64,000 nucleotides of DNA from Micromussa lordhowensis (Eukaryota > Cnidaria > Anthozoa > Scleractinia > Lobophylliidae): NCBI GenBank assembly GCA_964020085.1, contig OZ026607.1, forward strand, positions 14,849,041 to 14,913,040, written 5' to 3'. The notes under the pieces were generated by a model. It was not told the origin of the DNA, did not search any database, and saw only the letters and a list, made by a program, of their open reading frames with translations. The position numbers and the translations under genes are program-made. Positions 1 through 64,000 of the stretch are shown here, in pieces (positions within the stretch are counted from its first letter, which is position 1; each line of letters opens with the position of its first letter).

Positions 1-262
1 GTACGTGACAATGCAACAGGCCGAGTTGTACTTCTCGCCCCAAGGGAGCCTATTCAGTTTATTATTAGCATTTAATTACATAGTTAGCCGACGCCGATTG
101 GCTCTAAAGTATAGTGATTTTCACGTGATCTCCAGCTGATCTTTGAGTCCAAACCGGGCCGCAAGCAAACAAAGGGAAAGGAATGTCCCCTTGGCTTCAG
201 CAGACGTTCGCGAGGGAGGAAGATTGCGTGACGAGCCCAAAGAGCGTCTGCGAAGGAGGCTA
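1..262. mobile_element. Terminus of a Mutator-like (MULE) element, truncated by the window edge
   Basis: The stretch is an inverted near-copy of 21040-21296, the left end of the complete MULE at 21040-21962. Its outer end is GGAGGCTA at 255-262, matching the terminal bases of that element. The other end lies before the window, so the target duplication (CCCAAGGAA would be the right-hand copy at 263-271) cannot be confirmed. Copy identity is high by eye, with a few substitutions and small gaps. Confidence 0.75.
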
Positions 263-595
263 CCCAAGGAACTGATTGATGAATTCTTGAGTGGGTACAA
301 GAGAAGGAAGTACCTCCAGGAGACCCTTGGCAGGGCTTTTAAAGAGTTCCCGTCATCACCTGAATCAATTAAACATGCTGTTGCTATGAAGTACCAGAAT
401 TTCCTATCTCGTAGAAAATTCAACCTTGTGTGTAAAAGAATGTCTTCTTAATTCAATGGAGAGAATGTGGTTTGGATTTCTAGGAATGTGCAATACCTGG
501 GAATTGATATCAGACTTTCTCAGGCAGTTAGTGACAAGGTAGTTGACAAATTTGTTAAAGACTTAAGGTGGCTCGATAGTCAAGTACATATATGA
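263..595 (+). pseudogene. Decayed coding remnant of an unnamed, probably cnidarian, protein family
   Basis: One reading frame runs from the MULE end to a TGA at 593-595, broken only by an in-frame TAA at 449-451. Peptides include FKEFPSSPESIKHAVAMKYQ, FLSRRKFNLVCK and, after the stop, VVWISRNVQYLGIDIRLSQA followed by VSDKVVDKFVKDLR. The Lys/Arg-rich segment followed by a W-x-x-R-N-V-x-x-L-G-I-D motif resembles large uncharacterised cnidarian proteins I have seen but cannot name. The 5' part is missing because a MULE sits there. The tandem duplication breakpoint at 467/468 falls inside the frame, so only the 3' part recurs at 6293-6420. Confidence 0.45.
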
Positions 596-2700
596 AAATC
601 TGAAGATTTTGCCTGACTTGAGGAGAGGAGTGGGGTATTTAAAAGCTCTATTTTTCTGCAAATGTTTTGGTTGAGGGACTGGGTCTGGCATGCATATTTA
701 ATGTATGATGGCAGCTGGTCACGTGACCTTACTCAGCTCATTATAATTGACTTTCGGTTCGGCGGAATCGTGTGTAGCCTTAATGTAATCTGGGGCAAAA
801 ATTGAACCAAATTTCATTATTTTGGGACATTTGCTGGTGCCAGAGCTCATCATTAAGGGCTGAGATGGCTTAAACCTTGCCAATTCCAAAGAACTGTTTA
901 TTGGCACTGTGAATGTGACAAACTTCGACCAGATGCCCGATTGCAGCTACTGGCAGTTTGTTATTTATGGACAAGGGGCCAAAAAGCAAATGAGCCTTGT
1001 CTCACCAGGCTTCAACTGGCAGATATGGAAGTTTCAATCAATTGTGGAAGTGACTGGAAAACTTTTAGTGTGTTATTGAAGCCTGGTCAGAGACTTATAT
1101 AAAAATATCCATTTGGTTGGAGGTAGGTCTTTCCCGCTCAAAGAACACTCTAATTTCCCAGGATGCAATGCGGTCAGATTCCTGCTCGTTGGCTGCTTGG
1201 TTGAGATTGCTGACAAAAAGGAGCTATTTAAGCTCTTGCTGGACTTTTTTGGCCGAACTTTCCAGTTGAGTTGGAAGCAGAAGAGTTGTTTTGTAATGAT
1301 TTCCCTGTGATTAAATGACTGAGCTAATGAAGGATGTGTCCAGACTGTTTGCTTGTGAGGCAAGATTTGCATGAAATCCGTGTGATGTTTTGCAGCTGGT
1401 ATGTAGTTTTTCTGCAATATCTATTGTCTACATTTTCGGAGAAAGAGCACAGTGCTGCCATCTATTTTCCTCCACTGTTTCAGTGCAAAACAAATACTTC
1501 TGCACTAGAATTGCTTACAGAAATGATAAGACCAAGCCTAGAGAATTTTTTTCTCAACCCTATGCAGTTTCGAATGTTCAGACGTGCATGGAAAAGGTAG
1601 CTAGGGACATCCTTAATGTTCCATGCTTTTAATATCTCCAGCTTTCTGGTCCTCAGGCTGAAGGTTGATGAACACTCTATACAATGAACCAAAATAATGC
1701 TTATCTGGCAAATTCTTTTGCTACAGCAGGCAAAACACTGGTGCTGTGTATTGTCCAGAAAGGTCTGTTTTTGCAAATTTCAACTTTCCAGATTATTTTT
1801 CTCTGCAAGTATTGAATGCCAGCCAGCCATTTTGTTTGATTGCATAGACCATCTAAATGTAATCTGCAAAAAATGGTTTCTTGCCTGTGTGACTTATTGT
1901 TTTCTCTCAGTTACTGCTACAAGGAAAGCACCCTCTGAGACACCATACCAAAGCTTGTACTGTTACCATGGCAACAAGACACCCAAACATCATTGTGTTT
2001 GTCATCATTCATAGCAACTAGTGTCGTGATGTTGGTTTTGTCTAATTTAGTTGCATTTTCATGTCAAAAGTCTTTTTGACTATCGAGCCTCCTTAATCAT
2101 TGGTCATTGCAATCAAATACCCAACGTACACCCCAGGTGTTACAAGAACAGTCACAGGGCTTGTCCTTATTATAATGGATCTTCATGTTCGAGGTCCACA
2201 TCTTATCATATATGGGGAAGTTTCATTGTCTTTGTTAACATTCTAAGTGCTCCAGTTGTTAAATGCATCTCGATCCCCCAACACTGCAGTGGAGCAGGAA
2301 GCCCCCGGGCTGGTGGTTCGGTCAACTGATGATTTATTCCCATTTGGGCACTCTGCAGAAAAACATGCTGTAGTAGTGGCTAAAGATGATCCACCAGGTC
2401 AACTGGAAACCAGACCATGTGAACAAACTAAGCCAGGCTGACATGGTGCGCAAACTCATGGTGACATGGCGATATTTTTATTTAAGAAATAATTAAAGAC
2501 AAGATTTAAAGGACTTGTCTTTTTTGTTTTGCTTTGTTGTTTGTTCTCTGGAAGCCTAAGCGGATGTCAGGGGTTTGTTGTGCCAAAAAACCTGATGAGA
2601 AAGAGAAGTAATGAGAAAGAGCAAACTTTGGCAGAATTAAATTCAGCTCATCGCCATTTGCAAGCAAAATGTCACTTAGTACCTAGCTCTTATAAACCAA
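596..2700. other. No supported gene in this part of the duplicated unit
   Basis: Only short overlapping ORFs on both strands, none longer than about 115 codons and none with a recognisable motif. The sequence is moderately AT-rich. The same statement holds for 6421-8525 in unit 2. Confidence 0.5.
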
Positions 2701-2703
2701 GCT

Positions 2704-3065
2704 GGAGGTCTGTATGGGAGAATCTTGACCTAGGTTGTGAGTACAGACCAAACGCAGTTAGGTCTGTACTCACTAACTCACTCACTGTGTTAACTAACAT
2801 TTTGGTCAGATGCCGGTCTATCGATTTCAGCCAATCGTGAATTTGGTAGTTCCGATCCCAGTGCTTGTGAGACAGTGCCATGTAATAAAAACCAGTTACA
2901 TTGAACGAATTAAATTGTTCAAGTTTGCGCCATATAATTAACATGTGATTAACTGAGCTTAGGCGGTCTGTGTGATAGCATCTTGACCTCAGTCGTTTTT
3001 TACAGACCTCACTGCGTTCGGTCTGTACTATCGATCTCGGTCAAGATTCTCATATACAGACCTCC
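2704..3065. mobile_element. Foldback/TIR element with 27-bp terminal inverted repeats (copy in unit 1)
   Basis: 2704-2730 and the reverse complement of 3039-3065 match at about 25 of 27 positions (both begin GGAGGTCTGTAT and end GAATCTTGACC). The interior holds further short palindromes built from the same word: GTGAGTACAGACC...GGTCTGTACTCAC at about 2737-2775, and ACAGACC...GGTCTGT near 3002-3027. No coding potential. This is a non-autonomous element of unassigned superfamily. Confidence 0.75.
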
Positions 3066-3389
3066 ATCTCAGTTAATAAGAGGTAAACATTATTCAATTC
3101 ACTGATAATCGACTATGATCTGGGTAGTCCGCAGGAAAGCAAGCCGCAGTAGCTAGAGATGATCCACAATGCAAATCGGAAACCAGACCATGTGACATGG
3201 ACAAACTGGACATGGTGTGCAACGCAAAGAGGAAACCAATGATGTGTCTACAGAGGAAGCAGGTTCAAAGGCAATGTTAGCATAAATATTACGTACAAAA
3301 TGAAATGTTTGAAGTCATGTTAAAATATTTTTAATTCAGAAATGTTAAGGACTTCAATATACTGTAGTCATATTCTCAGTAATGGACTG

Positions 3390-3512
3390 GAACTAGCTTG
3401 CGATGGATACTAGTGCGTGGAATCGTTTTAAATGCAAGTGACATGGAGCTTTTATTAATGATATCCCCTCTGCATTAGTCTCCATTGCAAGCTAGTTCCA
3501 GTGCAATACCAA
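3390..3512. repeat. Inverted repeat, about 22-bp arms (also at 9215-9337)
   Basis: ACTGGAACTAGCTTGCGATGGA near 3390 pairs with TCCATTGCAAGCTAGTTCCAGT near 3482-3503, separated by about 70 bp. This small foldback is present in both duplication units. Confidence 0.65.
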
Positions 3513-3745
3513 GGATACAAATCTGGTCTATTACAAGATATTAATTATTTTTTTTAGTAGGGGAGGGGAGGGGGAGACAAGAAGACGTCAAGGGACTGTG
3601 GTAATTGTTGGTGCCTGAAAATTAAAGAAAGAAATATCTATACGGAGAACATGGCATTTGGAATCCATTGTTCAAATCATTAATATTCTTATAGTCTTTA
3701 ATGATGAACTTTATGTCCACAAGATAACATGTCTTAAGTCATGTC

Positions 3746-3790
3746 ATTTTCAATACTGCACTCAGCTTCGCTTCGTGCAGTATTGAAAAT
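3746..3790. repeat. Perfect 16-bp-stem hairpin with CTTCGCTTC in the loop (also 9571-9615)
   Basis: ATTTTCAATACTGCAC pairs exactly with GTGCAGTATTGAAAAT around a 13-base loop containing CTTCGCTTC. It is typical of the core of a foldback MITE. The same loop word occurs in the foldbacks at 13591-13735 and 24678-24699. Confidence 0.7.
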
Positions 3791-4324
3791 TTCTCGTTCG
3801 TTGTACAGTAAGCGCTTGCGTGTATTTGAAAACAAAACACTCACAACAGTCTCTAACCCGTAAATACATCACGCGTTATTAATATTAAAGTATTGACTCC
3901 TCAAAACTACAGCTAAAAGATTCTCAGAGACAATTGATCTCAGCTTAACAACTTTATATCCCTGATTGTTTTGCATAGTTATTATAAATACACTGTATAC
4001 TCACTCTATACTGTATACTGTATACTCAAGTTGTTAATATTATCATTTATTAGCTAGGTTTCTGGGGGAAGAGATTCAAGGTTAGAAATTGCAGAACAGG
4101 CTTACAAGAGGCTAGTCACTCACATGGAAAATACCTGTAACAAGCGCCAAACACCAGAAGTTGGCAAGCCAGGCTGTGGTCTGGGTACCTTGTACCGTTT
4201 ATAAAGGAACATTACTCCGAACGAACAGAACAAATGAAACTGGGAAATGGTGGTAGGTCACGCGAGCAAACTACATACGTAGTTTCTACGTTCAAGAACA
4301 TCAGCGCATGCCTAGCTGTTACAG

Positions 4325-4729
4325 CTCACATTTCAATTTTCGTGTTCACCCCACTGTAAAACCTCGATCGAGTGCCATTGCAGTTGTGACAGAAAGAAGG
4401 AGGACAACATTGATTGTTGTGCCAATTGCCTAGAGAGTATGGAAGTTGTTTTATGTGCAAAGAACAAACAACTCTCTCCAAAGGTCCTTGACATTCTGAA
4501 AGCTGTAAAATGTAGTGTATGCAAGAACCTGTTTGCAGATGAAGCAGCACTGACATCACACTTGGCCTCCCGTGGATCTCAAACACAGATAAGAGCAGTC
4601 AACAAGGCACCAAATAACATGGAAGTTGATGAACTTAAAACTAAATTGCGTGCGACGAGACTTTGTACAGAAAGCAATAAAGATATTCCTGTCAGAAGAG
4701 TAGAGGGTGCAATAGCAGATGAACACTAG
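4325..4729 (+). CDS. Cys-rich ORF with C2H2-like and SAP-like segments; probable terminal exon (unit 1)
   Basis: An open frame begins just after a plausible acceptor (CTGTTACAG, ending 4324) and runs to TAG at 4727-4729, 134 codons. An internal ATG at 4439 would give 96 residues. The first part is very Cys-rich (ECHCSCDRKK, then DCCANCLES). Around residues 60-85 is CSVCKNLF with a later His (ALTSH), half of a C2H2 finger because no second zinc-binding His follows at normal spacing. The C-terminal MEVDELKTKLRATRL and RRVEGAI fit a SAP helix-turn-helix DNA-binding motif. SAP domains bind AT-rich DNA in nuclear proteins, and C2H2/SAP pairings occur in transposon-encoded proteins. No upstream exon was identified. 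It could be the tail of a larger gene or an element ORF. Confidence 0.5.
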   Translation, partial: LTFQFSCSPHCKTSIECHCSCDRKKEDNIDCCANCLESMEVVLCAKNKQLSPKVLDILKAVKCSVCKNLFADEAALTSHLASRGSQTQIRAVNKAPNNMEVDELKTKLRATRLCTESNKDIPVRRVEGAIADEH

Positions 4730-6292
4730 ATATATAAAGGAACATTATGCCAATGAATTGAATGTATGAAACCCGGGTGTCAAAGGCCTCGTTGATTCGT
4801 TGATTCATTTCAAAAATCGAGTCGCAAATGTACAAGCAATTAGTAGCTGTCATAAAAATGTAAATTGTATCATGCACCTGTCTTCATCCAGTCCCTTAGG
4901 GCTGGACTCCAGGGAAGGGTACATGCACTTTATGGATCTTTCAGGAAGTTTGTAGTCCCCATCAAGGGGCAAGGTAGGAACGGGCTACCCAACAATGGTT
5001 TAATATAGGGAGGCTCTACCCTGAAGTCCAAATACTTACCATTTACATACCATTTTCCACAGAAAAGGCGGTCCCTCCATGTAGCTTCCATAAAAATGGC
5101 GCCCCTTTCACATCCTTTGGTACAGTAAGCAGAATAGGCAAAATGGTGCTTTGGCAAGGTGAGGAGAATTTGTGCAAGAGACTTCCAAAGACCCTTCAGT
5201 AAATACTCCTAAATCACAGTTTCCCATCATTCTTTTCTACATTGTTTTGTATACTTTGTCCTGTGAAGTTTATGCCTTTTTCATTAAAAAAAAAGTAGCT
5301 ATGGTATATTACAATTTCTGGATTCTGATTGCTTAACAGGTAAAGGTATATGACCTCCATAGACCACATATATGTGTACGCATCGTTTTCTCAACGATTG
5401 TGGCCGATTTTGATGTATTTCTTTGGGTATCTTTTAATAAAATAGTTATTCCACTCCCGCTTATTGTATATGAGATAGTTTATCTACCGTCCTGTATCCA
5501 ACACGTGCTCATAGAATAATTGTTTAACAATATCAAGCTTCGTAAATATACCCATCTCTGTTGGAGCCTCCCTGTATAGTCCGTATAGGTAACAGCACTT
5601 GTGTCCATGGGAAAGATTTAAATGCAAAAAAAATAACTCTGCATGAAAATAAGAGGCAAAACTGTAGCTATGATTTTGCGATTTATTATAACATTCAATC
5701 CCTTTCCCTCAAAGCCCCTGTTTTATATTCCAAATGTTACAATGGAAATCTTGGAAAGATAAATGGAGACTAAAGTGAAACCACTACTAAACTTGAACAC
5801 CTGCTTTTAAAGGAGCTGCCTAACAGATTAAATTCATGGCCATATCGTAAAAGTTTTTTGCATATGGCAAATTAACACTTTCATCATCAGTTACATTGAC
5901 CTGAATGTGCATGACATTTTATTTTAAAACTAAAACATGATATGTTCTATGGACATGTCAAATGAGCGAAAAACAATTATTTTCATTTGTATGGTATTTA
6001 CAAAACAAGAGGACCAGTGTTTTTCTCTATAACCCAAACAATACCCCTAACAGGGAAACACAAATGCTGGTCCAAAAAAATATCTGAGTAATTAATTAAC
6101 AAACGTTTGGAGCTGATATGTGCAATTTCAATAAACAGCTGTCTGCCAAAAATGTATGTTTAAAAGCCATTCCATTAAATAGACAGACTCTATGGATGAG
6201 ATTTTCTAGGGAAGGGAGTAGAAACTTAGTGTCCTTTTATTTTGGGGAGGGGAGTGACTTACTTCATCAGTGGGGAGGGGGGATATAAAATG
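4730..6292. other. No supported gene; AT-rich 3' part of duplication unit 1
   Basis: I see no conserved coding motif. Six of the seven differences between the two units fall between 5489 and 6073 in this stretch. The corresponding region of unit 2 is 10555-12118. Confidence 0.5.
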
Positions 6293-8528
6293 TGGTTTGG
6301 ATTTCTAGGAATGTGCAATACCTGGGAATTGATATCAGACTTTCTCAGGCAGTTAGTGACAAGGTAGTTGACAAATTTGTTAAAGACTTAAGGTGGCTCG
6401 ATAGTCAAGTACATATATGAAAATCTGAAGATTTTGCCTGACTTGAGGAGAGGAGTGGGGTATTTAAAAGCTCTATTTTTCTGCAAATGTTTTGGTTGAG
6501 GGACTGGGTCTGGCATGCATATTTAATGTATGATGGCAGCTGGTCACGTGACCTTACTCAGCTCATTATAATTGACTTTCGGTTCGGCGGAATCGTGTGT
6601 AGCCTTAATGTAATCTGGGGCAAAAATTGAACCAAATTTCATTATTTTGGGACATTTGCTGGTGCCAGAGCTCATCATTAAGGGCTGAGATGGCTTAAAC
6701 CTTGCCAATTCCAAAGAACTGTTTATTGGCACTGTGAATGTGACAAACTTCGACCAGATGCCCGATTGCAGCTACTGGCAGTTTGTTATTTATGGACAAG
6801 GGGCCAAAAAGCAAATGAGCCTTGTCTCACCAGGCTTCAACTGGCAGATATGGAAGTTTCAATCAATTGTGGAAGTGACTGGAAAACTTTTAGTGTGTTA
6901 TTGAAGCCTGGTCAGAGACTTATATAAAAATATCCATTTGGTTGGAGGTAGGTCTTTCCCGCTCAAAGAACACTCTAATTTCCCAGGATGCAATGCGGTC
7001 AGATTCCTGCTCGTTGGCTGCTTGGTTGAGATTGCTGACAAAAAGGAGCTATTTAAGTTCTTGCTGGACTTTTTTGGCCGAACTTTCCAGTTGAGTTGGA
7101 AGCAGAAGAGTTGTTTTGTAATGATTTCCCTGTGATTAAATGACTGAGCTAATGAAGGATGTGTCCAGACTGTTTGCTTGTGAGGCAAGATTTGCATGAA
7201 ATCCGTGTGATGTTTTGCAGCTGGTATGTAGTTTTTCTGCAATATCTATTGTCTACATTTTCGGAGAAAGAGCACAGTGCTGCCATCTATTTTCCTCCAC
7301 TGTTTCAGTGCAAAACAAATACTTCTGCACTAGAATTGCTTACAGAAATGATAAGACCAAGCCTAGAGAATTTTTTTCTCAACCCTATGCAGTTTCGAAT
7401 GTTCAGACGTGCATGGAAAAGGTAGCTAGGGACATCCTTAATGTTCCATGCTTTTAATATCTCCAGCTTTCTGGTCCTCAGGCTGAAGGTTGATGAACAC
7501 TCTATACAATGAACCAAAATAATGCTTATCTGGCAAATTCTTTTGCTACAGCAGGCAAAACACTGGTGCTGTGTATTGTCCAGAAAGGTCTGTTTTTGCA
7601 AATTTCAACTTTCCAGATTATTTTTCTCTGCAAGTATTGAATGCCAGCCAGCCATTTTGTTTGATTGCATAGACCATCTAAATGTAATCTGCAAAAAATG
7701 GTTTCTTGCCTGTGTGACTTATTGTTTTCTCTCAGTTACTGCTACAAGGAAAGCACCCTCTGAGACACCATACCAAAGCTTGTACTGTTACCATGGCAAC
7801 AAGACACCCAAACATCATTGTGTTTGTCATCATTCATAGCAACTAGTGTCGTGATGTTGGTTTTGTCTAATTTAGTTGCATTTTCATGTCAAAAGTCTTT
7901 TTGACTATCGAGCCTCCTTAATCATTGGTCATTGCAATCAAATACCCAACGTACACCCCAGGTGTTACAAGAACAGTCACAGGGCTTGTCCTTATTATAA
8001 TGGATCTTCATGTTCGAGGTCCACATCTTATCATATATGGGGAAGTTTCATTGTCTTTGTTAACATTCTAAGTGCTCCAGTTGTTAAATGCATCTCGATC
8101 CCCCAACACTGCAGTGGAGCAGGAAGCCCCCGGGCTGGTGGTTCGGTCAACTGATGATTTATTCCCATTTGGGCACTCTGCAGAAAAACATGCTGTAGTA
8201 GTGGCTAAAGATGATCCACCAGGTCAACTGGAAACCAGACCATGTGAACAAACTAAGCCAGGCTGACATGGTGCGCAAACTCATGGTGACATGGCGATAT
8301 TTTTATTTAAGAAATAATTAAAGACAAGATTTAAAGGACTTGTCTTTTTTGTTTTGCTTTGTTGTTTGTTCTCTGGAAGCCTAAGCGGATGTCAGGGGTT
8401 TGTTGTGCCAAAAAACCTGATGAGAAAGAGAAGTAATGAGAAAGAGCAAACTTTGGCAGAATTAAATTCAGCTCATCGCCATTTGCAAGCAAAATGTCAC
8501 TTAGTACCTAGCTCTTATAAACCAAGCT

Positions 8529-8890
8529 GGAGGTCTGTATGGGAGAATCTTGACCTAGGTTGTGAGTACAGACCAAACGCAGTTAGGTCTGTACTCACTA
8601 ACTCACTCACTGTGTTAACTAACATTTTGGTCAGATGCCGGTCTATCGATTTCAGCCAATCGTGAATTTGGTAGTTCCGATCCCAGTGCTTGTGAGACAG
8701 TGCCATGTAATAAAAACCAGTTACATTGAACGAATTAAATTGTTCAAGTTTGCGCCATATAATTAACATGTGATTAACTGAGCTTAGGCGGTCTGTGTGA
8801 TAGCATCTTGACCTCAGTCGTTTTTTACAGACCTCACTGCGTTCGGTCTGTACTATCGATCTCGGTCAAGATTCTCATATACAGACCTCC
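8529..8890. mobile_element. Foldback/TIR element with 27-bp terminal inverted repeats (copy in unit 2)
   Basis: Duplicate of the 2704-2730/3039-3065 inverted-repeat element, carried by the tandem duplication. Confidence 0.75.
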
Positions 8891-10149
8891 ATCTCAGTTA
8901 ATAAGAGGTAAACATTATTCAATTCACTGATAATCGACTATGATCTGGGTAGTCCGCAGGAAAGCAAGCCGCAGTAGCTAGAGATGATCCACAATGCAAA
9001 TCGGAAACCAGACCATGTGACATGGACAAACTGGACATGGTGTGCAACGCAAAGAGGAAACCAATGATGTGTCTACAGAGGAAGCAGGTTCAAAGGCAAT
9101 GTTAGCATAAATATTACGTACAAAATGAAATGTTTGAAGTCATGTTAAAATATTTTTAATTCAGAAATGTTAAGGACTTCAATATACTGTAGTCATATTC
9201 TCAGTAATGGACTGGAACTAGCTTGCGATGGATACTAGTGCGTGGAATCGTTTTAAATGCAAGTGACATGGAGCTTTTATTAATGATATCCCCTCTGCAT
9301 TAGTCTCCATTGCAAGCTAGTTCCAGTGCAATACCAAGGATACAAATCTGGTCTATTACAAGATATTAATTATTTTTTTTAGTAGGGGAGGGGAGGGGGA
9401 GACAAGAAGACGTCAAGGGACTGTGGTAATTGTTGGTGCCTGAAAATTAAAGAAAGAAATATCTATACGGAGAACATGGCATTTGGAATCCATTGTTCAA
9501 ATCATTAATATTCTTATAGTCTTTAATGATGAACTTTATGTCCACAAGATAACATGTCTTAAGTCATGTCATTTTCAATACTGCACTCAGCTTCGCTTCG
9601 TGCAGTATTGAAAATTTCTCGTTCGTTGTACAGTAAGCGCTTGCGTGTATTTGAAAACAAAACACTCACAACAGTCTCTAACCCGTAAATACATCACGCG
9701 TTATTAATATTAAAGTATTGACTCCTCAAAACTACAGCTAAAAGATTCTCAGAGACAATTGATCTCAGCTTAACAACTTTATATCCCTGATTGTTTTGCA
9801 TAGTTATTATAAATACACTGTATACTCACTCTATACTGTATACTGTATACTCAAGTTGTTAATATTATCATTTATTAGCTAGGTTTCTGGGGGAAGAGAT
9901 TCAAGGTTAGAAATTGCAGAACAGGCTTACAAGAGGCTAGTCACTCACATGGAAAATACCTGTAACAAGCGCCAAACACCAGAAGTTGGCAAGCCAGGCT
10001 GTGGTCTGGGTACCTTGTACCGTTTATAAAGGAACATTACTCCGAACGAACAGAACAAATGAAACTGGGAAATGGTGGTAGGTCACGCGAGCAAACTACA
10101 TACGTAGTTTCTACGTTCAAGAACATCAGCGCATGCCTAGCTGTTACAG

Positions 10150-10554
10150 CTCACATTTCAATTTTCGTGTTCACCCCACTGTAAAACCTCGATCGAGTGC
10201 CATTGCAGTTGTGACAGAAAGAAGGAGGACAACATTGATTGTTGTGCCAATTGCCTAGAGAGTATGGAAGTTGTTTTATGTGCAAAGAACAAACAACTCT
10301 CTCCAAAGGTCCTTGACATTCTGAAAGCTGTAAAATGTAGTGTATGCAAGAACCTGTTTGCAGATGAAGCAGCACTGACATCACACTTGGCCTCCCGTGG
10401 ATCTCAAACACAGATAAGAGCAGTCAACAAGGCACCAAATAACATGGAAGTTGATGAACTTAAAACTAAATTGCGTGCGACGAGACTTTGTACAGAAAGC
10501 AATAAAGATATTCCTGTCAGAAGAGTAGAGGGTGCAATAGCAGATGAACACTAG
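10150..10554 (+). CDS. Cys-rich ORF with C2H2-like and SAP-like segments (unit 2 copy)
   Basis: Identical by eye to 4325-4729, produced by the tandem duplication. The acceptor, Cys-rich stretch, half finger, SAP-like tail and stop are all preserved. Because the copies are so recent, the lack of differences says nothing about selection. Confidence 0.5.
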   Translation, partial: LTFQFSCSPHCKTSIECHCSCDRKKEDNIDCCANCLESMEVVLCAKNKQLSPKVLDILKAVKCSVCKNLFADEAALTSHLASRGSQTQIRAVNKAPNNMEVDELKTKLRATRLCTESNKDIPVRRVEGAIADEH

Positions 10555-12344
10555 ATATATAAAGGAACATTATGCCAATGAATTGAATGTATGAAACCCG
10601 GGTGTCAAAGGCCTCGTTGATTCGTTGATTCATTTCAAAAATCGAGTCGCAAATGTACAAGCAATTAGTAGCTGTCATAAAAATGTAAATTGTATCATGC
10701 ACCTGTCTTCATCCAGTCCCTTAGGGCTGGACTCCAGGGAAGGGTACATGCACTTTATGGATCTTTCAGGAAGTTTGTAGTCCCCATCAAGGGGCAAGGT
10801 AGGAACGGGCTACCCAACAATGGTTTAATATAGGGAGGCTCTACCCTGAAGTCCAAATACTTACCATTTACATACCATTTTCCACAGAAAAGGCGGTCCC
10901 TCCATGTAGCTTCCATAAAAATGGCGCCCCTTTCACATCCTTTGGTACAGTAAGCAGAATAGGCAAAATGGTGCTTTGGCAAGGTGAGGAGAATTTGTGC
11001 AAGAGACTTCCAAAGACCCTTCAGTAAATACTCCTAAATCACAGTTTCCCATCATTCTTTTCTACATTGTTTTGTATACTTTGTCCTGTGAAGTTTATGC
11101 CTTTTTCATTAAAAAAAAAGTAGCTATGGTATATTACAATTTCTGGATTCTGATTGCTTAACAGGTAAAGGTATATGACCTCCATAGACCACATATATGT
11201 GTACGCATCGTTTTCTCAACGATTGTGGCCGATTTTGATGTATTTCTTTGGGTATCTTTTAATAAAATAGTTATTCCACTCCCGCTTATTGTATATGAGA
11301 TAGTTTATCTACCATCCTGTATCCAACACGTGCTCATAGAATAATTGTTTAACAATATCAAGCCTCGTAAATATACCCATCTCTGTTGGAGCCTCCCTGT
11401 ATAGTCCGTATAGGTAACAGCACCCGTGTCCATGGGAAAGATTTAAATGCAAAAAAAAATAACTCTGCATGAAAATAAGAGGCAAAACTGTAGCTATGAT
11501 TTTGCGATTTATTATAACATTCAATCCCTTTCCCTCAAAGCCCCTGTTTTATATTCCAAATGTTACAATGGAAATCTTGGAAAGATAAATGGAGACTAAA
11601 GTGAAACCACTACTAAACTTGAACACCTGCTTTTAAAGGAGCTGCCTAACAGATTAAATTCATGGCCATATCGTAAAAGTTTTTTGCATATGGCAAATTA
11701 ACACTTTCATCATCAGTTACATTGACCTGAATGTGCATGACATTTTATTTTAAAACTAAAACATGATATGTTCTATGGACATGTCAAATGAGCGAAAAAC
11801 AATTATTTTCATTTGTATGGTATTTACAAAACAAGAGGACCAGTGTTTTTCTCTATAACCCAAACAATACCCCTAACAGGGAAACACAAATGCTGGTCAA
11901 AAAAAATATCTGAGTAATTAATTAACAAACGTTTGGAGCTGATATGTGCAATTTCAATAAACAGCTGTCTGCCAAAAATGTATGTTTAAAAGCCATTCCA
12001 TTAAATAGACAGACTCTATGGATGAGATTTTCTAGGGAAGGGAGTAGAAACTTAGTGTCCTTTTATTTTGGGGAGGGGAGTGACTTACTTCATCAGTGGG
12101 GAGGGGGGATATAAAATGGGACCGGGGCGGGGGGAATAAAATGGAATGGCCCTAAACATTTCTAAAACCGAATTGCAAAGTCCACCGAATGTAACCTGTT
12201 CCAGGCTCTCAGTAGTTGGGGACGAGCGAAAACGAGTTGTTGTGGGGACTTCAAATTGGAGTAGAGCTACATCCTTTCTTAAAGTTATTATATCAGTTGA
12301 TATTTAAAAAGTTATGTAATACTCTACAATAAAACTGAGATACT

Positions 12345-12893
12345 AGAACGTTTATCGGGTAAACAGTGACCACTGGAAGTATTTTTGGAACGTCCTTGGT
12401 ACGCGATACCCATGAAAAGTCAGCGTGTGTCCAAGTGATTGTAAAATGTCCAGGCCTCGGGATGTCAACTAGTTCAGTTTGTTCTTGTGAAGAGGTCGAT
12501 AACGAAATTATCGTAGGCAAGACTCAAGGTAATGAGTCTTTGACATCTAAGTTATCCCAATCATCTGATTCCATCTCGTTTCTTTCTCTACAACGGTTAT
12601 ATTAACAAAGAGTCACAATATGGCATCAAATGCGCGGTTATTTGTACGACTAAACTGCTCTGCACAGAGCTGTGAACAGTAGAACGTTTATCGGGTAAAC
12701 AGTGACCACTGGAAGTATTTTTGGAATGTGCTTGGTACGCGATACCCCTGAAAAGTAAGCGTGTATCCAAGTGCTTGTAAAATGGCCAGATGTCAACTAG
12801 TTTATTCGTCTGAAACGCAAGACTCAAGTCTTTGACGTCTAAGTTATCCCAAACATCTGATGGAAGGTTCCATCTCGTTTCTTTTTCTACGAC
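12345..12893. repeat. Degenerate direct repeat pair (12345-12590 and 12681-12893)
   Basis: Both copies start AGAACGTTTATCGGGTAAAC and share long blocks, such as the stretch ending TATTTTTGGAA, TGGTACGCGATACCC, and the end TCCATCTCGTTTCTTT. The second copy lacks about 30-40 bp relative to the first. Offset is 336 bp. No coding sequence recognised. Confidence 0.8.
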
Positions 12894-13428
12894 TCAGCCA
12901 AGTATAGCCTAGGGCGTTTTCGTTAAAAATTCTAAATTTCTTATTTAGTCAAGGGCTTTATTCACCAAACTATGACTTTATTCTGGTAATTTCGATTACA
13001 TAATGAAAGATATATAAAAGGAGGAGTTTGTCAACACTTAACGGAAATGATCATCAATACTCGTTTGTGGCACGGGACTAACAACAATATGCGTTATGAG
13101 CAGAGATGAAATAACTCTTCAATTTAGGTATATCTCTGCGTGAAATAGAAAAGCCTATAGTGTCCTCCGAGGAAAATACCCGGATGGTTAGCACCCGTCC
13201 GTGATAATTGTCTGCAAACAAGATCGAGGACTTAAAGAAATAAAGAACTGAAATTGTATGAAGTGGATTTTTGTCTGTTTTCTTTTTCAAATTTTACATT
13301 TGGCTTTCACGGATTTCATGTAAAAAAAGTTGAAAATAATTCAATATCAGTTTTGAACAGCGTGGAGCCAGTGGGAAGAAAACTTAATGGTGAACAACAA
13401 AGATAATAGCCTGTTTATATCTCGGATC
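12894..13428. other. Nothing recognised
   Basis: AT-rich sequence with short ORFs only, and no repeat or motif I could assign. Confidence 0.4.
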
Positions 13429-13540
13429 TATCGGCTGATAGCTGCCCCTTGGAAATTTGATGTTCTTAGAACTAGCAAATATTTCTTTTAAGAACATCAA
13501 ATTTTCGCGGTGCAATTATCACCCAATAGTTCCTCGACAG
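13429..13540. repeat. Foldback element A of a related pair
   Basis: TATCGGCTGATAGCTGCCCC followed by AATTTGATGTTCTTA pairs imperfectly with TAAGAACATCAAATT and the decayed arm CAATAGTTCCTCG. It is the smaller, more diverged relative of the foldback at 13591-13735. Confidence 0.75.
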
Positions 13541-13590
13541 AAACACACCTTTTTTTTTTAAATAAGAGTTCACTACTAAATTTCCTGTTG

Positions 13591-13735
13591 AGGAAATATC
13601 GGCTGATAGTTGCCCCTTGGAGATTTGATGTTCTTAAAACTTGCATATTTACCCTGAAAGCTTCGCTTCTCGGGCAAATATCTGTTTTAAGAACATCAAA
13701 TTTCCCGAGGGAACTATCAGCCGATAGCTCCTCGG
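13591..13735. repeat. Foldback element B with about 60-bp arms and CTTCGCTTC apex
   Basis: The left arm (TATCGGCTGATAGTTGCCCC, then ATTTGATGTTCTTAAAAC) is mirrored by GTTTTAAGAACATCAAATTT and GAACTATCAGCCGATAGCTC. The turn contains GAAAGCTTCGCTTCTCGGGC. It is a hairpin MITE with no coding content. Together with element A it forms two tandem foldbacks. Confidence 0.85.
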
Positions 13736-14383
13736 TAGAAAAACCCTTCTTCTTTCCTATCAATAAAAAGCGGGAGAAGGCTTTAGTGGCAATGATTTTT
13801 GAAAACCAGAATTTAATTAGCTGAACTTGAATTGCTTTGTTTGTATACCCGTACTTAAAATCGCCTTTTCCGTAAAGGTTTTCAGAGCCGCTCCATTCAG
13901 TGAGTTATAGCTAGATAGTATATGCGTGTGTAAATTCCAAATTCTTTTTTTCGTGATAGACGCTAACTTATCAGCTAGTTTTAATATTAGGTGTGAAAAT
14001 CACTGCCATTTAGGACTTTTTGAGATACTACATCTGACTGGTACATCGTGTTGAGAGAAGTTAGTTTAAGCGTGCAGCGCAAAGCTCTTGTCAGTACAGA
14101 AATTCATGTCAAGAAAGGTGATAGCAAATGATCTTTCACTTTTTGTTTTGAGTAGGAGTTCTCCTTATCCAAGGCAACTGCGACATATATTTTAACCTAC
14201 CATGGTTGGTTAACTTAAAAGCAGCCGTCTCTAAACATCGCGAGAGGTGTTCGCTTGTGATTTTTAATCTCAGTCTCGTGATGTTATCGAACGGAACGCC
14301 TTGAAATAAAATAACGATTTTTATGTTCAGTCTACTTCCATTTCGTGCTGTCAAACTTCACGGTTAAGCGTAGCTTAAAAAGT

Positions 14384-15150
14384 TTAATTGGACATATTTT
14401 GCGAAACTAAAATTGGAAACTTCCGGGTGAGGTTTGGGCTTGTATTTGGAGGGAGATCATAGTCCTTAAACAGTAGCTGTATTTTAGATGGTGTAAAGTT
14501 AACTCTGTGCTCATTATTGAACCATGAAAGAACTTTCTCAAAGATGTTTAGGCCGCCAGGACATTCCAGAAATGCATGTTCCAAGGAATCAGGGGATTTA
14601 CAGTAAAAACAATGATCGCTCTCGGAAATTTTAAACCTCTTCAGCTCCTTTTTGGTCGCTAAAATACGGTGTAACAATTTAAACGAGAACTTTCTCAGGT
14701 TATTGTACGGTCCAGAGGTAAGCTATATTTTTGAATAACTTCTGCCACTTATCTTCTATGCCAGGGTAATGTTTGGCCCAAGACTTGACGGCTGTAGGTG
14801 TAACCTCTGATTTTTCTTGGAACAGAAGGTAGCAGTCTTTACATTTCAATTTATAAAGAAGAACCGATTTTTCAGGGGAAAAGTAAAAATTGTCAGAACT
14901 ATCGAGAACAGAATTCTTAGGTCTTAGCGTAAAAGACGCCTTGGATTTGAGGCTCGGTGGAATAGATGCAAGGATTCGAAAAAAGTTTTAAAAATTAGCT
15001 GACATATTGTACTTTCAAATTAATTCTTCAAAAGTAATAAATTCCATTTTCGGTCCACCTCTTCCAATAAAGCGATTTGCCTTCAATGGCTATGTCTTGG
15101 TTATTCCAAAGAATAAGGTCACTTTCGTAGCTATTACCTTACCTTGATAA
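14384..15150 (-). pseudogene. LINE (non-LTR retrotransposon) ORF2 3' fragment with zf-RVT-type zinc motif
   Basis: The minus strand reads, in order: DLILWNNQDIAIEGKSLYWK, then WTENGIYYF and a stop, then SKASFTLRPKNSVLDS, PTAVKSWAKHYPGIEDKWQK, a frameshift at about 14,715, then LRKFSFKLLHRILATKKELK. The last segment contains CFYCKSPDSLEHAFLEC, the Cys/His pattern of the zinc-binding domain found C-terminal to reverse transcriptase in L1-like elements. The reverse transcriptase itself is missing (5'-truncated) and the coding tail is lost after 14384. At least two disabling changes mark it as dead. The assignment to a LINE is firm; the clade is not. Confidence 0.8.
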
Positions 15151-15156
15151 TCTCTT

Positions 15157-15404
15157 GCTTGTATTGGTGACACAATAATATATTTATCGTCCATCTCTTG
15201 CTGCATCAACAGTGCTTTCAGCTAAAAACGATTTGTGTGTTCAGCCAACTCATAAATGCAACCAGCGAACAATGTTCAACTGACTTTAGCTCTTAAAAGC
15301 ACTGTTACTGCAAAAATACAACGAGCGAATAACGGTCAACTGAAAGCACTGATCCTGCAGCGAGAGATGGACAATAAATATATTATTGCGTCACCACTAC
15401 AAGC
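15157..15404. mobile_element. Non-autonomous TIR element, 248 bp with about 65-bp terminal inverted repeats
   Basis: 15157-15221 (GCTTGTATTGGTGACACAAT... to ...AGTGCTTTCAG) pairs with the reverse complement of 15340-15404 with roughly half a dozen mismatches. The interior (15222-15339) has its own partial repetition of a CAACNAGCGAA..GGTCAACTGA-type phrase. It has no coding capacity. No target duplication is evident, so the superfamily is open. Confidence 0.8.
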
Positions 15405-16250
15405 GCTCCCAGTCAGCCGGATTAATTTCCCGCCTTTTCCGATGATATCCCCAGGGACCCTGTCACGGTCAAGTTGAATGACAAGAAAATTGCCTCGTGC
15501 CTCTCGATGGCTGGAAGCGACTTTGTCACGATGGCGCGGCTGCTAAGCTTGAAAATTCAAATCCTGTGCCCAAGATAACTGGTTACGCTTCGAGACAAGG
15601 CAGAAATTGAAAGCTAGATTTGGAAAACCAGCGATTCTCGGGTGTTTAAGATAAACATTGGAACCTTGGGAGAAAGCGAATGAAAAGAAAAGCTATCGAC
15701 GGCTATCATGAGGCAATTTTGGCGAGATTAGACCATTTTTGTGAAATTTACAGAGCTTTGAGTTCGGGCCGTTTGGCTAGTGACCGCCAGTGAGTTGCCA
15801 GCCTTTGGTTTTTCTTTAGGGGAAGCAAGCCGCCAGAAAGTAAAACTCGCCAGAATGGCTTTAAACAGCCTCCAGGAACTCTGAAACATTAAAAAACGCA
15901 ATGCAAACATAGGGTTAGCCACTTTTTTTTTAATTATTTTCTATTCGTAGCTGTTAGAGCAATTTTCGAAGCATTCTCATACATTGTCTTATAAACGGCT
16001 AAAATTGTAACGTAATCGCCAACAGCATTATGTCAGATATTAATCATATTCAACGTCTGGGCCGCCCTGTGGTAACACTAGACTGGAGTGATTATAAAAT
16101 CAAAAATCGTTTTTTGCTTAATTAAATCTTTTAATAATTCTGAGTAAAGTTTAGTTTCTGATAATAAAAGGTTTCGTAAAACACTTTAGGATAAACACGA
16201 GCGATATAAAATAAATAGAACGACGTTTCGATGACTCCATGTCATCATTA
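15405..16250. other. No gene recognised
   Basis: Moderately AT-rich sequence with short ORFs. The part near 16100-16346 probably includes the 3' untranslated tail of the adjacent minus-strand GIY-YIG retroelement (GACGTTTCGATGACTCCATG at 16233-16252 is the kind of phrase seen in such tails). Confidence 0.35.
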
Positions 16251-16346
16251 TCGAGTTCGAATTACATGATAGAATTGATTGTATATATAGTAATAGAAGT
16301 GTGAAAATATGTGAGAAATTGAAAAAGGTATTTAAATATTCAAATG

Positions 16347-16715
16347 TTATGTAAAAAGTTTGGCGCGAACAGAATCCGATTGCGTGTTAAGTTTTGGTTT
16401 TATGTTCCTGATGAACAGCATCTCGTAGATTAAACAGTCAAACTTTGTGCGACATTTCTTTAGGACTCTAAACTGGTCTTGTAGATTAGTCGGTTGCAGC
16501 CTGTGTTCTTCTTGCAAGTGTTTACCAATAGCAGAATGTTTATGTTCGGCGATGCGTTGAAAGAGGTGTCGTGATGTGTATCCGACATAATTTTTGGTCA
16601 AATCTGGATTTTTTTTATGGATTTTTAAAGTCCGTTTTTTTTTTTTTGTTCCTGACCAGGTTATCAACATCGCAAAGTGAGTAGTCAAACGATGACGACC
16701 AAGGTGATTTATACC
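16347..16715 (-). pseudogene. GIY-YIG endonuclease tail of a retroelement (Penelope-like or similar), interrupted by a MULE
   Basis: The minus strand encodes NYVGYTSRHLFQRIAEHKHS, then IGKHLQEEHRLQPTNLQDQF, KKCRTKFDCLIYEMLFIRNI and a final SVRAKLFT before the stop. YVG..TSR..R..EH, a later Glu in YEMLF, and the terminal LN..SDSIRAKLF-like ending are the GIY-YIG nuclease pattern. These domains sit C-terminal to reverse transcriptase in Penelope-like and some other retroelements and nick target DNA. The first part of the domain is degraded into a poly-Lys tract. Immediately upstream the sequence is cut at 16716 by a MULE insertion. I could not find reverse transcriptase on the far side (after 18311). 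Confidence 0.75.
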
Positions 16716-16857
16716 TAGCCTGCGTGGCAGGCCGTACAAGGGGTAGGAAAGGCCGCAGAGAGGCCCTAGAGAGTTTTGGGAGGGGAGAAGGGAACGGTCT
16801 GCAAGGACGCTATTGTTTTTTTGTTTTTATTTCGTCCACCAGCCGAACGTAAAAATC

Positions 16858-16906
16858 CTGATTGGTCAGATTTTAAGAATTACTCAATCCGTCGTTCTGA
16901 TTGGTC
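16858..16906 (+). promoter_or_regulatory. Two CCAAT-box (NF-Y type) sites upstream of the helicase fragment
   Basis: CTGATTGGTC occurs at 16858-16867 and 16897-16906, both exact matches to the inverted NF-Y consensus. They lie 51 and 90 bp before the ATG at 16957. Paired CCAAT boxes at this distance are typical of TATA-less metazoan promoters. Function is inferred. Confidence 0.5.
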
Positions 16907-16956
16907 AGCGACTTGTCATGCAGGAGCATCGGTCTTTGCTCTTTCATTCATTCAAC

Positions 16957-17211
16957 ATGGCGGATATCTCAAGTGATCGGCTTGAACATTTGCTTGGGGA
17001 AACGCTAAGATCTTTGGAAGACAATGGAATGAAATTCGTCAGAAAAGCAGAGCAAAAGAAGGCGATCAGACAGTTGTTCGAGAAAAAGGATCTTTTAGCC
17101 GTTTTACCCACGGGCTATGGAAAGAGTCTAATTTTTCAGCTTCTTGTGTTGCTCGCGAAAAGAGCAGGGAATTCTGCTTCTTTATTAGTCATAGAAATTA
17201 AAAAGTTGTGA
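16957..17211 (+). pseudogene. RecQ-like DEAD-box helicase, N-terminal fragment with Walker A
   Basis: The chosen start MADISSDRLEHLLGETLRSL follows the promoter-like CCAAT boxes; the frame is open further upstream but without protein character. EQKKAIRQLFEKKDLLAVLP contains the Q-rich entry helix typical of RecQ family, and LPTGYGKSLIFQ is motif I (Walker A, GKS). After ASLLVI the frame turns to EIKKL and stops at 17209-17211, where motif Ia and the remaining helicase domains should follow. Only about 85 of an expected several hundred residues remain, so it cannot be an active helicase. It lies inside MULE-1 and reads inward from its left terminus. Confidence 0.75.
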
Positions 17212-17461
17212 CAGGCCTGCACGACTCCTGTTGTGTGCAAATGTGTTTTCTTTGCCTTTAGAGTATGGATCGCACGAGTGTAAAATGAGGTTGACTAGCC
17301 CGACACGACTCCTACGGTTCGTGACATTTGTACATTTGCCGTTCTCTGTTTGGTCTCTCGACCTTTTGTTGCTTCACTCCTGTTTATGAAGGGCACTTCA
17401 TACTGTGTTATAACGAGGATTTTTTAGTAGAACTGAGCCGTTATACTGTGCTATAGCTAAT
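17212..17461. other. Non-coding middle of MULE-1 between the two convergent gene fragments
   Basis: No ORF with protein character. It probably marks the internal deletion junction that removed the rest of the helicase. Confidence 0.4.
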
Positions 17462-18294
17462 TTAGAGGTCATTGGTCTGCATAGTTTCCGCTGTTATCGG
17501 CATGTCGCTTTGCAGAGTTTGACAGGTCTGTAATTTGCCATGTGTTTCTAGAAACGCATCTTTGAACTCGGGGGCAAGAAGATCGTGACGAAGACATGCG
17601 TTGGCCACGGTCGCCCAGTTTTGTAATGCGATGTTTCTGATGATACTTTGGCTCTCGTCGTCAATTTTATTCATCACTGAAACTTCTCCACTAGGAAAAG
17701 AAATTAGACTTTGACCGCGGCTCCTTTCGACGTATCCAAATCGTCAATGTTACATTTAGACAACACATTGCAATGTACTGCACTAAAAAATTCCTCGGTT
17801 TTTCCATGGTCGTCAAATTGCAGAGATTTTTTGCCCTTCACATTGGACGATTCCATTCCTTTTTCGTTGATTTTTGTTTCAGGGGAATAAGTTGTTACGC
17901 TTTTGCGATTATGAGGACTGCCACGTGCTGTAGGTGACAGAACATCAAGTAATTTTCTCTTCGCGCCTTCGGAATTCTCCTTGTTTTCTTCTTTCTTCCG
18001 CGCTAAACGTTTTTATGAACTGAAAAAGTTCACCCAAGTTCTTGATCTTCCGCTAACAGGCATTGCAGACCATCTGCGAATCGTTGTTAGAAGCAGTCAC
18101 TGTTATCCCTACGTTCTTCAGAGTATCGCTTAAAACAACTCCGAATATCTCTTTTCTCGCGGCCGTTTTAAATATGTTGACACAAGATTTTGCTGCACAG
18201 TTGCCATATGACACCTTTATATTCACCTGGCAAACTCTACAAACGTCGTCGCGCTCGTTTTTTTCCCTTCTCCCTCCACTTCGACGCCTGCCAT
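17462..18294 (-). pseudogene. ZAD-like zinc-binding protein gene, disrupted, starting inside the MULE-1 terminus
   Basis: Starting from ATG at 18294, 8 bp inside the element end, the minus strand reads MAGVEVEGEGKK and then shifts by one at a seven-A run. VCRVCQVNIKVSYGNC follows, then a hydrophobic helix region (KEIFGVVLSDTLKNVGITVT) and QMVCNAC, a TAG stop, RKIKNLGELFQFIKT. C-x2-C, about 50 residues, C-x2-C followed by a basic helix is the layout of ZAD zinc-coordinating domains. After another frameshift come KRKLLDVLSPTARGSPHNRK and a Ser/Lys-rich linker, a stop near 17,706, and then MNKIDDESQSIIRNIALQNW to the end at 17462. At least three frameshifts and one nonsense codon show it is dead. 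The family identity beyond ZAD-like is uncertain. Confidence 0.6.
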
Positions 18295-18311
18295 GCAGGC
18301 TAATTTATACT

Positions 18312-19260
18312 GTATGCTGATGACTCTCTGACCAACGAAGAATGGACAGCCAAATGAGGTCGATGGTGAGAAAGAACTCGAACGAGCTCTGATGGACAGT
18401 CCCAAATTAAAGGCTATCATCTGTAGAATTTAAAGAGTGATACTACTAAGACTGTAGTGCATGGCGCGTATTTAATATTCTCGCGCATTCTTCGATCTCG
18501 CATTAACATAGTTTCGTATAAATAACAGTCAAGTCCGTTTACTTTCTCAAATTATTTTAACTTCATACGTTCAACGTAGATCAAAATGTTTATCCCATGA
18601 CACGATGTTTTCTTAAAGTGCAAGTGTGGAAATTAGAATAGCGTTGCTTCTCTTCAAAAACATCAGCAAATATTATTGTTGTTAAGTGAGTTAGAAGGTT
18701 GTAGAGACTCAAAGAAGAGTGATCTTGTTCTTGAAGATATTTGCGCTGATGTTATCTTAAAGTGTGTTACTGAATATCCAGGAATTAAACCTGTATGCCT
18801 TCAGAAATGCAGTTTTAAGATTACTCGGGGGCAAATGCAAAACTAAAGGGAAGCAAACCTAACATCAAACTGGGAACGAAGGAAGGTAGGTCACGCATGC
18901 ACCTGGCTGTAAAAAAAATTAACAAACGTTTAAGAATCCATCTTTATATGCACGCACACAACATTTTACTTAACACTGATTCTTCCAATTTACAAGTATA
19001 GTTATGAAACGATCACTTTACATGTATAAACAAGTGATTGCAAAGTTCCCGGGTAACAGGGGGGTAGCTAGGAGCAGGTTATGTTTTCGCAAATTTCTGT
19101 TGGACAATTGTGAATTACGATTAGTGTACACTCGTCTAGTCCTGTATCACTGTTACAAGCATGTATTAGTAATCCTCAAACAATTCAGTTACTTTTTTGT
19201 GATTTCTTCATTGAGCTTTATTTCAGCTATCCTGTCCTGATTTGACCTTCATGAGGAATT
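18312..19260. other. No firm gene; one coding-like stretch near 18,690-18,850
   Basis: A plus-strand frame at about 18,691-18,846 reads ELEGCRDSKKSDLVLEDICA and then DVILKCVTEYPGIKPVCLQK. It has protein-like composition but no start, splice site or motif I can name. The rest is AT-rich and unassigned. Confidence 0.3.
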
Positions 19261-19266
19261 TTTACC

Positions 19267-19372
19267 GGTCTAGATGGGAAAATCTAGACCGCGTCCAATA
19301 TCGATTTCAGCCAATCAAATTCGTGAATTCGGTAGTTCCCAGTCGTTGTGAGACACAGCCATATAATAAATA
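19267..19372. repeat. Dispersed repeat fragment related to the inverted-repeat element at 2704-3065
   Basis: GGTCTAGATGGGAAAATCTAGACC (19267-19290) echoes that element's terminal word. The following TATCGATTTCAGCCAATC..GTGAAT..GGTAGTTCC..GTGAGACA block matches 2818-2889. It is a truncated, diverged copy of the same family outside the tandem duplication. Confidence 0.6.
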
Positions 19373-19624
19373 TAGATAATACCCACAAGTAAAATAAAGG
19401 GTTCTTAACATATATACTAATTCTAAGCCAATCCTTGGTTGAATGTCTCCATGGCCGCATTTGTTGAACGGTGGGTCTTCCAAACTAGTGTGTTTGCTAA
19501 CAACATGACTTTGATAGGATTTCATTCTTGCCCAAATCACTCTCACTGATTTTCTTCAAAGAATTGAACAAGGAAGGAAACTAACAGGTCAAGGCAGAGA
19601 ATATTTGCTCAGAAAAAAAATATC

Positions 19625-19995
19625 TCACCATTCCATAGCTTTCGGCTGTGCTGACTGACGACTGCTGTTGTTTCTCAGATTAGAAGCAACAACGGCTGCA
19701 TGAATCGATGGAAAAGCGGTTATTTCAAATTCGTCTCGCTTAAGCTAAGAAGTCAGCAAAATCCTTTCCTCTCTCTGAAAATCCAAGCGTCGAGCGAGAT
19801 CATTTGGTTTGAAATGCTTAGAATAGATCACCAAACTCTTAGACGGCTGTCACTTTGCACGAATTGAGCCATCGCTTTGTACCTTTCTTCTCTTCAGGAC
19901 GATCATCTCTCCATAAAACAGTATGGCATGACGCGCAGTACCTCCTGTAAGTTTGTTGTGTTGCTACATCTCACTACAGCGCACCTGGCTAACAT
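19625..19995 (-). pseudogene. THAP-domain zinc-finger pseudogene
   Basis: From ATG at 19995 the minus strand gives MLARCAVVRCSNTTNLQE, the C-x4-C start of a THAP domain. Frameshifts follow: DRPEEKKGTKRWLNSCKV contains the invariant Trp, then KSLVIYSKHFKPNDLARRLD is the second half of the zinc site. Then LKRDEFEITAFPSIHAA after a TAG stop corresponds to the AVPTIF-like end. The C-x2-H ligand pair has become Y-S-K-H, so even without the frameshifts the zinc site would be broken. THAP domains are DNA-binding modules of P-element-type transposases and of host transcription factors. A perfect TGACGTCA lies upstream at 20074-20081. Confidence 0.75.
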
Positions 19996-20073
19996 TTTTT
20001 TCCAACAACTTTCCCAGCCTATCCTACAGAAACAAGTAAATATGCGAACCACAGAATCATCGTGTTCTGGGTT

Positions 20074-20081
20074 TGACGTCA
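20074..20081. promoter_or_regulatory. Perfect CRE/ATF site 79 bp upstream of the THAP pseudogene start
   Basis: TGACGTCA is the full palindromic CREB/ATF consensus. It lies 79 bp before the minus-strand ATG at 19995, within proximal promoter distance. An equivalent site stands 85 bp before the DUF3504 gene start at 59021. Confidence 0.4.
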
Positions 20082-20109
20082 CATTCGGCCCTGGACCCAT
20101 GCCCCGTTA

Positions 20110-21030
20110 AACTCGGTCGTGAAGTAAAATGGCGGTATTTTGGCGTACTTTGACGAGCCATGGAAAATCAAAGATTTAACCAAATTTTTTTTTTTTTTAC
20201 TCCACAAAATAAGCTTTATTGTTTTAGCGAAAGAAAGTTTTTGGGGTAAGGTGCACTTTAACGTTGTACGAAAACGTGGACTTTCTACCTAACCAGACCC
20301 AACCATGGCGAAGGAATCAAGTTAAAAACGAAACCTTGGGAGTAGATTTAAAGAAAATTAGCTAGTTTGTATAAAATGTCTGAAACGAACAGAGCGTGGA
20401 GTCTTTTGTACATGATCACAAACTGAATGGAGAGAGATTTGATTTATTTTGCCTTGTTTTTGTTTGTGATTGCACTTCACTTACTCTCGCAGAGCTTTTT
20501 TTTTATAACTTACTTTTCAATTTTTTTCTCAGTCCAAGAAAAGAGAACAATTAAGCTTAATTTTTTATTTCGGTTTTACTAGAAAACAGTAGAGAGATTT
20601 TGTCGGCAACGGTACTAGATTCGACCGATGCAAAGTGTATAATTTTTTTCATTCAGCTAATTTTCATTTATAAGCGTAGATTAAGCATATTTTACAAGGA
20701 ACTCACTGGCTGGGTTGAACAGTTCTATCGACGAATTCCTAACTACCTCAAATATTGCTATATTTATAACTGAGTTAAAACACGTTCACATTCCACTGCT
20801 TCCTAATTAAATAACAATGATTTAACAAAATCCATGATTTATTGATTTCCCTATATTTTGCTCGCAAATGCTACATATCTTTTAGTAATTTATGTCTGTT
20901 TTCATTTGAAAGCGTCCTTCCAACCCTAATTGCATGTTTCCCTCATTAGAAAGGAAAAGGAGAGCCATCATGTATTTCATGATCCATTTCTTTATCTTTT
21001 AACAAGTTTAGCTAATTTACTGGAAAGCTA
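20110..21030. other. No gene recognised; AT-rich
   Basis: Low-complexity T tracts (for example 20188-20199) and short ORFs only. Confidence 0.4.
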
Positions 21031-21039
21031 TAATAAGGA

Positions 21040-21962
21040 TAGCCTCCCACGCAGACGCTCTTTGGGCTCGTCACGCAATATTCCTTCCCCACGAACGTCT
21101 GCTGAAGCCAAGGGGACATTCCTTTCCCTTTGTTTGATTGCGTCCCAGTTTGGACTCAAAGATCAGCTGGAGATCACGTGAAAACTACTTTAGAGCCAAT
21201 CGGCGTCGGCTAATTATGTAATTAAAAGCTAATAATAAACTGAACAGGCTCCCTTGGGGCGAGAAGTACAACTCGAACTGTTGCATTTTCACGTACGGCA
21301 ACGTCAACGTTTTCAAGTTTACTATGCAGCTTTTCTATAGCTAATCCAGTCCGCGTTCGTAGATCTACGAGCACTTTATCTTTTTCACAGTGAAATAAAG
21401 GTAAACTATAGTTTCTCGATGGGGATTTAAACAGATTATCGTAACTGTCTCACACACTCAATGAAAGGACACGCTCAGCTGCACGCTAGTATTTTGGCGC
21501 TTTGCGATCATTTCAAGTAGACTTTCCGCAGGCTTCCAGCATTTGATAGAAACCAGCCATGCAAATGAATGTCCGCGTACGAACATGTCCATCCTTTTCT
21601 TCCCATATTAAATACTTTACAGCTTCTTGCCGATAACGTTGAGATAATCGTTGAAAGGTCGCGTGGGTATCCGTAAATTAACAAAGACGAGCACATTTTT
21701 CTTCACGAAATATTCCATAGCTTCTCGCTGAAAAGGATTCAAATCGACGATTTTGGAAGTCTCGCAAACCCGTTGGAAGGCCACGCAAATATCCGCCATT
21801 CTTACAACGTCGCGCGCGAAAATTGATCAAGGTTCAAAGTTCGCTGCCTTGATCGGGAAGTCCGCTGTGATTGGTCTAATTAAACAACCCATTCGTTTCA
21901 GCAGACGTTCGTGGGGAGGAATATTGCGTGACGAGCCCAAAGAGCGTCTGCGTAGGAGGCTA
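21040..21962. mobile_element. Mutator-like element MULE-2 (923 bp) with 66-bp TIRs and perfect 9-bp target duplication
   Basis: 21040-21106 (TAGCCTCCCACGCAGACGCT...) and the reverse complement of 21897-21962 (TAGCCTCCTACGCAGACGCT...) differ by one substitution and one indel. TAATAAGGA flanks both sides exactly (21031-21039 and 21963-21971). The near-identical termini and perfect duplication indicate a recent insertion. Internal cargo is the start of a RecQ-like helicase on the minus strand. The first ~255 bp recur inverted at window position 1-262, so the family is multi-copy. Confidence 0.9.
21617..21799 (-). pseudogene. Second RecQ-like helicase N-terminal fragment, inside MULE-2
   Basis: The minus strand from ATG at 21799 reads MADICVAFQRVCETSKIVDL, then NPFQREAMEYFVKKNVLVFV, the pre-motif I region of RecQ-like helicases (F-Q-x-E-A-x-x-x-F entry helix). 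After VFVNL the Walker A should appear, but the frame goes to RIPTRPFNDYLNVIGKKL and a stop, so motif I is absent. The fragment begins 163 bp inside the right terminus and reads inward, as in MULE-1, although its sequence differs clearly from the MULE-1 helicase. A CCAAT box (GATTGGTC, 21870-21877) lies about 71 bp upstream. Confidence 0.6.
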
Positions 21963-22061
21963 TAATAAGGAAAGAAAGCTAAGATATTGTCTAACATTAT
22001 GATGATCTAGTTAATACCAGCCAAAGCAAGTGATATTGCTTTTTTTCTGTTTTAAAGATTT

Positions 22062-22375
22062 TGGTAAAAAGTCGACACGACTTATTGGAAGTCTAGTGGC
22101 GAGAGACTTAGCATAAAATACACCAAGGATATGGTGTAATGTAGGAAAAGTCGGCGACTCGACTCGACTCGACTCGAGTCGTCACGACTCGTCTTGGTAA
22201 AAGTCGACTCGACTTATTGGAAGTCTAGTGGCGAGAGACTTAGCATGCTCGGGTTCAGAAAATAAGTCGACTAGATAGCCAAAGTAAGTTCCACTTGGTA
22301 AAAGTCGACTCGACTTATTGGGAGTCTAGTCGTGAAAGACTTAGCGTAAAATACACTAAGGATATGGGGGTAGTC
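22062..22375. repeat. Three-copy tandem repeat with GACTC-rich spacers
   Basis: The phrase TTGGTAAAAGTCGACTCGAC then TTATTGGAAGTCTAGTGGCG and AGAGACTTAGC occurs, with variation, starting near 22062, 22194 and 22295. A run of CGACTCGACTCGACTCGAGTCG lies at 22151-22190. No coding sequence is supported here. Confidence 0.85.
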
Positions 22376-22712
22376 ATGAAATACACTGTTTTCGTTCTCA
22401 CTTTAGAACTGCTTGTTTGTTTGTATGTAACAAAAAAGAATAGTATCACTAAGTTACTTCCAAAAGTCCTTTTTTGAGGTTGTTCTCTATGTAAAACATA
22501 ACATTTTAAGTATTTCCCAGGTAATTATAGTTTATACTTAATTAAGCCAATTACTCTTAAGAGTTAAACATTGAAGTTCTATGGGAAATTATCAATAATA
22601 TATAATTTGCTTTATTGTTAACGGCATGAATTGTACATAAGTAAAAACAAATGAATAAATCAATAATTAGGCATGGTGTTATTCCTGAATATTTAGAAAA
22701 AGAAACACTCAC

Positions 22713-22841
22713 CAGTTGTATTCATCGAGCTCTTTTCTAACATGTTGCGCAAATGTGCATAAGGCTGTGTTGTACTTTCAGAACCAAATAGTTCTTCAAC
22801 GTCAACAACAGTTGCACATGGTCTTTCGACAACTAGTATCC
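22713..22841 (-). CDS. Candidate internal exon of an unidentified minus-strand gene
   Basis: An acceptor (TTTCGACAG) and donor (ACTG/GTGAGT) bracket 129 bases. Only one frame is open, entered after two bases, giving ILVVERPCATVVDVEELFGS and then TTQPYAHLRNMLEKSSMNTT. Sequence composition and splice signals look genuine. I recognise no family. Its entry phase (needs one carried base) does not match the exit phase of the candidate exon at 23731-23882 (leaves two), so an intervening exon or a lesion must be assumed. Confidence 0.45.
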
Positions 22842-23730
22842 CTGTCGAAACATTGAAAAAAGAAATAATTTGTTGTCATCAATTTAGTTTTAAAAGCAAT
22901 AGCAAAATTAATGATTTATAACTTTGTATTAGGGGGCTGATTTAGATTATATATTTTTTTAAAAAGATGCCATTTTAATATTTGCTGTATGTAATTGATT
23001 TAAAGTTTAAAGTACTAAAATGTCGAGCTGCTTTAAGTAGTATGAAGCATTATTAGGGTCAAAATTATAAAACAAATTATGTTATTGTGTTTGATATTTC
23101 ATTTTGGTGAACTACAGAATTATGTTCCAGCAGCGTTGTATGGAATTATGTTGGCTCTTTTAACTTCAATAAAAAATGTAATAAACTATGTGCGGCTTTT
23201 AGAATTGTGGTGGCAATATTTATATTTATATTGATCTGTTTCTAAACACAGGCATGCGCTGGCGGCACAATGAACGAAGGATTTTCAACACTGCAAAAGG
23301 CGGAGCTGAGATAGAGTTTTGGAAATTTCGAGTTCATTGTACAGCCGACAAGTGCGTGCATTTCTAAATAACGGAGAGACAGACTCTAACCCTTTTAATA
23401 CAGCTATATAATTCGAGAAAGGTTATTCGGAAAAAGAACACGAGACCGAAGATAGCATGAGTAGAAGTTATAGGGTGACCAATTGCACGCGCTGAATATG
23501 AAATAAGGACAACGAAAACGTAAACGGCACCTTTTCTTTCGCTTCCGATATGTAGAAACAAGGTGCATTTGGCGACGCTGAAATTTGGACAATGAACCGC
23601 GAAGATTGTATCTAAATTAAAACATTACCGCTAGTTTAAAACAGGTTTTGGTTTGGAAATAACTCGCCAATAATTGTTTCGGTTCGGTTTATAGTAAGAT
23701 TTCGCTTTGTTTTCAAAAGTGAAAGCGTAC

Positions 23731-23882
23731 CTGTAGTTAATACGGTAGCAATCCATATGATCACAGGCTCTTTCCAGGAAGCGTTCTGGACATTGACACA
23801 CGCGTGATGATGTTGGCACAATCAGACCAAAAGGGATGGAGGTGTCCCGCTGCTTTAAGGCTTTGGCAAAGAGACTACGCAT
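23731..23882 (-). CDS. Candidate exon encoding a Cys-rich peptide, unidentified gene
   Basis: A strong acceptor (CTGTTGTTTTTCAG) precedes ATGCGTAGT at 23882 and a donor (CTACAG/GTACGC) follows 23731. The open frame reads MRSLFAKALKQRDTSIPFGL, IVPTSSRVCQCPERF, LERACDHMDCYRINY, with four Cys in a short span. It is 152 nt. The upstream exon candidate at 23978-24072 cannot feed this frame, so the ATG at the exon start may be the translation start. No homologous family recognised. Confidence 0.45.
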
Positions 23883-23977
23883 CTGAAAAACAACAGATAA
23901 GTTTGAGTTTAAGAAACGTTCAATAGTTATTTTAGTTAAAAAAAAGAAAAGCAAAATGGTCTCAAATGTATACTTAC

Positions 23978-24072
23978 CTTTCGTAACTATTCGGCAAAAG
24001 TGCCCAGTCGAGTTCATATCGATAGTAATCCTTTAAATTTTTATCCAAATGATGCAGATGGTTTTCGGACAT
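23978..24072 (-). CDS. Candidate first exon (31 codons) of the same minus-strand gene
   Basis: ATG at 24072 opens MSENHLHHLDKNLKDYYRYE and LDWALLPNSYE, ending at a consensus donor (GAAAG/GTAAGT). The intron to 23882 would be 95 bp. The frame it hands over does not match the only open frame of the next exon. Either this is a decayed gene or one of the boundaries is wrong. Confidence 0.35.
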
Positions 24073-24677
24073 TTTGAAGTGACCCTTTCCGAGATTAACT
24101 TGGGGAACTGATCATGGCTTATTAGCACGCGAGTATCCTTTATATAACTCTCAAGAGCACTGTGACGAGTCATAGGAGTCGGGTGATATTGTAGAATAAG
24201 GCGATGTTGTCAGTGCGTTAATATAACCAAACAAAAACATAATGATTGTAATCATGGCGATAGGTGACACACAGCCAAAACAATCGTCTAGACTGTATAA
24301 AGCTTGGTACGTATGGATTTTATTTCCTCGAAAGTACAATATGTGACATCTGTAATTTTCCTGGAGATCAGCAAACAATTAGTACGAAAAGATTATGAAA
24401 GTTTCTTGTTAAAACTGAACAGCATTGGGTTCAAACAAAAGCAGCTAACAAAGGAAAGTTGTGAAAAAAATGTGATCGGCTACCAATAAACAATCATTTA
24501 CTGCAGAGCGTGTGCGGCGCTTTTTAGTCTATTGTAATTGGAATGTCGGGATCTGTATTTCAATTATTGTCTTTAAACATTCATTTTGTGAGGGCAAGAA
24601 GCAATATTACACAGCAAATGGGCAAGAGAATAGAAAACGGGATCGATTTAATTGAAAAGCTAGTTATATCCACCACT
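24073..24677. other. No gene recognised
   Basis: Possible upstream region of the minus-strand exon candidates. No motif assigned. Confidence 0.35.
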
Positions 24678-24699
24678 ATTCACCTTCGCTTCGGTGAAT
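24678..24699. repeat. Small hairpin with CTTCGCTTC apex
   Basis: ATTCACC and GGTGAAT flank TTCGCTTC. It has the same apex word as the foldbacks at 3746-3790 and 13591-13735, with an unrelated stem. Confidence 0.55.
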
Positions 24700-24734
24700 A
24701 ATTGTTAAATATACCGTTCTTCGCTTTAAAGCCC

Positions 24735-24832
24735 TAGCCTGCGTCGCAGACAGACAAAACCGCCGGTTTAGTCCGTCCTGTAGACGGACTATACCGGGGA
24801 TATTGTGACAGGTCCGAATGCAACGGAGGCTA
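24735..24832. mobile_element. Miniature Mutator-like element MULE-3 (98 bp)
   Basis: It begins TAGCCTGCGTCGCAG, nearly the MULE-1 terminus, and ends CAACGGAGGCTA, the MULE-2 type terminus. Flanks TTAAAGCCC (24726-24734) and TTAAGTCCC (24833-24841) agree at 7 of 9 positions. The interior holds a hairpin (CCGGTTTAGTCCGTC..GACGGACTATACCGG). The degenerate duplication makes the call probable, not certain. Confidence 0.55.
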
Positions 24833-24849
24833 TTAAGTCCCTTACAGTG

Positions 24850-25262
24850 CGAGTTATTTTGCGATTCGTATCAAGCTGTGAAGAAACGCTTAAAACCTAC
24901 CATTTGAATGCGCACGATTATAGAACGAGTAATATGAAGAATCGCTTAAAACGTATCATTTATCTGCACACGTTCAAAGAACGAGTAATACATAGTATGT
25001 CTTGTATCATGCCCGGGTTTGCTCCCTAATATAATATTCCGCTCTTCGCTTTTAAGTCTCAGACAGCGCAGCGCGAGTTATTTTGCGACTCGTGTCGAGC
25101 TGTGAAGACTGAATCGCTTACAAAAGTATCATTTGTCTGCACACGTTTATAGAACAAGTAATACATATTATGTGTTGTATCATGCCTAGGTTTGTTCATG
25201 TTCCGATCTTAGCTTGGTGTTAGTTCTTTTGTGACTTGTGTCGAGTTACTTCCAATCGACTT
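24850..25262. repeat. Degenerate direct repeats, unit about 230 bp
   Basis: GTTATTTTGCGAYTCGTRTC, then AGCTGTGAAGA, ATCGCTTA, ATCATTT.TCTGCACACGTT, ..GTAATACATA, TTGTATCATGCC and GGTTTG appear in order twice (about 24853-25021 and 25078-25195). A third, shorter start (GTTCTTTTGTGACTTGTGTC) lies at 25222. Confidence 0.75.
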
Positions 25263-25450
25263 TCATTGAGTCGAGTCAACACGTGTTGGAACGACTCGTG
25301 ACGACTCGGTCGAGTCGTGACGAGTCGTCAACATTTTGTACACTCTGACATCCATCAGTTTTACTTCCGGTAAGCACGATATCCGCTTCCGCTTGCGACT
25401 AGACTTTCGCTAAGTCGAGTCGTCAGTGCTCTTAGACTACTCGAGTCGAT
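25240..25450. repeat. GAGTCG-rich segment related to the 22.06-22.37 kb repeat, inverted
   Basis: Multiple GAGTCG/CGACTC words occur. The reverse complement of 25395-25420 (GACTTAGCGAAAGTCTAGTCG) resembles the repeated phrase of 22062-22375. It lies just upstream of the Harbinger Myb-like gene, so part may be that element's 5' region. Confidence 0.5.
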
Positions 25451-25465
25451 GCAGGTGTATTGGAC

Positions 25466-26190
25466 ATGGATGACTTGCTTATGTTGAGAGGATTGTTGCT
25501 TTTGCAGCCATGGCTGCACAAGAAAGCAACCAATGAGAGAGGAGATAATTTGGAAAAGCTGGCAGTATCCTTAAATGCTATTCCATATCCCCAATTCCGT
25601 GCTACTCAACGGTCTGTTCGTGATCACTATTCTACAATAGAAAAGGGATGAAGGAAAAAAGTCAGGGAAGAAGACGGAGCCTCAGGTATTGCCCCTAAAG
25701 AGGAAAAGGAACTAGATCAACTGTTAAATGAAACCACTGAACTTTTTGATGAGTCTGACAAAATCACAGATAAAAAAGGAGAACCAGGAAGAAGAAGCAA
25801 AAAAAGCAGAGGATATGCGAAAGACATCATTGGAAACGTTTAAAGATAGTGCAAAAAGGAATGCCGATCAATAGCAACAAACAGGACCGAAAAAAAGTAG
25901 AGGTAGTGGTGCAAACACTCTGGTTTAAATGAAAGATAGGGCAGAAGTAGAAGCTACTTTGCATCGTGATGAATTGGAGATAAAAAGGCAAGAGTTTGCA
26001 CTGCAAACAAAGGAGCAGGAGGGAAGACAACAGCAGTTTGATATGACGAACAAGCAAACTAAAGATGTTCAGCAGCTTCAGCAGCAGCAAATGCAGCAGT
26101 TTATCCAAATGAACGCAAATATGATGTAACTGCACCAACATCAAAGCCTTGCACTTATGGAGCTAATGAAAAGTTTTCTTGAGAAGTGCA
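25466..26190 (+). pseudogene. Harbinger Myb/SANT-like protein gene, disrupted
   Basis: From ATG at 25466: MDDLLMLRG, LHKKATNERGDNLEKLAVSL and RATQRSVRDHYSTIEKG. This matches the Myb/SANT-like helix set that partners Harbinger (PIF) transposases and delivers them to DNA. TGA at 25649-25651 interrupts, then RKKVREEDGASGIAPKEEKE continues in frame. A frameshift near 25,775 leads to QEEEAKKAEDMRKTSLETFK, two more stops, and a charged Gln-rich coiled coil (LHRDELEIKRQEFALQTKEQ; QQLQQQQMQQF). At least three stops and a frameshift make it inactive. It converges on the transposase pseudogene at 26652-27657. Confidence 0.75.
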
Positions 26191-26651
26191 AGGGGTCAAT
26201 CTATGGAAGAGGTCATTTAAATGCACAAAGAGTTCACATTTTTATCAACTTGAGAACATTTTTAAGGAAGTAACAAATTAAAGATTTATAATAATAATTA
26301 TTGGTTTACATATATAATTGTAAAGGAAATATTGCTTAATATTGCTAACCTTTGAAAGCCACCGAATTGATGTTATGCCAGCACAAAAACCCGGTAGGTG
26401 GTTAGGGTTGAAGGAACTGGGGCTGATCCTTTATCAAGGCAAGAGGGCTTATCCAACTATAGAATTACATTACTCTCTGTAAACGTGCTAACCATTATTT
26501 GTTCTCATTAAATAGTTTATTTTGGTGACATTTATTTCACTTTAATTCCAATAATATTCTTAGCCTTTCTTAGCTGTATAATGTTTCTAAAGCAGTTCAG
26601 TTTTCCAAAGGAAAAGTGTCATTTAACTTTTGTAAAACCTGTTTTTCAGAC
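26191..26651. other. Intergenic spacer inside the Harbinger element
   Basis: AT-rich spacer between the two convergent Harbinger pseudogenes. No ORF of note. Confidence 0.45.
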
Positions 26652-27657
26652 TCAGTGAAAATAATCCCCAATTTCTGGGGGCGAAACATCAAAGTAGTAT
26701 GATGTGGTGGATTCGTAACAAGAAACACGAGCATTGTGAAGAAGGGCACATGTCACATACATTTTGCCAACAGCACTTAAACTTATCTTCAAGTTTTTTT
26801 TGAAGTCTAGAAATTTAAAAAAAAAATTATTAGATCTCAAAAATCCATTGAACAGAAACTCTGAATTCACTCACAGATTCATTCCATGCAGACTGTATGG
26901 GAGTTAGCCCAGCTCCTCGAAAATGTCCTTTCAGATGTAGGTGAAGGGGATATGCCGGATCTCCATAAATACATAGGGGGTTCCCATTTTTGCCTGCTGA
27001 AAATCGTTGCAATTGGTTTAGCACTCCAGATCTAGCTAACATCCCAGTATGTCTTTCCGTCGACAGGAACAAACAGGTTGGCAACAAGACCACTGGGTGT
27101 TGCAATAGATTCAAACTTTATAACATGGACTTCTTTGTGACCATTGTATAAGTACTTTTGGTTTTGTCCTGGTCGAGAAAAGGGCCTCCCAGTTCCGTCA
27201 ACAAACCCCCAACAGTTGTCAAGAGCACTGATCTCCCCTGTTGTGAACTGCAACAGCAAACTCATCTGAATGATCGGGGCTTAGCCAAATCCTAGTTCAA
27301 ATCAGTAAGAAGGCGGTTCCATGTTTGATACAACTCGTTCATAACAGCATTTGAGATCATACACATTTGTGGTTCTGGACTTCCAAATCTGGGTATCATG
27401 TCTACGTATCTACAGGGATAGGCAAATCTTTTAAGAAAAATACACAATGCATCAACCATGTCGACATTTACACCATTATAACAAACGATTCGATCCGGTA
27501 AAGACAACACGTCTGCCAAGTTGTAAATGTCATTCCGTAATCTCAATTTTTGCTGGAAACGCCAACACGACATAGCCCCGTTCGACCCAGACTTCTCACG
27601 TTGCGGTTGCCGTAGCCGTTGTCGGATCGTACGGTCTCTATCTATTACAGGCAGCAC
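26652..27657 (-). pseudogene. Harbinger (PIF/HARBI1-like) DDE transposase, disrupted
   Basis: Read from 27657 leftwards: FKRFAYPCRYVDMIPRFGSP, MISNAVMNELYQTWN, a break near 27,280, then DNCWGFVDGTGRPFSRPGQN (the first catalytic Asp region), QKYLYNGHKEVHVIKFESIA and LFVPVDGK. A frameshift near 27,050 leads to HTGMLARSGVLNQLQRFSAG and LCIYGDPAYPLHLHL (second Asp). After VSVQWIFEI a third break precedes KFLDFKKNLKISLSAVGKMY. The order is that of DDE_Tnp_4 nucleases of Harbinger elements. Three breaks in about 330 codons show it is dead. Terminal repeats of the element were not identified. Confidence 0.85.
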
Positions 27658-30600
27658 CTTATTGAAACATATAAGCAGGTGTTGTTTACAAGAATAGATA
27701 TGACCCCTTTTAGTGCATCTCCATGGAAACAGTTGTCTTTCAATACTGTCAAATAAATTATTTTTCGATTGGACGCTTCAAATGAAGTGTCCACAAACAA
27801 AGTGTTTATTTTTTCTGTGTGCCAATATTCTTTATTTCAATAATGTGATCAAGCCAATTTTTACTTCACTCCTACATTAAATAAATTACAACATCTCCAC
27901 CTCAGTATATAGTCAAGTGACTACTAATTGGTGACTATGATGACCATGACTAGTTTTTCAATACATCCCGGGGTATTAGATGCAAGGAAAGTCTTTAGGA
28001 ACTACTAGATATTATGAAACTTTCCTACCAAACATAGAAGAATTATTGTATAGGTCAGGTACTAAAGCCTAGAATTCCTCGATTCGCTCCGACGAAGGGC
28101 CAACGCTCGAAACATCAGCTTCCGAATCTCTTTACGGTGGTCAATTTACATTATCAACTCAGTTGATAAAACCAAATTATCTTAGTCCTATAACACCCTG
28201 GTTATAACACCCTGGCAAAATCATTCGACATGCATTATATCTCAAATAAAGGAGACAAATAAAGGAGACAAACTCACAAGTAGCTTTAGCCGATTTCGAT
28301 AACTTGATGAGTGCTCAAACTCAGCTCGATAATTCCACAAGAATTAGGCATCGTGAGCACGCAGTCGCCAGACTTTTCCGTCAGAAAAAAAAAAGAACTA
28401 TAGGGCCTGTTACTGTATCGTCATTTCAACGGGGAATTTTCTTTTCTTACATTAGCTCGAGGTTTGCATGCTATGTTTCTAAAAAGTGTGCAAGATAAGG
28501 CCGTGTAGGTATTGGCTCGAATCTTTTGTATTAGGCGTGAAATTTTGGTTCGGTAGACATAGTATCGAACAGTTGCATTACTAAGTCCATCAGAGTCTGA
28601 GATTTGGCTTCAGGTTTTGAGCGGAAATTAGGTTATGTAATTCGAAGAAATTCAAACGCCAAACGTTTATGTCTTTCCTCGTCTTTGTGACCTCCTTGTC
28701 CTCTAATTATCCTTTAGAACTTAGTTCCAGAGGTGAGAAGCGTTGCATGACCCTAATCCCAAACGATACGGTAATTTCAGTTCACTCCACCCGGGTGTTG
28801 CACTGGTCGGCGCATTTACAGAATGCTTACCGGTATTGAAAGAGCGAAGGAGTCAAAGAGCGAAGAATCGATCCAAAAAGCGAAGTATCATACCTACACC
28901 GACTTGTACATAGGTTAAAAATTGAAACTGCAACGACTCGGCAGGAAACCAGTTTTAAAAGTGTTAGACAAATAAGAATAGTACCATGGAAACAAGGCGG
29001 AAATCACGTGATAAAGTTGAAATTCAAAGATTTATAGCTAGATAAGCAGTGTCTGTCCTTCAAGCTCATAAAACCCTCCGAATGAAAAGTTTGTTTTCGG
29101 GTAAAATTTTGAGTGGCTAAAAAATACATAGGAATAGCCCAATTTCGATATATTGAAATTCTGCTGAAAATAGTAGACCTTAGCACGAGGCTCCGGGAAA
29201 TCAACCCCAAAAGGTCTCTAGACTCGTACTGAGGTCTATTGTTTTAGGCTGTATTTTAATGTATCGAAATTGGTCTAGCTAAAGAGCCCTTAATTTGCAT
29301 AATTTTATTCATTTAATTAATTTCTTGTAATTAACAGAGAGCTAGAATATGTAAAGTTTAGGCATTGATTGTAACCTGAGCCGAAATAAATTTATTTACG
29401 TTATGTGTGTTAGTTTTGTCCCCTTTATGCTCTAACATCGAAGAAAAGAAATATCATCCTTTGCTTCTCCTGTGATAGTCTGTGGTCTGCTTTCAACTGT
29501 TCAAAATATCCCCAAACTTATATGTCCCTGATCTTCATGTTTGATTTAAGCACACTCTGCGGAATGAAATTGGGATGAATCCGAGATCGAGATCACGGAA
29601 TGAAATTGGGGTGAGTCTGAGATCAGCTCCAATGATAATAACCACTGAAGTAAAGTCACCAATAATAACACAATAAAAATATGTTCCTGTGTAGCACTTA
29701 CCATAATGGTAGACGTAAAGTGAGATATCGGCCTTAGAGCTCTTATTAGTTAGCTAGCTCTCTTCCAAATCACCAGGATTTAGGGTTTAGGGTCAGCGCG
29801 GATAGTGTTCCTTTAAACCTAAATTTCACACCCGAAACCGTTTGAGCCAATCATAAGCCGAAAACCTATTTGTAAAATCAAAGTGGCTGTGAGCCACTGA
29901 ACTCGGATAATGATTTATGAAATGCTGAGAATTTGTATTAATTAAAAAAGGCAAGCCCATTCATAGCTTATGTCCAAACGTAGTCGTTCAAAATTACATC
30001 GAGAATAATCAACATCGTTGTTAGTTTCCCCTCATCAGGATTTTATCATCCGCATTTTTTCGTTCGCATTTTATTATCCACGCCTAACCAGCGCGGGTTT
30101 CAAAAGCACAATTGGGCGCCTGTTGTAGCCCCGTAACTAAGACTACCCTGTTTGTTAAGGTTTTCTGACTTAAAACATAATCTTTCAGTTTCCCTACTTT
30201 ACATGGTTTTGCTTAGGTGTCAAACATCCTATTTAAGGCCGGTTTTAAGTTATTCTGAGAACCTCCAAAGGATCGTGGAAGCAGTTTTCAGTGTTTCGTA
30301 TAGTCCTTTCCCTGCTGTTCTTGGTGGAATATTTGATTTCCCATCCACCAAAATAGTTGGGGATCTAGTTCGTGAACTAGTATCGGTGTTTAACCGAATC
30401 CAATTTTTTTTTCACAGAACTATTTCAACTAATAAGTAGATTCGTTTTAGCGAAAAAGAAATTTTGGGGTTAGGTGCACAGTGACGCCCATTTTTAACAT
30501 AGCTGTGTAGTCAAAACAATTCAAGTTTCCGCGACAGCAGTAAAGGCAATGCAATCAAACGACTCTTGTCTAGACTTAACATGACAGACAAGAACGGGTG

Positions 30601-31560
30601 GATAATGGTACCGACAAATTCAGTGGACAATGGTACCGATAAGTGTCTAAGTAACGAACGTAAGGTGTTTATCAGTTGTAAACAATGTCCATTGTCAGCA
30701 TTGTGGTTATGAATATTAACATACAAAATATAAAGACAAGATAATACAAGAATGACCATGTATAACCTCTAAAGCACGACTGCTTTAGTTTAAATTACCT
30801 CCCTTATCATGGGCGTGTTATCAATCATTATGCCAGTTATTTCTGTACTCAGAAGCTAAAATTAGGGAATGTAGATGGCAGGGTATTTTTGTTCTGCTTA
30901 TTGCACAAAGAGTTAGAACAAGAGCACACGCAGTAGTCAGGCTGACACCCCTTATTGTAGACGCTGGTCACTGAAAGAAAAAAAAAACTGATCAGGCCGA
31001 AACGGTATGACACTAACTAATAAGGCACTTCACTTGTAAATACATAATAAATAATTTTACTTATTCTACTTGTAAGGAGTGAAACGTGCGAATCTTTTGG
31101 TTCAGAGTCCAAGCAGTTTGATGGGTGGTGGGGGCTAATTAATGTGAAAACAATTCGAAAAGACTTACATAATTTAACCTGTAATCTTACATAACTTATA
31201 TTATTAATAATCTTACATAACTTAAAATGTTTTGATATCTTGATAACTCCATGACACTGAATGACTTCAAGTCTCAAATAATTTTCACTTGAATCTCTTG
31301 AGAGGGCAGTTTGACGGCCAAACGGTAAGCATGATTTGCCGAGCGAGAAACGACGTTACATTAAGGTTTGTAGAAGTTAATTACCATCGTTAGTTGTTGT
31401 TACGAGGTACGTAATTCGAATCGACTACAACAAAAAAATACAGATAAAGAAAGATAGTATATACTGGAAAATTTAGAGATATCACAATTAAGCATTTCAC
31501 AAAAAGCTAAGAAACGATATTCCTTTTTTTTCTCGTGATTCCTCCAACAGAATCCATACC
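27658..31560. other. Gene-poor stretch, no supported gene
   Basis: Only short ORFs. Minor items: a phrase GACGAAGGGCCAACGCTCGA with AACATCAGCTTCC (28,081-28,125) that resembles 3' tails of reverse-transcriptase elements; a short direct repeat of GGAATGAAATTGGG (29,561-29,610); and two TTTAGGG words at 29,780-29,793, too few to mean a telomere relic. Confidence 0.4.
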
Positions 31561-31566
31561 AATTAA

Positions 31567-32659
31567 TAGGATCTGTTATGTAATTCGATCGTGGAAAGTA
31601 TGCGAAAGTCAGTCTTTTCGGTCAACATGTTATTCATGCATCTATGTCAGATGAACTTGGTACTCTTAGCTCCACTTTAGGAAATCTTAACTAGTTTTTT
31701 TCTTGAATTTAAGCCAACCTGATCTCATTCAATAAGCGAATCAATAAACGACGAGGGGAAAGTTGTTTCAGGATTTTTTCTATATAAACACTTGGTGCAT
31801 ATTTTAAACTGTGTAGTTTCTATTGGCCAAAGATGACGTGCGGCCTTTGAAGCTTGTAGACTAGGCTTCATGTGTCATGATCGAAAAAAAATACAATTTC
31901 ACTCTTATTGACATCGGATGTCATCTACATTTACTGGAAAAATGTGAGAGGACGCGGTATAGCTTATTGAACGTACAAGCTATTACAATGACGAAATATT
32001 AGCCTGGCTGCGCTTTCACATATGCAATTATAATTGAAATGAAGTTGAAAATTAACATGAGTGTTTGCTTTCCTTTACTTTATTCACATTTAGCCTGTCT
32101 CTCACTCAAAAAATGTGCACGCGACATGTACGTGTGTCTATTTTTAGCACATGCCTCTCGGTCTTTATGTTCCTTTGCCTATTGTTGCTAATACATTTTC
32201 CTTTGCAGTTTTCTGCTCTATTAGTTTATTTTAGGACTATTATTTAAGTACTTCACGTTAACCAGTCAAAATGAAATACATTGGGTATGAAATTGAAGGA
32301 TTGTGTACGGGCGATCGTGTGAAATAGACATACAATATACCAATGGCAACTGATATTATAAGTGGGCCACTTCAAAAGGGCCGGCATAGCTCAAAAACCA
32401 TTAAACGATTAAGATCGATAAAGCGTTAGCCGGGGGGTTCATTTCCCGGCGGTTGAGTCCAACAACCTTTTTAACAAACTGTGCCGCTGTGTACCATTAA
32501 TACTCAACTGTGGTCTTTCAGTCTCAACAATTCTGGGAATCTCATAAGTAGTTTTAATTTAACTGCGAAACTAGTTTTGTTGATGAGTACATGCAACATG
32601 TTGACCGAATAGACTGACTTTCGTCTCCTTTCCACGATCGAATTACATAACAGATCCTA
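31567..32659. mobile_element. TTAA-flanked TIR element, 1,093 bp with about 80-bp terminal inverted repeats
   Basis: TAGGATCTGTTATGTAATTC, then GATCGTGGAAAG..GCGAAAGTCAGTC and GGTCAACATGTT at 31567-31632, are mirrored by AACATGTTGACC..GACTGACTTTCG and ..CTTTCCACGATCGAATTACA..CAGATCCTA ending at 32659. TTAA lies at both outer edges (31563-31566, 32660-32663). TTAA target sites are specific to piggyBac and Kolobok superfamilies. TTAA is itself palindromic, so it could instead be part of the inverted repeat. No transposase inside; a tRNA-like segment lies at 32381-32455. Confidence 0.75.
32381..32455 (+). ncRNA. Degenerate tRNA-like segment (tRNA pseudogene or SINE head)
   Basis: GGCCGGCATAGCTCAAAAAC resembles an acceptor stem plus A box, and GGGGGTTCATTTCCCGG resembles a T-arm with B box at suitable spacing. 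The anticodon arm does not pair convincingly and the acceptor stem is imperfect, so it is not a working tRNA gene. Confidence 0.3.
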
Positions 32660-32663
32660 TTAA

Positions 32664-34350
32664 TTTATTGCTTGTTAATGTATTGCTTGTTCTCTCATTT
32701 TCTACTCCAACGGTGTTTCTTTCGGTAGGCTTCGTGGAGTAAAAATAATCAATTGCAATAACCGCGGCCAAACCCAGTCAATTGTAAAAGCACGAGCTAT
32801 TGTGAGCATTGTGAAGGACATCACGTTTCAAATACCTTGTTGAGCAAGAAACCAATTTAATGCATGATAAAAGGGAAATAAACAGGGTGTTCACCATATT
32901 TGAAGAAGTAATATGTGCTAGTGCTGGGCTTAATCGGGCCACTAAAGTGCGACAGTTACGTAACACTATTTATTGTTATTTTTGTTATGTTTTCGTCGGT
33001 TTAATATGTCTTGTCTAGGCTCAAACCACACGGCATTTTCAATCAGTGTACGTGCTGGAATGACAAAAGTGTATTTAAATTTCCATTCGATCGGCATTGT
33101 GGGGGCGGCACCCTAATTATTATTAACACATGAGTAAGCACTATAGAAACCAGCATAATTAAAAAAAAAAACTATCGAAAAAGAACCCTCTCGATATATT
33201 ATTGAAATCTATGTAGGAAAGAAATGGAACTTTCTTATGGGATGTTGAGGTTACCACTTGCCTCTAGCTTAAGTTTTCAAATCCGTTTTCAAAGAGCGAG
33301 ATCAACGTAGCGGCCTCTTTTTTTTATTTTTTTTATTTTTTTTTTTTTGATTTTATTTTTGTAACGGCCTCCCTTAACTTTTAATTTCATTTAATTAGTT
33401 TTCGATGAAACACCAAGCGAATGACCTAACTAATTTAACCTCTTTTCCAACATTGTTTCTATGCGTTAAGTTATATTGCTGCCTGCTCGGGCATTACCTA
33501 GTATTTCGTCGTTGAAAACTTTAATCCTTAATTTTATCCAGTGTGACTAACGGTACAACGGGCTTCTGCAATCATGATCATCAATCTACTCATTCGAACC
33601 ACTTAAAATAGATCTTGCATGTCATGCAGTGACGATAACAGCCATAAGTTAGTTTACCAAAAAAACATGATAGTTAGATACACCATTAATGAGAGACATA
33701 TGTGCAAAAAAACATATGTATACATCGTGAAACCTCCCTTAAATTAATTTTGTGTTTGTTTTGCGTAATATTCTTATTGTTATCGACAAGCTGTTAAAAG
33801 CAAATCTGAATTATACGAAAAGATTTAAGTCCCGACAATAAACAAACGGTCGCAAGATAGCTCCAGCCTCCCAGTTGAATGATTTGTTAAACCTACCGAC
33901 CATCCTGTACAACCCAGGCGCGAAGATCGCGGGCCGTAAATCGAAGGGCTGGAGAGGGGAGGATCTGTAAATTGCAGTAAGGACGATGAAGACGAGGTTA
34001 CTAAGATATTTATTATATCTCTATTGTGTGTCTGACGAGTTCGGAGACGATTTCTACTCAGCGGGAATCAAAAGAATTTGTGACGCCATCAAAAGCATAA
34101 TGAGTCAATTAAAAACCGTTTTTAAATCGTTTTGGCGATAAATCACGCAACATTTTTGTAATAACACAGCTTAAAATTTCAGTGGGCCGTACAGTAGAAT
34201 ACGGCCCGCTTAATTGACAAGTCACGGTGCGTGTAGTAACTGAGAGATAAAGTGGCACGTACACCGCTGTTCAATAAGAATTTAAGTGCGTTTGCTGAAT
34301 GAGTACGTAACACACGCACAAAAAAAAAAAAAAAACTGAGATAAATATAA
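32664..34350. other. No gene recognised; AT-rich with poly-T tract
   Basis: T-rich low complexity at 33318-33360. A short stretch at 33481-33510 matches the 3' tail of the SINE at 60060-60352 (GCTGCCTGCTCGGGCATTAC). Otherwise unassigned. Confidence 0.4.
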
Positions 34351-34354
34351 GAAA

Positions 34355-34960
34355 AGCAAAGCTATGGAGTTCAGCTCAGTTCAGTATTTCATGACATTTG
34401 CTAACGTAATAGACAAACTCCATAGAGACCATCCAGTTGCATAAGATTTACCAAAGTTAAAATGAAGAAATAGAGAACAGTTATATACATTCCCCAAAAG
34501 TAAGGACTTCAAAATTGTTGGCTTAAAACGCAAACATTTGAATTAAATTTTCGTTCTGAGTATTGGTGGGTCATTTTTTACTCGCTGACATTTGCAAATT
34601 TGACTGTTAAGTAACGAGACACGAGTAAGATTGGGTTTCTTATTCTGCAAGTGTTCCGCGCGATTTTGGTTTTTGTTCCTTTAATTGGTTTAGGTACAAA
34701 GTTCGAATGCACACAAAGGAAAATTTTTGCCACACGAAATCTAGAAATAGGAACAAATGTCACGAACTTCGGAACACAGGGTCCCTTTTGTAGCAAATTG
34801 GAACAAAAGAGCAAAGCAATGGAGTTCAGCTCAGTTCAGTATTGGAATCAACGGCTTCAACGCTTTAAACACTGATCTTCATGACATTTGCTAACCTAAT
34901 AGACAAACTCCATTGAGACCAAAGTGAAAATTAAAATGAAGAGATAGAGAACAGTTTTTA
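34355..34960. repeat. Direct repeat pair (34355-34490 and 34802-34960)
   Basis: GAGTTCAGCTCAGTTCAGTAT, then CATGACATTTGCTAACNTAA, TAGACAAACTCCAT.GAGACC and ATGAAGARATAGAGAACAGT occur twice. The second copy carries about 34 extra bases (GGAATCAACGGCTTCAACGC...) between TTCAGTAT and the CATGACAT block. Confidence 0.8.
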
Positions 34961-34972
34961 TTATTATTATTA

Positions 34973-35013
<41 letters not shown>

Positions 35014-35026
35014 GTTATTATTATCT
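34957..35026. repeat. (TTA)n microsatellite
   Basis: About 23 units of TTA/ATT with two G interruptions, directly after the second copy of the 34.8-kb repeat. Confidence 0.95.
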
Positions 35027-35693
35027 TTGCAGACCTTTCCAGTTCCTCACCTCCAAAAGAAGCATGAAACGAATCCAACAAAGCAGACAGGTAATTGTGA
35101 GTATTTTGTGTTTAAAGTTAGATGAACAAATAAATAATTAATTTAATAAGGCGATAATTCTATAGGAACAATGCTCGCACGACGGCAATTGCCAAAAAAT
35201 GATAGGTAGACACCCCCAAAGTGATTCTTATGTAAACAATCGCAAAGCAATTGCTCGTTTTTCACCCAGGTTAGATACACACCATGTTAAGTTAGTTACA
35301 AAGGATTTCCGGCTGGTACTTGGTTCAAGTGAATTTTGGGTGTGATGACATTCAGGTTCAAGCAGCACTCTCCGTGGAGAGGTCCAATTCAACTTGGCGA
35401 TTTGGAAGAGAGCAGATTCAGAACAACTAGAGCTGTACAAGGCTGATATCTCAATTTACGTCTACCATTATGGTAGGTGTTGCACAGGAGAAAGTTCTAT
35501 TTTGTGTTTCGTTTCGCTTACTCTTAATTGCTAACTAATCCAGATTCGCCCCAAAGTCATTTCGCAGAGTGTGATAATCACGCATATTTCTCAAGCTTGT
35601 TAGAAATTCAAACCTTTTTTAATACTCTCTCCACTTAGCAAGGAGAAGGAAATTCAAATTTGTGTTTGACACTGACCAACTTTAAAACGTTAA

Positions 35694-35868
35694 GGCTGGT
35701 TTACACTACCGCATAAGCATAAGCATAAGCCGACATACGCAGAAGCGGTAAGATGCTCCTAATTAGCGCCCTTAGTTATGATAATTTCCTAACAAAACGC
35801 TCGACTTAGCAGCACTCTACTGCGTCTGCGTATGTTGCTTATGCTTGTGCGCTAGTGAGAACCAGGCT
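35694..35868. mobile_element. TTAA-flanked foldback MITE (175 bp)
   Basis: GGCTGGTTTACACTA..GCATAAGCATAAGC..ACATACGCAGA at the left pairs with TCTGCGTATGTTGCTTATGC..TAGTGAGAACCAGGCT at the right. TTAA occupies 35690-35693 and 35869-35872. No coding content. TTAA flanks suggest a piggyBac- or Kolobok-mobilised miniature. Confidence 0.75.
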
Positions 35869-35872
35869 TTAA

Positions 35873-38230
35873 ACAGCGTTTATAGCAATTTATTTATAGG
35901 AAGACGTTTTGAAGTATTTGTTAACTACCAAATGTAAAGAACATTACAAATTTCACATATTTTGTTCGCGGAAAAGCACATGTTTGCAAAAGGAAATTTG
36001 CTATTCAGAAATATTGTCTCTGAATGGTCCATTCGTCATTCAATGCCAGAAAGGACAGCTTTAAATTTTGTTGCGGATTATGGACTCTATGCGTACTTGT
36101 CTTGATGTTCGCACAATGGATCCTAAACGAAGTTCGGATCATCGATCTTTGGGAGGCATTAGTTGGTATATCAGTGTTTTATCCACTTAATGTCTTTTTT
36201 TAAGGAAGCAAAATTCGATAATTAAATCTCGGGGTTTGACATGCTTCATCGGAATCGCTTCTTTGCAAACATGGCAGCCATTCTGCAAAGTATTCAAACG
36301 GCTTCGCTCAATAATTTCCTTTTGGGTGACTGAGGCAGATTCAATACCTTCAAACGCCATCTAGAGAGTGTAAAAGAGAAAGTTAGGCAGCTTGACGTAA
36401 ATTGCTTTGAGCCGAAATTGTTATGCGTCGCGAGGTTGACCAGAGGAGTAAATTATTACATAAAACTGATTAGCTTACAAGTCCATTAATAATCTCTTAA
36501 TGCACCCGTTTCACTGTTAGCTCACTAATAGTTTTCGTAATCATAATACTATGTCGAAGAATAATATTCGGAAATCATCGGCTCAGAAAAAATGGGGACA
36601 TTGGACCACTCTGAATTTTGTGGCACATATATGGCACTCGTTAGATATTAATTACCCTTAGAGGATCACCAACCGTAGCGTCATTTAAGAGTGGTCTTTC
36701 CAAAGCCAAACTTTAATTTGTAATTTAATGTAGTAAGCATAATGCATATGTTTTTCTGTGTTGTTTCCTTTTGTTCTTGTCTATTGATACGTTTATATAT
36801 TTTAGTTCTGTATAGTTATATACTAGTTTTCAAAATCGAGCTCAGTTTTCCTTTGTTTCTGTACAACATTTTTTGACGCAGGCCTCCTTTCTAAAAGTTA
36901 TTAATTATTATTATTATTCCCTTAGTGTCCAGAGTGTTTGGCTGGATAAAATCAATGGTCGTCACGATCATGAAGATTGTGCATAGGTGTCCACATAAGA
37001 ATAATAATGATGTAATACAGTGAACAAAATTTACGTCATTTTCAATTATTCAAAATGATTTTGTTTCAATCAATAAATCTTGGTTGATTTTTTTGCAACA
37101 GGAGGTCATCTGCAGCTCATAAAAGACAAGAAATCATGCAAATTAACTTACTAAACTCCTTTCTTGCCGTTTACTGGCTAAATTGAATAGCTTTTTTTAG
37201 CTGTTCACTGACTAGGGCAATAACCCGGATTGAGAACCTCAAATTCAGAAAACTCAGTAAAAAATCGATATCAAAACCCCCAAAATATGCGATTGTTTTC
37301 TTCTCTATTTCAGACCTGACCCAAACATCGATACCTTATTTCAGACCATCAGGGTGTAAGGGTTGTAACGAACGTCCGCGCATGCGCATTAATGTCATAC
37401 TCACGCATTAACCCTTACGTTCATTACCAAATGGTGACATTTACTACTGCTTGGTCAGTATATACATACAGACATAAATCACACTGTGTAAGAGTGTAAC
37501 ACAATTAGGCAAGTGTCCTCGAATTTCTCTTCTGTAGATCGTGCATGATATAGTTCTTAGAGTCGATAAATGTTATAAGTGAAGATTTCGAAACATTGAA
37601 AGCGGTTTTCTCGAGTCAACTTGAGACGCCGTTTTTCGCACGTGGCAGAGTGAAGAGAAAGTACAGAACTTTGTCAGTGCCAGCCTCAAAAAAAGAAACT
37701 TAGAATGAAACCTTCAGATATTTCTTTCTCGTCTTATTTTTGATTCGTCTTTCCTTGAAATCCTGTGCACGAAAGTTTAGTGACGATGTAACTGAAATTT
37801 CAAGCAGCAAATTGACAGTATTTTAAGAGGTTATATTCAGCCCGAAAATTGTTCTGTTAATGATGGCGCTTCTGGCGTGAAATTAACACCTCGAACCCTA
37901 AGAACAAGCATCTAACAAACCGCTAGATTACCGCTAGATTATTTGAAACAACACTGCTCGAATTACATAATTGATAAAATTCCAGAATCAGCTGCGTGTC
38001 TGGAAATGTATGGGATCAATGGTACCAAACACCCTCGATCTTGAACACAAGTGTTCACAGTTCTGAGACAATACAAACTGTTGCCTTCAAGGTTAGAAAG
38101 GACATAAAGGGAAAATGAAAAAAAAAATGATAACTTTTTACAAATGACGCATGCGGCTTATCAAGAGAATCAAAGACCCGCACGACCGAGGTGGGGACAG
38201 ATTGTCTGTATGTAACCTAAAAGATACTTT
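35873..38230. other. No gene recognised
   Basis: Short ORFs only, AT-rich. A weak inverted similarity (TAAGGGTTGTAACGAACG / TTAACCCTTACGTTC) lies at 37,358-37,425. Confidence 0.4.
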
Positions 38231-40919
38231 GTAGATACCAAATGTTTTGTTTTCGGTTTTATAATACTGTGAAAGTAGATTCCGGATTGTTTCAGAGGTT
38301 GTATTCCAGAGGCCGGATTTCAGATTCCAAAAGCAGAAAATATGTTGCATTCCGAACTCTGGACTCCGCATTCCCATACATGGGTCGAGTCAAAAAGAAA
38401 AACGATAGATCATTCGGAAATTGCCGACATAGCAATAAAGATGGGAATAACAATTTTTTTTTTTTATCGACATCATCAATGCACTGTACTATGTTCAAAA
38501 ATACTTCATCAAGTTCTCCACCACCAAATCGAAAGAGAACAAGAAAAACTCCGAGGAAAACACAGATTTCGGAATGGTTAAAATAAGTAGTGGAGAGCTT
38601 GTGATGTGTCATTAGTTGGAACAAGAGCGCACCTGATAGAAAACGTCTTTTGTTTTTTCAGTTACGTTCTAACAACCCTATGCGTTCGCTGACTGCACTT
38701 TTAATGAAAGCTAAGTAAGGAAATATACTTTTTCTCAGATTTAAGGCAATTATTTAAAGCAAAAAGGAAAGGTATTTACAATAGAAACAGTTGTACAGAA
38801 ACGATATAAAGTCTAAAAAGAGACTTACTAATACAAGAAACAATAAAATGGAAAAAAAGCCAAAAAAGTACGTATGCAAAACCTGTAATTGAAATGTACT
38901 CAGAGTTTTATAATGGTTCTTGAAATTTCAAAGACGATGAATGACACATTGGCACATGGCAAAACTTGACTTGTTCGTAAACAATTGCACTAGATTATAA
39001 GGGTTATGAAAACTGTCCTTGATGACAGTTACTCCGCTTTGCTGTACAAAATCTGTAACCTTGCCCTACAAATTGTACACTGATCTATCCAAGTGTCATA
39101 TTAATAAAATGGTGCTGAAAAGTTTTGAAGCACACCCTAAAATGAACCGCTTTCAGTGGTCTGCCCGATTCCTCTATACAATTCAAACTCACGCCACTTT
39201 CTTTGTCTCGTCGCTTCATTCTTCTCAAATAACTTGATCCTACTTTAACGCGAATGTGCATAGCAATCCCAATGAACTCAGATATGATGTGCACTGTTTA
39301 ATCGTTGCCCGTTTTAGTCTTTATTTGAAAGCATGGCTTCTTGCTTGCTTTTTGCTCGCTTTGTTTGCTGGCCTCCTACTTTGCGTGTTAGTGGGTCTTT
39401 CTCTATTTTTGTGAAGTCTTGTGCAGATCATCATTGCTGTAATCTCTTTCATGGTTAAAAAAATCTCAATTTGGTGATCCCGATAGTGACTGTCCTTTAC
39501 GTTTGTGTCGTTCTACGTTCTCAAAAAGGAAAATATTACAATTCCTTCATTTTCGACTACACATGGTGTTCTTCAACAGATACCAATACTGGGCAACAAC
39601 TGATGTACTTGCAAGTTCTGTCTTCGTCCTGCTCTTTACTCCCAGTAAGATGTGGGAACTGTATCCCGTCGCCACCAGAGAAAGAATAATGGGTCTCTCA
39701 TCCAACACAAGATGAATCATTTAAAAATCCAGACATATCAACAGGGATAGGAATAACAATCGCTTCTGAAACATGAGGCGACATCGCCATTGTACTATAC
39801 AATATTCAACATGACTTGATTAAATTCTCCACCATCCAGGCGAAGGGAAGCAATGAGAATTCCACGGAGAACAGAGGTTTTGGGTTTGTTAAAATAATTA
39901 TTCCAAAGAGGGAAGAGCTTGAAGCGTGGCACTGGACAAAGAGCACCCATGACAAACATCGATATTTTTTCAGTTCGGTTTTATCACCTTATAACGGTAA
40001 CCAATTACTCAGTAATAATATAAAGAGACTAGAAAAAGAAACAGTAAATTGGAAACAAAACAACAACCACAAAAAATAACCAAAAAAAACGTAAGGGAAA
40101 CCAATAATTGTAATTTAGTCAAAGGTTATAAATGTTCCTTGAAATAAAAAAAAAAAACAAGATGATGAATGAGAACAAGGTGATACTAGTTTAGTTTATA
40201 GTTTAGTTTATAGTTTGTTTTATAGTTTTGGTGAAAGTAAATTTCCTTTACAATAACACTCTGACGTGACTTTGCTTTTTCGCAAACAATGCCACTGCCT
40301 TGATATGACAACAGTCCTTGATGCTGGTTCAGCTTCACTTACCTGTCCAAAATTTATCTGGCTAATCTATAACTTCTGCATCGTTACAAATATTTACAGC
40401 ATTCTAAGTAGACACACCGTTGGGGGTTGAAAGTACTGTTTTATTTCACAAATTAGGCCTTTTGCTTTTTCCTCTACTGTTCAAATCCACGCGAATTTAT
40501 TTTCCGTCGCTCCATCCTTCAAAAACTCATTCATGGCAATCACAACTATCTTCCCGATGAACTTGCATGTGATGTGCAATGTTTATCCTAGATCATTTAA
40601 TGTCCTAATATCGTTATCCTGGGAATGTTTTGTTCTTTACTTGATCCACTTCACTTATACATACCAGAGGTATATTTTGTATATTTTGCCCGCCACAATT
40701 CAATTTATCCTCGTTCCTGTGTTATAAAAACATCCGTCGTCTTTGTTTAGTTATTTTGCTAACCTTTTTCTATAACTCAAACTCGAGATTTGTTCATTGA
40801 GACTCATTTTGGTCCCACGTATGGTGCGAATTACATGATGCATACGGGAAATTAGATCATAGGCCTTTTATAAAGGTAAAACACTCTTTTTTCTTGTCTT
40901 CCTTCTCTTTTCCAGCCTT

Positions 40920-41465
40920 ATGTCAACAGCAAAGAAAAAGAAAAAATATGGAAGTCTCGTGCAGATCAACATTGCTGTAGTCTCTGTCGTGCCTGAAAAT
41001 TTCATTGTGCTTGTCTACACAGTGACAGTTCATCAGGTCGTTCTTCTTTCTGCAAAGAGAAGGTCTACACTTATTTCCACTACCAAAGATCTTTTTCAAC
41101 CGATCAGAATGTCGGGCATCAATTTTCATTTGTACTGTTCACGTCCTTTCTTGCTCCCAGTGAGATGTGGGAACTGTCTCTCACCTGAAAAGGAATCTTG
41201 GCTCTATCATTCAGCACACGTTCAAGCATCTAAAAATGCGGAAGTAGCAACTTGGATAGGAATTAAAACCGCTTCTAAAACGCCAGAAGACAACGTCAAT
41301 GGACTGTTCCGCATTCGAAATGGCTTGATCAATTTCTCCACCAATCAGGCAAAGGAGAGCAAGAATAAATCCAAGGAGAACACAGACATCGGGTTTGTTA
41401 AACTAGCTGTTCTAAAGAGCGAAGATCTTGCGGTGTGTCACAAGCTTCACCAAGAGTATACGTGA
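40920..41465 (+). CDS. Longest ORF of the repeated array (181 codons), doubtful
   Basis: It is the longest open frame in the array, starting MSTAKKKKKYGSLVQINIAV and ending KLHQEYT. The equivalent plus-strand frames of neighbouring units are broken at different places. The shared peptides among units are better conserved on the minus strand. I therefore think it more likely a chance frame than a gene. No domain recognised. Confidence 0.15.
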   Translation: MSTAKKKKKYGSLVQINIAVVSVVPENFIVLVYTVTVHQVVLLSAKRRSTLISTTKDLFQPIRMSGINFHLYCSRPFLLPVRCGNCLSPEKESWLYHSAHVQASKNAEVATWIGIKTASKTPEDNVNGLFRIRNGLINFSTNQAKESKNKSKENTDIGFVKLAVLKSEDLAVCHKLHQEYT

Positions 41466-44400
41466 CAGAAAACTTATTTTTTTCAGTTGTGTTGCAGCAA
41501 CTTTATGCGTTCACTCACTGCAGTTTATCATTCCACTAAATAAGGAAAAAAAACTTTGCACACCAAAACAATTATTAAAAATTGTTTATTTACAATCGAA
41601 ACAGTTAGTCAGTAATAATATAACAGACTTAATAAAATAAGAAACAATACAATGGAAAGAAACAAAAAACAACAACAACAGCTAAAACATCTAAAGTTAA
41701 TAGCTTAACGTAGTCAAAGTTTTCTTGAAATAAAAAGGCGGTGAATGAAAATATGGTAATACTTCAAAATTTTGTGAAAACAATTTTGCTCTACAATGAA
41801 CAATCTGACGTAACTTTTTGGAAAACGATCGCACTGTATTATAAAAGTTTTGACAACAGCCCCTGATGAGGTTAACTACTTTCCTGTCCCAAATTTACAT
41901 GGCAGCTCTGTAACACCTACATCCGTTCATGCGTCCATGGCATTCTAGGTAAAAAACACCCCTTCATTTGGGGTTGAAAGTATCGTGGTACTTCACAGAC
42001 ATGTTGTCTCAAATTAAATGAACCAGTTTTATTGCTCTGTTAAGTCTCATATGGGTTAACATTGCCGTAATCTATGTCGTGTTATTTGATCCCACCTTAA
42101 CAAGAATGTGCATTGCAATTACGATGTGCACTGGCTATCCGCAATCCGTTTGTAGTCTTTACTTGAATGGATAGGTCTTCTTAGCTGAGAAAAAACTAAA
42201 ACTCTGGTTACAAATGTAAGTTGAAAATGTAAGGGAAATTATTTCATATTTCTTTTTATAAAGGGGAGACACTTTGCTTCCTGGCATCCTACTTTTTAGG
42301 AGGTCTTTCTTCAACCTTGGTAAAAAGAGCCGCACTGCTGTAATCTCTTTCATTGTTGAAAAAACTCAATGCCGTGATCCACATAATGATAGTCCACCAC
42401 GTTTGCGTCGTTGTACGTTCTATCAATGAGAAAATATTACAATCCAATCTTCTTCGACTTCCAATGGTCTTCTTCACGTATTCTGGACAACAATTTTGAT
42501 GTCCATGTACTGTCTTCCCCTTTTTTTTTACTCTGAGTAAGGTGTGGGAACTGTATCCCATCGTCACCAGAAAAAAAAAGATTCATGGCTCTCTCATCGA
42601 GCACATGATGGGTCATTTAAAAAATCAGACAGCAACAGGAAAGAAAAATGTCAATCGCTTCTGAATAGTGAGACGACATCATGAACGTACCATACCATAT
42701 TAAACAGGACTTGATCAAATCCTTACCATCGAAGCGACGGATAGCAAATAGAGAACAGAGATATTTTGGGTTTGTTAAAATAATTATTCCAAGGAGGGTG
42801 GTAATTCAGCACGCTATGCGTCAAGTAACTGCAGTTTCTAAGTGCACTAAATAAAGAAGTAAACTTTAGCGCCATAAGGCAGTTATTCAAAGGAAAAAAA
42901 GCAGTGCTTGATGACGGTTCAGCGCTACTTAGCAGGCCAAACTGTACCACGTATACTGCGAGTTACAGAAGTGTCATATTCCCTTTTATAAAGGTAAAAC
43001 ACTTCTTTCTTTTTCTTGTCTTCCTGTCCTTTAGTAGGTCCTTTTACTGCCTTAACGGCATAGAAAAGAAAAAAAGTCTAGTGCAGATCAACATATACTG
43101 TAATCTCTGTCGTGGCTGAGTGGCATAGTGACATTTCAAGCAGGTCGTTCTCCCTTCTGCAAAGATAGATTGTTGGAATTACATCTCCTTGAACCGATCA
43201 GAATGCTGGGCAACAATTTTCATGTACATTAAAAACCCTCGTCCTTTCCTACTTCGTGTGAGATGTAGGAACAGAGGTTTCACCAGAAATCCAGCCCCCA
43301 TCATCCATCACACGTTGAATCATTCAAAAATGCAGACATAGCAACATGAACAGGTATATCAACCGCTACTGAAACGTGAGACGAAATCGTCAATGCAATG
43401 TTACATATTGGAGATCACCTGATCAGATACTCCACAAACCAGGCAAAAAGAGCAAGAAGAAATCTATGGAGAACACAGACTTAAGGTTTGTCAGAATAGT
43501 TATTCTTATGAGGGAAGAGCTTGTTGTGTGTCACTAGCTGGAACAAGAGCACACAGAAACAGTTTTTTTTTTTTCAGTTGGGTTGCAGCAACCTTATTCG
43601 TTCGTTGACTGCTAAATTTTATTCCGCTAAATAAGGAAATAAAGTTAAGCGCACAAAACAATTATATGAAACAAGAAGTTAAATTCTTAACGTATATTTA
43701 CAACCGAACCGTTACATAGGAATAATATCAAAAAGAGACAAAATAAAATAAGAAACATACAAAAGGGACCATAATGAGACCAATAGCAGCAAACAAACAA
43801 AAAAAAAACAACTGTAACGTAGTCAAACTTCCATAATGGGTCTTGAAATTAAAAGATGATGAATGAAAATGTATGCATCGTCGTAATGCTTCAAGTTTTG
43901 GTGAAAGTGTCGCAATTTCGCTTTTTCGAAAACAATCGCACAGGATTATAAGTGTTATGAAAACAGTCCATGATGACGGTTCAACACTTTCCTGTCCAAA
44001 AATTTACTTGGCTGCTCTTTAACTTCTACATCCTTTCAAGTATCGATGGCATTTTTAAGTAAAAGCACCACTCCATTTGAAGTTAAAAGTGTCGAGGTAT
44101 TTCAAAAACCGTATCGTCTCAAATAAGCCTCATATGGATCAACATTGCTGTAATCTCTGTCGTGGTTCAAAATGTCTATGTGGTTGTCCAAATACAGACA
44201 GTTCGGCCGGCCGTTCTTCGTTTTACAAAGAGAAAGTATTGGGATTTTGTCTCCTTCGACTACCGATGGTCTTTCTAAACAGATCAGAATGCTGGGCAAC
44301 ACTTTTCATCTGCATATACGGTCTTTGTCATTTTTTACTCGGAGTAAGATGTGGGAACTGTATCAAGAACCCACAAAGAAAACGATTCCTTGCTCTATCT

Positions 44401-45220
44401 TCCAACACTGAATGGATCATTTTAAATAAATACATGGCAACAAGGATGAAAATAACAACTGCTTCTGAAATCCGAAACGACCTCGTCAATGGACTGAACC
44501 ATCTTCGAAAGGATTTGATCTAATTCCCCTGCACCAAGAAAAAGGAGAGCCAGAAGAAATCCAATTTTGGGCTATCTACGTCTATTTTTTTATAAAGGGA
44601 TATGACAAGGAAGACACACTCCTTTCCTGTTGCACCACATACATTGACGTAATATTCAGTGCAAAAACCGTAAACGAAATGTATTAAACATCCTGCTTTT
44701 TTCAGTGCTTTACACCTGTTTATAGTCTGTTTTTTTTTTTTTGTTTTGTTTTGTTTTGTTTTTAATTTCATGAACTATAAACACTCAAACATATTCCAAG
44801 AGACACAACGTTGGCAAAATCTCACTAGTGACCCTGACCGAGGCCCATAGAGCTAATGTATGAACCGAAAAACCGTATGAACCGAAAAACGACAATTACA
44901 AGCTGGATTTGGTTTTACTATTAAAACCAGGTATTTCTGAATTTCTTTTTCTTTGCAAATCCTTGAAAAAAAAAAGAAAGCTTATGTAATGGGTATCATG
45001 CTCATGCTGAATATTTGTTAGATTATCTATGCCCACGTGGATATGCAATATTTCAAGCCGTGTTCCCATAGGATCGTCTAACGTCTTTGATCCAGTGCTA
45101 TGGGATGAAAAATTCCACAAAACCTGGCTTTTTGTATCAAATTTAAATCCTTACACAGGTATATTGTACATGTTTATAACTAACGTCGATTTGTCCATCT
45201 TATAACTACAAGCTTATACA

Positions 45221-45224
45221 TATG

Positions 45225-45262
<38 letters not shown>
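45221..45262. repeat. (ATA)n microsatellite
   Basis: About 14 uninterrupted TAA/ATA units within the repeated array. A (TTTA)n tract follows at 45359-45383. Confidence 0.95.
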
Positions 45263-45263
<1 letters not shown>

Positions 45264-45552
45264 GCAAATAAATACTGGCATAGAAAAAGTTATCATGAAA
45301 TTGCAGACGTAATCCAATTTAAAAGTAAATACATTAGAATTGTCATCGAAGCAAGTTCTATTTATTTATTTATTTATTTATTTCCATTTTTTCCTTTCCA
45401 CGTTTACGATATTTCTGTCTCGAATTTCTACTCTGTGAATTTTATCTTTTATCCGGGCTTAAAATCTCAGTAGGGATGTCCAAGACGACAAGTTCTATGC
45501 TTTGTAAAGGAACACATAGTGCCACATCAGCGACCCTGGACCGAGAATTTTT

Positions 45553-46395
45553 TGGCCTGTAAGTTATTTACATCTTTGTCTCATTGTTTCCAATGCTTCC
45601 CTGGTTCAAATACTGTATTTTCTATCCCACTTGTTACACAACCCGGAGATCTCCACAATCTAGCTTTGACAAAAAGTGTATTATATTTAACTCTTCAGTT
45701 TTCTTACTTGCATTTTTGACTTTAAAAAGTCTATCATTACGCTGTAGTCCCGCAAAGATGGAGGAACTTTGTTTTTTCTTCCCTTTTCACGAAATTTAAC
45801 TCTAGAGCTAGTCTCACAAATCCTCAAATTAATATTTGAACTAAAGTACCAAAAACTAATTTCGTGTAATGCTTTTCTATAGAAACACAGAACAAAAAAT
45901 AAGCTCGGCAAGATAATCCCTTCTTTTTCTTCTTGATGTGGTCTTGGCTTTTTGTTAAGCCTTTACTTGGGCTGACTCGGCATGCTCATACAGCTTAACA
46001 TTGTTGTACTTAATCTTTTTCGTGGCTTAATATCTCAATGCGGTGATCCACAAAGTGATAGTATGGCAACTCGACAGCCTTCTTAGCTCTGTAAAGGAGC
46101 AAAGGAACCCGAATCCGTGACACTGGGTTGGGTGCATCAGCATATAATTATCTTCATGCAATCATGCTTCATAAGTGAAAGCACCAAGCCGACTCATGGC
46201 TGCCAGCTTCCAAAGTTGGTTCACAAAATATTATAAAATTTCCCCAGAGGTAATGTTGATTGCTGATATACGAGCAGTCGGAGCTCAGGTAATTCATTCC
46301 ACCCTAACAGTTACTACTAAACACTAGTAGTAACTAAAGATTATGACTGCTTTCGAGGCCGTCACTTATACCTATATATACCGAGGTTTTACAGC
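45553..46395. repeat. Direct repeat X, copy 1 (second copy 47510-48302)
   Basis: The two copies share GTAAGTTATTTACATCTTT-like starts, GCTTCCCTGGTTCAAATACT, GCTGTAGTCCCGCAAAGATG, GATGTGGTCTTGGCTTTTTG, AGGTAATGTTGATTGCTGAT and the TACCGAGG..TTTACAG end, offset about 1.9 kb. Copy 1 has about 45 extra bases near 46100 and contains a perfect hairpin GTTACTACTA/TAGTAGTAAC (46311-46335) that is degraded in copy 2. It lies within the tandem array. Confidence 0.85.
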
Positions 46396-47509
46396 TGATA
46401 ATACTTCAGGTTTTGGTGAAAGTGTTTTTCCAATACAATGAACAATCTGACGTAATTTCGCTTTTTCGAAAAAAATTGCACAGGATTATAAGTGTTATGA
46501 CAGCAGTCCATGGTGACGGTTCACCACTTTCCTGTCCCAGATTTAAATGGCTGCTCTTTAACTTCTACATCCTTTCAACTATCGATGGCATTCTTAGGTA
46601 AAAGCACCACTTCATTTGAGGTTAAAAGTGTCGAGGTATTTCAAAAACATATTGACTCAAATAAAATGAACCGTTTTTGTTGTTTTGTTGAGTCCCTTAT
46701 GGATCAACATTGCTCTAATCTCCGTGGTAGTTCAAAATGTCAATGTGGTTGTCCGAATACAGACAGTCCGGCAGGCCGTTCTTCGTGCTACAAAGAGAAA
46801 GTATTGGGATTTTATCTCCTTCGACTACCGATGGTCTAGGCAATCAAGAGAAAGCGTGAGCGTTGCTCCTTCACATTTATCATCCACGGTATTTCTGACT
46901 ACTTCTTTGGTCTTAATTTCGTTTAGATCATACTCTGCTCATGGCTCATAGCTTCTACAATCGATAGATACAAAGCCTGCAGTCCTCAACAAAATATACC
47001 CCTTCCCAACTAAGGTTAAACAAATATTTATCCCTAGAACCTACTACGTACACCAGAAAATCAAAAGAAAAAAATACGTTTACTCCCATCTTTTTGTTTT
47101 TTCGCAGCCTTACACGTCAACATAGAGAAATTTGAAAATGACGGTCGAATGAAGATCATCATTTCTGTAATCTTTTTCCTGGTTGATAATCTCAATATGC
47201 TGTTGCACAAACTGACGTCCAGTTAGCTGATGTCGCGTTACAAAATATATAATTATATTCTCATGCTCATTCGACTACCGATAGTCTTTTCCAATGCTGG
47301 CCACAATTTTTTTATGTACATTTACTGTCTTTGAGCTGTGGGAACACTATCCCACCAGAAAAAGGAATCCTGACTGCCTATCAACACACAATGAATAATT
47401 TAAAATGAAGACATGGCAACAAGGATGGGAATATTAACTGCTTCAGACGTGTCAGAGGACATCGTCAATGGACGTATCGTATTCGAAAGACGGCTTTTAA
47501 GTGCGCCTT

Positions 47510-48302
47510 TAAGTTATTTACATCTTTCTATCATTATTTTCAAGGCTTCCCTGGTTCAAATACTTTATTTTCTATCTTACTTGTCACGCAACCCGGAGAT
47601 ATCCACAAAATCTGCCTTTGACAAAAAGTTTATTCACACTTCAGTCTTCTTACTTACATATTTTCAACAAGTGAATTTAAAAAGTCTATGATCACGCTGT
47701 AGTCCCGCAAAGATGAAAAGCTGTCTTTTTTTTTTCTTTTTTCACGAAATTTAACTGTAGAGCTAGTCTCACAAATCCTAAAATTAATATTTGAACTAAA
47801 GTACCAAAAAACAATTCCGAGTAATGCCTTTCTATAGAAACACAAAACCAAAAATCAGCTGCAAGATAATGACTTTTTTTCTACTTGATGTGGTCTTGGC
47901 TTTTTGTTAAGCCTTTACTTGGGCTGTCTCGGCATGCTCATACATCTTAGCCTTGTTGTACTTAATCTTATTCGTGCCTTAATATCTCAATACGGTGATC
48001 CACAAAGTGATGGTCTAGCAACTCGACAGCCTTCTTAGCTCTGTACACTGGGGTTTTGTGCATCAGCATATAATTATGATCATGAATCATAACTCCAAGC
48101 CGACTGATGGTTGCCAGCTTCCAAAGTTGCTTCACAAAATATTATAAAATTCCCCCCGAGGTAATGTTGATTGCTGATATACAAGGGGTCGGAGCTCAGG
48201 GAATTGATTCCACAATAACAGTTACTACTAAAAACTGGCAGTAACTAAAGATTATAACTGCGTTCGACGTCGTTACTTTATACCGAGGATTTACAGTTGA
48301 GA
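47510..48302. repeat. Direct repeat X, copy 2
   Basis: Diverged copy of 45553-46395, in the same orientation. Confidence 0.85.
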
Positions 48303-48636
48303 CAGATATACCATAGTGTCAAAGTCCATGTCTCTGAAGCTGCCACTGTATAAACTGTGATTTGTTGATACGTTGCGTGAAGGCGCCAGTTTTCGTAGAC
48401 TCACAACTTTATTCAACTAAAATATTTACGTCAGCATTCAAATGTCTTGCTAAATATTCTTACATTAACTTGTAATGTTTAAGCGTTAGAGCTAATTTGT
48501 AGAAGTATATTTTTTTACGTGCATTATTCTAAGCTGGAAGTACAAATATAAACAGACGTTTGCAATCAAGTGCTCGTTTATCGTAACACCTCCATGCCAC
48601 TGACTCTGTGAGGGGGCGTTAACCAAACAACCCGCT

Positions 48637-49161
48637 GAGAACAATTTCAATGGCCTTGTAGTGCTGCCGTATGTACAGGGCGTTTCTGAGAAAATAGGTC
48701 GTATTTTGCAACAAGAGGCCGAAAGAGCTTACAAACCACAGTTAACCATCAACAGCCTTTCAGTTCCACGCCCCAAAGAGCTAGACGATTCTGACCGCCA
48801 GAAATCAGGCTTATTGTACAAAATCAATTGCACGCAGTGTAATTTTGTGTGCTATGGCCAAAAAGCAAGATCATTAAACACCCTAATTGCGGAGCATAAA
48901 AAGGCAGTGGGTAGTTTTGACCAAAACTCCAAAGTTGCAAGCCATGTCCACCTTTTCAGTCACAACATGAACTTTGAAAAGTACGTCAAGGTCGTTGGTT
49001 TCGAAGCCAGTTACCACGAGCGACTTTTCCTCGAAGCCTGGCACTCTACTTTGGATCCGAACGCTGGGAACGACCATAAAGTCCTACAAAGGCATCGCGC
49101 GAGCATGAATTACATGGTCACGTGTGCAAGCTTTGCGCTATATTATTTAAAAAGCGTATGA
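48637..49161 (+). pseudogene. GIY-YIG retroelement 3' fragment (Penelope-like or related)
   Basis: The frame reads LPYVQGVSEKIGRILQQEAE and AYKPQLTINSLSVPRPKEL, the linker that precedes a C-terminal GIY-YIG nuclease in retroelement polyproteins. Then follow SGLLYKINCTQCNFVCYGQK, ARSLNTLIAEHKKA, HVHLFSHNMNFEKYVKVVGF and ERLFLEAWHSTLDPNAGNDH. The Cys-x2-Cys and EH motifs and the late Glu of LEAWH are present. The YIG motif reads CYG and the usual catalytic Arg before IAEH is Leu (NTLIAEH), so nuclease function is doubtful. Reverse transcriptase is absent: only the 3' end remains, as expected from 5' truncation. It stays open to 49161, 166 codons from the ATG at 48661. Confidence 0.75.
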
Positions 49162-49958
49162 TCACGAACTTCGCTTCCATATCACTGATAAACGTCTGGT
49201 AAAGAATATCAAGAGTCACTAACAGGCCTTTTTTCGATAGACCTTATGACAATTCCTGAGTACAATGTTTCCATTTTTAAATGCATGCAAATAGTTGGAC
49301 AATATCTGAACCAGAAGTAAGCTAACTGCTCTCTGCTCTGTAGGGGGAAATTCTAGGATGTTTAGCTTATAATAAAATTCAATACCTTTAAGCTTGTATT
49401 AACTCGAATTAGATAGCAGGACTTTGTAAAAGGCTTAGGGATTTTGTGTCAGTTGTTGTATAAATTCAATTCGCCTAGCTTAAAATAATTCATTGTAGAT
49501 AGAACCATGTAAGCACCATATAAGTAGTACTTGGTTTATTTAGACGGCCACACTTTCTCTTTTCTAGGTAGATCATGTTTTCTATAGAGGAGAGAGACAT
49601 TAGCCTTGTAACAAATTAAGTGATTTTATTTTTATTTCTACAGGAGTTGATATCCATTCTTGATGAACACTAGCGTTAGACTAGTAATTGGGATGGTGCT
49701 TCTCCACAACGTAAATTTTACTGCTTTCATTGTCCTCCATGTGTACCGAAAGAGATGCTTATATTTACAACTACACCATGTGTATGCTATGGACACAAAC
49801 CCCGTCTATTTCATTTGTGATCCTGTGCATTAACTTAAAACAATTTTTGGAAGAAATAGAGCAAAAACAGTATTTCTTACATGATCACACTTGGGAGGGG
49901 CTACACATTAGTGCGAAATCCTTTGTAAAAATAGTCTGGTTCTCTCTTTCCATCCCAG
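49162..49958. other. No gene recognised
   Basis: AT-rich flank of the GIY-YIG fragment, probably including its 3' untranslated tail. Confidence 0.35.
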
Positions 49959-50060
49959 AGGTGGATTATGTTGTTGCAACAAAATCCAGGAAGATCCACT
50001 CTAGAATTTTTTGGCACGTTAAAGGAACTATGTCATGGTTGGTTTGCGTATCTTGAAAAG
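49959..50060 (+). CDS. Candidate internal exon (34 codons), unidentified
   Basis: An acceptor with pyrimidine tract (CTCTCTTTCCATCCCAG) and donor (GAAAAG/GTAAGC) bracket exactly 102 bases. The frame read from the first base is open: RWIMLLQQNPGRSTLEFFGT and then LKELCHGWFAYLEK, which has convincing protein composition. No neighbouring exon was found within about 3 kb, so it may be a relic or part of a gene with large introns. Confidence 0.35.
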
Positions 50061-52860
50061 GTAAGCCTTAAAATTTGTCCAGTTCATCATTTGCAATACG
50101 TGCCAATTTTCTCAATACTCAACCATCCTTGTTCCTTTATAGTTTATTATTATCTCTTTGGTGTTTTTCTATCTTAGTAAACTACTATTTTCAGCTTTTT
50201 TAAAATTAAGAGGTAAATTTGTCCATTGCCAAAATGACTCAAAATATCACGACTGAGCTCCTTAAATAAGGCAAGTGAAGTGGGGAGGGGCATAAAAAAC
50301 TTAGGGTTAGTCAGAGCTATACAAGCACAGTATCAAAAGAACTGCCATTAATTTGCTTCCACTGGAACCAAATTTGTAATTAGGGAAAGTTCATAGGGTA
50401 CAATAAAGATGGTCCTTGTATATATTTCTATCTACACATTGGTATATGTTTTACAAAAGAGTAGAATGTATTTTGGAATGGTTTTATTGAGCAGCAAACT
50501 TTGCCATACTTTTAATGCTCCTATAGTGTTATTTAGTTTGTTTAAAGTTAAGAACTGTGTGATCATGGTCTTTCATGACCCTTTGATCGTAAGGTTTGTA
50601 TTTAAATTTAATTTTTGTTAAGGGGCATCACACATTCTTGAAATTAAAAATTAATTAGAAATTTCTGAAATAAAATGGTGTTGCATTTATGTTGTTGCTT
50701 TTATTTGTTCCTTAGACAAGCTCCAGAAATATTTTTGGGTGGGCCTCTGTAACCACATGTTATCTTAGTTTATTATGCAACCATTGAAAGGAATGTTTTC
50801 TAGAGCTTGTCGCAAAAAGTTCTAAACACTACCATATTAAGGTTATGCAGACTGAATAGAAACAAAAAACACTCTACCCTGTTGAACTTAAATAGTGGGT
50901 ATAAAAGAAGAGAATTTAACATTGGTTCCCTAGAATTCTCATTCTGTTTTGATTTCTCAAAACTTTTGCTGATTGAAATTAGTTCACAGCCACACCAAAA
51001 CATGTACAGTATTATTTTATAAAACAACCAACGTGTGCCCTTGTTGGTCGAAAGGTGTGTTTAGATAAGAGTATGTTAACACAGTTGTGACGTTTAAGAT
51101 TCAGGCATATTTCTGAGAATTATTTTATAAAAGCAATAGAGCACTTTTTTCCGTGTTTACATAGCCTCATCTAAACACTCGAGGGCTGGGAGAATTCTCA
51201 AAAGTCATGCAAACCCGAGATGTACAGTATTGAAAAAGATGTCGCCAATCTACTACGTTTGTTTTCCAAACTTTTATGAAAACACAGTTCAAGAAGCAAA
51301 TTAGTGCTCTGAGTTCATGGAATCAGGAGAGGAAGATGAAAGTATTTAATCTCATATGACAGAGCTGTAAGAGCCTTAGAGACACAGGCAGTTAATCACA
51401 GTGCAAGGAGACATTGACAAAGATATATGCATTATCAAGCCTCATAGGCTTTTATGCAACTTTTTGCACTAAGTTTTCTTTGCACACTGACTAACCATCC
51501 CTGGATCACAGATGGGGCTGTAGTAATAGTTCTGTTGTAAATATAGAAATGACATAAAATGACATAAAACCAGGAATTACTAAGTTTATTTACCGTGAGA
51601 CCATGCTGGACTATAAGCCAGTCATTTCTAGTCTCTCACATATATTTGTTTTTTCTTGCCTAGCGGACAAAATAATGTTAAAGTGCAAAAACAGGGTGTA
51701 AATTCCCTTGTTTTAATCTCCCACTCCCCAGGTGAGACAAAAATGTCACTGATATATTATTCTCCAAGGATGGTGTTTTGGTTTGAGCCCTCAAAGCCAC
51801 TGTGGAATTTCCAGTTTTGCTTCATACTTTCCCTAAAAATTTGGGCTTTTAAGCCCCCCCCCCTCCCCCAACTGCTCTATCAAAATCTTCAATGACCCCC
51901 GTGTGGGTGGGTACGGATATTTTTTGGAACTACACAATAGAGATATATTATACTGGAACCTTTTTTAAGATAATTAAAATTTTCTTCTGCACAAAGAGAG
52001 AATAGTCACAGGTATTAATATAACTTCTCTGTAGTAGTTATAAATGGCATTTAACAATGCCATTATACTGGACGGTGAGTTGTACACTTGTTTGATACAA
52101 ATGCTGTTATACTGTTTTGCAAAATTGCATCAGGAGGGGGAACCTCCCCTTATGAAGCAGACGGGAAAGCTTGTTGCACCCAGGCTTGTTTTTTTCAAAT
52201 GTTTGGTCTTAATTTGGGGGGCTCGAGCGATACCCAGATTCATCTGCTTCAAACAACTGTCTAGCACCAATTTGATGTTGGATTGTTGACTTGCGACCTA
52301 ACAAGTTTGTGGAGTACTCGTTAACAATTTTGGGACATAAAACTATGACTTAAGGAGGTTGAGACAGGGCTTGCTGACATGTGCATGTAAAATCATAGTG
52401 CAGGAAATCCAAATTTAATAGATTTGAGCTACACCCATACACATATTTTTATATAAAAGGTTTATCGATTGCTTTTATTTTTAAATATGTCAGAAAGTTC
52501 AGTGAAAAGCATTTAATTAGTTTTAAAGCAAAAACACAAGATGTTTTAATCCAAGCTGTTTAAGTCAAAGTCAAATTTCTCCTTGTAATGCCATTACTAA
52601 AACAAGAGAAAAGGTTATGAGAGTTAATTGAAATGATCACATAGCAGAACTACTGTGACGAAGATCAGTGGGAGAACGTGTATGTGCATTATGGGGCCTT
52701 AAGGGTTAACTCTTGGAGTATCAATACTTAAAGAGCCAGTATTACCCATGAGGCTTGCATGCCACTGGGTTCATTATAACACAAGCACTGGGTGCATTCT
52801 ATATGAAATTGACTCTTCAAAAAAAAAATGATGGCATTATTTACACACTTTATGACGAAA
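50061..52860. other. No gene recognised; AT-rich
   Basis: Long AT-rich stretch with short ORFs on both strands, and no motif or repeat structure I can defend. Confidence 0.4.
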
Positions 52861-52869
52861 CTCTAGGAT

Positions 52870-53049
52870 CAATGGGAGTCGTGTGTTTGGCCTGTTTATT
52901 TTATCTACCATATAAAGAATCAACCTGTGCTAAGAGAAATTTTTAAAGACCCTCCTATCCTTTCGTACAGAAAAGGGAGGTCGTTTAAAGAAAAAAAAAA
53001 CAAAGGACCAATGGGAGTCGTGTTTGGCCTGTCTATTTTATTTACCATC
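52870..53049. repeat. Short direct repeat, about 42 bp, offset 140 bp
   Basis: CAATGGGAGTCGTGTGTTTG followed by GCCTGTTTATTTTATCTACC (52870) recurs as CAATGGGAGTCGTGTTTGGC with CTGTCTATTTTATTTACC (53010). It lies directly before the DUF3504 pseudogene at 53050-54141. Confidence 0.8.
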
Positions 53050-54141
53050 AATATTGATAGTGGTGAGCTAGGTCTTGCGGACACCAAAGATCCCGCAAAA
53101 CTGCAAGGAACGGCATGGTTCTATCTTGGTCTTTTCTTCGGGAGACGGGGAAGAGAGAACCAGTGAGAGATGAAACCCGGAATGCTTGTCCTCAGCATGA
53201 CTGCTGAGGGAGAAGAATACTTCGTGCTCAACAGGCAATTTTCCAGCGCAGTACCAGCGACGAAAAACCATCAAGGAGGCCTATCAGATGCCTCGGACTA
53301 GTCTGACGCAAATATATTTTCCCCACCACATCATCCCAGATGTCCTGTGAAAGCAATCAAGAATTACTTTTCACACTTAAATCCAAAACTAGATGCTCTT
53401 TTTCAGCGGCCACAGGAGGTGAAAATTTTTAATCCTGACGAACACAAAGTATGATTTTGCAATGCACCACTCGGACTGAACACTCTCAACACCATGATGA
53501 AATCAACGATGTCTCGTGCCGGACTTCAGCCCCATCTGACAGATCATTGCATCAGGGCAACATCAGTAACAGTACTATCTGACAGCAACTGCGAGACAAG
53601 GCACATCAGGTAAGTGACTGGTCACAAGTCCGATCAATCGATAGTGAGTTACAACGAGCGACCTTCCCTCGAACAACAACTAATGATGTCAAATGCGCTT
53701 AGCGCATTCCTGTATAGCAGCAAAGCTTCACGCCAATCGTCATCTTCTGCCTGTTTCTTTTAACAGCTTTATTGACCATTACACATGTTACATACAACAA
53801 GATAAATAACCGAGAAGAAATGAAATATATATGGAAAGTGATATGAAGTGATAAGGTCAAAAGGGCAGGTGCGAACGGGACGCAAGGACCCATGCGAAGC
53901 ACCGCCCAATTGTTCAGCCAACAAGGAGAACACAACGGCAACTAAGCCTGGAAATACATCAACAACGGCAATCCAAGCAACTCTTGCGTCCGTTTTAGCT
54001 CAGCACAACTTGATCTCGGTTAATTCAAACAACATGGCAAGCCTCGCACATGGCGATCGAGGGCAGCGGTTTCCTCCTCATTTCAACTTTGATAACTGTA
54101 CCAATGTCCACGTTCACAATAATGTCGGCCCTAGCTCTTGA
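53050..54141 (+). pseudogene. DUF3504 / Crypton-like tyrosine recombinase-derived gene, decayed
   Basis: The plus strand gives ELGLADTKDPAKLQG, WFYLGLFFGRRGRENQ and then a TGA. After further frame changes come [88 protein letters not shown]-x-x-R followed by G-H-K and a Tyr (SYNE) is the residual tyrosine-recombinase signature of the DUF3504 domain found in Crypton-derived genes such as QRICH1, ZMYM and KCTD1-type proteins. A separate C-terminal piece at 53848-54141 ends HFNFDNCTNVHVHNNVGPSS, the usual final beta-strand-like tail. Several stops and shifts make it non-functional. Confidence 0.75.
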
Positions 54142-54589
54142 ATTTCTTTCGTCAACATTCTCGGGGTGTCTTTTCAATATTGTTTGCAGGTGTAAATTCC
54201 GAAAATTTGACCTTCTTCGACTGAAGTTTCATCGCTATGATTTGACTGACATTCTAACCCTTTCGCGTTGCTATGGAGCTGACAGTTGTGATAGACATGT
54301 GACAAATATAAATTTTGGAGCGGAAGTTACTTACATTATACCTTCTTTTCCGTTCGAAGAGAGACATTTGCGAAATAAAACGTGGTAAGATTTCAGGAAA
54401 ATTTGGTGGTTGTTTTTAATAAAACGATTATTCCACTCGCGCTTGTTGGATATGCGATGATTATAGCCAATTCGGGGCACACGACGCACGGTGTACACCA
54501 TGGTGTTTACCTTTGTTAATCTATATATACTTAATAAATGCATTGAGAGGTTCTGAGATATGTATTTTGTTTTTCTCTAATTTATCCTT

Positions 54590-55090
54590 CAGACTAAATT
54601 CTCAGAGCTAGTGTCGTTGGAAAAAAAAAGAAAGAGGCTTGAGGCTGCATTGCTGATGCCATAAATGCAGTGAACAGTTGGAAGAAAAAATGTTGAGCAG
54701 GTAGAGAAAATAGGATATTCATCACCTAGATTGTGTAACTCAAAATAATCTTGTAATCGGTAAAGTAAGGTTCCTGTTTATTAAAGTGAATTACTTAATT
54801 TATTTTTCAATCACATTGTTTTTTGAAAACTTCCAAATATTGTCAGTTAAAAGGCGATAAGAAGACATCAGGGAATGTGAAGAACAGGGAGGTCAAAAAT
54901 AAAGAACTGAAAAGATTAAGGGTGGACAGGAAATGGACATTTTATTAGAAGTCGGCTAGCTTTCATTTCACCATGCTATTTAACCATTCATGATATTGCT
55001 TTTTGAAGGATGATGAAAATGAAACCAAACTCTCTGCACAGAGAGTCTCAGTTCTTCTGAGAAGGAAATTGCAAGAACCAAAGGGCCACA
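54590..55090 (+). pseudogene. Possible relic exons of a coiled-coil/charged protein gene
   Basis: Three stretches follow acceptor-like sequences: KFSELVSLEKKRKRLEAALL after TTTATCCTTCAG (about 54594); LKGDKKTSGNVKNREVKNKE after ATTGTCAG (about 54849); and DDENETKLSAQRVS after TTTTTGAAG (about 55009). The first contains stops soon after. The third block recurs at 60367-60466. This is a low-confidence suggestion of a decayed gene; no family recognised. Confidence 0.25.
54985..55080 (+). repeat. 95-bp dispersed repeat (second copy 60367-60466)
   Basis: ATTGCTTTTTGAAGGATGAT, GAAAATGMAACCAAACTCTC, TGCACAGAGAGTCTCAGT and TTCTGAGAAGGAAATTGCAA occur in both places. The 60-kb copy has six extra bases (TAAGCC) in the middle. 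It contains two small hairpins (CTCTCTGCACAGAGAG; CTCAGTTCTTCTGAG). Confidence 0.85.
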
Positions 55091-55517
55091 GACTTTCACT
55101 GGGATTCCTGGTGGACATGATTCCAAGGAGGCATTTGGCGATAATTATATGTTGGTGTCTTAATTACTCCAACAAGTTTTGCCTTTTTGAATATCAATTA
55201 TATGAAATTATAATATGAAATAAAGAAAAAATCAAATTAGTTTAGAAATATTTACATCAAGGACAAAGAGAAAGAATTCTTAAGTTGTATCAAGTATCCG
55301 CAAGACATCTAGTAAAGAATCCACTCTTGAGAGTCAAAGCCAATATTTGTGCACTTGAACTTTAGTAAGCCCTTTTTTTTAGCTTCAACGTTTACTTGAC
55401 CGCTTCATTGCCGGGGGTTTGATAACACTTTTGTGAGTTTTTGACAAAGTGACAGATTGATACATTCGTTGATTGTGATAATGTTCCAGTAATCATTATG
55501 ATTAAGCTAATATTTTT
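55081..55517. other. No gene recognised
   Basis: AT-rich. No motif recognised. Confidence 0.35.
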
Positions 55518-55822
55518 GGAGGCGCGGTGGTCTCATGGTTAGTGCGCTCGACTCCGGAGCGAGCGCTCCGGGTTCGAGCCCTTGCCTGGGACATTGTGTT
55601 GTGTTCTTAGGCAAGACACTTTACTCTCACGGTGCCTCTCTCCACCCAGGTGTATAAATGGGTACCGGCGAATTTAATGCTGGGGGTAACCCTGCGATGG
55701 ACTGGCATCCCATCCAGGGGGGAGTAGAAATATTCCTAGTCGGTTCATGCTAGGAAAACCGGGATAAGCTCCGGCCTGATGGGCCACTTGGCTCGTATGC
55801 AGACTTTACCTTCCCTACCTAA
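55518..55822 (+). mobile_element. tRNA-derived SINE
   Basis: A tRNA-like head carries an A-box-like GTGGTCTCATGGTTAGTG and a perfect B box in GGGTTCGAGCCC (55570-55581), the internal RNA polymerase III promoter. A body follows (AAGACACTTTACTCTCACGG, GGTGTATAAATGGGTACCGG, GCGATGGACTGGCATCCCAT) and a tail ending in TATGCAGACTTTACC. Length is about 300 bp. A second, inverted copy lies at 60060-60352. SINEs depend on LINE machinery for movement. Confidence 0.9.
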
Positions 55823-55985
55823 TATTTTATTATAACTTAATACACGAAGTCAGTATGGCAGCTGAAACCAACCGCATTGTTTCAGTTTTTACCAAGGTAA
55901 TATGTTTGTAAAAAGGGTAAGTTTCTAAAGAAAATGTGGTGCTGCGTTGGTGGGGAGTGTTACAAAACAATTTGGTTTTATAACC
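55823..55985. other. Nothing recognised
   Basis: Short unassigned stretch between the SINE and the 189-bp tandem repeat. Confidence 0.4.
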
Positions 55986-56345
55986 ATGGATGATATTATG
56001 GTCATTGATACCATATTTAAGAAAATAAAGATTAATAATATTATCAATACTTTATATTTTTAGCCTTTTAACTGCAGGGAAAGAATTCTGCCTATTGTTA
56101 TTATTAACTTGATAATTTTTAGTGCATTTTTTTTACATTATCTTTATCTTTATCTTTATAATGTGAGCATAGCCATAGATGATATTATGGTCATTGATAC
56201 CATATTTAAGAAAATAAAGATTGATAATGTTATCAATACTTTATATTTTTAACCTTTTAATTGCAGGGAAAGAATTCTGCCTATTGTTATTATTAACTTG
56301 ATAATTTTTAGTGCAATGTTTTACATTTTCTTTATCTTCACAACA
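55986..56345. repeat. Tandem duplication of a 189-bp unit
   Basis: GATGATATTATGGTCATTGA, then TACCATATTTAAGAAAATAA, TGCAGGGAAAGAATTCTGCC and TTGATAATTTTTAGTGCA recur with offset 189 (55989 and 56178). There are about half a dozen differences over 165 bp. Confidence 0.9.
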
Positions 56346-56824
56346 TATACCCGCTAGCCCAGTGAAAAATGGACAAAACCAGACAAGACCAATTTGTTAA
56401 TATTTAAAAACAATGTCACAAATAAGTGCATTAAGAACCAATCATATTTTCAGGATACAAAGATTTAAAAATTTACTATCTTGGTCTTGTCAACAAAAAT
56501 CTGGCTACATTTAGCAGAAACCACTCATGGTGCAAGCACAGGCAGTCCAATCTTACAAGTAGAGGAGTTGATTGTTTTCTTCTTGTTTTTGTTTTTGTTT
56601 TTTTTGTTTTTTCAGTGACAAGTGCAACAAAAACATGTTTAGTACTGCTTGGTGAGGTTTGAATGACGCTGAAAATAACAAATCGAAATATCATCATTGC
56701 CGGGTCAATCGAATATGACAGAAAATCTAAACAATGGTCGGAGAATGGCAAAAAAACGAATAGGATAAAGTTACTTTTCCTTCCGACGCTGGCTAACTTA
56801 AATTACGAAAAATTATGTCTAATT

Positions 56825-56966
56825 AAGAAATGGTGAACGTGCAGCGTGCGGTTATCGAGTTATATATGCACGCGGGAGGTTGCTAAGCACGAAAGAAGCG
56901 TAAGTAGCAAACCTCCCAAGTGCATATATAACTCGATAACCGCACGCTGCACGTTCACCATTTCTT
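56825..56966. repeat. Long palindrome/foldback with about 60-bp near-perfect arms
   Basis: AAGAAATGGTGAACGTGCAG, CGTGCGGTTATCGAGTTATA, TATGCAC..GGGAGGTTGCT is mirrored exactly, apart from one or two bases, by AGCAAACCTCCC..GTGCATATATAACTCG to ..CATTTCTT. The loop is about 21 bases. It is a young foldback MITE, or the core of one. Confidence 0.9.
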
Positions 56967-57224
56967 TTATAACATAGATATTTTTCAAGACATTTTTATT
57001 AAATCTTGCAATGCTTACATGAGGTCAAAAGCACGATAAACCGCGAGAAAATGTTCATTCAGAAAGTTGACAAAGCGACACATCGACATTTTTCTTTGAC
57101 TGCCGTGAGTTACTTCAAACTGCTCAGTTAACCTAAATACCGAACTAACAACAAAGAGAAATGACTATCGGAAGAAGCGTTTGTTTTAGAAAATTTAGTT
57201 CAATTTGATCAGTTTTCCGAAGAA

Positions 57225-59021
57225 TTAAGACTTGAAGACAAACTGTACATTTTCAATATTGCAATGCTGGAAAAATGGTGCCACTTCTCTTGCGACTTGT
57301 GAAGTATTTATTTCTTCATGTGAACCACTGCTCGCGCGGACTCTGGATTGCACCACTGACGAATCCGTAGGTAGATAACCAGAACTTGGGGCCGTAAGCG
57401 CCCTCGACAGCACATCACTGCAATTTTGAAGCTGTGAAACGGATGGTCGAGAGTTGTAATGTGCAAGGGACTGCTCGTTTCGATGGCCTTCGTTTCGATG
57501 GACATGATATGTCGATTAGGAATGCCGGCATTGGACCAGAGTGTTATGGTCGTCGCTCTGATGCTGTGGTTTGTGTATATTCTGGAAAGGCCGGCCGCTT
57601 TGCTGATATTTTTCATCATGTTTGCGAGGGTATTGACGCCAAGTGGCCTTTGCTCGAACCACACGTCATCTTCAGGACTGAAACTTGTCTTCGGATACTG
57701 AAAAAAAGCACTGCAGTTCGGGTTGATCTTTTCAAGGTAGAGCTTCAGAGCCTTGTAGCCATCGTTTTGGTCTTCCGTTTCGTAGATTCTTGCTTCTTTC
57801 TCGTCACTGGGTTTGTCATTGACACCACCTCGATGGTTTTTGAAAGCTTTATCGTGGGCCATGGTTGCAAACTTTCGCCCGGCTGCATCAACAGCGAAGT
57901 TGAAGCTTTTAGTGGTCAGAGCTCTTTGTCCTTCGCGGCCTCTTCGGCAAAAGAAAAGAACGATACGGAAACCACACATTTCGTAACAGCGAGAGAGGGA
58001 AAAAAAACGAAAAAACACTACTGGCTTTGAGCTGTTGGAGATGGTCTTCTTCAATTGCAGGTTTGTGGGTCACGTTTCCTTTTCCACCTCGTTTTAAATT
58101 GATAAGTTGCGCGTCTAACATCTGGTTTGACCGCACAAATCTCGAATCACTTGCTAACTGCAGCCCTTTGTTGTAAGGAGGAGAATTCAAATATCTTTCG
58201 ATTCCGTGCCTGAATCCGAGCAAGGTAGATTTGCTGTATTGCTCCCCTTTTTGTGTTCTTGCCTCGGCGTAAAATCGTCTCAGGTTGTGGTCCAGCTGAC
58301 CGCTCATCATGTTTTCAAGCGGTGTTGTTATAGCTTTCTCTGAGCACCAGGCTGAAATTGAATACGTGAATGGCTCAACAGAAATTGATCCCCACTTCTT
58401 TAAATTCTTTGTTTGATAAAATCAATAAATACAGAAAACTGAGGTTTCAAGGGAAATGCTAGAATTGTAAGCTTGAGCTTATATTTGTGCAGTCGCTCCT
58501 TGAAGCGGCGCTCAGAGTTTTTCGATCGAGCAAGACTGAAAAAAATGTCAGAGGATATCGATATTTTGTTTAACCCTGCCTTTTTACTTACTGTTCAGTA
58601 AAATTATTAAGTTAAATGTTTTTTTGGAACAGAAATGTTAAATTGGTAAGGTCGATAATACACAGAAATTTGCTAAAAGTTGCAAGTTTGCTCGCCGAAA
58701 GCATTCAATGGGTTTCGATGCCACAAAAGTTTTACAATAAAAGCTTGTACGGATTTTATTGTCGCCATATTAATCGTTGAAATTTCTCTCTAAAGTAACT
58801 AAAATGTATTACTTACCTCGAAATGTAGTCACAGACCAATTTTTAGATTTTTTGGTGTTTTCTGAGTGTCTTTCCTCAAGTAGGTTACTCAGTTCCTTCT
58901 CGCTTAAATTAGCGAATCTCTTAGTCTTAGCTGGAGGCTCGTCAAAAAAATAGAGATTAAAATTTGGTAGATCACACGAAATACCTTCTTCATCCCCGAA
59001 ATAATTAAAAGTTTTTTCCAT
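57225..59021 (-). pseudogene. Two-exon DUF3504 (Crypton-derived tyrosine recombinase-like) gene with two frameshifts
   Basis: Exon 1 (59021-58817) encodes MEKTFNYFGDEEGISCDLPN..RFANLSEKELSNLLEERHSE..WSVTTFR and ends at CGAG/GTAAGT. Exon 2 starts at 58351 after CAATTTCAG, with matching phase (FRAW across the junction). It gives LRRFYAEARTQKGEQYSKST, GFRHGIERYLNSPPYNKG, LLRNVWF, then a frameshift near 57,960. RIVLFFCRRGREGQRALTTK, NHRGGVNDKPSDEKEARIYE and GLSRIYTNHSIRATTITLWS follow, with the H-x-x-R motif. A second frameshift at about 57,505 precedes the GHRNEQSLAHYN block (His and Tyr of the recombinase signature), and the tail NIENVQFVF ends at 57225. DUF3504 proteins are usually domesticated recombinases without proven catalysis. 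This copy is broken twice but otherwise complete. Confidence 0.85.
58352..58816 (-). other. Intron of the DUF3504 gene
   Basis: GTAAGT donor (58816-58811) and TTCAATTTCAG acceptor (ending 58352) bound a 465-bp intron. The one-base carry (G) plus CC completes an Ala codon. Confidence 0.75.
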
Positions 59022-59105
59022 ATTTGAGGAGAAAACAAAAAAGAAATGGTGTTTCAAGTGGCAACATCGATGATAAAAGTTGCAGAGAAAAAATGCAAAA
59101 CAAAC

Positions 59106-59155
59106 TGACGTCAGCGTGCAACCCACAGGCAAATAGGCCGCGCGTATTAGCCAAT
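59106..59155 (-). promoter_or_regulatory. CRE/ATF site and CCAAT box upstream of the DUF3504 gene
   Basis: A perfect TGACGTCA (59106-59113) lies 85 bp before the ATG at 59021. GCCAATCAG (CCAAT box) is about 40 bp further upstream at 59150-59158. Arrangement is consistent with a metazoan core promoter; activity is inferred. Confidence 0.45.
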
Positions 59156-59159
59156 CAGA

Positions 59160-60059
59160 ACGCGCGCTTCGCCAAGGCTATGTTATAAATGTATTTCGCA
59201 GTTGGTTATAAACCTTGGATAAGGAGAACGCCGGCCTACCTCTCAAGACCAGAACACCACAAGCGAAAAAATCTTATGCTACCACCTTTCTTGACTTGAA
59301 TTTATTGACTGAGAGAGGAACTTGACTCTGCACGCCTAAACTTTACTCTCACTGAACAGCTATCTATCGACGCAATGTTACAGTCAGAGGTGGAATCCTA
59401 AAAGGCCCAAGAGGGCAGTCATTTTGAAACCCAAAATTAAAATTAGCCGATAGGTTAGCCTCTATCATGTAAAATAGGATTTGGAACTTTACACACGCAA
59501 AAAAATTTGCGATAATTGAATCGATATCGATAATTCAATCCTTACTGAAGAGGCCACATCAAATCCGGGTGCACAGACAAACCGGCAAATCCCTCCTTCT
59601 GTCGCTTTTAACTGAAGAAAAGAAAAATACTGCTAAATGTATCCTTCGCTTTTGCGTAGAGCTTTCTTGATTTTTGTGGGTTTTTGGCTTTCTTCCGTGC
59701 TTATTGCCTCGGCGGCTAGTGGCTTATCATGTCAGATAGATAGACTAGCGAACTAATGAGTATCTGATGTCGACTACCAAATTAATCGTCCAAAATTTGC
59801 CTAACTAATGTTAGATTATATTTATCAGTAAGATTGAGATACTTAGGAGCTCCGGTTTTAGGCTTGGCTAAATCTATATATTCTGTTGCTTATGGGTGGA
59901 GTTAACGACGAAGTGATAGTTCCTGTAATGTTTAATCATAACAGTTTGAAAGTGCAGTAAACTACAGTGTCCATTGATCAGTGGTGTCTGTGACTACAGC
60001 CCTTTTTCTACACTTTAGGTTGTTATCATCACACATATATACAATCGTAAAATAACTTG
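59160..60059. other. No gene recognised
   Basis: AT-rich intergenic sequence between the DUF3504 gene's promoter region and the inverted SINE. Confidence 0.4.
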
Positions 60060-60352
60060 CTGCCTGCTCGTGCATTACCTAGTGGCTCATTACGCCGGAG
60101 CTTACCCCGGTTTCAGTAGCATGAAGCGACTAGGAGTATTTCTACTCTCCCCTGGATGGGATGCTAGCCCATCGCAGGGTTACCCACAGCATCAAATTCG
60201 CCGATACCCATTTATACACCTGGGTGGAGAGAGGCACAGTGAGAGCGAAGTGTCTTGCCCAAGAACACAACACAATCTCCCCAGCCAGGGATCGAACCCG
60301 GAGCGCTCGCTCCGAAGTCGAGCGCACTGACCGTGAGGCCACCGCACCCCCA
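60060..60352 (-). mobile_element. tRNA-derived SINE, inverted copy
   Basis: Reverse complement of the SINE at 55518-55822. Its minus-strand head GGTGCGGTGGCCTCACGGTC carries the A-box region and GGTTCGATCC the B box. The tail (CACTAGGTAATGCACGAGCAGG) also appears as a fragment at 33481-33510. Moderate divergence from the other copy. Confidence 0.88.
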
Positions 60353-60366
60353 CACCATTACTTAAT

Positions 60367-60466
60367 CATTAATGAAATTGCTTTTTGAAGGATGATGAAA
60401 ATGCAACCAAACTCTCTAAGCCCTGCACAGAGAGTCTCAGTCCTTCTGAGAAGGAAATTGCAAGAA
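60367..60466 (+). repeat. Second copy of the 95-bp dispersed repeat
   Basis: Matches 54985-55080 with a 6-bp insertion (TAAGCC) and few substitutions. It is next to the inverted SINE but not part of it, since the relative orientation differs at the two loci. Confidence 0.85.
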
Positions 60467-61090
60467 CAGCTTTATTAACAAAAATATGACTTTATTCTGC
60501 TCATCTGTATTAACATTAATATATAGATTTAGGCCAGCCTAAAAGCGTAGCTCCTGGGCCGGGTTGTTCAGAGCCCGATCAAACTAGCCGAGGATAAAGT
60601 AGAATTTTGATTTGAGTTTTGTAACTTTGCGGTGAGATTTTCTGTATATTGTTTTTGTGTTTTGAATTTTAATGAAAGCAAAATACGCAAAACAAAAGCA
60701 GTGAAAAAACTTTGTACAAAAGAAAAGGTTATAATTCGGTTAAATTTTAATCCTGGGTTAGCGTTAACCGGCTTCCTACCAACCCTACGCTGTTTACAGC
60801 AAGTTAATCCTGACATGAGCCCGCGATCTGATCGAAAAAAGCAGCACTTGGGCAGCGGTCAACTTTAAAAAAAACACGTGACCTCGATGAGCCCTGAACT
60901 TGAGCCCGCGATATGGTCACGTGATACTGGTCAGCGGATTCCTTGTTTTGACAGGTGTCAATTGACTGCAACATGGATGTCCAAAGGACGCTTTAAGGTG
61001 GCTCTATATAGTTTTTTGGCGCGCGAGGCATGGGTACGAAAATGGCGCGATCGCGCGTAGTTTAAAGTTAATGAAAACAAATAAAACAAA
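60467..61090. promoter_or_regulatory. Probable promoter region of the Mutator-type transposase gene
   Basis: The sequence becomes CpG- and GC-richer approaching 61091 (TTGGCGCGCGAGG at 61017-61029, GGCGCGATCGCGCG at 61043-61056). Two CACGTG E-boxes are present (60873-60878, 60917-60922). No TATA box at a convincing distance. Function is inferred from position. Confidence 0.35.
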
Positions 61091-64000
61091 ATGGCTTCCC
61101 GCAATTTTGCAAAACTCGTGTCTTGTTTTTCTCTACGTTCTTTCCAACGAGGAGCTGTTCAGCAAAATGTGTCACCAAAATTGTTTTCTTTGTGTCGACT
61201 TAGTGAAAAAAATACTGCCCTCCGTAAAATTACTAATTTTTCTCCGGTTTGCAAGAAATGTTTACCAGCGAGCATCGATGGATCGACAGAAAAAGATGAA
61301 GGCAGAGAAGGTAGCCGTGGTAGTTGGCAGTCGTGGAGTAGTGCGGGAACCGTGTTGATGGTTGGAGGCTTAGTGTTAAGTTCTGAAAACAGAAATGATC
61401 AGGGAGAAAATGGGGCGGAGCGAAGCGAATTGAGAGACGGACAAGGACGATTTTCAAGCAAAACGAAATTAGAAAAATGTAGAAGTGGACACCAGCGGAC
61501 TCTGGGGATAAGGGAATGGAGGGCAAAGAGGAAGCTCGACTTCGAAGAAAACCCTAAGTTAATTCCAGTGGAAACCCGTGCTAGTAAGGTGAGAGTTCAT
61601 TTTCAATGCAGACTCTTTCTAAGAAAGAGTTTTCCATGCCCAGTTTCAAGTAAACCACGTACCTGTCTTTTTATGCTGTTGCCTTATCAAACTCCTTCTC
61701 CTCCTCCCCTACCCAGCAACATTGTTCACATTTCTTGGGCATATCAACATGATTGCATTATTTATTTTCCTGCACTTCAATTGTATATTTACAGAACAAA
61801 GTGTAGTTCTAATTTTAAAATAATTTTTATTAGAAACGAAAGATACAGGAGGATTCAATTCCACATGGTTGTAGATTAATTGACCTAGATGAAGTTAGAA
61901 ATGGTTTGAAATCTTGTCAAGTATGTAAATCAGGTGAGAAAATTGTAATTATTTCAAGCTAACCTTTTCTTCATGTGGGCTGATGAATTCGTACTAATAC
62001 AGCAAAAATAGATGTTGCAATATGCCAGCAAGTGAGAAAATATATGACAGAAATAGATCAACCCAACATTATTATAACATACATGCATATTAAGAGAGTA
62101 AGACTCAGGGTGGGACTATCAGGTGACAACTCCTTTAGTCACACAGTTCTCTCATCACGCTAGGAGTGGAAAACATTAAAATTAATAAAACTGATCAAAA
62201 GTGATTGCAGTTGCATTGTGTAATAAACCTATTTCTTTTCGAGCAAGCACAGTTCTGCCTTCTGAGGAAAAAATGTGAATATGTCACAATGAATAGAATC
62301 AACAATAAATTTATTTCAAACTTGTCACACTTTCTTCCTTTTTTCAGTTTTACGATACAAAAGCAAATGAAATAAAACAAGTCAAGACAAGACAACTTTT
62401 ATTTGCACTAAATTAAAACTCATACTCTACAGGACTAAATTTACTGAAACTATACAGGATTGAATTCACTTAATAAACCCAGAAGATACAAGTCAGACTA
62501 TGTATATAAAATTTATGTAGTTACATCATTTAATTTAATGTGTTAGCAATTTCAAAAGAAAAATCATCGGCTTTTCTGTTCATGATGTCTTTCATGGTTT
62601 AATTTTCAGCACCATTGTCATTATATAATGTAAAGGAAGAAAGGAGATTTGGGCTGGCCTCTGTGTTCACAGTCAGTTGTAGCTCATGCGGAGAAAAGAA
62701 TAATGTGAAGACATCATCAGAGCACAGGAGTGGTCAGCGGGGTCCCCCTACACACAACATAAATTCTCGGGCAGTTCTCGGTTGCCTTCATACTGGGATC
62801 GGCAACACTCACCTAAACAATCTGTTATCAACACTTAATGTCCCAACTATCAACCCTGTGACATTCAAGAGTAGAGAAAGGGAGATAGGAACTGCTGTTG
62901 AAAAAGTGGCACGAAAAAGCTGTCTGGAAAATATGGCTTTAGAGAGAAAACTGGCTTTAGATGGTGGGGCAACAGCAGACAGTGATGGCTTTGTTAGTGT
63001 TTCGTGTTCATACGATATGGGATGGCAGAAGAGGGGCCGGGGGCATAATTCCTCCACAGGTCATGGAGCAGTTATGGGATTAACAACTGGTAAAGTCCTA
63101 GATTTTGCAACAAAAACTAAGACATGCAGAATTTGCAAGAATGCTATGAAAGCAGGAAAAAAGGCAAATGTCCATGACTGCCGTCTAAATCACTCTGCCT
63201 CCTCTAAGGCAATGGAGCCACAGGCAGCCGTTGACTTATTCACACGCAGCCTCAAATCTAATGTCAAACTGTCTGTTTACACTGGTGATGACGACTCAAC
63301 TACAGCTGCACACATCAAGCAAAAAGTTCCATATCCAGTTGAGAAATGGACTGACATTGTACATGCAAAGCGATCCCTATCCACAAGGCTTTACAATTTG
63401 TCACAAAGGGGAAAATTTGCAAATTCATCAGTTCTTTCCCAAAGAGTAGTCAGTTACTTGGTAAAATGTTTCAGCTACTGCATTACTCAAAACAAAGGAA
63501 ATCCCTCAGCCCTTCAAAAAGAACTGAAGAGCATCGTTCCTCATGCATTTGGCGATCACGGATGTTGCAATGAATCCTGGTGCAGAGCTAAACAAGATCC
63601 ACTTAATTACAAACACTCTGACCTTCCCTATGGGAAAGATCTCTTTGGACATCAATTACAAAAATCAATTCAAGCAATTTTTGATGAATACTGCACGGAT
63701 CTGGTGGTAAAAAAACTTTCACCAGCTGCGAACTCCCAACGAAACGAGGCTCTAAACAGTATAATTGGATCCAAAAACCCTAAAATTAGGTTCTATGGAG
63801 CTAGTTCAAGTAATGATTTTAGGGTGGCCTGCGGGATTTCTCAAGCAAACTTAGGATATCACTATATCAGTCAAACACTCGACAGCCTTAATATTGAACC
63901 TGGAGAACATTGCCTTAATCACAATGATAAAATGGAACACAAGGCCACCCAAGATAAGCTAAGGAAATCAAATCTTGATTTCAAACGTCGAAGAGCTCAA
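61091..64000 (+). CDS. Mutator-like transposase-domain protein (PF20700 type), three exons, 3' end outside window
   Basis: Exons 61091-61588, 61834-61933 and 62610->64000 join in frame: GCTAGTAAG/GTGAGA donor phase 0, TTATTAG acceptor, AATCAG/GTGAGA leaving one base, AATTTTCAG acceptor supplying CA. The 663 codons in the window have no stop. Exon 1 is a variable, Ser/Lys-rich N-terminus (MASRNFAKLVSCFSLRSFQR). Exon 2 gives PHGCRLIDLDEVRNGLKSC then QVC. Exon 3 gives LSLYNVKEERRFGLASVFTV, SCSSCGEKN, LGCLHTGIGNTHLNNLLSTL, then DMGWQKRGRGHNSSTGHGAV, CRICKNAMKAGKKANVHDC, GCCNESWCRAKQD, SPAANSQRNEALNSIIGSKN. Cys-x2-Cys pairs, the conserved DMGWQKR and the NE-N motif are those of the Mutator-like transposase domain. 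Such proteins often continue with a YqaJ-type exonuclease domain, which would lie beyond 64000. It looks intact and could be a domesticated or active transposase. Confidence 0.85.
61589..61833 (+). other. Intron 1 of the Mutator-type transposase gene
   Basis: GTGAGA donor and TTTTTATTAG acceptor, 245 bp. The exon 1 frame stays open through this intron to 61879 by chance, which would give an unspliced 262-codon product lacking the domain. Confidence 0.75.
61934..62609 (+). other. Intron 2 of the Mutator-type transposase gene
   Basis: GTGAGA donor and TTTAATTTTCAG acceptor, 676 bp, AT-rich, with no coding content. Confidence 0.75.

Follow-up and report, generated by a model that had tools for sequence, protein, structure and literature searches.

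Two short non-autonomous TIR transposons, E1 and E2, lie in the analysed window, a stretch of 64,000 nucleotides from Micromussa lordhowensis (Table 1). Both had been named in a preliminary description, as MULE-1 and MULE-2, and the TAGCCT ends and 9-bp duplications reported there were recovered: the target-site duplication (TSD) of E1 matches at 8/9 positions and that of E2 at 9/9. When pairs of random places were drawn, a match of 8/9 was reached in 47 of 200,000 draws. The TIR of E2 extends over about 77 bp with 93.5% identity, and copies of E1 elsewhere in the genome are 76-86% identical to it at the DNA level. A scan of the window for TAGCCT..AGGCTA pairs spaced 40-25,000 bp apart, with a TSD threshold of at least 7/9, returned only E1, E2 and one 98-bp MITE-like pair.

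Table 1. Positions of the elements, their duplications and the gene remnants in the window.
Feature	Position	Strand	Remarks
E2 sibling, non-helicase end, continuing beyond the window edge	1..262	-	91.7-92% to E2 left end
E1 left TSD	16707..16715	.	ATTTATACC
E1, non-autonomous TIR transposon	16716..18302	.	1,587 bp; ends TAGCCTGCGTGGCAGGC / TAGCCTGCATGGCAGGC
RecQ-like helicase 5' remnant in E1	16957..17211	+	84 aa before the stop; motif I (LPTGYGKS) present
Dispersed repeat or filler at E1 deletion site	17278..17547	.	
Convergent gene 5' remnant in E1, P0003 family	17552..18250	-	CxxC..CxxC N-terminus; one stop and frameshifts
E1 right TSD	18303..18311	.	ATTTATACT
E2 left TSD	21031..21039	.	TAATAAGGA
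Parent-type element, other end kept in E2	21036..21134	+	96.0% to DUF6589 end of the 8,152-bp element
E2, non-autonomous TIR transposon	21040..21962	.	923 bp
E2 60-aa ORF; first 43 residues are RecQ-like helicase 5' remnant	21619..21799	-	
Parent-type element, helicase end retained by E2: TIR, leader and codons 1-43	21670..21962	-	94.7% to L047 373-73
E2 right TSD	21963..21971	.	TAATAAGGA
MITE-like TAGCCT..AGGCTA pair	24735-24832		98 bp; TSD 7/9

Gene remnants inside E1 and E2

E1 holds the remnants of two genes, both reading inward. The helicase ATG at 16957 lies 241 bp from the left end, and the 84-aa ORF matches the Pfam DEAD family (1.8e-7), has relatives in P0001 (8.6e-5) and P0002 (7.7e-4) and reaches up to 81% against the helicases in genome copies of the E1 family. 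It retains motif I and breaks at about residue 79, about 20 residues past this motif. The convergent remnant matches residues 16-249 of P0003 with 75-87% per piece. A zf-AD match was weak in this remnant (E 0.036) and not significant in P0003 (4.5); P0003 itself had no DUF6589 match, and its predicted structure was uninformative (mean pLDDT 32). The segment at the deletion site between the two remnants resembles both flanks of another copy, L045 (92% and 91% identity), and is 98% identical over 87 bp to a segment in L022 that adjoins the same gene break.

In E2, the helicase ATG at 21799 lies 163 bp from the right end, and the helicase part ends at residue 43, just short of motif I. The positions of both ATGs and the truncation of both genes near motif I thus agree with the preliminary description. 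From the window alone the helicase identity of the E2 ORF was doubtful: it matched no Pfam family, its best PDB match was not meaningful (E 0.13), and no homologue was found among 9 candidates. Against the helicase P0001 it outscored all but 1 of 1,000 shuffles, against the remaining four of the five helicase sequences it stayed at chance level, and in a profile test it ranked 59th among 5,001. A DUF6404 match in the read-through frame (0.0038) fell below the cut-off for this family and was set aside. The identity was settled by the genome, since the helicase end of E2 aligns at 94.7% identity with the beginning of a full-length helicase gene; residues 1-42 of the ORF are 90% identical to this helicase (L047:244), and the leader and TIR of E2 run contiguously into the parent gene in the alignment. 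Counting itself, the ORF has 75 genome matches, which at some loci fall into two pieces.

CCAAT boxes are present upstream of both helicase starts, as had been noted before (E1 at 16861 and 16900; E2 at 21870, complement), but they are weak evidence, since random places equal them in 7% and 23% of draws. ORFs of such size and place arise by chance in 6% and 11%. Because of these chance levels, the window alone does not prove a shared architecture.

Full-size elements in the same genome

The earlier proposal that E1 and E2 derive from larger elements encoding a RecQ-like helicase was upheld by the genome, in which TAGCCT-ended elements of 8,152 and 8,861 bp were found. Both carry DEAD and Helicase_C domains inside their TSD boundaries, so that full-length homologues are not confined to host genes. 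The shorter one (G000:C14:2237073-2245224) has a 9/9 TSD (GCCTGACAA) and ends that match at 20/20 positions. Its full-length RecQ-like helicase (DEAD 6e-19, Helicase_C 7.3e-18; RecQ_Zn_bind 3.5e-4 with 21.7 bits, under the cut-off of 25) is convergent to exons of DUF6589 (1.5e-8 and 8.8e-26). Similarly, the longer one (G000:C7:6038149-6047009) has a 9/9 TSD and matches DEAD (2.1e-14), Helicase_C (1.9e-15) and DUF6589 (5.7e-17). The helicase end of E2 nearly duplicates an end of the 8,152-bp element; the E2 middle (21135-21669) matched no part of the 8,152-bp element. Of 15 genome regions inspected, 10 have a 9/9 TSD and the remaining five gave no end pair; the TSD sequences vary (e.g., GCCTGACAA, CTGGGAGAC and TAATAAGGA).

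For E1, the full-size parent was inferred from relatives, because the 90 P0003 matches listed in the genome include no full-length copy of its own family; the longer protein, P0003, comes from a public source. These relatives share 34-37% identity in the P0003-like exon, and in them the gene corresponding to the P0003-family remnant of E1 is followed by DUF6589 exons on the same strand. Among 19 separate loci with the P0003 gene, 15 carry the convergent helicase inside the 1.5 kb of flanking sequence considered.

Genome-wide, at least 84 helicase places and at least 102 DUF6589 places were counted, which form at least 53 pairs within 8 kb (52 convergent, one same-strand) against 0.24 expected by chance; these pairs are not all independent, because near-identical copies on small contigs are among the places. 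Among the matches listed, 31 of the 84 helicase places and 49 of the 102 DUF6589 places lack a partner at up to 8 kb. A comparison of the 8,861-bp element with the C2 element gave dN/dS values of 0.135 for the helicase and of 0.087 and 0.127 for the DUF6589 exons, values that are rough because dS (1.03-1.25) is near saturation. Both genes are under purifying selection.

Origin and classification of the elements

These results make it very probable that E1 and E2 are non-autonomous and arose by internal deletion within two related families of TIR elements with helicase and DUF6589 genes, which fit AcademH. The full-size elements are 8-9 kb long and flanked by 9-bp duplications. Their two genes converge, the start of each lying 170-310 bp inside the respective end; one encodes the RecQ-like helicase, the other a protein with CxxC..CxxC at its N-terminus and a DUF6589 domain, whose exons would belong to a single gene. 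Deletion took out the middle and spared an end together with the leader and the initial codons, so that E2 retains the helicase start and E1 remnants of both gene starts. The DUF6589 protein, for which no relative was found in the PDB, is probably the transposase, putatively of the DDE/D type, and the short copies may be mobilised in trans through their ends. The helicase may unwind or process DNA during transposition.

Since the gene content of E1 and E2 is limited to gene starts, they might instead have captured the 5' end of a host helicase in the manner of Pack-MULEs or Pack-TIRs, with gene starts near a terminus being favoured. Captures of this sort, in short non-autonomous elements with gene starts, are described in plants, and 370 Pack-TIRs are given for 100 animal genomes (PMC8277862). 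However, captured fragments have their parent gene outside the element, whereas here both helicase domains and the DUF6589 exons lie within TSD-bounded elements as the elements' own genes. Moreover, the E2 leader and TIR continue directly into the parent gene, 52 of the 53 helicase-DUF6589 pairs among the matches listed are convergent, and selection acts on both genes. Host capture is therefore scarcely plausible, and for E2 the 8,152-bp element rules it out.

The Mutator label of the preliminary description did not hold, and the elements are probably not Mutator. It would be compatible with MULEs that the elements have TIRs and 9-bp TSDs; 61 MULE-domain matches occur in the genome, and MULEs with second, often antisense ORFs are known, the likeness to MuDR and other Mutator-like elements extending to a second antisense gene in some groups (PMC6446971). 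Nevertheless, the MULE-type DDE transposase domain (PF10551) was absent from the element exons scanned, a subset of all exons, none of the 92 helicase matches has a MULE match within 30 kb, and the recurrent partner of the helicase is DUF6589. It is thus very improbable that the elements are Mutator-like, with a helicase gene added and a MULE transposase moving them. In the main text of the same MULE survey (PMC6446971), the word "helicase" is absent.

The AcademH lineage encodes a helicase and is "found in animals and fungi", according to the title of Kojima (2020, Mob DNA 11:15), and its TSDs are 9 or 10 bp (PMC10045372). The present DNA transposons likewise combine a helicase gene inside the element with 9-bp TSDs, and by these two features they fit AcademH (Academ superfamily). 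The class is consequently not clearly undescribed, as had been suggested, and the elements are probably new members of an already known kind. KolobokH elements also carry a RecQ helicase in a TIR transposon, on the complementary strand in Kolobok-1_CCri as in the present elements, but Kolobok TSDs are the 4-bp TTAA (PMC9587614), in contrast to the varied 9-bp TSDs here, and Kolobok was rejected. The CMITEs of corals, with TTAA duplications (PMC2872659), were also set aside.

It is rather doubtful that the elements instead belong to a DUF6589-type superfamily distinct from both Academ and Mutator and not yet named, in which the CxxC..CxxC (perhaps ZAD-like) DUF6589 proteins would be the transposases and the RecQ-like helicase a conserved, selected partner. 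No Pfam transposase model matched the P0003 or DUF6589 proteins, and the literature searched contained no papers on DUF6589; against this stands the combination of helicase and 9-10-bp TSDs already present in AcademH of animals and fungi. A separate superfamily, if real, would explain the DUF6589 proteins together with the helicase copies across the genome.

Two unremarkable short elements have thus led to evidence that helicase-carrying transposons form an amplified lineage, and DUF6589, a Pfam family of unknown function, is tied to transposons. Purifying selection on a RecQ-like helicase within a TIR element raises the question for what purpose cut-and-paste transposition would require such an enzyme. 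It also calls for caution with RecQ-like helicase gene models in such genomes, which may be transposon genes. Some scans of viral and bacterial collections gave no match; apart from three short-pattern matches (L004-L006) without related sequence, the others yielded only phage-like contigs with helicases (L001-L003).

Ends and gene starts of the two window elements

E1 and E2, the two short non-autonomous elements, are bona fide TIR elements. A scan of the window for TAGCCT pairs returned their ends and one 98-bp MITE-like pair, no others; a transposase of similar type may have mobilised the latter. The preliminary description placed the helicase start 241 bp (E1) and 163 bp (E2) from a terminus, and both distances are exact. 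Judged by a Pfam DEAD match (1.8e-7) and a best PDB match to ATP-dependent DNA helicase Q4 (3.4e-4), the E1 open reading frame is a helicase N-terminus. The E2 frame was not identified from the window alone using Pfam, PDB and candidate homologues: one of five pairwise tests against helicase sequences was positive, and it ranked 59 of 5,001 in a profile test. A hint of kinship is the 11-mer ATGGCGGATAT, present within the window only at the two helicase starts.

At its opposite end, E1 carries a remnant matching P0003, the protein representing this second gene's family (E 6.7e-38, 75% identity; one of two matches among 249 candidates). Separate pieces are 75–87% identical to P0003, and the reading is interrupted by one stop and frameshifts. 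With the helicase start included, E1 thus holds remnants of two gene starts, both facing inward. Relative to related copies, the second gene's leader and start codon are missing from E1: the distance to the terminus is 52 bp for P0003 residue 16 in E1 and 307 bp for residue 1 in copy L041. The family protein opens with a CxxC..CxxC pattern; its zf-AD likeness is weak (E 0.036 in E1, 4.5 in P0003).

Elements and other features (window positions unless a genome region is named)
Feature	Position	Strand	Length	Target duplication	Remarks
E1	16716-18302			9 bp, 8/9	TIR element
Second gene remnant in E1	18250 to 17552	minus			residues 16-249 of P0003 family
Dispersed repeat in E1	17278-17547
E2	21040-21962			9 bp, 9/9	TIR element
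MITE-like element	24735-24832		98 bp	7/9	TAGCCT ends
C7 element	G000:C7:6038149-6047009		8,861 bp	CTGGGAGAC
C14 element	G000:C14:2237073-2245224		8,152 bp	GCCTGACAA	ends 20/20
GIY-YIG frame	16350-16826	minus			9.1e-5
DUF3504 frame	57311-58421	minus			1.5e-7
Head-to-tail duplication	464-6292 and 6289-12118		about 5.83 kb		99.88% identical

Full-size relatives and the origin of E1 and E2

The genome contains full-size elements with TAGCCT ends and RecQ-like helicase domains, the C14 and C7 elements. The C14 helicase (DEAD 6e-19, Helicase_C 7.3e-18, a RecQ zinc-binding match below threshold) is convergent to DUF6589 exons (1.5e-8 and 8.8e-26); the N-terminal exon ahead of these matches no Pfam zinc finger, although visual inspection shows a CxxC..CxxC pattern. 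Its helicase ATG lies 170 bp from one end and that of the other gene 227 bp from the other. In the C7 element, a P0003-like exon and, further along, a DUF6589 exon (5.7e-17) occupy one strand and helicase exons (DEAD 2.1e-14, Helicase_C 1.9e-15) the opposite one, and a manual count on the reading frames puts the gene starts 297 and 310 bp inside the termini. Exons on one strand would form one gene, splicing having been considered for the first helicase intron.

E2 matches both ends of the C14 element, at 94.7% on the helicase side (21670-21962) and 96.0% on the other (21036-21134). The two share a leader, the start codon and 43 codons, after which the E2 helicase reading ends; E2 is therefore a deletion derivative of the C14-element family, so that the suggested origin by internal deletion of a larger helicase element holds for E2. 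Its middle (21135-21669) matched none of the sequences fetched. Its helicase start has 75 genome matches, itself included, some loci being in two pieces.

Numbered from its own left end, E1 is 76–86% identical to copies of its family over bases 1-477 and from 837 to about 1549. In the copies aligned with it, the 3' portions of the two genes are already gone. The dispersed repeat additionally present in E1 flanks another copy (L045) on both sides and, in L022, adjoins the gene at the same break; the rearranged form of E1 may therefore have been copied in its turn. Among the P0003 matches listed, none was a full-length member of the family to which E1 belongs.

Pairing and selection across the genome

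In the genome searched (580.8 Mb, window included), P0003 has at least 90 matches, E1's own included, many loci being split into several pieces. Twenty loci were fetched, 19 of them distinct (L018 and L021 overlap). An E1-like helicase is convergent on the opposite strand within a 1.5-kb flank in 15 of the 19, and absent from that flank in L019, L020, L022 and L023. Among 14 wider regions (12 around fetched P0003 loci plus C6b and C7b), 12 hold a convergent helicase, the exceptions being C5b and C13b, and nine have TAGCCT end pairs with 9/9 duplications; no end pair was found in C5b, C2b (which has masked stretches), C6b, L042 or L046. In L044, a second end pair (3937-7165; ends 20/20, duplication 9/9) surrounds an E1-family copy (4524-6525), an arrangement resembling the insertion of one such element into a second.

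Near-identical copies included, DUF6589 has at least 105 matches (at least 102 places after merging) and the C14 helicase exon at least 92 (at least 84 places). At least 53 helicase–DUF6589 pairs lie within 8 kb, 52 convergent and one on the same strand, against 0.24 expected from density among the matches listed; among these, 49 DUF6589 and 31 helicase places have no partner within 8 kb. Both genes appear from codon comparisons to be kept by selection: between the C7 and C2 elements, at a dS of 1.03–1.25, near saturation, the helicase has a dN/dS of 0.135 over 401 codons, and two DUF6589 exons have values of 0.087 (194 codons) and 0.127 (128 codons). Between C7 and its near copy C323, the P0003-like exon gives 0.198 and the helicase has no amino-acid change in 105 codons, too few changes to carry weight. 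Long intronless open frames, up to 620 aa, cross the DUF6589 region in L049-L053.

Class, proposed mechanism and neighbouring features

The preliminary description suggested an undescribed, helicase-bearing class of Mutator element. The genome has 61 MULE-domain matches, in a search that was also positive for 3 of 14 prokaryotic controls; none lies within 30 kb of the 92 helicase matches listed, and the domain is lacking from the element exons scanned, a subset that excludes the C7 element's first exon, which speaks against Mutator. The main text of a survey of Mutator elements does not use the word helicase (PMC6446971). Kolobok was rejected, since its RecQ-helicase-bearing elements are described as making TTAA duplications (PMC9587614) and those here are of 9 bp. 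A RecQ helicase is named in Academ (PMC3627910), and DEAD and Helicase_C are listed for AcademH, KolobokH and Helitrons (PMC10799480). AcademH is reported to make 9 or 10-bp duplications, their length linked to its helicase (PMC10045372); the elements share both helicase and 9-bp duplications with AcademH, the two features on which they were compared. A literature search covering few subscription papers, the defining AcademH paper not among them, returned no paper on DUF6589.

The convergent gene pair, the ends and duplications, the deletion derivatives and the selection are demonstrated; beyond these, we propose that the putative N-terminal zinc finger would bind the element ends and DUF6589 would cut and join DNA. 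Acidic residues could come from the GDN, GDQL and E-x-D-G blocks of DUF6589, which were picked out visually in an alignment (one row has GNQL). The helicase would unwind or process the ends or intermediates of repair, while E1, E2 and similar short copies would be moved in trans.

P0001, a helicase-bearing Stylophora protein (962 aa), is a gene model with STAND NTPase and TPR domains fused to a RecQ-like helicase start, MAERRD; annotation has probably merged a host gene with the remnant of a transposon here. In the window, the GIY-YIG endonuclease frame, presumably a Penelope-like element remnant, adjoins the left end of E1 and continues into it. The DUF3504 frame, with a QRICH1 match below threshold, we take to resemble a Crypton-type tyrosine recombinase. 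The head-to-tail duplication either arose recently in tandem or is an artefact of assembly.
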